Assembly (NCBI GenBank): GCA_947184155.2
Contig: CAMXCT020001136.1
Span: 403,501-467,500, forward strand
Origin: Cladocopium goreaui
Taxonomy: Eukaryota > Sar > Dinophyceae > Suessiales > Symbiodiniaceae
Length of the DNA: 64,000 bases
Direction: 5' to 3'
The position numbers and the translations under genes were made by a program. The notes under the pieces are model-generated. The model had not been told where the DNA came from and made no database searches. It worked only from the letters and a program-made list of their open reading frames with translations. This document shows positions 1 to 64,000 of this stretch, piece by piece. Within the stretch, counting starts at the first letter, position 1; every line of letters begins with the position of its first letter.

Positions 1-26
1 GTTGATTATAAAACCAACTGGTCTTA

Positions 27-132
27 TACCCTCTGGCTATTTAACATAGCCATGGAAAATGGCCCATTATAGATGGTTTACCTATTGAAAAATGGTGATT
101 TTCCATGGCTTTGTTAAATAACCAAATGGTAA
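27..132. mobile_element. Stowaway-like MITE, copy A
   Basis: The sequence starts TACCCTCTGG and reads into a near-palindrome: the left arm (TTTAACATAGCCATGGAAAA) is matched inverted by the right arm (TTTTCCATGGCTTTGTTAAA). Six more copies with the same ends and core lie in the window. The TIR tip CCCTCTGG next to TA suggests a TA target duplication, as in Stowaway/mariner MITEs. It abuts the last recognisable carrier exon on the minus strand. Confidence 0.75.
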
Positions 133-140
133 CTCATGAT

Positions 141-3100
141 GCCAAACTCCGCTCCGACCAGTGTCGCAGTTGACATGCCACATCTCCGAGCACCAAACGC
201 CTTGGTAGAGGGAGAGCCAGCCTTCGTTGCGCACGATGCCAGCCAGCATTCCCCATAGACCTTGATGATCACCTCCCGTGGTCTGAATCACCGCCTGCCA
301 TGAAACGTTACGAAGACAGCTCCAAGCAGTGCTGAAGTGCTGGTCCCAAGATGGCGTACCTGGAAAAATCCTTCGAAGATGTTGAAAGATCGAAATGTTC
401 AGCAACTATAAATAGTATCCGTTGGTTATATATCCCATTATATCAATATTATATCACCATAACATGTTTGGTAGTTCCATCATTCCTAGTTCGAAATGTC
501 TAGTAACATTTCAAATGAGATAAACCATGGCAAACCATGGTAAACCATTTTCTGCCGCGCCTTGGCCCGGATCAAGGGATAGGTCAGCAGCGTGGCGACT
601 GCCTTGGAGATGCCCGAGATCCAGAACCTGGGCGTAACGGCTGAAAAATGAGTGGGAGTGATGAAATTTCATCTATTGACATGCATTATCTATATATGAT
701 CTATATATGATCTATATATGATCTATATATGATCTATACATTATATATACATTATCTATATGTTATCTATAAATATATATATGTCATTTTAAATAACTTG
801 ACGTCTATCTAATATCCTGTTGGTTATGTTATATTGTCATATATATATACATACATGCATATTTTACATAAAGTCTATATATATACAGTATATATATTAT
901 CACATATATACACATACATACATATTATTTATACATAAAGTCTATATTTGTATGATATGCTATCACATGTCATCATATGTTTCTATATGATCACTAAGAT
1001 TATCAGCTGGAACACGGTCAGTCTCCCACGCCATGAGCCCATCAAACATGGCAGGCTGACATGTCCGAGGAGCTCAAGAAACCCTCAGGAGGCGTGTTCC
1101 GAACCGCCTCAGGTCAGGGCGGAAATCTTCTGAAGAATTCTGGACATGTTTTGGATGTTTTTTTGTGAAGTATGTTGGAAGTATTTTGGAAGATATCGTC
1201 CCCATGATTCTCATGATTCTCATGATTTTTTCATGTATCCTGAATTTGTATCATAAAATCTCATGTTCTGCTCAGTAAACCGTGAGCATTTTGTCATGCC
1301 GCGCCTTGAGCGCGTCGGAGAGCTTTCCAACCTGCAACGTGTGAACGAGTGACTCAGTCGTCACTTGGATGACATGCCACAGCACAAACGTCCATAGCCA
1401 GTGGATCAAGGGATCCCATCAGGTTTCCGAGGCTGCTGCCAGAGTGAACATCAATGCAGGGTTCAAGGACAGCAACAAGGCCACTGGAAGCCTTGTGGTT
1501 GTGGCGCAACTGGTTGTCAGCAGCTTCAAGGCATCCATTGTCAGCATGAAAACGTCTTTCATCCCATCAAATATATATATATATAATTATATATATATAT
1601 TGAAACAGTATGAAACAGTTGAAACCACCACCAAAGCAAGGTTTCAGTACTGAGTTGCCCGGCCCTCGCCACAGGTCAGCCATGCCTCCAGTGCCTCGCT
1701 GCAGGCCATGCAGGGCAAACCATGGATGCCACAGCTGGTAACTTTGGGACAGCGACTCCCAATGCGGAAGAAGGTGTGAAAGAATCCCTTGGAGTTTGGG
1801 TCGGCCTGGCACAAGGCTGACACAGTGAAGGTATGTGAAGGTTGACTGGTCCGATTGTAGAAGATGCGTAGACTCAAGACTCCTCAAAGCCTCCTACGAA
1901 TCTGGTGCTAGACCTTTGCTTCTTTGCAGGGCAAACTTTGGGTCCTCTACTTTCGTGCGTACTCACCCTTGGTGCACTTCGAAGCCAAGAACGAATCTGG
2001 TGGCATCTGACTTCATATCCCCTGTCACCTGGTTGACACTCGCCACAACATCGAACGGAGTCGTCAACAGCCGATTGAACCTCGGGACACGGACATCTTC
2101 AGTGGATTCGGCGCCAGTCACATCTGGCTTCCTTTTGGCAAGAGATAGCCTTGATACCACCACCACCACCACCACCACCCCTTATTGCCATGTCATGTTG
2201 CAAATGGAACATGGCACTTCCCCAGTCAAGGAACTGCTGCGCCAGCATGTTCACGATAAGTGCTGTGACAGTTCCAAGCCTGAGTTGAATCCATCGAGCA
2301 TGATATTTTTTTGTGGCTTGCAGTGAGGACAGTAAAATGTCATTGGATATACAGATATACATGCGCTGGACATTACTGTATATAATTGGCTGTATATATT
2401 TTACCGTGTTTAGATATCTCTATATATATAATTATATATATATGGGATATTCAAAATGTTTGCAACATGTCAGGGAGCCCAAAAAGAAATCGGACTCTAT
2501 TTTTTTAAACCACCCAGCAGGCAATCGCAGGACTCTGCTCCTGCAGATAAGCGAACGCACCTGTCCCAACAGCATTAACCTGTACTTCTGTGTCCCACCA
2601 AACCACTCTACTGGGTTCAAGCGGAAATGTCCTTCATTCTTAGAGATGTTTAGTATCTTTTAGCCCTTATTGTCTGCAGCACGACCTGTGATTTTTTGGA
2701 TCTTGGTCTTCGCCCTCCCAAAGCCCAGGCTATACCAGGCTGCATCCCAGTGGCTTTTCACGACCAGGCTCGGTCACTTGCACTTTCCGCAGGCTGAGCT
2801 GAACAAAGACGGTCTGCCAAACAAAGAAGCCGACCTTTAGCGGCGGTGCAAGGGCCGAAAACTTGGAGCGGAGCCAGAAAATCCACAGCGGCTGGTCATC
2901 ATTTGATGTTCCAGTTACAGTAGTAGCTAGTAGTAAATACAAAAGCATCCAATGTTGGGGTCGCTGATTCCGAAATATCGCCATCAAAAACTGGAGGTTC
3001 ATCAGTGGCCACTGATCTAGCCATATTTTGATGGTGGATGGGCAAATCCATGGCAGGTCACGAATGGTCGGGACTTTATCCAAAGGCATCCAACCTTTTT

Positions 3101-3600
3101 TGGCAAAGTGTCAAAAGAAAGCATTCAAACAATACAACAGAATCAATGTCGCGTAGACATGAACAAGTCAGGAATGTGTCTAGCCTTTGGACAGGTCTGG
3201 TACCAAGGCTCCCCACGTTGGAGGTGATGGTCTGAATCAAACGCCTACGATGTTTCAAGGCAACTGTACCATATCTGTACCATCTTGACAGCCGCTTCAG
3301 AGACTGTTCAAGAATCGCCAAGATGTTCCACAGAACTGCCACTTCTTGAGTTTCGAATCATCCAAACGGCTTGGCTGTGTTTCGAAACTACACTCACTTA
3401 CCCCAAAGCCCTCAAATATCCTTAATATCCTTCCAGGATCTTCCAGGTAGGTCTCTCTCACTGGGTCAGCGCACCCAATCAATCCCTGGTACACGCCGCG
3501 CAAACCTTTTTGCGCCATCAAACGCTTCCTTGGCACTGCTGGGAGCAGAAGAAGTTCCCCAATGCCGGGTGCTGATCGATCCAGACCCAAGTCATGTGTT
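141..3600 (-). CDS. Mitochondrial/peroxisomal carrier family (SLC25-like) split gene, possibly broken
   Basis: I recognise carrier-family pieces in the right order on the minus strand but cannot join them fully. About 3480-3600 encodes a segment with GLRGVYQGLIG. About 1960-2090 has TTPFDVV, the family's Px[D/E]xx signature. About 1670-1780 has the motif MADLWRGPGNSVL. About 1470-1560 encodes a hydrophobic helix with LNPALMFTL. About 541-630 has ISKAVATLLTYPLIRAKAR, a second signature helix. About 140-305 has GIVRNEGWLSLYQG, the typical repeat end. SKAVATLLTYP resembles the peroxisomal carrier branch (SLC25A17/PXN), which exchanges nucleotides or cofactors. After LYQG the best family match (FGARRCGM...) continues in another frame, a one-base shift, and then runs into MITE copy A. 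It may be a pseudogene, or a small splice feature may be missed. Confidence 0.5.
683..945. repeat. TA-rich microsatellite tract (ATGATCTATAT and TATATA units)
   Basis: Repeated 'gatctatatat' units grade into (TA)n and 'catacat' runs. The tract lies between two carrier exons on the minus strand, so it is probably intronic. Confidence 0.85.
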
Positions 3601-3639
3601 AGTGTAGATCTTGGCGGGCAATGAAGTCCTCTTGCAGAT

Positions 3640-6390
3640 TGACACTGTCGGTGTAAGTTTCCGACAGGACTGAAGCAGCCTGGCAGCAATTTAGAACAAA
3701 ATGATGGTTGCTTTCAACTATCTGCGAGGATGCTGAGTTGCGCACAGTTCCTCCATAGACTTGCTGTTGAAGTTTAATGGTATCTAACCTCAGCAACTTG
3801 GCTATCAGTATGGATGGGTATGGATGAAAGCATGTCAAACTGCCTGGTGTTCTCGTGAAGTCGGTTTGTCCTTGGAAGAGTTGAAGGATCAAAAATGACC
3901 CCAACACAGCTCCGGGCGGAAACAAAGCAGCTTCAGCACCCACAGAACCTCAGGCACCAGAGCACCATGGCACCATGGCACCAATGGCACCATGGCACAC
4001 TCCCAGCAACTGGGCCATCCAACTTACCAGGCCGGATCGCACTTCCTGCCAAACCTGGTAGCTTTGGCCCCGAAGTTGACTTGGAACCAAGAGGAACCAG
4101 TCGTCATCCAAGGCCTAAAATTCCTAAAATCCCAAGTGATCACAGTGCCTTCTCCCAAACGGAGATGTTCACCATGGTGCTGCGAACCAGCTCTGTCAGC
4201 TCTGTGAGCTACGACAGTTCCCGTTGTGCACAAATTGTGGCGCTGCGAACGCTGATCTCTGGAAAACCAAGATCCATGGAAATCCCCTGTCATCAACTTC
4301 ATTCAACTTCCACAAGGGCACTAGTTAACTAGTTGCATTGCCCACAAAAGGATACATGAGACAAATCAAACGCAACGACATTGATTGACATTGCGACTTC
4401 TGGTCAGGCGCTGAAAAGAGCAAAAAAGGTTCATATCAGCATATGCAAATCAACAAAGCACATCAGCACACAGCGTGCTTAGTAAAGGTGTCTTATTTCA
4501 ATTCCAAGTTCCTGTCCTAGACACTTTGGAGTAGCAAATAACTCAAGCGTGGACTGCAACACAGCGAATCATCACTGCTATGGGCGGACAGATTCGGCAG
4601 CGGGCACTTCTTCCTCTCGTTGTGAAACCATTTGGCTCGACATTGTCATTGCGGTTTCCCCTGGCAGATCCATTGGCACCGGAACCTCGGGAGAAGCTAA
4701 AAAACGAGTGAAACCGGATCGGCAGAATCGGCAGCTTGCCAATCTCCCATAATTTGTACATGGCCTGCAGTCGCCTGGGCTAGGGAGTTTGGGGGCCAGA
4801 TCCAAAGGTGAAGATGGATTAACTGCGCGGCTGCATCTCCCTACTCCAAGCATAGCTTGTGACAGAAATCATCGGAGAGTTTTGATGAGAGACATAACGA
4901 TCCAGTGAATTATTGCTGGCCACTTGCAGTGCATGATATTGCATGTCTTCAACAATCCAAGGCCAAAGATTGGTTGTTTTTTTCGTGAGTTGTGTCTAAA
5001 AATACTCCCAAAAAATATCAATTTCTAGGCAACCCCAAAGGCCCAAAGGATCCTGGGCAATCTCCGGTGACCTGCGCAGCGGGATCGGATGGATCACTCA
5101 TCCAACTGTCGCCACCATTGCAGTGGGAGATGGTGCCATGCTGACGTGAGCCACGACGGCTTTCCGACCAATGATTGAAGGTCCTTGAGCTGGACTTGGA
5201 GGGAAAAGTTAAAAGAAACACCATAAGAAACAAAGTTAAAGAACAAGGAAGATATCTGTAGAGTCTATAGATATCTGATACTAGGCAAGAAAACTGGGTG
5301 TCATTAGAGATGTGTTGCTGGTTTCGGAAAAGAAACACATTTACCCTCTGGTTATGTCAAAATAGCTATTGAAAATGGCCATAGAAATAGTGAGTTTTCC
5401 CATGAAAAATGGGTGGATCTTTCCATAGTTTTTTGTATGTTTACCAGAGGGTACCATACAGAAACACCACGGGAACTTCCTCCAGGCTCCGCAGGCTCCG
5501 CTTCAGATCACCTCGTGGCTGGTGACCTCTGGTGACGTTTTTGAGATGTCCCATGCTGAAAGGCTGATGATCAGAATGGTATAACGGTAATGAACGGTAT
5601 ATTACTATGAGATACTATGAGTATAGTCACGGTTGTGATTTCCTGAATCTTAGTAGTCTAGTAGTCTTAGATCTTGACCCATGGCCAGGAATCAAGACCC
5701 AAGGCGGAATGCCACACATGCGAAGGCTTCAAGATCCCTTTTGAGCTCGTGGAGCATCGCTGCCAAGCGGGGTCTAGACTTAAGTTCAGTCCGAACCACT
5801 ATGATCAGAGATGCCTTAAAAAGTGAAATAAAATCGTCCTCCCACTAGGGAGGTGACCATCCTTGCCACGATGGCCAGCATAGCAACAGCAACAGCTGCA
5901 ACTTGCTTTGCAAGACTGACCATCCCCTGTGCTTGATACCCTGCAGCATTTGCAAAGCATTTTATAGAGAAAATAGGTGCTATGGAAAAAAAGGTCGGAG
6001 TACATTATTATGATGGTGTTCTTATAATGTTGTCCCTGGATTTGGCGTACTTTTTTGCGATGAGAATTTTTAATGCGATGCCAACCATAACTTCTCGCTC
6101 CTTGTGAAAGCCTTGTACGATTGTACCCCTCTATGAAATGACCCCCTCTCTGTCTATGAAATGACCCCTTATTTCACTATACAATGTATGTCGAACCCTT
6201 ATTTCCTAACCATTCCTCATCAATATTTGAATCCTCTATGAAATGAGAACCTAGGCATTAGACTCACCAACATTTGCCCCAAACATAGATACACACATCT
6301 TCCAGCATCTAGCCCTCTATTGAATGATCTTAAAAAGGTACCAAAAAACGCATTTCATAGAGACAAAGGCTAGGCATTCCATAGGCCTTC
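3640..6390 (-). other. Gene-poor stretch with scattered weak exon-like segments
   Basis: Nothing here can be given a family. Minus-strand segments that read as plausible protein are about 4545-4690 (acidic end with SQREEEVPAAES), about 5050-5185, about 5690-5765 (AAMLHELKRDLEAF) and about 5835-5925 (a hydrophobic helix, VAAVAVAMLAIVARMV, after a CACAG acceptor). They may be end exons of the carrier gene's upstream neighbour or 3' exons of the dioxygenase gene. A MITE copy sits at 5342-5453. Confidence 0.25.
5342..5453. mobile_element. Stowaway-like MITE, copy B
   Basis: This copy shows both ends clearly: TACCCTCTGG on the left and CCAGAGGGTA on the right. The element is therefore bounded by TA on both sides with TIR tip CCCTCTGG. 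The core carries the family words ATAGCTATTGAAAATGGCC and TTTCCATAGTT. Confidence 0.85.
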
Positions 6391-6684
6391 AAGAACAAGG
6401 GATGTGTCTCCCGCTGCAGCGTGACTCGCGCCGCATTAGGAGATGATTCTAGAGGAGCAAATCCCACGACATGGGACATGTTTAGGCTGCAGCTTTGGAG
6501 TAGTCCGGGCCTCGAGGAAAGAACCATCACAAGGGTTTTTTTCAAAGTCACAGAAACTCTGAGAAATGCCTCTACACAATGTACAAAATCCTGTACCAGT
6601 CGGTTTTCATGTCAGATCTTCTCCGACCAACATGTGACATGCCAACAGCCAGCCAAATGGACTGAGCATGGATTGAGCATGGAC

Positions 6685-9600
6685 TGAGCATCTGGCTCTT
6701 GAACCAGGAGACCGCATGTAGCCGAGTACCCTCAAAGGGACACCGGCCATGCATCACCAGGTAGTTGTCCAGGAGCACCATATCTCCCTCCCTTAGGCTG
6801 GGCATGGCTGGGCTCAACTCACAGATTCTGTTGCGTCTCGGATCCTGGACCCCTAGCTGAACAGACTGTAAGATCTGGGTGTGAAAATAGGATGCCCAAA
6901 AATCCCAGGCATGCTATAGGAAGAAGTGTACTAGAATCACTAGAACTTTCACAAATGAAAGTGGCATTAATTGAGACCTCCCATGGTATCCCCCTTCTTC
7001 GACCCATGGATGAAGTGATTTCCATCGACCCATCACTGAGCAGTGGGGCTCCATCTTCACCTTCTCAGCACAGTCCAAGGTCACTTTGTCCAGGTGCTCC
7101 AACCATTCCGTCTGAAGCGCTGTGAAGGCCGCAAAAGATGTTCAACTGAACGTGGTAATGGAAAAAATCCCCATGTATAGATGGTTTTCCCATTACAGCC
7201 TCCATCTATAGGGGATGATTTCGTGCCTATCTTAGCTATCTTGGCTTCATTTACCCAAAGACTTGCGGGACGGTGGACTTGAATCTCCGTGACTGCCTCG
7301 ATCTTTTCTCCATCATCGCCATAGAAGACATCCGTCTTGTTGATGCGCGACCTCGTTTTCAACAACACGGCGCTGTTATTGTTGCTCTCAACAACCCAGA
7401 AACAAGGAGGCTAAATGGATGGAGCAACAGCTCGCCGCCATTTCTGAGCTTCAAACGCACCGGTCGTCTCCTTGCACGAAAAGCTTGGGCAAAGGTGGGC
7501 ACCCGCCACCAATGATATGTTGGTGAATGTGTTCATATTAGACATTGGTTTCTTTGACCATCCACCATGAAGCTAAACACATGGTCTCAATTTATCTTAA
7601 TCCATGCCCAGTCTATTTCTAGTGTTAACCACGTTTACCGGATCTCCCCAAACCTTCTCCAATTTTACCACTACCTGACATTGGCTATGGCTACTTTTGT
7701 GGATATTTATGGACCTATAAATAGCGTGTCATCCCATTTATCTATCCGATATACCCAATATGTTTGATGGTTATATAATGTTATATATCATATATATATA
7801 TATATCATTGTATATTCTCATAAGACATCATGAGACCCTATAAATGATGAGTAATGATGTGTTTTTCATCCACACCTGCCATGTATATTGCTGGCTTGAC
7901 CCTTCCCCCTCCTGCGCTTCGCCGTAGACCTTCTCCCGCTCGCTGCGGAGGTGCTCGGCGTGCGAATGCATGGAGCCCCACCAGCATGGCTCGCCTGTGG
8001 CATGGTGTCGAAGCACCGGATATTGTGGCATCGCTCGGACCTGCGAAGCAATGGGGATGCTACTGTGACCGGTACTGGGATGTCACAATTGGTTGCTGGA
8101 CTTCTGAAAACCTCTGCGCTTAGACTTGACATCTCAAGGTGCACGCTATGTTCCAGCTGAACTGGATGGTTAGCACTATCTCACTAGACCATCCTACAGT
8201 AAGTTGCACAAACTTACAGTGAAAAAGGGCTCGTAAAGCCTAGGGCCTAGTGGGAGCATTAAACTGAACTGAATGCCACAGTTGTCCAGGCCACCATTCC
8301 CATTCCAAGTCCCCAGTGGGTGACCTGCAAAATTTTGCTGCCATCGTAGTCGGACTTTTCCCATCGAAGCTCAGTCTTGAAGTCAACCTGCTTTGGGCAA
8401 AGTCAGAGAAACGCCGGGAAGATTCTGGGCAAAGTGTGGGATATATTTTGCTCGATATCAATTGGGATATGTGTCTTTCTCTTGCCAAATTTGTCACATC
8501 AAGCCGGGCCGATCCGCCAAGGGACTTTCATCTTCAAGGCCTGGCGACAGGCAGATCGCTCTGGGTGAAAGTGTCAAGAAAAAACATCAACTCAAGCCCG
8601 GTGGCAGGCACGCATTGATTTGGTCAGTTCTGGTGATCAACTACAGCTGGATAAGTTACATTATATATATATATATTATATACATATATATATATATAAA
8701 TATGATAATCTATACATATAGTAATTCACTTACCTGAATTGTCATGCCATTTGGGGATGATGCCCGGTCCTAATCAACAACCACCTTGGCCCCGGCCTGG
8801 GTCATGGCTCCGTAGACCATAGGCTCCACCGCTGGCTGCACAAAATCTGGAAGTCCCCTTGGCCATGGCCGGGGCTGGGCTGGGCCGGGCTGGACATGGC
8901 GTTGGCTACGGTAAGCCCCATAGGTTGGGAACTTGGAACTTACAACTATGGAAAAAATAATGCTATATATATTATACATGTATCCACATTTTAACAAAAG
9001 AACAAATATCTTATATTTTTTTATAAGTGGAACTAGTATGGCTCACAGTTGAGAATTCTATCTACTACAATTGGGTTTGGATTTAGGGGTCAGATATGGT
9101 CAGGTCATGCCAGATTGCTTTGAATCTCCGAGCCGCTCAATGAAGCCCATGGGAAACTCAGCCGTGGAATAGACAACATCCTCAAGGCTGCGGAATGGTT
9201 GGACCATAAGTCTTGGATCCATTGAGACATCCTCGGCCATTCCGTTCATATCTCTCACATGTCTTCCTCGATCATCTTCATTTCTTCAGACGTAGAGGAA
9301 GATCTTTTTGAGTTTAGGATATTGCAGCAACGTTCGACTACTAGATCTACTAGGTAGATATCTTCAGCCCCCATTCTGCTCAGCCCTGGCTGCGAATCTT
9401 CGCCAAGCTGCTCGATTGTAGACTTTCGTCAGCCACTCCTGACCGACGAAAAGATGGAGCTGTGGAGCTCTATGGAGCTCCACACAGAGCTGTCAAGAAT
9501 TCATGGGTCATTAAATGTCCCCATGGGTCACATCACCCAACCATTAGGTATATGGTCTACTAGATGGCTACTTTTTTAGGCTAGGTGATGTCCAATATAC

Positions 9601-11190
9601 CCAAAATAGGACATTTAATGACCCATGGAATTCATCACCCGAAAGCCGACGCGCCGACTCGCCTTGTCAAGCTCCTTGAACATCCTCAGCCCCGATGGAT
9701 CTGTGTTTCGCAGGATTCAGCCGATTCATGAGACTCAGGGAACAAATGAGGAAACAAAACCATCCTTGATACAAACCTCTGTAGAAACCTACTGAAAATT
9801 CTCCACACGCAGAAAAAGGAATGCAACGACATGCCTAACCTCCCAGCTGCTAGCTCCAAGCATCTTTCGGCCATCCGCAACCAGGAATTCGCCGCCCTCT
9901 TCAGCGGCCTAATCACAGTGGATGAAACTTTGTCAAAGGACAAATAAAACAGAAAGTCCAACTAAACCACGGCACTACGCGCATTGAGTGGCTCTAAAAT
10001 GGAAAAGAAAACTCTGGCCATGCTAGACATTGTTTTGACAGGGTCTTTCTGCTAAGCGAAATTCGGCCAACTCCGCCCCGCACTTAGAACTTAACAGTGG
10101 GAATAGGTCGCCTCAACCTGTTTTGTTCTGTACCCCGATCAGAGCCATCAGATCCATCAGCCTTGAAGCACACAAAGAGAGCGGCTCCTGGTGCCCGATC
10201 GCCAACCATCCTGGTTGTGGAACACTTGGGATTGGCCAAAATGGGAACAGGAAATCCCCGGAAAAATTATGTGATGCCAAGCTTCTCGTTGTGCATACCG
10301 ATGTAGAACTTGCTTCTGGACCTTTCAGAGGTGCCAGAAAGGACGCAACTGGCAGGATTGCAGCCCTGGATTTACCCCATCTTTGGGGAATTTAAAAGAA
10401 AACACTTGTTGGTTTACAGTCTTATAAGAAAACAACAAGACTTACCCGCATCTTTGAGATTCTTCGAGTGGTTGAAAACCAAACAAAAAACTATGGCTTC
10501 TTATGGTGTCCTTCTAACTTTTTGTCCAACAAAACAACCCCATAAGTTTTATCCCATGTTAATATTCAACCGAAATTCCACCACTGTTCAACCAACTATG
10601 ACATCAACAAAGTCGTTCTTCCCGTTCTCCAACAACCAGAACCAGTCCATCCACTGATCTGTTGGGCCCTGAGGCCCCAGACGGTTTGTTCACAGCCTCA
10701 TAGACGCCTGCCTTTTTATCCACCGCATCCCGCGCAGCCACTGAGTGCAGCGGATCTTCACAGGGCTCCAGTTGAAGAGCTTGACCCACCTGGCGGTGGA
10801 GATCCAGATGGGATCCCAAGAAGAATCTCATGGTGAATCACTTTCCCCATTAAGAACAGGGATCAAATGCCATTTTTGATGGGGAGTTGTCTACCATTTT
10901 TGGACACATCTGGATGCAGCATCTCCGAGAATATTCTTGTGGAATTGCGTTGAAGCTAAGATGAAGTTGGAATATGTTCGAGGTATTCTTGGACTGGGAC
11001 AAACATATCATAACAAATCCATGTCATCCTTTGACATCGCAAATTCCTGATGGAACTTCGGCTTGGAACTTCCGCACCTGCCCAAAGGTCCCCTTGTCTT
11101 TGGAAATTTCAAAGCCACGGAAGACAATGGCTCCATACTCCTTCAGGTCCTCCCAAGCGCCGCTGTCCAGAAGCTGATTTGATTTCAATG
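6685..11190 (-). CDS. TauD/TfdA-family Fe(II)/2-oxoglutarate dioxygenase, multi-exon
   Basis: Several exons read in the order expected of this family. About 11050-11185 has LKEYGAIVFRGFEI, the entry motif of TauD-like proteins. About 10673-10827 ends in VYEAVNKPS and appears to continue at about 10280-10330 with KFYIGMHNE, which supplies the iron-binding His-x-Glu pair. About 10170-10220 has PGAALFVCFKADG. About 7262-7370 has a DDG...VHRPASLWVN segment. The 6685-6870 exon has GDMVLLDNYLVMHGR, giving the distal metal His and the LDN..HGR signature, followed by the Arg that binds 2-oxoglutarate; it ends at a GT donor (6684-6683). The family hydroxylates or halogenates small substrates or acts on acyl groups; the substrate here is unknown. 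Segments at about 9110-9260, 9365-9440 and 8790-8930 may be further exons. An in-frame stop just after HNEKLGIT needs an intron or means decay. Confidence 0.7.
7785..7806. repeat. (TA)n microsatellite
   Basis: Short TA run in a probable intron of the dioxygenase gene. A similar run is at 8664-8700. Confidence 0.7.
9497..9633. mobile_element. 137-bp element with 24-25-bp terminal inverted repeats
   Basis: The left end GAATTCATGGGTCATTAAAT (9497 on) is matched inverted by the right end ATTTAATGACCCATGGAATTC (closing at 9633), with a single extra base. The inside is non-coding. It differs in sequence from the CCCTCTGG family and lies in a probable intron of the dioxygenase gene. I see no clear target duplication. 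Confidence 0.7.
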
Positions 11191-11339
11191 GATCCCATTG
11201 GATCCCCAAAGCATCCCATTTCCTCACTTTTTTCATGGGATTATTTGACCGTTCCATCTGTTTTCCATCAATTTCCATCCATTTCCATCTATGTCCATCC
11301 AGGATTTCCCGATTTTGAAGGCTGTCTTTACTAAATTGG

Positions 11340-12900
11340 CTCCATCCTTTCAGCCAGCATCTCCCATCATTTTGAGGGGCGTCGCGCATCAAACCAGCGG
11401 AAAACCTTGTAGATGTCCGGCAGCCGAGAAGAGAAGAACTGACGCTGGCCCTGGGCGGCGATATCTTGGCAGATCGATATCGCTGATAGCTATGGCTATG
11501 GAATGCTATGGCCCGTTTATAGATGATTTACTGTACTTATACTATTCAAAGTGCGGGATTTTCCATGATGTTCCATTACCAGAGGGCATACCTACAATAC
11601 ATGTCCATTTTAAGATATTTCAAGATGGCAAGTTTGGGTGGTACTCCATTCATCTCCATTCTACAAAGCGGGCTTCATCTCTGCCTCGAGGTCCCCCTTC
11701 AGCTCTGGTGGCATCCGGATTTCCAAAGGACAGGCCTTCACCTGGCGGAGATCATCGCCACGGCCATCAATGGCCACCTGGATCACCCCGACAAAACCAG
11801 GGCCTTCATCTTCTCACGCTCGGCCTCCACATCAATGTCTTTCTTGCCTTGTGGAAACTCGAAATTTTCACTGCATCAAAATGATGTTCCAAACTTGCGC
11901 GGCAAAATCAATGATTATCAAAAAGAAGCAGCCATTTCTGGGGTTTTCAGGTCCATTCAGGTCCATTCAGGTCCATTAATGGTCCATTAAAAACCCATCT
12001 TTTTCTGAGTCCTGAAAATCCCTGAAACCTGTTTGCCCCACCGGCTCTCCCTGATCTGAGCCAAAGTTGCCATACAAAACGTATGGGCAATCAGCCAAGC
12101 CATCGGCGCAACGGACAACACGTGCATGCCTGGGAACCGAGTCACTGAAGCCCCCAACCGAACTAGGCCTCAAGTAAGTTACTATGTTCCAAAACACACA
12201 AAATATCAAGAGCTAACATGGCATTTTTGCGATGTTTGTTCCCCAACCGGTAGTCTAACATGCATGAAAGGATGATAAGGGATTGAGAATAAGCTTTATC
12301 ACAATCCTCGGCAGCCTCCCCATGGTTTGAAGCTTCAGCTCGCCAGGTTGCCGACGACCCTTCCGCTGCCATCTGCCAGCAGCCACCAACCCGGCTGCTG
12401 GCAGCGCCAGGGCGGCACCAACGTGGCCACGGGCAGCTCTGGCGCTCGTGGCCGGTTGCGCACCTGCCAACCATTGCAAAAAGGATGGCCAACCACGGAA
12501 AGGTGATTCGATTGACATCCCACCCGTCATGGACCGAAATGGGACTACAGCTGCGCCTGCGAAGCTGCTCTTATGCACCTGATTCGCAGTGATGGCAGGC
12601 CCAGAGGCAACAAAAGACCTCCCAGTCAGCTGCAAGGATCTGGGGGTCCAAAACAGAGACTGCCAGCATGGGTTACATGGGGTGCTTAATGGTCCCTCAA
12701 AAAAGAGAAAGTAGGTGAATGGTCCCACCCTTGATCACTGCAGCGCACAAAATATCCCGGCAGACATGGAGTTATGCCAAACCCTTCCAACCGGGTCGTT
12801 TCAATTCACTTCCACCATTCGCTTCGCTTGCGATTCTCTCTCAATCAACATGTTCATTTGTATACCTTTTGGTCAAGTGATTGAAAATCCAAGAAACAGT
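11340..12900 (-). other. Exon-like segments upstream of the dioxygenase core
   Basis: Four minus-strand segments read as protein. About 11375-11450, after a CCCAG acceptor, has FFSSRLPDIYKVFRWFDARR. About 11680-11800 has VIQVAIDGRGDD and PPELKGDLEAE. About 12040-12165 has SVPRHARVVRCADGLADC and ends in an AG|GTTTCAGG donor. About 12310-12480 is Ala/Trp-rich. They could be N-terminal exons of the dioxygenase gene or a separate gene; no family is recognised. Confidence 0.35.
11485..11590. mobile_element. Stowaway-like MITE, copy C (degenerate)
   Basis: It reads TATGGCCCGTTTATAGATG, then GGGATTTTCCATGATGTTCC and CCAGAGGGCATA, matching the family core and right end. The left end has decayed. It lies about 34 bp upstream (minus sense) of the putative acceptor at 11450/11451. 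Confidence 0.65.
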
Positions 12901-12907
12901 TTTAATG

Positions 12908-12972
12908 TGGCAAACCCAATAATAAAACCATCCAAAATTCCCAAATGGTAGGTTTATGGCATTGGGTTTCCC
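12908..12972. mobile_element. Short inverted-repeat element, second family
   Basis: The left arm GGCAAACCCAATAATAAAACC is matched inverted by the right arm ending GGTTTATGGCATTGGGTTTCCC. A related element is at 51373-51463 (shared words AATAA and GGTTTATGGCATTG). Like the main family, it lies next to a probable exon end, at about 12985. Confidence 0.5.
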
Positions 12973-12974
12973 CT

Positions 12975-15545
12975 GGTAAACAACTTCGAGGTGGGGATTT
13001 TTCGCAAACTGCTCGGCGTGGAGCACCTGCTCGCGTATGCTGCACATGCTGACGTTGCCTTAGTGGTCTGGTGCCAGGACAGAAGTGTGTCCGAAAATTG
13101 GCCCACAAACAGCCATCTGAACGGGAAAACTTATGATTCACCAGCAGATTGATAGGTAGCCGATTTTCAGACAGAATCCAAGAGTTTTCTTCTTGCTAGA
13201 TCGTTCTACTCTACCAGTATGTGAAACACCATGGACGTGGATAAAAAAGATGCGGTACATGATGCTATGAAAGATTTGGAATGTCCACTTCCAACACACA
13301 GTAGATGACCCAGGATTGTATAGCTAAATTCCCAACTGCAGCTGACATGAATTCCTGGCACTCTATTTTGTCGGTTTCCCAATTTTGGAACAAACTGCCA
13401 TCTGGTTCGATGTCTTTTCAGCACCTCATCCTTTCCAACCCGAGGTACAACAGCAGCAGCGACGACCTTCTTGCCGTCCATGGCGAGCGGGGGCCACAAA
13501 GATTCAGCGTATGACTGAGCCACGCCACAGCCGTCCGTGGACTTTAAAAAAACATCACTGTCGGTTGTGATATTCATAGCACTATTTACATGGGTGTATC
13601 AAACATGTTCATGTCCTATTTACATGCGTGTGTCAAGCATGTTCATGTATTTCCGCAACACGTATGCATACATAATCATATACATGTATATATATATATA
13701 TACGTAGTTATATACTGTATATATATATATATATAATCATATGTCATATTACATATAATCATATATAGCAACCCTCAAACAGATGGAAAAGTTGGAGACC
13801 TGGCGAATCTCCCGAATCGGGGCTTCGACATCTTCGACCAGGTCTTTGCTGGTCCTGACATGTCGCAGTCAGCCATCCCCCCCCCAAAAAAAAGTATGGC
13901 GGTTTCTCTGAAAATTGGAAAACTATTGGAAAACTGATGAAAACTGTACTAAAAATAGTGGTTTTTGATGGTTTATGATCATGTTTGATCATTTTTCCAA
14001 TAAAAAAACATGGCAATTGCCCTACGTACCTTCGGATGTCAAGTAGCTTCGCGGAAGATACCAAGCACTTCACGGAAGACTCAGATTCCAACACTGGTTC
14101 TAAAATGCCAATCTCGGAGGGCTCTTCCTGCAGCACATCTCAAACTGCCCAGAAATATCAGAAATGCTTCTGGAACTCTGGCGCTTGAGTTTTATTGTTG
14201 ATAACTTTGAGAACATGAAAAATATGAAAATGATATAAAATGATATCACAAGTTCCTCAGCCTTCGCACAAACTGATGGCAGTCAAGTTTCCTAGACAAG
14301 TATATATCACAGAGCAGTTCCATAGCAGTTCTGATTCGTCACTCATTTGTGCCTGAACTGTGACAACTCCATTCGGCCCGGCAGTCAAGTCCTGGAGAGA
14401 AGAAACAAAGCGTGGCTGGTGGGGTTGGCATGATTGTCCTGTTGAGCTTTCGAAATTGTACGAAACTGGCTGACTCAAAACAACTCTCGTACTGATCTGG
14501 AAAAAAGACCAAGAACAGCTCACCATGCTCAGCCGCTGCTTGCGATTGCCGGCATTCCCTACATCCTCCCAGCCGGGCCAAATGGTTTTGTCCAAACAAA
14601 TGGGTATACAGTTAGTATACAGAGAAGTGTCATTTTTGGAGGAAGTTTTGATTCTCCAAACCATGGGATTTTGCGGCCACCCATTTTTAGGCCGTTCACA
14701 CGGGATGACTGGATGACTGGATGACCCATCCCTGGGACGTCCTGGAAAAGGGCCCTGCAGGTGCTGAGTTCTTCTTGTGCAGCCTCGACAGCCTGGCCCC
14801 GACGTTTGGGATATGGATGGATTGGGATCAAAATGTTGATGCTATGTCAGTTATGTCAGCTATGTCAGCTATGTTAAACAAAAATGCCAGAGACTTTGCC
14901 TTGCCGGGCGCCCATGGTTCTGAAAAACACACAGATGTAATAGCTGTTACTGTTGGACCCAGACCTCTTTGAGGGACTCGGCCACTGCGTCGTACCAGGC
15001 TTTCAGGGTTCTGCCTAGGTTGCTGACACAAGCACGGTGACATATGTTTGCTTCATGTCTGGGCAAGGGTTGGCACTACCTGGCCGATGGGAACATTTGG
15101 TCAGAACAAACAACATTAAGATCGCAAAAAGTGTGCTTACCAAAGTGCTAATAATTTGCAAGGAGGAGCTGATTCAGGGATCCAGTACCTCCGAAAATGA
15201 TCGAAAATGTAAGTGCAGTGCTCAGCCTTCCCTGCGTCTTGTGGCATTGAGCCGTATACTTGGCAGTGCATTAGTGGCTTCAGGCTTCAGAAAATAAAAG
15301 TGAAGCGTCCCTGGTTCCTTCATCCAGAGCAATTAGGTATTCAATAATTAGTCTTGCCAATCCTCCAGCCCCTGTTAAGCCATGATGTGGTTTGATGTTG
15401 TTTGACCAGGATGGCCCCATTAATTCACTGCAAATAGCACTGGGCCCACCACGTAAGCGTCGAAAGTCAAGCCGTAGCTCAAGCTCCCTGTGGAATGGAT
15501 TCAGCGATTGAAGCAACTCCGCTTCCCGGTCGCCCGCTGACACAG
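12975..15545 (-). other. Unassigned exon-like segments
   Basis: Plausible minus-strand coding pieces: about 12985-13060 (CSIREQVLHAEQFAKNPHLE, after an AAG acceptor); about 13400-13570 (STDGCGVAQSYAESLWPP); about 13790-13855 (DLVEDVEAPIREIRQVSNF); about 14030-14130 (EIGILEPVLESESSVKCL); about 14735-14810 (GQAVEAAQEELSTCRALF); about 14955-15020 (NLGRTLKAWYDAVAESLKEV). An 87-residue open frame ending in a stop lies at 15280-15543. Several are helical and charged, which suggests one coiled or helical protein. No family is recognised. Confidence 0.35.
13685..13765. repeat. (TA)n microsatellite
   Basis: Alternating TA runs with interruptions, between two exon-like segments. Confidence 0.8.
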
Positions 15546-15597
15546 GCGACCCGATTTAATGTAGATGTTAAGTTGCTTGGAGGATCACCACACTTAG

Positions 15598-15688
15598 TAA
15601 GCGGTTGGTAACTGGGGTTATAATGGGTAACAATCCATTTACAAATGGGATAACCCACTTTGAGGACTTACTTTACTAACCGCAAGTT
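15598..15688. repeat. Imperfect palindrome, possibly a MITE relic
   Basis: The left arm GTAAGCGGTTGGTAAC pairs with ACTAACCGCAAGTTAC on the right. The middle holds GGGTTATAATGGG against ATGGGATAACCC. There is no coding. It could be an inverted-repeat element of a third kind. Confidence 0.5.
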
Positions 15689-15699
15689 ACAACCTCGAG

Positions 15700-18600
15700 A
15701 GTCGTTCCCATGAGGTTCGAATCTCCATTCACAAGACATGGGCAAAAGCAAAATTTCGTCCTCAGTTTGTGCATCTGCAGCGCCAGCGACCACCATCCTC
15801 AATCCGCTCAGTCAAGACTCCAAGACAGGTTCAACTTTTTCATGACCTCGGCATCCTTCCAATCCAAAAAGCAAAACTTCACGGTTTTTCAGAGGATTTT
15901 CCCAGGATTTTTCTGGGATCCAATGGTCCAATCCTAGAAATTCCATCCATTTCCATCGCCATCTGCCACACCAAGGCCCCGTCGCAGGGGATGCACCTGT
16001 GCCCGCAGCCGCGATTGCCGCCACAGGCTCCAGGACCACCTTGATATCTCCAACTCTTCCCAACTGTTTCAAGATGTTTCGAGATGTTTCGAGATGTTTC
16101 AACAATCCAATTTTTGGGGAGTTGGTGAGTTGCTTTGGATGAAAGCCATATCTTCTCAGGTGTTCGGAAGTGGCCAAATGCTGTCCCAGAAGCTGCAAGA
16201 TGGGCAGAGACGTTGCTGCACTGCTGAGCCTGAAACTAACAGCACGGAGAACCCAAAGAAAATGTTCACCATCGTTGTGGAGCTCAGTGGAAACAGACCC
16301 GCAAAAAAAAAATGTGGGAAACCAGGACTCAAAGGATCTCAAAGTCGGAGATCTTTGGGCCCCAACTCTGCTTGCTGCCAAAGCAAAAAGGCCAATCTCC
16401 TGAGTCACCAGCAGTCACCGCAGTCGGGGCTGTTGCTGTTCCCATCCCATGATTTGGTAGCCAAGCTGCAACCAGCGCTTCATCTTGCTGCAAAGCCTTG
16501 AAGAGAAAACCCATGGAGAAATGGAGAAAATCCATGAAAATCTGTGGAGAAAAGATGAGAAAAGCCTGGTGGTTGATGCAAAAAAAACTTGCTGCCCTTA
16601 GGGTTCCAATATGTTCCAATGAGTGCATCAACCACCAGGTCTGAACGTTTAGCAGACTGGGCTGCAGACAGCTCGACCGGAGCCAGGGTTGTACTGACCT
16701 GGGTCGATGAGCCAAGATGAACCAATTGCAAGTTGGTGTGCAATGTTGACTGCCATCCCTTTCTATGCGTCATGCATCATTTTGCTTAATTCACACTTAC
16801 AGTTGAAAGTCCTGAGCTCCAAAAATTGCAAGCTCTCGATGCGCAAGACATTGGCAGCACAAGAGTGGGTTTCCCTACCGACATAGCTGGGTCCACAACC
16901 TGTGCCATGTGCCAGGCTGTGTCGGGCATCTCACAATGCGCAGAAACTGGGCTTGTCGATTCCCATCTCTTAAGCAATGTACAGGAAACTCCCTGCAAGC
17001 ACTGGAAAAAAAATATGGTTTCTTGATGTTTCTTGAAGTCTCTTGTAGATTTAATATATGGGTTTGTCTGAAAATAGTGTACCCCTAAACCCAATGGTTA
17101 ATGATCATTATCCCTATTAAATGTGCTATAATTGGGAATATACCCGTCGCTGGATCGCCTCCTCGTCGCTCATCAGCAGAATCTCCGAGGGTCCACTGCA
17201 GCGGTCCCCGCTGCGGTCCCCGCTCCGCGCGCTGCGCGCGCTGCGCACGCTGCGCGCAGAGCGGCTGCTGGGATAACTCCACGGTGCCGTCGGCCAAGGT
17301 GCGACGTGGGAGGGCCTGGTGGTGGCCATGGCCCCATGGCCCCGGCCTACCCTGTGTTGATCAAAGTTCTCAGTAACTTGGTGAAAATATGTGAAAATCA
17401 TCAAAATTATCAAAATGATGTTGTCAAATGATGAGTCAAATGTGTCCAATTGCAATCCCACCTGAGATTCCAGGGGGACGAGTCCGGCATCTCTGCAACC
17501 TCAGCAGCTGTCCTCTCAGATCCTCTCAGTGCATACCTGTAGTATCTGTAGCGTCATTGCCTGCCAAATAAAAATTCGTGGGTAGAAAGTAAGACTGCTG
17601 CTTCACATAGTAAAATGCTCTGGATGTCACATTGCATTGGCACTAAGATGAAATGTACAAAAACGTGCACTGCTCCCCATGTTCTCCCTGTAACCTTCCC
17701 CTGATGAAAAGAACCAAGGGGCAGGAGCTGCAAACATGGACGGCAGTGGCTGCAGAAGTGGAAGCGTCTCGCCACTGAGGTCAGTTTCTTTGCACATGAT
17801 CCTCCCCACGCAGCTCGGGGCCCAGAGCTTAACCCATCTTTGCAACCCAACAGCAGGTTCCAGGGTTCTAGTCCCAGACTCAGAGATTGAAACCCAACAA
17901 TCATGGCTGTTGGGAACTAACCAATGAAAAAATTGGCATTGGACATGATTAGGCTCATGGATCCACAAATGGTTTTTCAAATACCCAAGCCTACAAGACT
18001 GCGGCAATGTGGTTTTCAGTTGGCACCGTGGACTCCATGGACCCCTTCGACTCCTCCTGGCTTGGGTGCGAGTGAACCAATAGACAAGGCAGTCATGCGC
18101 CCGGGCCCATCTGCAGGCAGATACCATGGCCTTAGCAACCGATCAAATGAAGGTGGGTACCTTGGCAAATCTTAAATATCTTTGTAAAAAATAATATGAT
18201 GTTAGTAGTGCTAGGTGTTTAGTATAGTACATGATAGATCCGGAAGTTATGGCAAAATACTCAGTGGTACAAAACATATCTATCTATCTATATATATATA
18301 TACATACACCCATCCAGGGTTGACCTAGCGAGGTACGGCCCAAAGATTTTAGTGTCAACCGCGGACATAATGTTGCCTGGGCTGTCTAATTGAGGAGAGG
18401 GTGCGGTTTTAGGATAAAATTCTCACCTTTTGACTGGAACAGAATGGAAGTATACCAGTGTGCCCAAGAAAGATGTATGTATTTGACCAACCAGTATGTG
18501 GAATATCAGTTGAAAATGATTGAATGTGGATATACCCAATACAATCAATACACATATTAACATCTGCATGAACCCAAACAATATGTCTCCGTTTAAAAAG

Positions 18601-21230
18601 GCGCCCGCTGGCGGAGTCTGACCCAGATTTTTGCCATCGGCTTGGGACATCGCCATGTTGGATTCAACTTGAGGTCCTGACCATCAGAGCCATTGAGGCA
18701 TGCCCAAGATGCTCCTGAACCAACCAGCTGATCAGATTTGTATCCCAGATTTTGGAAATGATTTTGGAAATTGCCAGATCAAATGGATTATACATTATTA
18801 TACATGGTTATACTATGTTATACTACTATTATTATACTAATATACTTTATTATACATTATTATACGGCATAATGGTATAATATACCGAATCCACAGGTTC
18901 AACGGTGCTACCTTGGCCATCTGCTGGCCTTGCGACGGGCCGAGTCTGTGGACTGACGATGCCAAAGATGAAGTGCTTGGAGGGTGACCTCAACATTTGG
19001 CAAATGTTTGGTGTTTCATGGCTGTCTTTCATATCTTTCCCTGGCTTCACTGAGTGGTTGGCGAGCTTCTTGAGATCTTCTTTGGCCTCTGCTGATTTCA
19101 ACCACACTGTACAAGTGATCGTTCTAAAGGTTGGATCCCCCAGATGTTTCCAAGTGATGTTTCCAACGTTTTTTTCCACCTTTTTTGGTCAGGCCATTTT
19201 TTTTTGGGCCTCGTTGATGTGTCGTCGCCGCTGCCTCTTTCTCTGGACCACCTGCACCCATGGAGTCCAGCAGCGACCTTGCCAACGTCGGCGTTGCCTG
19301 GGTCAGCTGCGATGACGGAATCCCTGTGTCTAAAGGTCAGCGTCCTGAGGCTTCCCATGGCTTCCCATGGGTTCCCAGTGTCAGACTCCATCCGAAAAAA
19401 TCGCCCCCTGCCTGCTCTGCCACTCTGTAGGACCAGCACCTGGACCTCCAAGAATCGTGGCAGTTGCCGCTTGTGGGTTGATCAGAACAGCAGAAGTGTG
19501 TCTATTGCCAGTCTACTACTATATAAAGAGCCACATTATCAGACATTATTCACTATACTTCATACATATACCTATATATATATAACAAACAATTGATGGT
19601 GTCTCAAATCCACTTAGTCATACTTATAATCATGCTATATCCATGGCTGCTGTGAGACATCTCCACTTATCGCCAGGCCCATGGCCTGTCCCAAAGTTCT
19701 CAATCTCCCTCTGGCGTCGCTCACCAAGGAGATGCCCTTGGTGGAGCCAATCATCCAAAATGGGCATGGCTCCCCCACTCAACAATCCACCATTGGTCCA
19801 TCCCATCACCAAAAAGGGATCGATGGTTTAAGAATCTTCAAATATAAAATCGATTCAAAATAGATGGAAAGAATGATATTAAGACTCTATTTAAGAGTCA
19901 ATTGAGATGTCAATTGAGATCTCTGAAACGCGCAACCGGTGGAATGACCAAACCCTCATGAACTCCGAATCTCCAGATCCCACGGCGGATTGCCTGTGAT
20001 GGCAAACCAACCCTGCAGATACGAACGCAGGATGCGTGTGACCTCAGCGATGTCGAGCACAGGATGCGAATCGCCGTAGCAGGCGCCGTTGGCTCACGCG
20101 CCTGCAGTGCTTTGGATGATTTCAGCCTGTACCATCTTTGCACTGTGACTCGGAGCGCCCGAACCTGAGCTAACTCAAGCAGGACTGCGCAGCTGAGATG
20201 TTTGAAGCATTTTAAAGCACCATCAACAGCCCATGAAAACTCTGATGCATGGCCCTCCCAACCTGAACGATCTGCCGCAGTTCAGCCTCTCTCTTTCGCA
20301 ACCTCGACAATGGCTGGCAGCAGCCAGCAGCTTCAAACTCAAAGTTGGCGGCGTGGCAACTGCTGTTAGGGACCAGTCGCGGAAGTTGGGGTTTGCATCA
20401 TGGCAAGGTGTGTCACATCATTGCTGCTATCAAATAGATGCATTTCCATTTATCACAAAAAAGTTTGGATTTCAAGACAGTCCCAAGCTCTAACAGACCC
20501 AAAAAACACTATGGAACAATCATCAGGCCATGCAGAAGAATCTCACAGGATCCTGAGATATTCGACGAGACGGCCGTATCCCAGCGAAGCAGCCCCTCAC
20601 AGAAACTGTGGGGTGGATCGGAAGCAACTGGGTCCGAGGGCATGAAACACACATCAAAAACTCGATGATCTTAGCGCAACGTCGCATCCAAAACTCCATG
20701 ACTATGACTATGGTTCCAACAGTCTCCCAAAACCCATGGCTTCAACTGGTGAATTGGTCTGGTGATTTCCATGGAAAATATGGAAATTCCAGAGATCTCC
20801 ACTGGGCCCTCCAGCAGCTCGTGCATCCAGATCTTGGCCTCGGTCCAGTCCCTTTAAAGATCATCCCAGGTGGAAAATTCACCACGAAAACCTGGAACCA
20901 GCTCAGGCATGGGAAAAAAGTGCTAAAAAATCATGGGAAAAACAATGCCTTCCTAGAAAAATGCGCAGGTCTTGGCAGAACATCCGCATATAGAAGTTTC
21001 CTAAAATGGAACCCCCAAATCATCAAAAATTAGACCATTTTAGTACTAAAACCCATGGTTTTGGGGGCCCCCCGTTTTAAGAAACATCCATATCCAGATC
21101 TTCAAATAGTTTTGAAGAGCTGTGGCAGTTGAGATCCGTTCGTCGACTTCGCACCAGCGCAGCTGCGCATTGTCTTCGCACCTCGTCGTGGAAGCCTCCC
21201 AGGAGGGCATCATCGTGTAGGAAAGCAACA
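15700..21230 (-). CDS. Unassigned multi-exon gene or genes
   Basis: The best-defined pair is 16801-16992, a 64-residue exon (CTTGCAG acceptor, GTAAGTG donor), joined across a 102-bp intron to 16596-16698, which reads VSTTLAPVELSAAQSAKRSD and ends at a GC donor. Further minus-strand pieces: about 16400-16498 (DEALVAAWLPNHGMGTATAP); about 17140-17345 (QRA-rich); about 17630-17900; about 18895-19100 (SAEAKEDLKKLANHSVKPGK); about 19650-19770 (PILDDWLHQGHLLGERRQRE); about 19965-20090 (HPVLDIAEVTRILRSYLQGW); about 20230-20400; about 20530-20650; about 20765-20840 (EAKIWMHELLEGPVEISG); about 21080-21215. The first ATG may lie near 21205. I do not recognise the family, and more than one gene may be present. 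Confidence 0.4.
18279..18305. repeat. (ATCT)n/(TA)n microsatellite
   Basis: Short ATCTATCTATCTATATATA run in a non-coding gap. A TATACATTATTATAC-rich tract follows at 18785-18890. Confidence 0.75.
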
Positions 21231-21526
21231 GTGGTTTATAAATGTCAATGGCAATAGCAATAGTTAATGGAATATGAATAGGAATAGGAACGGTTATCGG
21301 TTATCGGTGATTGGAATAGGAATAGTATAAATAGTAATAGTAATCTAACTGCGTACCAATTTCAATGGCACTCGTAAGAATATCATTAATCCAGCAACCT
21401 CCCAGCGTACCAATTTCCGCAGTAAACTTGTGTGGTTGACCCTCTGGGTCCTCAGTATTGCGACTTGACAACCCAGCGAAGGGAAATTGCGTGCTATTGC
21501 TTTATGCCCAGTTTTTGCCAGAAAGA

Positions 21527-23485
21527 TTAGAAACAACTCACCAAAACCTCACCGCATTCCAGACTCCGCAAATGTGTTGGAAAATTCACGGTGTCCAGCT
21601 TTGGGAATGCAGCAAGAGCAAGGCTTTGGAGACCGTTTGGGAAGGACACACCCTCCATGCTCTGGTTGAACTGACTACCCAGAGTCAAGCTTTTGAGACT
21701 GCTGGGCCAGGTTACAGACTTCAGGCTGCAGTTGAACTGCTGACCCAGAATCAAATGTTGGAGACTGTCCGGCAAAAGGAAGTCTGTAAGGCTATGGTTG
21801 AACCGGCAACCAAACGTCAAACTTAGAAGCCTGTCTGGCAAGTGTACACCATGCATTGATTGGTCAAACTGATTTCCAAACGTCAAGTGTTCAAGCCTTT
21901 CGGGAAATTTAACATTGTCAAGACGCTGGTTGAACCAATCACCAAATGTCAAGTTTCTGAGGCTCTTCGGCAAGGTCACAAGGTCCAGACTCTGGTCAAA
22001 GCGAGCACCAAGAGTCAAGCATTGAAGACCACTTGGCCAATCTACAAGCTCGAGCTCTTTGTTGAATTCTCTGCCAAATGTCAGGCTTTGAAGACTACTT
22101 GGCAAGCACACATCATCCATACGTCGGTCGAAATTGGTTCCAAAAGTTAGGCTTTGGAGACCGCTTGGGAAAGCCACACCTTCCATGCTCTGGTTGAAGC
22201 GGCCACCAAAGGTCAGGCTTTGCAAACTGCTTGGCAAGTTCAGCCCCTGTATGTTGTGGTCAAAACGATCACCAAACGTAAGACTTTGGAGGCTATCGGG
22301 AAGGTGCACTCCCTTCAGACTCCGATTGAACCAATCACCAAGTTTCAAACTCTGGAGCTTGCTCGGAAAAGTCAGACCCTGGAGGGTCTGGTTGAACCAC
22401 TCACCTAAAGTCAGACTTTCAAGGCCATCTGGTAAAGTTACATTTTCCAACTTGTGGTTGAAGCGAGTCCCAACAGTCAATCTCCGGAGGCTGCTTGGAA
22501 ACTGCAGTCCGTGCAGAGCCTGGCTTGAAGGGCCCAGGATCAAGCCTGTGAGAGCACGGGGCATCACTGTACCCAGGGGCTGGTTGAAGTGGAAACCGAA
22601 CGTCAAAGTCTGTAGAACGTCTGGCAAGGAAAGGCCTTCTAACTTTTTATCAAATCGACTGCCAAATGTCAAGATGCGAAGCCCACTGGGCAAGGTCACA
22701 CCCTCGAGGCTCTGGTTGTAGTCTCTACCAAAAATAAGGCTTTGAAGACTGCCTGGCAAGTTCACATCCTGCATTCTCTGGTCAAAGTAATCTCCAAATG
22801 TCAAACTGCGAAGCTTACTTGGAAACTCCACCCTGTTCAGTGCTTGGTTGAACCAACTGCCGAAAGTCAGACTTTGAAGATTGGCTGGCAGGATCACTCC
22901 ACTCAAGTCCTGGTTGAACTCCGAACCCAAAGTCAAGTTTTGAAGGCTACTTGGCCAGTTCACCCTCTCCAAATTTCTGTTGAATGACCTTCCAAAGGTC
23001 AAGCTTTGCAGATTGGCTGGCAAGTTCAGGCTGTCCAAGGTTGTGTCAAAGTGATCACCAAACGTCAGTCTTTTTAGGCTTCTGGGAAGATTGTGCAGGA
23101 TCGGATGTGTGATGCCTTTCAGCTCGGTCACGCCATCGCAGACGTTTTCATCTTCAGGTACAATCTGTCCGTCAAACCATTGCCAAGCTGCATATACACT
23201 GGTCGGGGTATAAGTACAGGACAAGGTAATGTGGCCCACAAGACCTTGCTGCAATAAGGTCTTGTTCAAGTGGATTGCGCCGGAATCTGAGTGTGTCAAG
23301 GACACCGATGCCCCTGGCTTCAGAAGCGCATCACAGATCATGTCACGGACTTCGCGACCAAGTGCAGAGGTGGGGACATTCAAATTGACTCCTTCCCCAC
23401 TCAGGAGGACGACCTGCCAGGGTCCAAAATGTGGCCATCTACACGCAGCAGTCCTCTTTGCAATGCCTACAGTACCACGGATCAT
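21527..23485 (-). CDS. FNIP-repeat protein with a ubiquitin-like N-terminal segment
   Basis: One uninterrupted frame encodes about 652 residues from the first in-frame ATG (23485). The frame stays open further upstream, so a 5' exon is possible. After an N-terminal part of about 90 residues whose pattern (VVLLSGEGVNLNVP...LGREVRDMI) resembles a ubiquitin-like fold, about 23 repeats of 22 residues run to the end. Their consensus is PxxLQSLTFGxxFNxxLxxV. This is the FNIP repeat, a leucine-rich-repeat relative known from Dictyostelium and greatly expanded in dinoflagellates. Such arrays are binding surfaces; the partner is unknown. One repeat (the ninth) is a residue short and has lost the FN pair, and the last two are degenerate. 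There is no signal peptide or membrane span. The lack of introns contrasts with its neighbours and suggests a retrocopy or recent repeat expansion. Confidence 0.85.
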   Translation of the reverse strand: MIRGTVGIAKRTAACRWPHFGPWQVVLLSGEGVNLNVPTSALGREVRDMICDALLKPGASVSLTHSDSGAIHLNKTLLQQGLVGHITLSCTYTPTSVYAAWQWFDGQIVPEDENVCDGVTELKGITHPILHNLPRSLKRLTFGDHFDTTLDSLNLPANLQSLTFGRSFNRNLERVNWPSSLQNLTLGSEFNQDLSGVILPANLQSLTFGSWFNQALNRVEFPSKLRSLTFGDYFDQRMQDVNLPGSLQSLIFGRDYNQSLEGVTLPSGLRILTFGSRFDKKLEGLSLPDVLQTLTFGFHFNQPLGTVMPRALTGLILGPSSQALHGLQFPSSLRRLTVGTRFNHKLENVTLPDGLESLTLGEWFNQTLQGLTFPSKLQSLKLGDWFNRSLKGVHLPDSLQSLTFGDRFDHNIQGLNLPSSLQSLTFGGRFNQSMEGVAFPSGLQSLTFGTNFDRRMDDVCLPSSLQSLTFGREFNKELELVDWPSGLQCLTLGARFDQSLDLVTLPKSLRNLTFGDWFNQRLDNVKFPERLEHLTFGNQFDQSMHGVHLPDRLLSLTFGCRFNHSLTDFLLPDSLQHLILGQQFNCSLKSVTWPSSLKSLTLGSQFNQSMEGVSFPNGLQSLALAAFPKLDTVNFPTHLRSLECGEVLVSCF

Positions 23486-23974
23486 TGGAAGATGTGTAAG
23501 TATCTGTTCATCAGGACAGAAGCATGTTGAACAGCTAGATTTTGCCACAAAGTTACAACTAGTAGGTCTGTTTTCCCCCCATTTGGGTGCGCCCAAACAT
23601 GGTGTCTACTGATATAGCGACATAGCCGTAGCTCAAATCCTTTGGTGAATCATTCTACAACCGACCAACCCATTTCTCGACACACTCATAGGCTCCCCAG
23701 GTTGGTCCTTTATCAACCACTCCAACCTTCAGGGCGCAGAAAGGCTCACTGGTATCGCTTCCCATCGGCATGATTGACTGAGAGCCCTCCGAGCACTTCG
23801 CAACACGTTGGTCCAATGGCTGCAGTGCCAGCAAGATGATGTCAACTCATCTTTAGTGTATTTATTGGTCATCAGTCCATGGCATTTTATGATGTTCAAT
23901 TGGTATGTGATTATCTTTTGTTTGATGGTATTTGATAGTATCTGGTATTTTAATGCTCATGATTTCTGGGGCTT

Positions 23975-25952
23975 TGGGAGCTGACCAACGAAGGTCCCAG
24001 AGTTGACCATGAAGTCCAAGTCCCGGATGTCGAAATCCAACTCCCTCACCATGATGGACCCAAAAACCACAGCTGGATCTCACCACTTCACAGGTATTCC
24101 AAACCAATCATTGGTAATATATCCATGTATATCCCAATGTTTCAAACTGTTATAACATGTTATAAGTTGTAACATGTTATAACTTCATAACTGGTATGCC
24201 ATTTCTCAATCTACCCCTGGCAGTGGCCCTTCCCACAACCCCTTCCCAGGCCATAGACCTCTCCAGCATTTCGCTGACAAGCGCAGTCGTTGATATCGTG
24301 CAGCTCGCCATGTGCTGGCCTCCCGATGAGTTGTTTGGGTCGATCATTCCCCCGGAATCTCGGAACTTCCAGAACTGATGGGAAAATTTAGAGAAACCCA
24401 TCAGAAACCTCTATTTTTCCTGGTAAAAACTATGGTTTCCGGCAGATTGTCGGAATCCAGCCATTGATCCTTTCAACTCCACGTGGTGCTACCAAATGGG
24501 TCTGGGTCAAACTTGAGGTCCTGAAAAAAAAACGAAAGAAAGAAGGGTTAGTATGGTGGTAAACCATCCTATCAAAGCCAAATAAAGAATACTGTACCAA
24601 CGCAGGAAACATGAAGTTGTGTATCCCTCTTTTTTGTTTTTATTGATGCCTCAAATATGTATTTCGTGGTGCCTTAAATATTTTTTGAACATGCCAATAA
24701 TAAACTCAATAGTGGGATGGTCGCTTGTTGGGTTTACCATATTACGAAAGGTTATATAGTAAAAAGTTGTAAGCCCAATCATAAACCATCCAAAATGGTG
24801 GTTTATTCTTGGGTATGCTCCTGTTAGGGATTAGAGTTGGTACAGCAATAATAAACCAGCTATATCTTGATGGTTTATACCACCCATCTATGGTAAATTT
24901 GGGGATGGTGGATCCTACTCTACCAACAAACTTCTAGATAATGTTTTTTCTTGAAGTCCAATTACTTTGCATATTTTGGGGCTAATTATCCCATTCACAG
25001 GTCCATATGTTGGTGGCCATTGGTTACCCAAAATCGGTCGCCAACTGGGCAGCTCACCCATCGCTTCACCAGGATCTGCACCAGCCGAAGTTGCTTCAGC
25101 TCTAACACCTGGCACGATATGCAAAAACCGTGGCGTCTCACAGGCCAACTTCCGGATCCGCAAAAAACAAAAAGGCATGATGATATACATCTATGTCATG
25201 TTAGGTATAATATATGTATATATATATATACATACACGTGTATGTACAAATGTGTATATATCTATATATACATATATATATATACATATATATATATGCA
25301 CATACATACAAGTGTATATATACACATATGTACATACACGTGTATGTATATATATACATGGGTATACAAAGATATGATTATATAGATATACATCATTATC
25401 TTATGATTGTTAAAAGGAAAGAAGAAACACCACCCACTTTCCTGGCTCAAAAAGAATTGTCACATGTGTAGCACCTGATGGGCTGCTCGGGCACTTCTGG
25501 ACACTCGCTGCCATGCTTTGAGCACTTTGGCCCTGTGGCGACATCCGCAACTTCAAGGCTTGACCCTTGGGTTTTCTTGCAACTTTTTTTGGAAGCTATG
25601 GAAAATCACCATTTTTAATGGGAAAATCCACTATAAATGGTCATTTTCAATAGCTATGTTAAATTACCACCAGAGGGTAGAGAGTGGAGTTTGGAAGTGA
25701 GCATGCATCAAAGTGGGAACGCAAACATGCCATTTTGACCTAAAGACTCCAATCCACATCAGAGTCCACATCAGGTCTTTGAATCTTTGAGCTAACAAAA
25801 AGAGATGCAGGCCAAAGGAATGCATAGGAACCAAGCCATGAGATGTTGTATTATTTAAATAAGCATTTCTCTGAGGTTATGTGTGTGTGTGTCATGTATC
25901 ATGTGTATATATATATACAGTATATATTACATCATCAGCATCATCATCATCA

Positions 25953-25987
<35 letters not shown>

Positions 25988-27670
25988 ATCGTCATCATCG
26001 TCATCATCGTCATCATCATCATCTAGATATATATATATACAATATGCATGTACATATGTATATGTATATATATATGATTATGTATTGTAGATGCATCTAG
26101 ATGGAACTTTTGGCACCCCCCAATTAGTCTTTCATCGGCACCTCTGCACGGAGTGCAGTTTGTCCTCCAGGATGGCCATGCGTTCGGAGATCCTGACAAG
26201 TTGAAACCCCAGACTGGGCCCCAGATATGACCAATGAAAATATATCAACAAAACTGGGTGCCAAAAATTGTATATCCAAATCCCACCAGAAGTTTTGTAC
26301 CCCAAAAAGATTTGTTTAGGACTTGTTCAAAAGAGAAACGGCCAGAATCCGCAGCTTCGAAACTGCCAATCTGCAGCCTTTCAAGATATGCCTTCATATC
26401 TCCTGGCATTTCGTTTCCAAAGACATTTGCGCTGCCGCCCTTTTTCCCTCAGGACGTCAAGGTGTTGACCTGGGAGTGGCTGGGTGCTGGGGCAATGTGA
26501 GAATCCACAGCTCCTGGTCTGGTTAGTACCTCAAAGCGACGAGGTAGCCAACTTCAAATCCATGAAAAAATAAAATTCACACCTACCAACAGGAACTATT
26601 GGGGTGTTTCATCCGGTTTCATCCTGCTGTGTTTTGCATTGCTGGCGTCCCAACCAGCTCTGGTAGCCATTTCTCGCATCCGTCGAGGTCAGGTTGAGGC
26701 ACTGCAGGGAGGATTGCGTGGTGTCGTGCATGGCCATGCATGGCCCATTTATAGATGTTACCTACTAAAAATGGTGATGTTCCATAGCTATGTTGAAATT
26801 GCCAGAGAGTAACATCAATTCACCAAGAACATCCGCTTGAGCCATGTAGTTTTCAGCCCCAAGAACCTCCACCCTCTGCGGATCGAGGAGAAAGATCGGC
26901 TTCCTGTTTCCAGAGTCGGATTTCAGTTAAGACCTGGGCTGATGCGCTGTGCGAAAAGCACGGAGCTCTGCCACCATACGGGGCACATCGAGGCACTTTT
27001 TTTGAGGGCAAAGTGACTCAAAATGGAGGATGAAATACATGAAATGCAAATGAAATGCCACCAAAATGATGTCTACTAAGTCTAGAATAGTCTAGATACC
27101 TCCTTCCCATTTTGTGTCATTTTGCCAAGCGGATCCAAGCGGCATGCTGCATCAGCTCCGGATCTTCGGAATTGGCCTTAATGTCGCTCTCCAACTCCTC
27201 AAGCAGAGTCTTCACCTTGAAATTCACATCCTTCTGAGTCACGATGAACGGCCTCGGCCATGTGGCCATGGTGACTGGAGGAACTAGTCTTGACTAAAGG
27301 TTCAATCCAACCATCTGGGGTGGAAGTTGCTGATCTTTCAGACAGTATAGTCAAGTCATAACTCAACTTAAGTCAGCTTGTTGATGACCAATTGAGACAG
27401 CATGAGACAGCCAAACCAAATCCTCCAAGCTCAGCATTTCCAAAGATTTCCAGAGCATCCTTCAACTCTGAGTTCCTGGCACAATGTCCAGGTACTGCCC
27501 GGAAAAGAGTAGCATCTCAGCCACCACAGAGAACTCCCGCACACGCAACGCCATGTCCTCGGGGGCAACCGGCAACCCTGGCCATGTGGTGTATCCTGTA
27601 TCCCTCAAAAAATCGTGGGAAAAACTGACATCCGCAACATGGAGATCATCTCCGATATCCCATCAGTAGT
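23975..27670 (-). CDS. Unassigned exon series
   Basis: Defined pieces: 26824-26903 (ACAG acceptor; [25 protein letters not shown] donor), followed across a 122-bp intron by an exon starting at 26701 ([18 protein letters not shown]). Others: about 27490-27595 ([20 protein letters not shown]); about 27125-27275, which could open with ATG ([20 protein letters not shown]); about 26305-26400 ([20 protein letters not shown]); about 26130-26215 ([20 protein letters not shown], then a stop); about 25480-25558; about 25015-25150; about 24220-24370; about 23975-24075 ([20 protein letters not shown]). The AEMLLF piece could be the missing C-terminal part of RMC1, but I cannot prove it. No family is otherwise recognised. 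Confidence 0.4.
25212..25385. repeat. (TA)n/(CATACA)n microsatellite
   Basis: Alternating TATATA, CATACA and CGTGTATGTA units. Open frames through it are low-complexity and not genes. Confidence 0.9.
25592..25679. mobile_element. Stowaway-like MITE, copy D
   Basis: AGCTATGGAAAATCACCATT is matched inverted by TCATTTTCAATAGCTATG, followed by CCAG-AGGGTA. It lies about 34 bp from the putative minus-strand acceptor at 25558/25559. Confidence 0.75.
25935..26025. repeat. (ATC/GTC)n trinucleotide microsatellite
   Basis: Runs of CATCAT and CGTCATCGTC, flanked by TA repeats. His-rich or Ser-rich frames here are artefacts of the repeat. Confidence 0.9.
26730..26812. mobile_element. Stowaway-like MITE, copy E, filling an intron
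   Basis: It reads CATGGCCCATTTATAGATG, then ATGGTGATGTTCCATAGCTATG and CCAGAGAGTA. In minus sense it starts 11 bp after the GTGAAT donor at 26823 and ends 28 bp before the CTGCAG acceptor at 26702, so it makes up about 83 of the 122 intron bases. Confidence 0.75.
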
Positions 27671-27944
27671 AAACCATCCATGTTGATTTTGCTCAAGTGG
27701 AGCCATCTCTACATCATTCAGGCATCCCGGCATCCTATTACCACCCTGCTTGTCCCTTCATCTGAGCTAAATCTCCAGAACGATAAACATGTTTTTCTCA
27801 AGATTTGGCCAAGTCATTCTATGATAATCCCATGTTTTTCCCGATATGTCCTCCCAATATGTTCCAAAAATATGACGTCTATAGACTTTAAGCCATTCAA
27901 CCCGTCATTCTCAATGTGTTGTTTCAAAACAAACAACATATAAT

Positions 27945-28080
27945 TATGTATACATATATATATAGTATATATACAGTGTGTATATATATAGTGTATATAT
28001 ATATATGTATATATAAATTTATATCATCAATATATATATATATAGTATATATATACAGTATATATACAGTATATATAACC
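27945..28080. repeat. (TA)n-rich tract with TAGTATATATACAGT units
   Basis: TA-rich repeat just downstream (minus sense) of the last RMC1-like segment. No coding. Confidence 0.85.
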
Positions 28081-28089
28081 AATTTTGCC

Positions 28090-31000
28090 TCAACATATGT
28101 CTCCAATTTCCACCAGCAGCGCCAAGGTGCCAGGCTCGCCTGGGTGGCCCAGCTCCGACTGTCCTTCGCCAAGATCTGCAGCCGCAGCGCCAGCTCCGGG
28201 GAGTCCAACAGGACCTCGCAGCGAAGCACCGTGGGGCGGAGGGGACTGGGAAATGGATAAAAATAGAGGGTATGGGCAAGATATACATGTATAGAAATGT
28301 ATAGAATATATATATATTGTATAGAATATATATATATATACATTGTATAGAATATATATATATTGTATAGAATATATATATATATATACATTGTATAGAA
28401 TATATATATATATTGTATAGAATATATATATATATTGTATAGAATATATATATATACATTGTATAGAATATATATATATATTGTATAGAATATATATATA
28501 TATTGTATAGAATATATATTATATATATATATATACATTGTATAGAATATATATATATATATATTGTATAGAATATATATATATATATATTGTATAGAAT
28601 ATATAAAGAAAGCGATGGGACTTTGGACCTCAATTTGATTTTGGGGGGGCTGCTGTGATTTGTGTTGCCCCTGCAATTCTGGGATTGATTCTTGGCGCAA
28701 TTGTGGGGTCAACTGTGGATGTTCGGAAGAAAGAAGAATTGGCAAAGATGGATTGCAACTGCCATCCATGCCGATGCCGATTTTGGATGAATTTGAGGAA
28801 GGGTTTGGAATTTTGGAAGAGCACAGAAGGTTTTGCGAAATCCACTTCTGAGTGCGCCGCATGATAGTGCAGCAGCTGTTGCAACAGATGCTCTTGCCTG
28901 TTTTCATGCATGCAAGCTTCCAACGTCTGACTCAAACAGAATCTCAGAAAACGATACAAAACCCCTGTTTATCATGTTTGGACCTTTAGATCCTTTAGAT
29001 GTTTACTGAGTCTACTTCACCCTGCATCTAGAATCCCGTCATGAGGTACCATGAGCATGTCATGTTATGGTCGGTTCAAACCATCACTGATTCCCCTGTG
29101 ATCCGGCCTGAAGTAGACGCAAATGTCGAAGACAAAGCACTGCAGAATTTTGTGTGGCAAGATTTGAAGTCCCAGCAGACTTCGCAAATAGCTGATGACC
29201 ACTGACAAGACATATGGGGTCTTGCCTCCTTTGCCCGGATTTGTCACTCGAAGGCTTTCCGGAATGGTCCAATTCTCCAATGCAAAGCTATCGTTGTTTC
29301 CAGTTGGAATGCTCTCTTCCAGACCCTCACTCATGACGAAGTGGGGATGGAAGACCAATGTCACCATATCTTTTTCAGACAGCACTGACTGATATGCGAT
29401 TTGTGCCTCAAGCTCCTGAAGCGAAACCGTCGTTTGCCGCGTACCCGATTTTTGAGATAAGGCTTCAATGACCTGTCGATAGGCCGAGTTCAGAACTTGA
29501 AATCCCTGTGCCATTTCCGAGGAGTTGGTCTTGGACACCAAGCCCTTCCGCAGCAGTTGCACGATGTGATCTCTGCATCCCGTTCTCCGCAGCAGCAATT
29601 TCAGGACAGTGGCCAGTTCATGCGGTGGCCGCGATAAGAAATCCTCTAAAATGATGCCACAGTCAAGGCGCAACTGATACACCACACCCTTGCTGGCATC
29701 CAATACGATGCCACCATCCAAGTAATCCCAGATCACCAACGGGCCCTCGTGAGAGGTCACAGTACCTGACGCTTGAACGTTGGCTGCGCCTGTCTATTGA
29801 ATTTTGACATTTGCCCTTGAAGCCAACTCTAGAACTTGGATGAACTTGGGTATCTGATAGGGGTTTAATCTACATAGAAATATGATGCTATCAACAAAAA
29901 AAGATCTGATCTGCAAAATCAAAGAAATTCTTGGAGCTTTGTCAAGAGACATGGCGAGATGAGGCTTGGAACGATGTCACGTTCTTTGTGTCGAATATCG
30001 AAGATCAAAGCCACCATCCTGGCAAGAAAACAAAAGCCATTTTAACTGTTTAACCTAATCCCATCCATCCCTCACAAGTCACTGAGATGAAATCCAGATA
30101 AATCCAGTCGATTCCACTTCCGGAGGACTCCTGTTCATGACTTTGATTCACTTTGATCTGTGGATTCTGTGGATTCTGTGGGCTCCTTTCCAAGCAGTGT
30201 ACAATCAGCAGGTTGTCCACCACCGACAAACGTAGCGGACCCACTGGCGCGTCACTCTCCGAGATGTCGATGACGATGTCATGCTCCGGGGTGCCTTGCT
30301 CCAAATTCGTGACGTTGCGCAGGGACACTTTTCCTCGCCGGCCGTGAGGATCTCCAGGGCAACCATTGGCGGCTCTCAGATATGCAGAAAAATTGTGGTT
30401 TTATCATGTTATCTATATGATTATCTTATCTTTTAGAGTCTTAGAGGTTGAGATCTCGTATGATGTATTTCAGAACCATGAAAAAGGAACGATGCACAAT
30501 TGATGAAAAAAATGTATTGTGGGCCACTTGCGATCTTGTGACGTGGACTTTTTATCATCTTGGGTCTGTACAAGCCAAGCTTGAAAGTACCAGTGAAGAG
30601 GATTGGTTGGTTGCCTTCGCACAAAAGCGTCACTTTCCGGCCTTGATTACTTAATCTTTCGCCAAATGGCTTAGAGACCTGCTTGTGGGTGCAAATAAAT
30701 GTGAGTTTCCAACGAAAAAAAAAAGGATAACATATTATATAAGCATTCATACACACTAACATCCCAGCGGCCAGTCAGGCCATCTGCATGTATGCAGTAG
30801 CTGCAGTCGTAAATTGTGACCAGTGCAACATCGGCTGGTTCAATGGAATGGCCGCGAGTCAGTACCTCAGTGACTGGAGACAACTATCAAAAGGAGATCC
30901 ATGCCGTGGAAGGGAAGAACCAGTAGTTTACTTCAAATCAAAAGTGATATCATTGATATCATCCTTGGGATTTGTTTCACTAAACCCACAATTTCTTCAT

Positions 31001-33115
31001 GTGATAGCCAAGACCTGCCAAGACACAAGGTCAAATCTTGGAAGTTTAGGATTCCTCCTGCGGAAGTCAAAGGGTTGAAGAGTCCGCGTCCCAGTGCAAA
31101 GCAATACGGTGCTGGCCGCAGGATCCAACCAACAAATTCGCACAGAAGAGGGGAAGGTCTTCAACGATTTCCAGGTCTTCCTTGGTCAGGAAAAAAAGTG
31201 TTTAGATGTGCATCTTCAATTGCTTGGGGACTCAAACATCTATATGTTTGGACTCGGCAAGACCGACCGTTCATTTCGGAATGGCTCAAAATGATCCCGC
31301 AAAAATGGATGGTTGAATCATGTTGAATATATGAAAATAGGAGAAAATAGGGTGCATTAACCTTCCATGCCAACAGCCCGTTTCAGGAAAAAACGCCCGT
31401 TTCGTTTTCCAAGCTGCTGCTCGAAGCTCAGGCGAAAGATCTCGATGCCGTGAGAACTGACCATGGCCAGATCCGAGTTGCAGTCCTGCCTGCAGACGTT
31501 GCAACTGGATGGGTTGGATGTTGGTTGGGAACCGTGAAATCACCAGGTAGATGGCTAGTTGGTGTAAGTTGTTGTGTTGGCTACAGTATGAGTTGTGAAT
31601 ATGTTGTTTCCACTGACATGCTTGGACTAGATGCTGGTCAAATGTCTGCTGGGTTGATGGTTGGACTGATTGTTCATGGAATTGTGCGGGCCGAAGCAAA
31701 ATCTCAAAAGCAGCGTTAAAACAAATATATTTAGTGGACTGAAGAATGAACCACCATTGCATAAAAGTAGGTGGTGTTTCTTGGTGTTTGGGTCACATGT
31801 CACAAAAATGACTGGATCAATTGCCAATTGTCCACCAGCCCGGTATGGACAAATATGTTTAAAAGCGGTGTAAAGATATATAAAATGGCCAACCAGGCAT
31901 GAACTCAACCTTCCCAACTACCGAGCAAAATTCGTGACACAATGGGTCGGATCATCCACAAGAATACTGGAGTTGAACCGAAGTTGGCCATTCTGTTGAG
32001 TACCAAAAGGTCATCTTCCTACGAGCACCATGGTACACCAAGTTGCGGCCCTCCAGGCAGCCAAAAGTAACCCAGAATCTCAAAGTCAGCCTGTGCGCAC
32101 GGCCATGATTTTTCCTGGTGTGGATGAGACTCTTCAGTAACTAGCAAGGATTCTTTGGGGTCCTGGAAAAAAACAACAAGATTTTACCAGAAGTAAACAA
32201 AAAATTAGGTGGGCATGGAATGACCTATAACATCCTATAACCTGAACGCGTTTTCATGATGTCCTTGCTGGTTCAAAATCCTATCCAATGGGGACCAGGC
32301 CTTGCTGCTCCATTTGCAGCTTGGCCAAAGAACTTGTTTAGGCCTTGGGGAGGGACGTGATGCCACCATACCAAAGAGCTTTGTACAGAGCTTTGTCCAG
32401 AAAATAGGGGCCAGTATCCCAGGTGATTTTCTAACCGACTGGATTTTGAGATCATCTTTGGACGAACCTGCCCAACTCTGCCCTTCTGAGGTTGATGCTG
32501 CATCGTCTGGACTGTTCCCACTCGTCTGGACTTGGCCAGAAATGCGAAGTAGAGCCCATCAGGTGAAAATCTCAAAGAATGAATGCCTTCCTGGCGGTCT
32601 GGATGACACCAGAATCTGATGGTACCAGGCTTTTGGAAGTCGCCACGTGACAGAACAGAATTGCACACATTATTGCTACTGCTTCGAATGTGTCAGTATT
32701 TGCTCTCCAGGGGAATCTGGGTAACTTTTTTCAGAAGCTCTAGTTGAAGCTATCAGTTATCTGCAGGCGGTCCACAGCGAACATTAATGTGGTTCACTTC
32801 AAGTTGCTGTCCAACTCCAAAGGGGATATCCTCCTTTGTCCATCAAACATGGCTAGCTGGGAAATCCCCCATAGATGATGATTTTCCATGATTTTCCCAT
32901 TGATTTCCCATTGATAATCCCCCATAAATGGACGTTTTGATGGGAAAAAGATTCATCAATGGTGCATTGGGTATCCCATGGAGGTCCTGCTCCAGCTGCA
33001 CGGAGAGGCCATCCGGAGGGGGTTCCCCATCGATGGCACCATCGATGACGTTCACCGTGTCAAAGCCACCAGATCGGATGTGGATGATCCTGGCACCCCC
33101 CAAAGGCGGGGGGTC
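28090..33115 (-). CDS. RMC1: RMC1/Mic1 homologue (regulator of the MON1-CCZ1 Rab7 exchange factor), about 11 exons
   Basis: Order and motifs match RMC1 (C18orf8, WDR98): an N-terminal beta-propeller, then a C-terminal helical Mic1 domain. RMC1 binds MON1-CCZ1, which activates Rab7 on late endosomes. Exons: 32960-33115 (IIHIRSGGFDTVNV); 32522-about 32640 (FWCHPDRQEGIHSLRFSPDG, GTGGGA donor); 31362-31489 (DLAMVSSHGIEIFRLSFEQQ); 31015-about 31160 (ICWLDPAASTVLLCTGTRTL); 30761-30865 (PADVALVTIYDCSYCIHAD); about 30165-30372 (LRLSVVDNLLIVHCLERS); about 29930-30018 (RMVALIFDIRHKE); 29108-about 29757 (VLDASKGVVYQLRLD, then the start of the helical domain, ending at a GC donor); about 28855-28930 (EHLLQQLLHYHAAHS); and, less surely, about 28130-28250 (LRCEVLLDSPELALRLQIL). 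A small piece at about 32773-32840 is tentative. The extreme N and C termini are not certain. Confidence 0.85.
28300..28605. repeat. TTGTATAGAA(TA)n minisatellite in an RMC1 intron
   Basis: About a dozen copies of TTGTATAGAA separated by (TA)5-10 give unit lengths of roughly 20-33 bp. It lies between the last two RMC1-like exons. The long open frames across it (IQYIYIF...) are repeat artefacts. Confidence 0.9.
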
Positions 33116-33221
33116 TAGGAATTTAGGAACTGAGAATATCAGAAAATTGTTGCAGTAATGCGATTCTACCAACGGGGTCAATGATACAAGTTCCGATTTT
33201 CGGGAGGTCATATTATATAGA

Positions 33222-33361
33222 TGTGTGTGTGTATGTGTGTATGTGTGTGTGTATGTATGTATGTATGTCTGTCTGTCTGTCTGTCTGTCTGCCTGCCTTT
33301 CTGTCTGCCTGCCTGCCTGCCTGCCTGTATGTATGTATGTACACGCGCGCGCGCACACACA
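33222..33361. repeat. Compound (TG)n-(TATG)n-(TCTG)n-(CCTG)n-(CG/CA)n microsatellite
   Basis: The units change progressively from TGTG to TATG, TCTG, GCCT, TATG and finally CGCGCACACAC. It directly abuts the first direct repeat of the element that follows. Confidence 0.95.
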
Positions 33362-34638
33362 CTAGACAAGAATGGATCATTATATGATCCGGCAGGAACT
33401 GAATCCTGAAACATGCAGATTAGATACGAAACAATGAAATTAACGATGCATCCTACGAACGACGAAAATGAAAAAGATTGAGCAGGTACGCGGATTGAGC
33501 GTCCCCAATCCATATCACTGTGCAACAGATGCGTCTTCGTTGGATGGAGACATCTGAAGCACACTCCATCCCCCTGCGTTAGTTAGAAAGGGAGAGGACG
33601 GAAGGAAGAAAAAGAGAGAAGTTTTACATCTGTTTAGATGTTACACACACACACCCGGCCAGAGCCGGGTCAACCCTGAAAGGCAAGAGGAAGAAAAAAG
33701 CGGACACACGACGGGCAGACGGCCAAAAACAGCGCAGGGGGGGGAGGGGAACAGACGGACCTCCGGAACCAACCGACACGGCGAAACGGACCTGACCAAA
33801 ACAGCGCACACACCTAAACCCCACGACACATTACGGAGAGGCACGCAGGGAAAATTAGGGACCAAATGGGGGACTAGTTGGTGACAGACAAGGAAACCAA
33901 AACAATTAGTTAAACAACAGGATTCAGCTCCTAAACCTAGGGTTCGTGCGTTATGCCACTCCAGGCCCGTGTTCCAGTCAGCCACAAGGGCATAAAACAG
34001 CTTTCAAGTTCCAACGAATTAGATGCACGATATGTTTGACCTCACCAGACAACCAAAAAGAAAAAAGACCACACCTGAAAGTCGTGTGCCTGCCTGTCGT
34101 TCATGTCATGTTTCAGGAAGTTCAGAACGGCTTCACTCCGATAGACAGGCATTTTGGCGAGGAACCCTGGGACCAACGGACCAGCGGGACAACCCTAAAA
34201 GGCTGGAAAACGGTAAGGCCAGCTGTTGCAATTTACTTAAATGAATTACCAAATTAAAATGTGTTAATTCGGAAGTCAGGACAGTCATCATTCACCCTGA
34301 AAAGGGTTGCCTCCAATGGCTCCATGGCACCATGTCGGAGCCACCATGGAAATCACACTAGACAAGAATGGATCATTATATGATCCGGCAGGAACTGAAT
34401 CCTGAAACATGCAGATTAGATACGAAACAACGAAATTAACGAAGCATCCTACGAATAAATGATTGAGCAGGTACGTGGATTGAGCGTCCCCAATCCATAT
34501 CACTGTGCAACAGATGCGTCTTCGTTGGATGGAGACATCTGAAGCACACTCCATCCCCCTGCGTTAGTTAGAAAGGGAGAGGACGGAAGGAAGAAAAAGA
34601 GAGAAGTTTTACATCTGTTTAGATGTTACACACACACA
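33358..34638. mobile_element. 1.3-kb element with about 290-bp direct terminal repeats (TRIM-like) or local duplication
   Basis: The segment 33358-33654 is repeated in the same direction at 34354-34638, 996 bp apart. The copies are almost identical, except that the second lacks about 14 bp near its middle and has a few substitutions. Read on the minus strand each repeat begins TGTAACATCTAAACAG and ends TTGTCTAGTG, so TG-type LTR ends are possible. The roughly 700-bp interior has no credible open frame. Short LTRs without coding describe a terminal-repeat retrotransposon in miniature. I found no convincing primer-binding site or polypurine tract. CA repeats at both outer ends hide any target duplication, so a microsatellite-mediated duplication is also possible. 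Confidence 0.55.
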
Positions 34639-34864
34639 CACGCACCTGAACCCATTTTAGCGTCATTCACATGGCAGCTAAATTGGGTGTTATTGCTTTG
34701 AGAAATACCCACATACTACCCAAAAAAATAGAACCCTGTCCATAATGTCTTGTAGCGAGGCTTTTGGAACACCCAAACGTACACATGAAACACTCTTCAC
34801 CGTTAAGACAATATGTGGAAAGCAAATGAGCGATATTTATGGCCACTGGGCATTCAAAATCATG

Positions 34865-35525
34865 GGGGGAGAAAAAAAAACTCACCCAGCCTCCGATGGA
34901 CAGCGTCAAAGGTGACGACTGCATCATCGCTGGTTTCCCAGTGGTACACGGGCGACAGCCCCAAGGCCATGGCAAGTGAAACTGAAGCGACCCATTAGTC
35001 GCAGGGGTGCCAATTTTGGTAGGAAAGAGATTTCAATGGGTAAAGTGGTAAAGTCAACGATAAGTATGGAAAATGATAGGGATTGATGGAAAATGATAGG
35101 GATTCAACTTTTCAAACAACAAGTTGCTGGTGGTTTGGGGTGGTAGCTACCGCAAATAGAGACTCTGTTCATCCCAGAGCATACATGGTGTATCCTCCAT
35201 TTCTTGGGCAAACCTCAAGAAGCACTGAGTCGCTGAGCTCGCTGGGATCCAACTGAGAGATTCCAGGTGTAGTTGGTTGCCCTGTGTATCTGCAAAGGTC
35301 CATGGCATGGTGGATCTGTGAGCCAGAGCTGGGCAGGATGGCGCAGGTAGTGACATTTGGAGTCAAGGAACATGGCCTTGGAACAACAGGCTGTCGCGGT
35401 ATGCACCTCTTTGCTCGGACCACATTGGCCATCCAAGTGCTTAGCCATCTTCGTAGACCTTCCGGTGAATGCTGCAAATGCTTGTGTTTGGCACAGATAT
35501 GAAGGGAGATGACCACGACCACGCC
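34865..35525 (-). CDS. Unassigned exons
   Basis: Two good minus-strand segments. About 35150-35300 has PWTFADTQGNQLHLESLSW, then FLRFAQEMEDTPCMLWDEQ. About 34885-34970, after a CTTCAG acceptor, has LAMALGLSPVYHWETSDDAV and ends in a GTGAG donor. They are spaced and spliced like one gene. The family is not recognised. Confidence 0.4.
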
Positions 35526-35685
35526 TAACCCTTATATTAAGTTGCCTTTCTAACCCTTATACTGCAAATTCATTACCATTACACGCATGCTTTTCTAACC
35601 CCATGGGGAATCTAACCCTTAAATAAAAAATTGTTAACCATTACTAGGTGTACTAACCCTAACCACTAACCTTACTAGGTGATTT
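35525..35685. repeat. Degenerate CTAACCCT-type repeats
   Basis: CTAACCCTTAT, TCTAACCCTTA, CTAACCCTTAA and CTAACCCTAACCACTAACC recur over 160 bp. They resemble decayed telomere-type repeats (dinoflagellate telomeres are of the TTTAGGG kind) and form the left border of the minisatellite block. Confidence 0.6.
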
Positions 35686-35689
35686 GTTT

Positions 35690-35865
35690 TTTTTTCCTTT
35701 TTGTTCCTCTCCTTTTTCCTTTTTGTTCCTCTCCTTTTTCCTTTTTGTTCCTCTCCTTTTTCCTTTTTGTTCCTCTCCTTTTTCCTTTTTGTTCCTCTCC
35801 TTTTTCCTTTTTGTTCCTCTCCTTTTTCCTTTTTGTTCCTCTCCTTTTTCCTTTTTGTAATATAC
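35690..35865. repeat. 22-bp pyrimidine minisatellite, block 1
   Basis: About 7-8 copies of CCTCTCCTTTTTCCTTTTTGTT. As 22 is not a multiple of 3, all three frames stay open, giving artefact peptides (FLFVPLL... on plus, KGEEQKGK... on minus). A degraded T-rich stretch (35866-36140) joins it to block 2. Confidence 0.95.
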
Positions 35866-36139
35866 CTTTTTCATTTTGTTACTATAATTTTACTTTTTGT
35901 TCATATAATTTTAATTTTGTTAATATAACTTTAATTTTGTTCATATAATTCTTTAATTTTGTTAATATAATTTTTACTTGTGTTTAATATATTTTTCCTT
36001 TTGTTCCTATCCTTTTCCTTTTTGTTACCTCGACATTTTCCTTTGTGTTCATCGCCTTTTTTCCACTTTTGTCACTATAATTTTGCAATTGTGTTCATCT
36101 ACTTTTCCTTTTTGTTCAATACTTTTTCATTTTTGTTAA

Positions 36140-36440
36140 TAGAACTTTTCCTTTTTGTTCCTCTCCTTTTTCCTTTTTGTTCCTCTCCTTTTTCCTTTTT
36201 GTTCCTCTCCTTTTTCCTTTTTGTTCTTCTCCTTTTTCCTTTTTGTTCCTCTCCTTTTTCCTTTTTGTGCCTCTCCTTTTTCCTTTTTGTGCCTCTCCTT
36301 TTTCCTTTTTGTTCCTCTCCTTTTTCCTTTTTGTTCCTCTCCTTTTTCCTTTTTGTTCCTCTCCTTTTTCCTTTTTGTTCCTCTCCTTTTTCCTTTTTGT
36401 TCCTCTCCTTTTTCCTTTTTGTTCCTCTCCTTTTTCCTTG
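36140..36440. repeat. 22-bp pyrimidine minisatellite, block 2
   Basis: About 13 copies of the same 22-bp unit. Two adjacent copies share a TGCCTC variant and one has TTCTTC. The plus strand is almost pure pyrimidine, so triplex (H-DNA) formation is possible. Confidence 0.95.
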
Positions 36441-36567
36441 GTTGGATCCAAACTAGGAGGTCAAGGACCAAACTGAGAAGGCAGTTGCTACTTGCAGCTA
36501 AGTGGGCAACCGACAAAGCAGGCGGCAGTCAAGAATCATCTGCGTAGCTTGAGTTTCTGGCCACTCC

Positions 36568-37598
36568 CGTCAAATTTCCAGGTTCCCCGTCAAATTTCCA
36601 GGTTCCCTGTCAAATTTCCAGGTTTCCCGTCAAATTTCCAGGTTTCCCGTCAAATTTCCAGGTTTCCCGTCAAATTTCCAGGTTTCCCGTCAAATTTCCA
36701 GGTTTCCTTGAGTTTCCATTCAGATTTCGAAGTTTCCTTCAGCTTCCCGTCAAATTTCCAGGTTTCCCGTCAAATTTCCAGGTTTCCCGTCAAATTTCCA
36801 GGTTTCCGTCAAATTTCCAGGTTCCCGTCAAATTTCCAGGTTTCCGTCAAATTTCCAGGTTTCCGTCAAATTTCCAGGTTTCCCGTCAAATTTCCAGGTT
36901 TCCCGTCAAATTTTCAGGTTTTCCAAGTTTCCCATCAGATTTCCAGGTTTCCCGTCAAATTTCCAGGTTTCCCGTCAAATTTCCTGGTTTCCCGTCAAAT
37001 TTCCAGGTTTTCCAGGTTTCCCGTCAAATTTCCAGGTTTCCGTCAAATTTCCAGGTTTCCCGTCAAATTTCCATTTCCAGGTTTCCCGTCAAATTTCCTG
37101 GTTTCCCGTCAAATTTCCTGGTTTCCGTCAAATTTCCAGGTTTCCGTCAAATTTCCAGGTTTCCGTCAAATTTCCAGGCTTCCGTCAAATTTCCATTTCT
37201 AGGTTTCCCGTCAAATTTCCAGGTTTTCCAGGTTTCCCGTCAAATTTCCAGGTTTCCGTCAAATTTTCAGGTTTCCGTCAAATTTCCAGGTTTCCCGTCA
37301 AATTTCCAGGTTTCCCGTCAAATTTCCAGGTTTCCGTCAAATTTCCAGGTTTCCGTCAAATTTCCAGGTTTCCCGTCAAATTTTCAGGTTTTCCAAGTTT
37401 CCCATCAAATTTCCAGGTTTCCCGTCAAATTTCCAGGTTTCCCGTCAAATTTTCAGGTTTCCCGTCAAATTTCCAGGTTTCCGTCAAATTTCCAGGTTTC
37501 CCGTCAAATTTCCATTTCCAGGTTTCCCGTCAAATTTCCAGGTTTCCCGTCAAATTTCCAGGTTTCCAGTCTAATTTCCAGGTTTCCCGTCAAAGGCC
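36568..37598. repeat. 20-bp minisatellite TTTCCCGTCAAATTTCCAGG
   Basis: About 50 copies of 19-21 bp. Higher-order structure is visible: copies with CCGTC and CGTC alternate in runs, and the interruption TTTTCAGGTTTTCCAAG occurs twice, at about 36909 and 37381. The 236-residue plus-strand frame over it is an artefact. Confidence 0.95.
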
Positions 37599-37745
37599 AA
37601 AATTTTGATGTTAAGATCAAAATTTGGATGTCAAGGCCAAAATTTGGATGTTAAGGCCAAATTTTGGATGTTAAGACCAAAATTTGGATGTTAAGGCCAA
37701 AATGTGGATGTTAGGGCCAAAATGTGGATGTTAAAGGCCAAGTTT
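37599..37745. repeat. 20-bp minisatellite AAGGCCAAAATTTGGATGTT
   Basis: About 7-8 copies, directly abutting the previous array and of the same period but unrelated in sequence. Confidence 0.9.
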
Positions 37746-38007
37746 GGATGCTAAGAGCCAAGGTTTGATTGGGGGCCTGGGAAAGGAGGGTGCTGGGGCG
37801 CGGCTGTGGAGTAGGTTTGGTGCGCGCCCGTGGGGGACTGGCAGGGCAAGTTCTAAACGACCTTCGTCGCTTCTTGCTGGAGCCAAAACGCCAAACCCCG
37901 GGGTTTTGGATGCAACATTTTTGTGTCCAGATATACAAGGAACATGTTGTTGTTGCAAACTGATTTCATCACATTATTCCTTAGGACTGCTGCTTTTAGG
38001 CTTAGAG

Positions 38008-38165
38008 GTTAGTGAAATGCACAATATTGTGGTTAGTGAAATACACAATATTGAGGTTAGTGAAAATATAAGGGTCAAGAATTTTTTTGTGGTTAGCAAA
38101 ATCTACCTTGTTGGGGTTAGGCAAAGATCTCTTGAGGTTAGCAATTTGGCTTGTAAGGGTTAGAA
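38008..38165. repeat. Degenerate GGTTAGTGAAAT repeats
   Basis: GAGGTTAGTGAAATGCACAA, GTGGTTAGTGAAATACAC, GAGGTTAGTGAAAA, GTGGTTAGCAAAA, GGGGTTAGGC, GAGGTTAGCAA and AAGGGTTAGAAG. The GGTTAG core is the inverse of the CTAACC core at the left border of the block. Confidence 0.75.
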
Positions 38166-38299
38166 GTGCGTCTCTGCTGAATTTGGTCCTCAAGGCACTG
38201 AACGAATACATATGCATAGTGTTTTTGATGTTTTTGCGTTAATTGTTAATATAAAAGCCTACGTCAACATGCCTGTGGTGTATCACATTCAGAAAGATA

Positions 38300-39400
38300 G
38301 ACTTCAGCTGGTCCTTCTGAGCATGGACCAGCTGATCTTTGGGATTTGCGCTTTGTGTAGATCTTCTTCTGGCTTTAGTTGTCCATCACTTTTGGGACTT
38401 GCAGTTTGGTCATCATGATGGTCATCAATTCCCTGGTGAACATCAAGCCATGGCAAGGACGCCCTGAGGCTCCCGCAGCTTGCATCAAGGAAGCGCTTCA
38501 GGACCAGGCCACCACGTCGCAGAATGGAACCTTTGGCGGCTTTAGACCTGGCTGATGCTGGGTGGATGCGACAACCTGGGCGATGACCCAGCACTTTCAA
38601 GGAGGGTCAAAGCCATATGCTGCTAGGTTTTCTAATCTCAAGTATCCATTGCCAGCTATAGTTTTATTGTGTTCAGTTGGCGATATGTTCAAAAAAATGT
38701 GGTAACCTAATATTGAACCTGCCATTTGGGGATAATATGTACAACCCATTTACGGCAATATTGGGAATAGCTTGTTGAAGCACTGGGACACTTGAAAAAA
38801 TAGCAGCAGAGTATTGCCCAGCACCTCCAGAGCCGAAGGCATTTCACCACGTGCTGTAGCAATTTCTCTTCCAGCCATTGATTAACCACCTGGCAGGTGA
38901 TCCTTGGGAAAATCCAACGGAAACAACGACAGGGATCGACATAGTGTACAGATGTGTACAGTCAGGACATGTTCTGGAGACTCAAATGTACTTAGATATA
39001 TAGGATCGATATACATATAACACTATGTATATATATATATACATACAGCCAACTGGATGTTTTTATGCGTATATATATGTGTGTGTGTAGTTGTGGATAT
39101 AATATGTGTGTGTGTGTACGTCTATGTCTACGTCTATGTCAATGTCTGTGTCTGTATCTATGTCTATGTATGTCTAGTTGTATTAAAATATATATATATG
39201 CATATCATACACAGCATATATCTAAACAGTTCGATGCAAATTTACTGCCATACCAGAAACCATTATCCAGTTGCGCCTGCATGAGGGCCATCTGACGTGC
39301 GCGAGCCTTTTGCCTTTGCTGCAGCAGGGCTACGAAGCTCTTCCTCACCAGAGCCTGTAGAAAAAGCCGCTGGGTTTTCACTAAAAACGACAGGTTTACC
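38300..39400 (-). CDS. Unassigned exons downstream of the DGAT2 gene
   Basis: Minus-strand pieces: about 39240-39357, after a CTACAG-type acceptor, has ALVRKSFVALLQQRQKARAR, a basic IQ-like helix followed by MALMQAQLDNGFWYG; about 38805-38890 has VNQWLEEKLLQHVVKCLRLW; about 38420-38590 has GCRIHPASARSKAAKGSILR. They could form one gene ending near the minisatellite block. The family is not recognised. Confidence 0.35.
39055..39200. repeat. (TG)n/(TGTCTA)n/(TA)n microsatellite
   Basis: Compound simple repeat between two exon-like segments. Confidence 0.85.
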
Positions 39401-39867
39401 ACCAATTTGAAGGGCGTTGAAACCTGGGGGGAAATGTGGGAAAATGAAGGTTTCAAGGGCTTTCAAGACTTCATGGCCAGTACTGGGGGGTGATTATCAA
39501 ACCAGCTCCATTTTGCTCCGAGGTTTGGGACCGCGGGATGAATCTGACTGGGGGAGTCTTGATTTTCAACCCATACCACCATTTTCCACTATTTCAGGAT
39601 CAGAAAGGCATAGAGAGGCTAAGATTATCTAAGATTTCTACTTTGCCAAGAAGTCAAAAGAAAAAAAAATCGCCAGCTGGCGTGGTGTGGCTGCCTTCAC
39701 TAAACTGCTGGTCACTGGTGATTTATCGTTCAAGCACAGCAGCCGCAGCCGCAGCAGCCGGCATTTTCCAGTTCTCGATTCAATCGATCCAACCAATCGA
39801 TGCAAGGGACAGTACGTCACCTGCCGGACTGCTGGCAATCCGGCAGTCCGGCAATCGGTTTCTGCCA

Positions 39868-42477
39868 TCACTTGATGATGAGTTTCTTGTGTTTGTAATC
39901 CGGGTTTCGGCCCTTGTAGTTGTCAAAAAGCTCTGTGAGTTTCTGGCAATAGACGGCATGCCACTTCTCGACATCCTCCTTAGATCCACACAAGATTCAG
40001 CATATTAGCATGATGCATGGATTTGGGAACTTCAGATCTTGAAAAAACCTGAAACTTACATTGAGTCTTAGGCTGTGTACTGCGGCAATGAAGATTGTGG
40101 CGATCAAGTCTCAAGGGTTAGCACCACCCACGTCACAGCTTCTGTGGCTGCATTTCTGTTGCAGCTGCAACATCACTGGACATTCTCATATCTAGCATGT
40201 ATACAATAAATGTGTATGTTCTAGAGTTCTAAAATGTAGGCATATACAACGGCCCTCACGTCGTCTTTCTGCTACAAGACTTCATGGGATACGCCGATTT
40301 TGTCGAGTTGCTGCGCTTGGGTTTTCAATGTGTGGCATCCCCAGTGGTCTTCCACGTACATAAGTCATGTGCCTGGCACGCTGAGCGATCACCATGACAA
40401 AGGGAGTTCAGGCATGCTCTGATTGTATATAAATATAACGGAATACACATATACGTACGTATATGTGTATATACATATTTATATACAATATATATATATA
40501 TACATATTTATATATATATATACATTTATATATATATATTACAGATTTATATAATGTATATATACACACATATAATCATATATATGATTGTATCTGACAT
40601 TATCTGTATAGTCAGTGTTTGGGACTTGGCAATACCTCTAAACACCGGCGAATAGAGACGGGAGACGGATTAACCTCTGAACACTCACCGTGTCTGTTTG
40701 CGGCAGAGGTACACAGGATTTGGCATCGGCAGACCAAATCTCCCCCAGAAAAACGTCACCTAGGGCAGACTGACTCAATTTGGGAGCACTAGGGCTCACC
40801 TGGTATTATATATATATATACATACATGTATGTGTATATATATATATATATATGTGTGTGATATGAACAATCTTATATATATATATACAATATATATATA
40901 TATATTATATTATATATATCTTATATATATATAATTATATATATATTATTGTATATACTACATCCCATCTCTGTTGGACCATTTCGTATCATCTGCCCAG
41001 CTGCCGACATCCCTAAGGATCGGCTCAGAGATGCCAATGGTCCCCAGGCCAAGACCGAGAGCACCGTGGTATTCCTTGGCAGTGCTGGGCCAACGAAACC
41101 CATAGGTTTAACCAACAACAATTTGGTTAGAGAACCAACATTCTCATGATATGATATTATATAATATGTATGGATTGGATATTGTTTTTAAAGATTATAA
41201 CTTAACTATGGATGCGTTGTTTAAAGATTATAATCAGCATATGATTCATGTGATCTTCTGCGTGTCTGAAGTAGCTACTGAATACGGAAGATGGTGATTA
41301 GCCAATGGATCTAGGGATAGCCTATTTTCAGACGGACACAGTTTTAAAAACCATCAACACATGGATACCAATGGCAGATTCAACTTGAATTTTTAAAAAA
41401 AGGCTGTGTAAGTTCAAGTGATGTGAATATGCTGAATGGTCCTACTGCTGCAGAGAGACCCAAACATGTAGACGGGCACCACATCTGCACCAGACCGCAA
41501 GGCCAACTTGATGAACCTCAGCTGCCACGTGACGCTGAGCATCGCTGAGCATCTGTCCCCTGGAAGCCAAAGAAATGCATAGCTAGGGCTCAACACCCTA
41601 GTATCCCAGTGATCGGAAAAACAAAACGACTAACATGAAAGAGTGTAAATTGCCATGGTCATCTATCCATTTGGGATGGTCATCTATCATCATCTATTCA
41701 TTTCGATGCTTCATCTTGACACAGATATGTTCCTTGCATGCTGGGTGGCCCTTTCCGTTCCTTCAGGAAGACCACCTCCTCCTTGGGACTGGAATAGAAG
41801 AGTTCGATCATGCCACCGATGTACAGCACAAAGGTACCTTGATGGAAAATGCCGAACATCCGTGGTTTTTCATGGCCTTTCGATATAGGTTGAGTTCTAT
41901 TTCCAACATGCAAGTAGCATTAGTAATTTAGGGCTCAAATATTGGCACCACCTGGGGTAAGTAGTCTATTGTGAGTCGGCACTGGTGATATTTTTGTTGG
42001 GCCTGTATTGTATCGGGATCGGTGACATCGCTGACCCCTAAGGGGCTGCAAAACGACTACGTCGACTACGTTCCACGGGTGCCTCGAGGCTTGGACAGTC
42101 GCTTCGACAAGGTCGAACTGCTGGCATCCTTGGCGAATCAGCATCCAGGACTAGCCTCTGGTAAACTAACATAGCTATTGAAAATGGCCATTTATAGTTA
42201 GTTTTCCCATTAAAAATTGTGATTTTCCATAGCTATGTTAGTTTACCAGAGGGTAAGTGAAGCCAAAACAGGGTCCAAGTCTCGCCCCCAAATCTGGTTT
42301 TTGCCCCAAAATCTGGTTCCTAAAAGTGAATTGCCAAACTGGGGAAATCCCCCAGTTAAAAACACAAACCAAACCAACTTCCTCGGAATTCCAAGGATCA
42401 ATGAGACCAAACACAGCCAAGACATCTTTCAAGATAGGGAAGATTTTCACCACCGAGGCAGCCGCTGTGGGTGCTTC
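39868..42477 (-). CDS. DGAT2: DGAT2-family acyltransferase, seven C-terminal exons joined in frame
   Basis: Diacylglycerol acyltransferase 2 makes triacylglycerol from diacylglycerol and acyl-CoA at the ER and lipid droplets. Exons: 42400-42477 (SVVKIFPILKDVLAVFGLI), 42083-42128 (DASSSTLSKRLSKP), 41750-41837 (FVLYIGGMIELFYSSPKEE, then FLKERKG), 41460-41516 (FIKLALRSGADVVPVYMFG), 40997-41074 (LSVLAWGPLASLSRSLGMS), 40372-40312 (TYVRGRPLGMPHIENPS) and 39978-39868 (EKWHAVYCQKLTELFDNYKG, to the stop). Phases match at every junction. Donors: four GC, one GT, one apparently GA. The RKGFIKLAL...VPV.. FG block and the C-terminal ENP...KWH..Y..KL..LF..YK block are DGAT2 hallmarks. The usual PGG is IGG here. 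Likely N-terminal exons lie at about 42680-42710 (MTHGARDGFGAALAE), 43190-43270 (FADVLRIPKYFHYEEYHETT) and 43850-43930 (hydrophobic). The HPHG motif was not found. Confidence 0.85.
40430..40565. repeat. (TA)n-rich tract in a DGAT2 intron
   Basis: TATATACATATTTATATA units. A second tract, at 40803-40960, lies in the same intron between exons 40372 and 40997. Confidence 0.85.
42154..42255. mobile_element. Stowaway-like MITE, copy F (best preserved)
   Basis: Almost perfect inverted arms: CCTCTGGTAAACTAACATAG at the left and CTATGTTAGTTTACCAGAGG at the right, then GTA. The core is ATTGAAAATGGCCATTTATAG against CCATTAAAAATTGTGATTTT. It lies inside a 271-bp DGAT2 intron, 25 bp before the acceptor at 42129. 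Confidence 0.9.
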
Positions 42478-42659
42478 CTGCACCGGCATCCAATGTGAAC
42501 CCAATACCGGGGCCCCAATGTTCCAAATTGGGGATTGTTGATGATTGTTGATGATTGAGTATTTACCTGAAATTCACCTTATTGCCAACCACAAAATGTG
42601 CACATCCATAGAAGAATCATTTCCAGAAACATCCAGCATGGATCACCTCTGCCAGCGCA

Positions 42660-43970
42660 GCTCCAAAGCCATCACGAGCTCCATGGGTCATGACCTGTGA
42701 AGTGCTTTTCACAGCATGTCTTGTACATTAATTTGACTCCATAATGTTCATCCCCAAAATTAATGCCCCTTGGCCCCTTGGTATCAATCCATGATACTCG
42801 ATGCCTAGATCGTCTGCAACAACCTGAGGTCACATGTGGTGAAGTCTCCTCAACCTTCTGAGGCCTAGACAGCAGCACAGACACCGCAAAACGAAAAGAC
42901 ACCGTGAGGATGCGCTCCGACGATGAAGTTCTTAGAAGATGAACGGAACTCACCTTGGGAAGATGGCACCGATGGCACCCGACTCTCGTCCAAACATATC
43001 CATATCATCATAATTCATCATATCTCTTCATGCTTCAACATTGGGACTCCAGAATGGGGGCCCAATGGACCTGCAAATTTAGGTCATGCCTAGTACCAAG
43101 CCATTAAACCATCCATTTTGGGGAGGGCATAATTTTGAGCCATACCCATTCGGCGTCGCGATCAGATGTCAACACACACACACACACGGCAAGGCGCTGT
43201 CGGTCGTCTCATGGTACTCCTCATAGTGAAAGTACTTGGGTATCCTGAGAACATCCGCAAAGAATTTTGCTTGACCTGCCCTCGGCCTTTGCTTAAAGCC
43301 CAGTCCAGTCATTCCAACTGATCTTCACACTGAAAACAGATGCCCAACCGCCAAGGCTCTGCTGCATTGGCCAGGAGGTGAAAATGGGATTCGCCAGTCG
43401 CTCCACCACGCGACAGGGCACCATCAAAGATACCAAGATCCTCACTGCCATGGACATTTTCCGATATCTGACTACCCAACCAACATGAGGCCCTAGTTTC
43501 TTGTGGACTTATTAAACCCCTGGGACTGTTACCATTGGGAAAGCCGCTCATGGCGCCAAGGAGCGGAATGTTCATCATCCAAGCCCCCCACCAGGTGGGA
43601 TATCTCACGGTGCATCCCAGGGCGCAAAAGACCTCACGTCGTCGATGCCGCTGCGTCGCGAAATCTCCCATTTTCGGATCCAAACAGCTCAAGGGTACAC
43701 GTCTCCCTCAAGAAAACTGGTTTTGCCCTAGATTTAGCATATTAATGCATATTATATGGTTGGGATATTAGAGAAATCCAGCCCCCATCATATCCCATAT
43801 ACTTCCACAATATATCCAGCCCCAAGGGTTCTCCCGACTCCACCATTTGTTTCGCGCCACGTGAATGGGCGCTGCCACGTAGGCCACTGAGAAGACGGAG
43901 GCTGCCAGAAAGCCCACGGTGCGTTCCTGCAGAACAAAATCAACTGGGGGTGATTTCAACACCATGAAGT
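42660..43970 (-). other. Probable N-terminal exons of the DGAT2 gene
   Basis: Segments in the right order for the family: about 43850-43935, hydrophobic (VGFLAASVFSVAYVAAPIHV), could be the membrane anchor; about 43185-43275 (FFADVLRIPKYFHYEEYHET) resembles the stretch before the catalytic motif and ends at a GT donor in a CA repeat; about 42675-42710, after a CACAG acceptor, reads VMTHGARDGFGAALAE and joins in phase to the 42477 exon if the GT in GAGGTGATCC is the donor. About 43570-43640 (VRYPTWWGAWMMNIPLLG) is also possible. The joins are not proven. Confidence 0.45.
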
Positions 43971-43974
43971 GTAG

Positions 43975-44145
43975 ATATATGATATATATATATATACACT
44001 ATATGTATATGTATATATGATATATATATATGTGTATATATGTATGTATATATATATGTGTGTGATACTAGTATGAAATTGTAATATAATATGGGTTTTT
44101 AGTATGTCACATATACATATAGTCTATAATGTATATTGTGTATAC
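43975..44145. repeat. (TA)n/(TG)n microsatellite tract
   Basis: TATATATGTATGTATATATA-type repeats with no coding. Confidence 0.85.
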
Positions 44146-44399
44146 AATGTACTGCAAAAAGATAGATAGATGTACATATGCGTGCAATATCTTAATGTGT
44201 ATATGGTAATAGTAGTATCATTATATTCAATGGCTTGGTTTAAGGGAATATCGAAACCCGAAAAAAAAAAAAAAACATGGTTTAAACATCACCCAGAATT
44301 GGTTGGCAGAATGTCTTTTCAACCAATTCTGGGATGTATGGAAAATTCTACATGTCTTAATTTAGTTCTTTATACATACCCATACTTAATATTATTATA

Positions 44400-46830
44400 T
44401 ATATATATATGTGCATGTATACACTAGCCAATTGGGGCTCATCATTTAACCCAAAGGGATTGGTTGGTTCTGGAAAAATTCAAAGGTTGGGGATCATCAG
44501 CCAAATGTCCCTAAGGAGAAACAAGAAGGCCATTCAGGAATGGTCAAAATGTGACTTATTGGGGATCGGCTATCAACATGAACAATTCATGATGATTCTT
44601 GGCAAAGCGGTGCCACCCCAGCAAACTCAGACTTGGATGTATAGACCTTCCCTATCCCTGTTGTTTCTGTTTGCATGGTTTCAGATCCCAGAAAAATGGA
44701 CCAGAAAGGATGGGTCACTTGTTTCCCAGCCAGTCGATATGTTTGCCGGTGGCGAATCGGCTGCGATCGAGAAGCAAAGCTGGACCCAGGTGGTAGACTG
44801 CGAGTGGGCTTGTCGAGCACCATGGTGGCGAGTGGCGATAGTGGCAATGGCGGTGGCAAATTGGTGTCCAATCGCAAATGGACTCAGGAAATTGGCATTA
44901 CAAACGCTCTCCAGAAACTGTTGTAGGAATCGCATAGATTGAGAACTGAGAGCCGTGATCTGTCTGGATTTTCGCAAACCCCCGATTCCAATTGAGTCTT
45001 GCTGCTTCATGTTCAGCCTACGTCAGCTGAAAGAGCTGCAGGCCAAGCTTCGAATCATTGGCAGATGCAGCGCAAGCTACTGGAGACAAGACAAAATGTG
45101 GAATAATTGGAGTAATTGGCTTCTACTAATTACAAGTATCAAGATGTGTTAAATCTGCTTGTAATTAGTGGGCGAAATTGGCTCCAATTGCTCTACCAGT
45201 TTCACCGTGCCTGGATGTGAAATTGCGCACAAACCTGAACAGCTTGGAGGCCACTTGAAGCTTCCCTTTGATCTATAATCAGTCTAGCCTCTCCAAAGTG
45301 AAGCATTGAAGGACGTCATTTCGTGAACCAGATCAATATATATATATCATATATCATATATCATATATATAATATAATATAATATAATATAATATAATAT
45401 TATATAATATTATATTATAGTATATTATATTATATATATATAGCATGTTCCTTTTCGAGTGAAAGTACTGAATTAGATTGAAAACGATTGAAATATGGGA
45501 GATACTTCAATTTATGGTCATCAAATGGTGTCGAAAATGATCTGCATTTTTGGGTTCAATATTTGTGGCACACCCATATTAGTACTATGATCAAAAGACG
45601 ATGTAGAGTGTAGATGGGGTATGGTCATCCATCCCATCATGATCCATATTAATTGGCCATCATAATTCCCTTATGGATTTTCATGACCATGCCCCCATTT
45701 TTATAGGGCAATTTACATCGGAGTTTCCCCCGTTTTGACCACCTAGAGCTGAAGTGAAACATTGACACGATGCGTTCCGCCTTCTTGATGAGTCGTTTGG
45801 CGCTGTGACCGGCAGCCAGCGCATGCCAGGCGGCTGACACCCTGCCCAGGAGTTGAAGCATCATGGCCAAAGAACAGGCGAAACAACCAAAACTCAAGGT
45901 TCATCCACTTAATCCTAACGTTACATAACTATGTTACATAATGTTACTTCCATAATGTTACATAGTGTTAATAAAATGCTACTATATAATGTTATATATA
46001 TAATGTTGATGATTTTGGATGATACAACTGAGCACTCATGAGTTTTCCGATTCACCTTTTAACAAAACCAGAGCTGCACCTGGCCAAGCGCTTGTGTCGA
46101 AGCCACCTTTTGGCCCAAAAACAAGGGGTGCGGATCGGGGATCAAATTGGGTCCTTTGTGGCATCCCTCACCCTGGCATCATCTGAAATCCCAAGCCCTG
46201 GCTCTATCCGCGTTTCGCAGTTCACTATCATCATTCAACTGCCATCTCAGCATTGTGAAAAAATGCACAGAAATCACTGAAATCACCTTCATTTCCCACC
46301 GGAATGTTCCATCACGAACACATGGCTTACTCTGAAAATAGGGCATACATGGGTATATACCGTATATACCCCCTAAATCCACGGGTTCATCTTCATTTCT
46401 CCATCGATTTTCGCTCCAAAACTGGCCATCACAACTTGGCCCCCAGCTGCTCCAGCTGCTCCAGGGACGAAGCCGACTCATCGATCTCCTCCAAGCTGGA
46501 GAGCAGCTGCCAGTGCTGAAGCTCCGCATCATCCTGGTGTTTGATGATTCGACAATGGCCATTGAAATAGTGGATTTTCCCATTGAAAATGGTGGATCTT
46601 TCCATAGTTATGTGTGAATTTACCAGAGGGTATCCCAGTGCATCCCTCTTAAAACCCAAATCAGTTGAAACATTTTGAAACTTGCAGGTGCCCTGCGACC
46701 AAAGTGAAAAAATGGATCACCCCAGAGCCTCCATCTGAACCGAGGACAAGGAGCACATGGAACCCATGGGCCGGAAGGGGCCCTGAGCAGGTCGGATTCC
46801 CAAGACACTAAAGCAAGTCCTCCTATTTCG
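44400..46830 (-). other. Unassigned exon-like segments
   Basis: Minus-strand pieces: 46430-46533, after an ACACCAG acceptor, reads AELQHWQLLSSLEEIDESAS, then a second acidic helix and a stop, so it may be a gene's 3' end. About 45700-45870 (LAMMLQLLGRVSAAWHALAA, then a basic helix) is also plausible. The 44600-44940 region is open on both strands and I cannot choose a strand. A TATAA-type microsatellite fills 45339-45443. Confidence 0.3.
46551..46632. mobile_element. Stowaway-like MITE, copy G
   Basis: GACAATGGCCATTGAAATAG, then TGGATTTTCCCATTGAAAAT, TTTCCATAGTTATG and TTTACCAGAGGGTA. It lies about 17 bp before the minus-strand acceptor at 46534/46533. Confidence 0.75.
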
Positions 46831-46859
46831 GCTTCACAAATGGTTCAAACCACACTAAT

Positions 46860-47205
46860 TACTACCGCAAATGGAGACACCCCATGAAAAGTGGCAATTT
46901 AGACTACGAATGAGACTCTGAGGTAAAGCGTTTTGGTTATTTCACAATTCAAAGGCACAAATTCCATCAAATTCCCGCAGCTTTCAAAGGTGTCACCACT
47001 GACCCAATCCTCCAAACCTACTGAAGTCACTGTGCCTCGAAGGACGGCCCTCCAGAGGCTTGCACAACAGTCTCCTGCGCGAAAGCAGAGCGAGGAGTAA
47101 TCTCGCTAAGTCAAACCTCCTGCGGCATGGAAGCCCGTTAGGAAACAGCAAGGCGCCCTGGTTGTAAACCAAGGTCGTCCGTACAACTTCCTACACATGT
47201 CAACT
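46860..47205. other. Gene-free stretch next to the tandem array
   Basis: No coding frame is convincing. The part at 47080-47190 is denser in GC and holds short complementary words (CTCGCTAAG.. and GCGAGGAG..), so a structured RNA or retroposon end is conceivable, but I recognise none. Confidence 0.3.
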
Positions 47206-47206
47206 C

Positions 47207-48312
47207 TTTTGGCCCTGATCTGTCTGACGAGGTGTCAGCATGCGGTGCTCAGTTCTATCATTGAGACGTTGTTACTTATTGGATCATCATATTGGGGCTG
47301 AGTGCACAAGCAGCTGACGACATCTCATACAGCCTTCAAACCCAAATTCAACAAGCCACAAGTTGCAGACAGATGCTGCTATGATTGACAAAATCAAGTC
47401 CATGCAGTGTGTCTTTTTGGCCCTAATCAGTCTGGCAAGATGTCAGCATGCGGTGCTCAGTTCTATCATTGAGACGTTGTTACTTATTGGATCATCATAT
47501 TGGGGCTGAGTGCACAAGCAGCTGACGACATCTCATACAGCCTTCAAACCCAAATTCAACAAGCCACAAGTTGCAGACAGATGCTGCTAGGATTGACAAA
47601 ATCAAGTCCATGCTGTGTGTCTTTTTGGCCCTAATCAGTCTGGCAAGATGTCAGCATGCGGTGCTCAGTTCTATCATTGAGACGTTGTTACTTATTGGAT
47701 CATCATATTGGGGCTGAGTGCACAAGCAGCTGACGACATCTCATACAGCCTTCAAACCCAAATTCAACAAGCCACAAGTTGCAGACAGATGCTGCTATGA
47801 TTGACAAAATCAAGTCCATGCTGTGTGTCTTTTTGGCCCTAATCAGTCTGGCAAGATGTCAGCATGCGGTGCTCAGTTCTATCATTGAGACGTTGTTACT
47901 TATTGGATCATCATATTGGGGCTGAGTGCACAAGCAGCTGACGACATCTCATACAGCCTTCAAACCCAAATTCAACAAGCCACAAGTTGCAGACAGATGC
48001 TGCTATGATTGACAAAATCAAGTCCATGCTGTGTGTCTTTTTGGCCCTAATCAGTCTGGCAAGATGTCAGCATGCGGTGCTCAGTTCTATCATTGAGACG
48101 TTGTTACTTATTGGATCATCATATTGGGGCTGAGTGCACAAGCAGCTGACGACATCTCATACAGCCTTCAAACCCAAATTCAACAAGCCACAAGTTGCAG
48201 ACAGATGCTGCTAGGATTGACAAAATCAAGTCCATGCTGTGTGTCTTTTTGGCCCTAATCAGTCTGGCAAGATGTCAGCATGCAGTGCTCAGTTCTATCA
48301 TTGAGACGTTGC
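47207..48312. repeat. 208-bp tandem array, about 5.3 copies
   Basis: The word GTCAGCATGCGGTGCTCAG begins at 47234, 47442, 47650, 47858, 48066 and (with one change) 48274, an exact 208-bp spacing. Central copies differ only at scattered single bases, for example GCTATGATT against GCTAGGATT and CATGCAGTG against CATGCTGTG. The first copy's left end is more diverged and the last copy is cut about 40 bp in. All frames are closed, so the array is a satellite or encodes RNA. It carries no recognisable 5S, U6 or spliced-leader sequence. Confidence 0.95.
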
Positions 48313-51300
48313 GGTTGTGACTTCATATTGGTCCCATGGAATAGAGACCACTTGTACCTCGTCACCTCGTCTCTGCATGCCTATACAGCAAGTGCCTTTT
48401 TTTATTGGCCGCAAACAGCACAGCGCACGTCAAAAAAAAATGACAGAATGCATCCGCTGTCATTTTTGCGCTAGCAGGACTTTGATGAATGTCTAGAACT
48501 CGATGTCGAGAGACTGCAAAAAAAAGCCGCTTTTCATTGAGCATGCACACAATAGATTGAGTGATTTTTGGGGGCAAAATCAGAATATCCACTGCTTCAA
48601 AATGTCCAATGCATGGCCAATCTTCCCGAGGGTCCTCCAGCAGAGCCTCGCCGTGACGTCATCCCCCCATCTGCTTGGTTCATGGGACTTTCCAGTGAGG
48701 ATAATCCCAATTTTTTTGATCACCAACCTGGTGATATAATCGCCAACTGATCCCTTAGATTTCCTGATACCAACACCCAAGCCAGGCGCCTCCTTCCAAA
48801 ACACCATGATGGTCATCTGCAGTCGATGAACGCAGCGTTGCAGAGCTCTTCCCCTTGGAATCAGCGGTGGTTGAGTAACCAGCAGTTGCACTGGCCATCT
48901 GAACAAGCCTCCTTGTATCAAGGATCGGACACCCTCAACAACTCACAATCTGTGAAGAACCAGCGGTACTGGTAAGGTGGTGCCATTGAAAGAACAAAAA
49001 CGTAAAGCGTTGCTTGATGTTGCTTGTCGATCGGATCGATCGACCTTCTCCAAGCCAAATTCCAAGTCTGCTGTCGAGCGACAGCTTTGCAGCTCCATCA
49101 AGTGTTGAGGTCCTGCGCAAAACTCATTAGACTCATTGGAAAATGACAGGTGATAGAATGATGGACCAACAAAAGTCCTCTCGAAGTGCCTCCAATTTTC
49201 CCAATTTTCAACAAAAAACTGGCAAAATGGAACAACAAACCCAACAAACCGCAGGTCTGCTGGTTGCTGTCGTTCTTCAATTGCCATATCTAATCTTGCA
49301 CTCCGAAAAGCTCATGGCTGATGAGCTGAGGGACACAGTAACCATTTCAGCCTGTCCTCTGCATTGCACCTGAAGAGGGCCCCGCTCTGAGGCAACACTT
49401 GCAAGGTACACGTATCCATCATTGGTAACTATGGGGATTCCTATGACACACTGTAAACCATGGGATTATAGTGGGATAAACCATCGACCAACTGGTGCAG
49501 GATTTCGCAACATATCAATCATACCAAAGAACCGCTTTTCCACACACGTCACACGTTCTATTCTGTTGCAAGATTTCGAAGCAATGCAAAGCTTTCTTTG
49601 TGACTTCACACGTCACATAGGTTATTTGCCCCCAGGCCACTGCCGATCGCGCGCCTAACGTCATTGGTTCACTTGGAGTCCCCAAAGATGCTCCTGCGGG
49701 CATGTAGTGAAACATCATGGATCAATTTGGACCAATGGATCAGCTCCATGGTAAGTTGCCAATCTCACAAGGAGATTGGATGACTTCGGGCAGAATGGCA
49801 CCTGTATGTCGGTTTGGAGAATCGACTTCAAACGCCTGCAAGGACTTGTAGCAGGATGGTCGAATTTAGGTCTGACGACTTCACTCTCAAGTCTTGATGG
49901 TGCAATCAATTCTGGTGGCCAAAGGCTATCATCCTATCTGCTCTTCTCTGATCCTGTGTTGGACCTCTACTCAGTGCGGATACAAGCTGAAAATCAGCCA
50001 ACACTCAGGAAATATAAACAAGATTATTCGATCAAATCATGTAAATCCACTTTGACGATGTTCGACTGTTCTATTAGTCCATTAAACAATATTCAACACC
50101 TTTGGATTCCCAGCCTCAGAGGGTCGTCGAAGCCCGCACCTGAACAGTTCCCATCTCATGGGTTGATCTGGGGTACCTTAAAATCCAATGGTTCACGACG
50201 AGGCTTTCCCATTCCTCATTGCCAGTGGGGTTTCTCAATTTTGGAGCTATCAAGCCATCTCTTTTTTAAGCCCAGCCCCAGCCTTCGACAGAAGTTGGAA
50301 TCTGGCGCGTAGCAATTGCCACAGATGCAGCGGTAGCTGCTGCTGCGCGGCCTGCCACACCTGAAACGCAGCCAGAGGGATCTGTGGTGGCGCTGGGCAC
50401 CATTCTTCAAACGATCAAAGGATCCTGAAATGATTCCCATATGATTCCCCAGATCCAGATGCCTGTGGCAAGCATGTGCATCCGGAGCAAAAAGAGTGCC
50501 ACACTTTGGACACTCCGCTGCCTGCAGGGCGAAAGGCAGAAATGAAACTTCTCCGCCATCTTCTCAAGTTGCACGACGTGGGAAAGCCATAGAAGGTCTA
50601 ACATTCCAAATGCGCGCTTGCCCGAGCTAGTGATTGAGATGTGGCAAGGTAGGGCAAATTATGTGAAAGGTGTCTGTCCCCAAGCCCTGTCAGACAGATC
50701 AGACAGCGTGCCTTAGCATCTCCTTTCTCTTTCCCTGCAGCCGGTCCTGTGTATCTCGAGCTCTTCCGAGCCACATGAGGTTTCAACCTCCAGCTGGACA
50801 TGGGAAACCATCAGGCCTTCAAAACAGATCCTTGGCAATCTTTTAAATCCGTGGACCGGTCTAAGGGGAAAAACCGGGTAAAACTGCAGGAAACCATGGA
50901 AGAAATCCCAACAACCATACGGGGAAAACCAGTAAACCAAGCTTCTCCAATTTCCGGATGAGGGATGATCAGAGCGAACCATTCCATTCTTAGGATGCCA
51001 ATGTTTTTTTCCCGCGGCCATGTCTGACATCGTCGGTTTGGGGCCCCCAGCAACCTTCGAGTCTTCCGGGTTCCAGCTCGCTCGTCTAGACCCTGTGGCC
51101 AGGTGCTGCTAAAAATATTGACGGGTTACAGTACTGTAAGTTGTTATATCATCATTGTTGTTATTCTTCGTTATAGTGATTCTTGGTAGTAGTGTCATTG
51201 CTACTGTTATTGATTGGTGTTCTTGTTACTAGTATGATATCAATGGATTCTTAATGTGATATGATATGATGTTCAAAAAAACAGGAAAGGTGATGTGAAC

Positions 51301-52680
51301 AAGATTATTTAATCAATTGAATCAAAGATCATGAAAGCATTCACACTTATCCAGTAATAATCATGTAATGTTGGTAAAACAACAATAAGCCATTCCCAAG
51401 TTCACCATGAATAGGTGGTATATAGACCATTCCCAAATGGGCGGTTTATGGCATTGTTTTACCCCGGACCGGCGCAGGTGGTTTTTATCGGTGGTGCCTG
51501 GCTCACTGCCATGGAACCCAGAATCCGCCTGACCGAGGCAGCACAAGCCTTAAGACAATCAGTCATGTTTATTCATGTAATATCCCTGCACTATTCATGT
51601 AAGATGTTAAGTAATATGATGTATAACGGATAACGTCTGCCCTCTTGTGTCTTCTTTCTCATGGCGAACCAGGACCTGCAATCGGTGGCAGTGCAAGCGG
51701 CTCATGGCACCCGGAAAGCCACGCCGGTGGCTGACAAACAGCTGAAAAGGGCTGACAAGGTCTGTTTTTGCATTCTGCATCCTGCTTTGTTGAACAACAC
51801 TGGTGCACAGTTGGTGGAGTTCAGAGCAGCTAAGGGCCTGACTTTTGCCGAGTATTCAACTGCTTCTGTTGTGGTGGGCTTTGAAACTCGCATCTATTGA
51901 GCATTTGGAGCATTGAGCTGCAGACTATCTCAATGACATTGTCAGGTCGTGAACGAAGGGCAGATTGATGCTGGGAAGGAATTGTGATCGCACGCCGTTT
52001 GAATCTGGCATAAAATCGAAGGCCGGCTGCAGAATTCATCGTAATCTGCGTTCTGAATACATTTCTGTTCAGATGCCAAGTGCAGCGGCTCTTTTACACT
52101 GGCGCCACCTGGTGCTCTGATAGCAAATGCTGGGCTTCCTGTCAAGCTGAACAGTGGGCTCAGTGCGGCCACCATCAAACATGGCTTGCACAGTTCAGAT
52201 TTGCTCTGATTGCTCTCTTCAAAACCATCTTGGTATAATTGGTATATGGATTTGTCTAGAAATAGAGGACCCCCAATTCCTACGGTTTATCTTGCCATTT
52301 TCCCATGATTTCCCAGTCATAGCCATAAATTGGGTGGTATAAAAGCCATGTCGCTCCACACCTGCCGCATCGATTTCCCAGTCATCCTCCACCTTCATCC
52401 AGCCGTGAGGTGCCACAAACATCCACAAAAAATCATCCAGCCCGTTACTTCATGCCATAGTTAATCCATAGCTAATCCATAGTTCATCCATAGTTACAGT
52501 AATCAGTAATCCATAATTAATTGGGTACTATGTTAGATAGTGCCTGATAGTGCTAAATTATGGTGAAAATTATGGTGATTTGCCGCTGATTTGCCTCATT
52601 TAGTAAATGTGCCATGTTCCATAGCTATGTTAAATATTCTTAAATCACTCAAGGCTACTAGTGTTGCACCAACCTTCTCC
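48313..52680 (-). other. Unassigned exon-like segments
   Basis: Minus-strand candidates: 48580-48921 (113-residue open frame with VGDYITRLVIKKIGIILTGK); about 49030-49100; about 49275-49365 (AEMVTVSLSSSAMSFSECKI); 49520-49715 (AVAWGQITYVTCEVTKKALH); about 49730-49890; about 50455-50600 (LSHVVQLEKMAEKFHFCLSP); about 50722-50820; about 52345-52430 (FVAPHGWMKVEDDWEIDAAG); about 52060-52170. Several of these stretches are also open on the plus strand (49776-50312; 51478-51740), and I cannot choose there. A gene on the opposite strand is possible around 51.4-52.2 kb. No families are recognised. Confidence 0.3.
51373..51463. mobile_element. Inverted-repeat element, second family
   Basis: The left arm GGTAAAACAACAATAAGCC is matched inverted by GGTTTATGGCATTGTTTTACC. 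Inside are CCATTCCCAAG and CCATTCCCAAATGG. It is related to 12908-12972. Confidence 0.6.
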
Positions 52681-52689
52681 GAGTACCAT

Positions 52690-52884
52690 TGAATTCTAAC
52701 CATCCGATACCATCCGCCCAGCCGCAGTCAGCCTCATTGCCTCGGCTCGGCTCGGCTGCCCGAACAACGCCGTCCATGACCAGCCAGGCTTGGACCAACT
52801 GGCACTGCACAAGGTCAGCCTCAGCTAAGCAAGACCCGAATGCAAACACAGTCAGGGCCCAAAGGGACCAGAGTTCGGTCATGT
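52690..52884 (-). CDS. First exon of an unassigned secreted or membrane protein
   Basis: Starting from an ATG near 52884 the frame opens with MTELWSLWALTVFAFGSCLA, a typical signal peptide (short polar start, hydrophobic core, small residues before the cut), and continues for about 50 residues rich in Trp, Asp and Glu (QLVQAWLVMDGVVRAAEPSR). About 52345-52430 may be the next exon. The family is not recognised. Confidence 0.45.
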
Positions 52885-53188
52885 TTGCATGAAGAACCCT
52901 TTTTCCACATATATAGGATCCAAGAATCATAATAACACAATATAGTAGGTGGCCAGTGATGGGTTGAGTGTAGAAATCAGGATGTATCAAAGAATGATCC
53001 GAATCGTTGAACAAAAAAACAACACAACCACTTCACCCGATACTGAGAGCAACTTTATAAAAACGATAAGGAAATGTACATGTAAGTCATGTATAGTCAT
53101 GTAAGTAACAAGAAAACATATAAAATTGCCCTTGTTAAACCACTTCACAGCTGTCAGAGCGGAAGTCTTTTTCCAAGGCTGCAGCGAA

Positions 53189-54031
53189 TCACGGGGGCGG
53201 AGCCGGGCCGGGGCTGGAAGCTCCAAAACGCTTCCACCATTCGACATAGTCCTCGTACTGCATCGCCAAGAAGAACTCCACCTGTTTGTCAAAACCATCT
53301 TCCAGTGGATGGGGTGGATGGAGTGGATGGAGTGTGTGCTGAATTTTCCTTCTTTTGCCATCACCTTCCGGACTTTGCGGGGACCAAGTTGTGGCAAAGG
53401 GAGGCATCTCTGGGAAGCTGTCCGGTTCATCGATGTGCTTGTCGATCATGGAGCACACCCTCCGGCCCACACTGTTCTCAATCTCCTGACCATCGCGGGA
53501 CATGGTGAACTTGGCATCACCGTTTCGAAGATGTTGAACCTCCCGAAAATGCAGATCGTGTAGCCTGAGCCATTCCACATCGAACAGCCGCCCGAAACCA
53601 TTGAAGGGATCAGGGCCTCGTAGTCTTGATCGCCCCACTGAGCTTCTCATCTGGGCATAACCTTGAAAAGCTTCGCTCCGCTGCACGGAGAAAAGCAAGA
53701 TGACAGGGTCCCCGCTTCGGTAAGCTTCATCCAGCTTGGTTTCATTCTTCCGCTGGGTCGCCCAAACATTGTGTCGAATTGACCTCACCACATTTTCAGC
53801 ACTATTGCTTGTAATGACGAAGAAGCGAGCTTTGTCAGAATGAGCGGCATGAGACTGAGGGCGCCTCGGTTCAGAGACGTCAAATGGAGAGGCGTTCGCT
53901 TCGGCGTCAAAAGGTGACGGTCCTGACGGGCCTGACGGGCCTGACGGGCCAGGCGTAGGTTCGACCTGTGGCTTAGGGACTCTTCCAGGAACCAAAGCTT
54001 TTCCGGGCTTGGCAACATTACCAGCCGGCAT
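53189..54031 (-). CDS. YTH-domain protein, probable m6A reader (CPSF30/YTHDC-like)
   Basis: One exon encodes 280 residues from an ATG with an in-frame TGA two codons upstream. Residues 1-65 are Pro/Gly/Ser-rich, with a GPS tandem (28-39). Residues 67-196 form a YTH domain: ARFFVITSNSAENV, then NVWATQRKNETKLDEAYRS, ILLFSVQRSEAFQGYAQM, FDVEWLRL and SRDGQEI. YTH domains bind N6-methyladenosine in RNA through an aromatic cage. Trp90 is the first cage residue. The second cage Trp, expected between FQGYAQM and FDVEW, is absent; that loop reads RSSVGRSRLRGPDPFNGFG. The domain is closest in pattern to plant CPSF30-L and YTHDC1. The tail is acidic and aromatic (QYEDYVEWWKRFG), then Pro-rich. The lack of introns suggests a retrocopied gene, common in dinoflagellates. 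Confidence 0.9.
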   Translation of the reverse strand: MPAGNVAKPGKALVPGRVPKPQVEPTPGPSGPSGPSGPSPFDAEANASPFDVSEPRRPQSHAAHSDKARFFVITSNSAENVVRSIRHNVWATQRKNETKLDEAYRSGDPVILLFSVQRSEAFQGYAQMRSSVGRSRLRGPDPFNGFGRLFDVEWLRLHDLHFREVQHLRNGDAKFTMSRDGQEIENSVGRRVCSMIDKHIDEPDSFPEMPPFATTWSPQSPEGDGKRRKIQHTLHPLHPPHPLEDGFDKQVEFFLAMQYEDYVEWWKRFGASSPGPAPPP

Positions 54032-54905
54032 GGCTCATGGACGTCTCTACGACTCTACGCGAAAGTGGCCGACAATTGCTCTGAGATACAACACCAACAG
54101 GTTTGATATAGAAGCCCATGTTCATGCACCCTTTCTTCTGTCAATGCAGAAAAACTCAACGAAAAGCTTTCCTGCACTTGGCTTGGCTTTGCAACTGTCA
54201 ATCACTCTCAATCCTCACAATGTTTGAAACCCACACACCTAAACTTAACTTCAGTTCAATGTTTCTGACCCACCACGTGTTCACCATGCAACCCTCTTGT
54301 CTGCCACCCCTCACACTTGCAGTCATGCAACAGGGAACTCACCCACAAAGATGCTAATCGGATGGCGGCTGACATTGTCCAAAAGTGCACCTATTTGCAG
54401 AGCGTCAGATGACAGCACCAAATTTATATTATCTATATATATATAGGCATAGGTATTATATATTGGACTTTTAACTACTGTAGTTGCTCAGACAAAGGAT
54501 TTACAGCAAGCAGCTCCACCATTTTCAAAACATGGCCAGCACAAAGAGAACCCAGAGCTTTGTGTGGGGTTCTTTCGAAGCCACCTTCATATCAGGTAAG
54601 TACCCCTCATCAAGCGCTCCAAGCTAAGCCTGCCCTTCCCAAATGTTGATGGACAACAGACACAAGAAACACAGTGCTCCATTGCATGCACACCTGGGTG
54701 TGGGTCAAAAAGTTAAAACTCCGCGCATCAAGACCATATTACCCTGGTGAACAATGCAAAGATGACTATATAGAAGAAATATCCCTGTGCGTTTTCGGAG
54801 GTTTCCCTTGTCGGTCCTGCCTCTTTCATCAAATACACAAGGCATGGTGGCAACCTTCGTGTGTCAGCCTGCAGAAAATCAAGTCAGCCTAAGTCAGCTG
54901 TGTCT
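54032..54905. other. Intergenic stretch
   Basis: It lies between the stop of the GUCD1-ankyrin gene and the start of the YTH gene, which are in tandem on the same strand. No convincing coding; a short TA run at 54425-54445. Short plus-strand frames here look like chance. Confidence 0.5.
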
Positions 54906-57900
54906 TTAACTGTTTCGAAAGTTTCCAGTGAACAAAAAATGGCTCCGAGGCTCTAAGGCCTTGCAGAAGCCGCTACAGCCGTACTTCGCTTCAGTGCTCT
55001 GCATGATGCCCTGCTGGTCGGACGCTATCACAACAGACAAACCTTGCAAATGACTCCGAAATGACTCGAAGTAAGTGATTTTGGAACGAAATTTAGCATC
55101 AGTTGGATTCACAGCATTTGTTGAAAAGTGCAGCCCACTCAGCGCAGCTACTTTTTGTTCCGTGGCAAGAGTCGCTTCCAACAAGCTCGCCACCTGAGGC
55201 TGCCTAGTGGTCCCCTTCGAATAAGATTCAGGGAATGGACTAGAGATACTCGAGGACTAGGTGTTGCACGGATTGAACAGTGTTCGTAAATAAATGAAAC
55301 AAGCTCTCATCAGAAACCCATGATCAAATCAATGGGGGACTTGTAACAAACATAGGTCCCCAGCCTATACTTGAATCTCAAGTCGAGCATGCAAACAGAG
55401 GGGACAAACCTTCACAAAATGCTAAACACCGAGGCGCCTTCCTGTGTCGGTAATGTCTCGCCAGGGTCAAAGCCGTTGAGCCTTCCTTGTTCCTCTTGTC
55501 CACAGCGGCTCCATGTCGAATCAGAAGATCAACCACATCCTGGCGCGGGGCCCCCATCCCCCCCTCCCCATCCAATGGCGGCAGATCTCCCATCCCATCC
55601 CAGGGGCCTCGAAGCCTCCTTCCGCGGCCAGCATCAAAGGGGAGGCATCGTGTAGGTTCCCGGCATCTACCTGAAAAAAGTGGATCCAATGGAGGGTCTC
55701 CCCCATTGGTCTACTATTGGTCTCGATTCCCGAAAATTGGGCGTGTAAACCCCTATTGAATCTACTGGGCTATGACGGTATGACCGTCCCCAGGCTGGGA
55801 ATCTATCACCCCAAAAAATGGCCCCCGGCACAGATACCAAAAAAAATGGCCTCCGCTCGCCATGTCAACAACAACTCAGCTGCAGTCAAATGACCTGCAG
55901 CAGTGGGAGCGTGAAGTTTGACTGTGATGTCTTGTGTTGTTTCCCTGTGTTCCACTGTAAATTAGATGAACGCCCTGTGTCATTTTTGTCAATACTCCTT
56001 TCCAATAACTTATCAAATTAAAATCCATAAGATAGACTTCCTTGCTGCACAAATGGTATGGAAAGCGCTATTTTCATGGCTGCACGACCGTCACCTAATA
56101 TGGCAATGTCTCAATATTGGGTATCACTCCAACTCATGGTTTAAACCTCATGTTGTCATGTTTTCCCTCAAAAGGGCTATAGTTTAGTGTATCCCCCCCT
56201 GGTCCCCAGGCCTCTCTCAGCCGCCAAGTGCAAAGCCGTGGCCTCCTTTCGGTTCCGTGCCGCCAACAGCGACATGGAACCGTTGCTCGAGGTCTCTTCG
56301 CCTCCAAAAGGGACCATAAAAGGCAATCCTTTTTGGGCTAACTGCTTTAAGAAATCCACAAAAGCCCACTGCTTCAAAAGCCTATGATTCTCAGGGTCTT
56401 GCAATTTGGTGGATTTTCCGAGAGCCACAAACCCCCAAGTCTCTGAGACTGGCAAGCCTGGCTTCCGATCCACTAGACAACATGCCGCTTGCAAGAGGAG
56501 GAACATTAGTTCTTCATCCACACCATTCAGGATTAAAATGGGTCAACTGGATAGTCATAGCCCCTGCCCTGCCCCAGCCTCCACGTAAAAAGGCTAAGAG
56601 AACTTCAGAATGACCAGCTTCAGCTGCAATCAGCAACGGTGTGGCGCCCTGTCCGTTGACCATGTCCACGGCCGCACGCCACTCCAACAGGAGCCTGCCA
56701 GCCATTGAAGGAAAGGACATCACATCTGACTTAGCTCAGAGCTGGTGCACAAATGTCCACCATCAACTTGGTGCTCCTTCCCTGTTTCCCGCATTTAGAA
56801 AGGACCCTGGGCAATCAGCAGGTAGGTCTCAACAATAACCTGTAACAGTTTCGCTGCCAGGTTTCTAGCTCCAAAACATCTCAAAAGCACCCCCCACCTC
56901 ACCAGTTCTTTATGACCTCTTTCAGCCGCAACAGAAAGGGCTGTTCCCTCGACGGAACCATCGATCTCCACATTGGAACCCTCCAGCAACAGCTGTTTCG
57001 CAACTAAGAGGTGGCCATGCTTGGAAGCTGCCCATAGAGGACTTCGTCCAGCCGAGTCGGTGATGTTCACAGAGCCACGGTAGTGCAATAGCAGCCTTAG
57101 AACCTTCCAGGGAATCCCAAGGGTTTCTTGTAGATTTGGAAGGAACTTGCTCCATATCATATGGGTGTGTCTGAAAATGGCGTTTACCCTCAAATGGCCA
57201 TTTCAACTGGGAAAATGATGAGAAACCATCAATTCATCAATCTTGCAATACCCCATTTTCAAACCAACAAACCCATAATATTATGAAATACATACAAATA
57301 CATTAAATATCTCTATATATATATATATATATGTATACACTGTACATTATTATATTTTTATATACAATCCACTCCCACCTCCATATGTCCACCTTCCGCT
57401 GCAAACCACAGAGCCGTGGTTGGCTCCGCCTCATTTGGATTCGCCCTTCGCTCAAGCAGCACGCCAGCCACATCAGCATGGCCACGCCAGGATGCCACAA
57501 TCAACGGCGTCGTTCGTAGTTTTCTGACTTCGGAAGCTGCAGATTTCAAGAGATCCAAAACCATCCTGCTCTTGCCCTGATAACAAGCAGACAGCAATGC
57601 ATCAGGCAACTGCCAAGATGGTTTCTCTCGAAGATAGGAGATCTTGGGTTCGGGAAGCCAACTCACCATCACGACATCTTCATCTGTACCAGGCGATCTC
57701 CGCGCCGCTTCAAAGACTTTCAATGGAAGCCTCCTCAAGCGACCGCCCTTTACTGGATGTGATCGAAACTTTTCAGATCCGTCCTCCGAACTGGGATCGA
57801 TCAAAAAGGCCTCGTCTCCCTTGATGTTGATCAAAACGCAAAAATGCCCAAAATAGTTACTGCTCAGTTCGATGTTTTCCAACTTGACTCCTTTCCCAGA

Positions 57901-58389
57901 CTCTGTCAGAAAACTTGCCACAACACTCCAGTCCAGTAGAACGATGGCTGCACGGCAAGAAAACTCCGGAAACTCGTAATCCGCTTGTGGAGCGAAGAAA
58001 GATCGGATTTCCTCCAGTGACACTGATCTGCTCTCAGCCGACAGGTCCAACTTGGCCGCTTCCTGGTAGAAGCGCAGCATACTTTCGCGACGATCCTCCT
58101 GCAGCTCAGCCTTGAAGCGTTGATAAAAATCAAATCCCCAAGCTTCCGTGAAGAGAAAGCAGAAGGAGATCCGTGTATGCTCAGGGGACAGCAGCCGGCC
58201 AAGGGCCAGGGCCAGCTGACGAGTTTCTACACATCTGCCGGGCAAAAGTTCAGAGGCTTCGTCGCACAGAGCTTTGCCAAGATCTGTTCCACTGATGGCC
58301 TTGGTCAAAATGCGAACGCAGGTTGGACCACAGTCCATCTCACCTCCTTGCACCATGGTCACCATGTCGGATGCTATCCTGTGGCTCAT
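54906..58389 (-). CDS. GUCD1-like (C39-type fold) protein fused to ankyrin repeats, eight exons
   Basis: A complete model of 707 residues can be assembled with phases matching at all joins: 58389-57379, 57103-56898, 56694-56585, 56511-56212, 55894-55851, 55670-55608, 55539-55438, 55193-54906. The start is the first ATG after an in-frame stop. Residues 1-245 match the Guanylate_cyc_2/GUCD1 family, which has a papain-like C39 fold: MDCGPTC (Cys20), GHFCVLI (His182), FLIDPS (Asp198) and FEAARRSPGTDEDVV. The potential Cys-His-Asp triad is intact, so peptidase-like activity is possible; the family's true reaction is unsettled. From residue 265 about nine ankyrin repeats follow (LWFAAEGGHME|VLRLLLHYRGSVN), broken once by an insert of about 70 residues in the fourth exon. 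Introns 1-3 use GT donors and introns 4-7 use GC donors. Confidence 0.88.
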
Positions 58390-58392
58390 CAC

Positions 58393-60640
58393 CTTGCCAT
58401 CAACTTTTGACGACGTGTTTGTTTAGAGCAGGAAACTGGTGGAAAGGTACAAGAACATGTGCAACTGATTGCCTCACTGACAAAGTTAAAGACCCTTGCA
58501 CTTGGTTCTTTTGATTAAGGGATGTGCCACAACCCAGAGAACACATGACATCATGACAACGCTACAGTTTGCGCATGGTGCCGCTGTAACGGATGAGCCA
58601 AGATGGGCTTTTGGACACACCATAGTAATGGTGATGGCAGCAGCTTGGCTGATCAACGACCCTTCGAGGGCGCACCCACCAGGTGCCACGCTCATAGTCC
58701 AAACCTCTGTGGTCAATCTGACAAAAGTCAGAAAGTTGGAAAGGCCCAGCTTGGACTCTCTCAAGTCTACATCTTGTAGCGTCTTGATGAATCATACGCC
58801 AGCTAAAAGATCTAAAAGCACGTGGGCAAATCAACCGGGGACCCGGGCACTAGATGACGGCAGATGCATTTTGACTGGCGATTTGCTATGACACAGGGAT
58901 GAGCAGCCACATTCGACAACGATAAATTAATAATGAGGTTGTCCTATCTTGGAAGTTGTGCAAAACTGTCTGTTCACATAACAATCTGCCTGTCCAAATA
59001 ATGTTTCCATGTTTGGCAGCCGTCCCTTTTGAAAGCAAAAAGAGGTTGCTGCCTTCCGACCGCTCGATTACCTCATGAAGTTGATCTTGATATTGCCGAT
59101 GGATGGGCACTCTGCACCAAAGCTTACTTTCAGAATGTCTTACTGCGTCTCATTACGTCCCTGCCCCAAATCCTCTGGGAAGTTGCCTGATTCACAAGAT
59201 CTGTATATTTAAATTGTTGGTTTGAAATCACATTCCTACAACTATGGCAATCCAAAACTCCCATACATCAACCAGTCACAATGGTCGTCTTCCCATGTCA
59301 TCTGACACCCGACTGACACCCACCTGCAAACTTGCGCAGCCTGGCTCAAGAGCACATTCATGCGGAGGCTTCCCATTTAAACACAAATGTCATAACTTGG
59401 GTAACCTGGGGTATTCCGAAATACCCCATTTCGAGACAAATCCATGTAGCAGTGATAGAGCATCAGATCACATCCTGCCTACCATTGATCTGCAAATGGA
59501 GGCTTCCAAATCCCCTGCCAGTGTGGAGACCTGCAGAGCATCAGAGGACCATCTGGAGAGCAATTCCAAGAACAGGAATGTGAAACTTCGGGTAGTCTGG
59601 GATTATGAATTGACTTTGGCCTGTTGAAACGAAAGTATCTATATGTTACAAGGACCCTTGAAAGAAATGTTGAGTCTGTGCTCCCAAGAGGTAAAAGAAC
59701 ATCATAGCCAATATCAGTTAGGGATAATGCGGACTGGACACATACCGATTGCCACATTGCAGCCTTTCAGATCTTTCGGTCTCAAAAGATGCGGCTCAAC
59801 ATCTCCGAAAGGTTCGGCGTTGGCGATGAGAACCGCATATCAGGGATTGATCTCTCAACCAGGCGGCAGCCGCTGCAGTGAACATGCGCGTCTGCGCCTT
59901 GGAGTTGTGTTATCAGCATGAATTTGCTTGCCACAAAGGGCGTGAAAGCCTCTTTCTCATTTTACATCGGTGTGTGTTGGACACCCGTCTGCCATGGTGC
60001 CAGCGTACATGCTCAGAAAACCACCTTGCTATCATTTTCTGTGTCAATCAGACCTGTTTCCATCATGTTAGATGTTCAAATCACAAGGCTTCCTGTCATT
60101 TCACAGTGAACAGAGATTCTTGGAGATCATGCAGTTTTGCAGTGTGCCATGTTCATGTCATCTCTCATGATTTCCTGAGCGTGGCCAAACACCTCTCAAG
60201 TCTGTACGCACCAGGGCAAAACGAAGTGGGTGCAACGCTGGAAATAGCTGGAGGTGGGTCAAAAATTGATTATCAATGGGCTCAACAAATTGATCATCTA
60301 TAAATACTTTACTTTAAACATGATTAAAATTCATTAAATATCTATAAACCATCCATCCATTCTTGGATATCATTCATTTTGACCCATACACTGCCATATA
60401 CACAGAAGATGTTCCGCTGGAAATCTGCATGAATCTGCTCACTTGCAGAAGACGCAGCCCTTCAGGCCCTGTCGGGAAATCCGCCCGTCCAGCTACTCTT
60501 TGAAGCTAATGACGTTGATGCATAGGGAAAAACAGGTTCACTTCTGCCATTTGCTTGTGAAAATAGTGATCATCATCTCCCATTGTTCAAACAACTGATC
60601 AAAAATTGGCAAAATATCAAGAACCTGTCTCAGAATGGTA
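58393..60640. other. Stretch without a supported gene
   Basis: Upstream flank of the GUCD1-ankyrin gene. Plus-strand frames at 58496-58891 (131 residues) and 59878-60303 (141 residues), and minus-strand counterparts, are open, but none has a recognisable motif. The words GCAACGCTGG and GGTGGGTCA.AAATTG recur at 60234 and 61195, hinting at an old dispersed repeat. Confidence 0.35.
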
Positions 60641-60656
60641 CAAGAATGCACCAAGT

Positions 60657-60872
60657 CTAGTCAGAATTCTCTGTCATTTCCGTAGAATTCGCCACAAAAT
60701 GGGGGGAAATCCAGTCCCACAGACCCAAAATTCTACGCATCCCAGCCTGCAGCATTCGCTTCGCCACCATCTTCAATCGGCCATCCACAGGAACTGGCAT
60801 CAGTTGCTTGGCCTCGCCATAGCTATAGCTGGACCCCCATAGCTGGGGTGCCACAAATGCCATGGTTTTCAC
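60657..60872 (-). CDS. Unassigned exon
   Basis: An open minus frame of about 70 residues with a possible ATG start (MAFVAPQLWGSSYSYGEAKQ), then an amphipathic basic helix (GRLKMVAKRMLQAGMRRILG). The family is not recognised. Confidence 0.35.
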   Translation of the reverse strand: MKTMAFVAPQLWGSSYSYGEAKQLMPVPVDGRLKMVAKRMLQAGMRRILGLWDWISPHFVANSTEMTENSD

Positions 60873-61012
60873 CGGAAAGATTCGAGGAACGATTGTGAAA
60901 TTGGTTTCTCCAATGGAAAGCAGTGGCTCATGGCCATCCCATTGAAAATGTTCTTGCCAACAAGAAAATTACAATGTTTCTCATGGCCATTTTCTCCATT
61001 TTCTCATGGCCA

Positions 61013-61086
61013 TCCAGTTTTCAAGTTAGAATCCATTTTCAAGAACATTTTCAACATCCAACAACTGGATTCTAACTTGAAAATGT
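61013..61086. repeat. 74-bp inverted repeat
   Basis: CCAGTTTTCAAGTTAGAATCCA is matched inverted by TGGATTCTAACTTGAAAATG, with CATTTTCAAGAACATTTTCA in the loop. The same CATTTTCAAGAA word occurs just upstream, at about 60945, in the opposite sense (TTGAAAATGTTCTTGCC). Confidence 0.7.
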
Positions 61087-61504
61087 TCTTGCCCTCGAGG
61101 CTGCTTGCTGGTGAATGTGCAGCCTGCTCTTCCACCTTGTCGTTGTCAACCACGTTCTCACACTCTTCCTGTCACGCTGACATGTGTGGGCGCAACGCTG
61201 GGATTTGGGTGTGGGTCATAAATTGCGGTGGCTTAAATACCGATTCTGGGAATTCAAAGTTGGAATTTTGTGTGAAAATTGAATTGGTATACTCGATTTA
61301 GTCTCATATCCCATCTTCCAGGCAAGCAGAATTTGTTGTTGCCACGGCCAGCCATAGTGGTGTTAGGCCTCGATTGAACCTGTTTCATCCTTTTTCTACA
61401 TAGCACTGGAGAGATTCCGGAAGGTCCATCCGTGATCGCATTTCAGAAGAGACGCCGTCCGAACCACGACAACGATTTACTTGGTGGATTAATTTGTTGC
61501 TAAT

Positions 61505-61692
61505 ATTGTCATACATATGTATATATATATATTATATATATATCATATCATATAATATTATATTTTATTATATTATATCATATCATATCATATTATATTA
61601 TATTATATTTTATTAAATTATATTATATTATCTTATCTTATCTTATCTTATATTATATTATATTATATTATATTATATATTATATATATATT
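61505..61692. repeat. (TATTA)n and (TATCT)n microsatellite
   Basis: Runs of TATTA, ATATC and TCTTA units. The sequence is almost pure A/T. Confidence 0.9.
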
Positions 61693-61834
61693 GTCTTTTT
61701 CCTCCTGAGTACAGTCCTGCATGACTTTGACTAGTTTGTGATGTTCTTCTCCCACTTAAGATACTTAAGTCCATTTGTCAACCAAATCCATATCACAGTA
61801 ACCCATGGAACTCAACACTTGAAACATCTTGAAA

Positions 61835-63705
61835 CCCCACCCAGCATTCCAGTCGCCTTGTTGGAGGGTGCGTTCACCGGCATCTCCGATGGTTCCTTTT
61901 CAGGACTCGTCTCCGGAACTTCAACTGCCTCCTTGCCAGAATGAGATTTCAGGAGGTTGTTGGAGTTTTACTTTCGTCTACAAGATACCACCCATTGGCG
62001 AAGGAGACTGGATGATTCACCGTTGATCCCACACCAACTTAGCACAACCGCACAACCCGAAACCATCGAAGCCCTAGGCCTTCCTAGGCCCCGGGGCCTG
62101 TGGTTTCTCCGAAACCTGCGGCGTCATCTTGATGCTTGCCATCAGCTTGGACGCCTCGCCAGAGTTTCAAGGTCGAATCCTGGATGAAAAAACCTGAAAA
62201 ACGACCCCACCTCCATAGACTCCATAGGCATCCTGGTCACCTCATGGGCTCAACTGAAAGCTCTGATGTCTTCCATTTGGATCCAACAAATGGGCACCCC
62301 ATTTTATCCCAAAAAAGACCAATCATGTTGGTGGGAAACCGTATGGGTTTGCAGGTTCTTCAACGTTTGGACATGCCGATTTCAGGGTGCCCCAAACTGT
62401 GCTGCCAAGCCACGGGAATGGGGTGTGGAAAAGGCTGCTGTGCAAATGGCTGCACAGTCTTCGTCGCAGGGATCGAGATCGACGGGCGCTTCATGCGCAT
62501 TGGGTCCTAACATGAAGGAAGGCGAGAGTTTTCCATTGACAATGGATGTTAATCATTAATCATTAACCATTTTCCAATGTCAATGGACCATATTAACCAT
62601 GAAATGATTGGGAAGATGATTGTTCATATTTAATCAGAGATTCATGAGAGGGTGTGTCACATCCTTGTCCAGAAATGGTGAACATCCGAATCATGTGGCC
62701 ACTGAAAAATGGGGAAAACTCAACTTTATGGCAATGTTCACGGATAAAACGCCAATACATAATTAGGTGGAGACATAATTCGGTCATAAAACTTTACTGG
62801 GGAAAAGTCCACTTTATGACAATGGTTCGCAATGTTTCTTTGTGGTCAACAGAGAAAACACCAAAAATTGGTTGATTTATGATGGTAAAAATATGTGATT
62901 TTCCAAAAGTGGATTTGGGGCTCCCACTAAAAACCAGGACCTCCCCTGGCTTTTGACCCAGATTCCACAGGTGCGAAGTTGGTGAAGGCTTGTGGGCCCG
63001 CCACATAGCTGCTGACCACCTGGCATTTTTCTTTCATGGGACAGAATAATTGGGATATGATGGGATCTAAAGGGTGGTATAATAGGATAACTATGGATAA
63101 CTTCTATAACCAACCAAATGATGTTCCGGTGCGTCTGAACATGTGGGTATATCATGGTGTATACCGATGTATTACCATGTTTAATGGGGAATCTGATGAA
63201 CCAGCTGATTTAATTTGGGGATATTTGGGGTACAGTATACACTAGTATACATCATTCTTGTTGGAGAAAGCCACACGTTAGATCTCAACTACCGATGCAG
63301 GTTCAGCAAACTCAGTTCGCCACTTGTCGTGGCATCGAATAGGCCATGCCTGAGATGGGCAGAATGAATCACCTCCATAGCCCAAACAAGTTCAACCCCA
63401 TCCAGGTTCTTACTCCACACTTATCCTACCTTGGCAATGTCCTTTTGCACAGCGTTCCAGCTACTGAGTTGGCCCAGTTGAGCCGAGGCACTTTGAGTCA
63501 CAGTCTTCAGGGGCATAGGAGTGACGGAACCTGGGTAGTAGGGCCTTGCTGACACCATGGGCTCAGTGGGAGGGCCGTTGGAGACAGTGGAGATCTGCCT
63601 CGACCAAGCCCCAGCCGCTGGGCCCACAGGAAAACTCGGTGCTTGAGGCGCTGGAACAGGTCTGCCGTTCATCGTGACATACTGCACAGGCCGGTAGACT
63701 GGCAC
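61835..63705 (-). CDS. Unassigned Pro/Ser-rich multi-exon gene
   Basis: The best exon is 63705-63430 (92 residues; TTTTAAG acceptor, AAG|GTAGGATAAG donor), reading VPVYRPVQYVTMNGRPVPAP and later GSVTPMPLKTVTQSASAQLG. Then about 63007-62945, after a GCCAG acceptor (SSYVAGPQAFTNFAPVESGS); about 62505-62360 (MKRPSISIPATKTVQPFAQQ or the next frame); about 62170-62080 (SKLMASIKMTPQVSEKPQAP); about 61943-61845 (EAVEVPETSPEKEPSEMPVN). The low-complexity Pro/Ser/Glu/Lys bias suggests a disordered protein. No domain is recognised. Confidence 0.45.
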
Positions 63706-64000
63706 CTTAAAAGAGACACCCTGACACTGCCACGACACTGCCACGACACTGGCTCGAGTTTCTTTCACAAAATTTCACAAATATGTACAACGTGATCATG
63801 GGGCTCCCCACTGGAGCAGACATGGCACCAAAGGGAGATGAGCGAATCACGAGTCCCAAGATGTCTGAATCTTCCAAGCTGAAAATGGCCATGGTCATGT
63901 CACGATCGGCAAATCAACTGACAGCTGACCAACAGAACTACTACGCTGCGAAATCTGCGCATTAACAACTTCGAGACTTTGATATCTGTCTAAAAAACAA
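63706..64000. other. Right edge, strand unclear
   Basis: Both strands are open. The plus frame at 63783-63962 reads well (DERITSPKMSESSKLKMAMV, then LTADQQNYYAAKSAH and a stop). The minus frame could carry the exon before 63705 (MAIFSLEDSDILGLVIRSSP). I cannot choose. Confidence 0.3.

Follow-up and report, generated by a model that had tools for sequence, protein, structure and literature searches.

MITEs of the Tc1/mariner type, among them Stowaway with its plant examples, are short, non-coding and palindromic, duplicate a TA target and reach very high copy numbers. The family described here was noticed in a window of 64,000 nucleotides of Cladocopium goreaui DNA (the whole stretch analyzed, C1136:403501-467500), and it has in common with these elements the short non-coding palindrome, the TA duplication and the very high copy number. 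It differs from Tc1/mariner-type MITEs in its end tip, CCCTCTGG, and no partner transposase was found among eight loci of 3.2-3.4 kb with DDE_3 matches, none of these matches being enclosed between family ends. A resemblance to Stowaway in particular is presumed.

The introners of Symbiodinium microadriaticum, as they appear in the available text of PMC9860276, have 4-bp target duplications (TSDs) and terminal inverted repeats (TIRs), include the 3′ splice site and extend almost to the splice site at either end. Introners in other dinoflagellates were treated by Roy et al. 2023, as cited in the available text of PMC11453091. The present family has TIRs, target duplications and a location in introns in common with dinoflagellate introners, whereas its duplication is TA and its copies lie well inside introns or to one side of them. 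Dinoflagellate surveys apply the term 'introner elements' to introns with inverted repeats near both ends (PMC7789003, PMC10666404); in the available text of these two surveys the label denotes a repeat pattern within introns, with no demonstration of intron creation, and an intron like that around copy E, described below, might be counted there.

The evidence points to a MITE that was probably inserted into TA by a transposase made elsewhere and whose checked copies lie in longer introns or beside non-coding DNA, while family-wide creation of introns by the element is not supported.

The element family and its copies in the window

A profile search of the 64,000-nucleotide window recovered seven family copies (A, B, C, D, E, G and K). 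Alignment of copies with their own reverse complements gave a palindrome of ~104-112 bp with the ends TACCCTCTGG and CCAGAGGGTA, and the tip CCCTCTGG was counted 10 times in the window against 2.2 expected occurrences. Copies A (27-131, plus strand) and B (5342-5453, plus strand) are complete and match profile positions 1-106; A has a 100% identical copy on contig C1065, and B lies at the TA of a presumed minus-strand donor. Copy D (42153-42255, plus strand, profile 2-106) is near complete and has the left end TAGCCTCTGG. The left end is missing from copies K (11492-11587, plus strand, profile 21-105) and G (46550-46632, plus strand, profile 29-106), and one end is missing from copy C (25593-25679, minus strand, profile 1-86). 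Copy E (26729-26810, plus strand, profile 20-105 of 106) is degraded, A-like and without its left end. The first-pass annotation of this DNA had all copies sharing CCCTCTGG next to TA, which was too strong: an end is aberrant in E, K and D, and one end is absent in E, G, K and C. It had also placed C, D, F and G 17-34 bp from putative acceptors, a weak argument, since such motifs are common by chance; the 34 bp to one side of a position drawn at random from the window contained a YAG in 60% of cases, a CAG in 46% and a YYNCAG in 16%. Copy A had been said to abut a carrier exon; the carrier match, at 178-285, falls below the curated cut-off (Mito_carr, E 0.0044) and is separated from the end of A by at least ~42 bp.

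The assembly searched comprises 1,165,616,438 bases in 6,202 contigs; L-numbers below denote individual loci examined and C-numbers its contigs. An exact 24-base end sequence had 7,366 matches in forward and 7,354 in reverse orientation, 14,720 in total, a figure that covers this one exact sequence, with other end variants outside the count, and that does not equal the copy number, since a palindromic copy may match at both ends. The same 24 bases read backward, as a control, gave 0 matches in the 1.17-Gb assembly. The TA target duplication was seen directly in a filled/empty pair, in which locus L096 on C1065 holds TA, a complete copy and TA where the window has the empty target GGAGGC-TA-AATGG (GGC-TA-AATGG, 7411-7416, plus strand). 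Among 133 complete copies, T was the third base outward from the TA in 51%. A TA duplication and a third-base T bias are features that fit a Tc1/mariner-type element.

The palindromic 104-112-bp copies are short, have terminal inverted repeats and are without a transposase gene. The family is a very abundant non-autonomous palindromic DNA transposon (MITE), with a transposase that we infer to be of the Tc1/mariner type, and it is an apparently new family of an ordinary, known kind, TA-targeting MITEs, amplified to enormous numbers. It did not appear in the titles or abstract openings listed by a keyword-based literature search.

Some variation was observed among copies and their sites. A family member of 214 bp (L008:1392-1602) has an internal unit of ~49-50 bp repeated head to tail. 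The ends in L009, L017, L019, L022, L025 and L028 differ from the usual tip, and some read TACCCGGCCTGG or CCAGGCCGGGTA, so that the family may have two kinds of end. ATCCCATTAAATCCC-type repeats were enriched in the first 45 bp beside copies (e.g. L004:1159-1501, L020:1715-2000), as if elements often landed in this simple repeat.

GC-rich stretches beside the copies

A first, search-chosen set contained 160 copies in 245 kb, 116 of them complete. The GC content around the 116 complete copies was 0.37 adjoining the element, 0.43-0.49 at ~45-150 bp and 0.37-0.42 beyond 165 bp, and this hump was visible in each of the four search-chosen groups; in 2352 AT-matched windows GC rose only from 0.41 to 0.43 and was then level. 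For each copy the hump was one-sided, the correlation of the two sides being -0.21. In the zone of the peak, set at 30-150 bp from the element, at least one side had a GC content of at least 0.5 in 62% of 91 copies, and both sides had at least 0.48 in 8%. Farther out, a rich side was present in 28% of 80 copies at 180-280 bp (p 8e-6, from rounded percentages) and in 36% of 77 at 300-400 bp. The AT-matched windows, drawn partly from the study window, which is more GC-rich, had a rich side in 46% of 1502 cases and two in 13%, so the contrast with these controls is smaller than that with the copies' own farther flanks. GC islands were not in excess, being present in 78 of 188 element flanks (41%) and 625 of 1353 control flanks (46%), and their start positions were similar in element and AT-matched control flanks.

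A second set was drawn from 40 of the 100 places listed by an end-sequence search, on contigs C2-C4 in contig order with some passed over. Its 69 copies, 47 of them complete, displayed the same hump with a correlation of sides of -0.26; a rich side was found in 20 of 34 copies and two rich sides in 2 of 34, whereas farther out a rich side was seen in 4 of 25 copies (180-280 bp; p 0.0012) and in 6 of 28 (300-400 bp). Here the contrast is with the copies' own farther flanks, and the AT-matched control belongs to the first set. The counts leave out L001 (the same as the window), L029 (half N) and any copy whose measured zone contained a further element or ran into the end of the locus. The near-duplicates L051 and L077 were left out of the 4-mer and splice-motif, per-copy GC and second-MITE analyses, and L090-L092 and L095 of the last of these.

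In L053 and L015 the GC-rich stretch is part of an exon, as it probably is in L087 and L026; beyond these few loci its exon nature is putative. Open-frame counts and a codon score gave no excess in the GC-rich zone over shuffles or farther zones, although the codon score is weak, since the L053 exon itself scores z 0.03. In splice-motif counts, acceptor-like motifs were slightly and unevenly in excess in the outward direction. Comparison of flank ORFs with Pfam (94 of 102 ORFs by our count, 131 found in all, near flanks only) gave two matches below the cut-off, to a nucleoside transporter and TMEM14, and two weak Rossmann matches, and 1 of 16 chosen ORFs matched a solved structure. HemD and prenylcysteine oxidase, names considered for other ORFs, found no further support and were set aside.

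It is quite conceivable, if on balance improbable, that the GC-rich neighbor is a compositional or repeat feature of insertion sites and not exon. The flat open-frame and codon scores are consistent with this, as are the equal frequency and position of GC islands in the AT-matched control, the 98 of 286 flanks that have sequence in common with another flank, and the copies that are nested in other repeats. However, real exons are among the rich stretches (L053 and L015, with L087 below the cut-off), the common flank sequence has no common offset, several CpG-bearing 4-mers are enriched and not one repeat, and the codon score missed the L053 exon too. The earlier claim that copies sit close to exons stands in part: the mostly one-sided stretches 30-150 bp out in both sets and the few proven exons speak for it, while AT-matched windows are exceeded by a modest margin and the GC-island count gave no excess, a result that counts against the placement claim.

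Copy E and its putative intron

Copy E was matched by the family profile with an E-value of 3e-10 and is closest, by alignment, to an A-like copy; ~17-20 bp of its left end are unrecognizable, and its right tip reads CTCTCTGG. The putative minus-strand intron around it measures 122 bp (26702-26823), with a GTGAAT donor at 26823 and a CTGCAG acceptor ending at 26702. On the minus strand, from 26823 to 26702, the sequence reads G/GTGAATTG...CCTCCCTGCAG/TGCC (slashes mark presumed splice sites), and the exon edges at the putative junction are ..GTTCTTG and TGCCTCAACC. The two sides join into one open frame. The upstream side recurs on contig C1065, a near-duplicate, where the few differences in the proposed exons are silent by our own reading; the counterpart on C1065 is N beyond 26758, i.e. 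from inside the element on. Searched against the genome, the joined protein matched itself and C1065 only and no element-free paralog was recovered; a longer joined protein had no match among solved structures, and Pfam gave around E a low-complexity match alone, below the cut-off. The downstream exon (26602-26701) is accordingly termed a candidate. An alternative GC donor, CTCTG/GCAATT, possibly lies inside the end of the element.

The description of copy E as lying in an intron with clean splice signals was borne out as regards its family membership, the donor and acceptor and the joined open frame; E is, however, incomplete at its left end, and the downstream side is a candidate. E reads as an aged copy with end decay, lying in a putative intron of small size. 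Outside the element this intron has 11-13 bp and 27-28 bp, perhaps too little to make up an intron, which counts against the preferred reading. Because this remainder is so small, and smaller still when the lost left end is counted, an accidental gain at E alone is considered, in which an ordinary MITE entered an exon and flanking cryptic sites were recruited. We regard this as rather unlikely, given the candidate status of the downstream exon, the identical look that a later deletion within a longer intron would have, and the genome search, which gave no element-free relative.

Introns with both ends placed

In the available text of PMC9860276, an introner is recognized by repeat similarity that starts no more than 5 exonic or 10 intronic bases from both splice sites. 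This arrangement was found in none of the four introns in which both ends were placed (E, L053, L015 and L026), with splice sites read from the DNA itself. The L053 intron is 378 bp long, of which 44 bp separate the donor from the element and 230 bp the element from the acceptor, and its two joined exons match a concentrative nucleoside transporter (6ksw, E 1.4e-9) over nearly the whole joined sequence. In L015, the intron measures 989 bp, the element lies 14 bp from the donor and 879 bp from the acceptor, and a phosphate transporter is matched by the joined sequence of three exons (E 4.4e-6). The 277-bp intron of L026, with the element 54 and 119 bp from the splice sites, is accompanied by a weak stomatin-like match (QmcA, E 0.024). 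All three greatly exceed the element in length. The element ends contain GT and AG; the splice sites lie outside the element in all four placed introns; at copy B the donor GTA is possibly shared with the element. Paralog searches found no element-free paralogs of L053, L026 or L015.

Sites without the element

Joined flanks were searched for 23 copies and 24 more, with the best 40 scored candidates considered for each. Among the matches listed, one clear gene relative with an empty site was found, that of L087; L074, L076 and L067 had relatives in repeats only (L067 by hit positions only), and the near-duplicate found for L089 was filled. The relative of L087 is L092, in tandem 21 kb away. 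Their ~600-bp flanks are 97.3% and 99.5% identical, with 0 differences in the 168 positions of the exon segment, and L092 has a TA microsatellite where L087 has the element, between the same non-coding flanks. The element-free site is a non-coding repeat and not a joined exon. The exon of L087 is TMEM14-like (Pfam E 1.8e-4, below the cut-off), and its intron is presumed, since the next exon was not found.

At the site of copy B, the near-duplicate L096 on C1065 is without the element, and the presumed GTAAAT donor and the proposed exon edge are kept; the exon here is our own reading, made without homology. Near-identical duplicates with and without the element provide a clean test of intron making. 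The near-duplicate on C1065 is either a second haplotype or a segmental duplication. Its identity to the window is 94.3% in L029, 91-96% over long collinear pieces of L096 and L097 and 85% over a short piece of L098, and in the stretches compared little of C1065 matches C1136 past the counterpart of window position 38175. Copy D was not among the best 40 scored matches in C1065, and neither D nor G was found in the C1065 stretches compared.

Opposite window positions 5342-5453, L096 carries a different MITE of ~110 bp (L096:1721-1831) with the ends GGGTGTGTCTGAAAAT and GGGTTTGTCTGAAAAT, so that in near-identical DNA two MITE families occupy almost the same place, a few bases apart. Relatives of this second MITE lie in the window at 17059-17145 and 57161-57229. 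As a placement control it was too rare, with 6 ends.

Origin and placement of the copies

We propose that the element would be pasted into TA dinucleotides by a transposase encoded elsewhere and that copies are presumably removed together with their host intron, as read from a few loci. On one side of many copies, at a distance of 30-150 bp, lies a GC-rich stretch that resembles exon, a placement that is probably due to insertion favoring accessible DNA close to exons or to copies surviving better in such places. The checked copies, inside longer introns or beside non-coding DNA that also occurs without them, do not have the look of intron makers. Should the one-sided placement hold when exons are defined by RNA, this would be a DNA transposon settling at exon edges in a lineage with reported true introners, and would offer a place to watch how a MITE might change into an introner.

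A stronger form, in which the family homes to exon edges by preferring TA sites no more than a few tens of bases from a splice site, be it donor or acceptor, with E as a stage between MITE and introner, is improbable; our estimate for it was lowered because the GC-island count showed no excess. If true, it would make the family almost harmless in introns, now and then becoming nearly the whole intron, as at E.

That the family makes introns by insertion into exons, spliced via signals in or beside its ends with E as a decayed example, is very improbable: although the E intron is mostly element, the consensus can be read to supply a donor (CTCTG/GTTATG) and an acceptor (TTTACCAG/AG) in either orientation, and TSD- and TIR-bearing introners are reported in the available text of PMC9860276, an introner is expected to have exon on both sides and most copies lack this look (both sides GC-rich in 8% of 91 copies, below the 13% of control windows, and in 2 of 34 of the second set), none of the four placed introns has the element reaching near both splice sites, and element-free sites are not joined exon. 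The proposal of the first-pass annotation that the elements created the introns thus finds no backing in these both-sided counts, in the placed introns other than E, which are much longer than the element, or in the element-free sites, which keep non-coding flanks (L092) or a presumed donor (L096), and it is contradicted at the sites that allowed a check. From one window alone, an extremely abundant MITE can easily pass for a maker of introns. The MITE inserted into TA by a transposase made elsewhere is the reading that we prefer.

Other features of the window

A long open frame on the minus strand at 21539-23158 has repeats of the type LPxxLQSLTFGxxFNQ, of leucine-rich-repeat-like appearance. 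Large tandem arrays are present at 35603-36529 (22-bp unit), 36535-37600 (19-20 bp) and 47207-48338 (208 bp).
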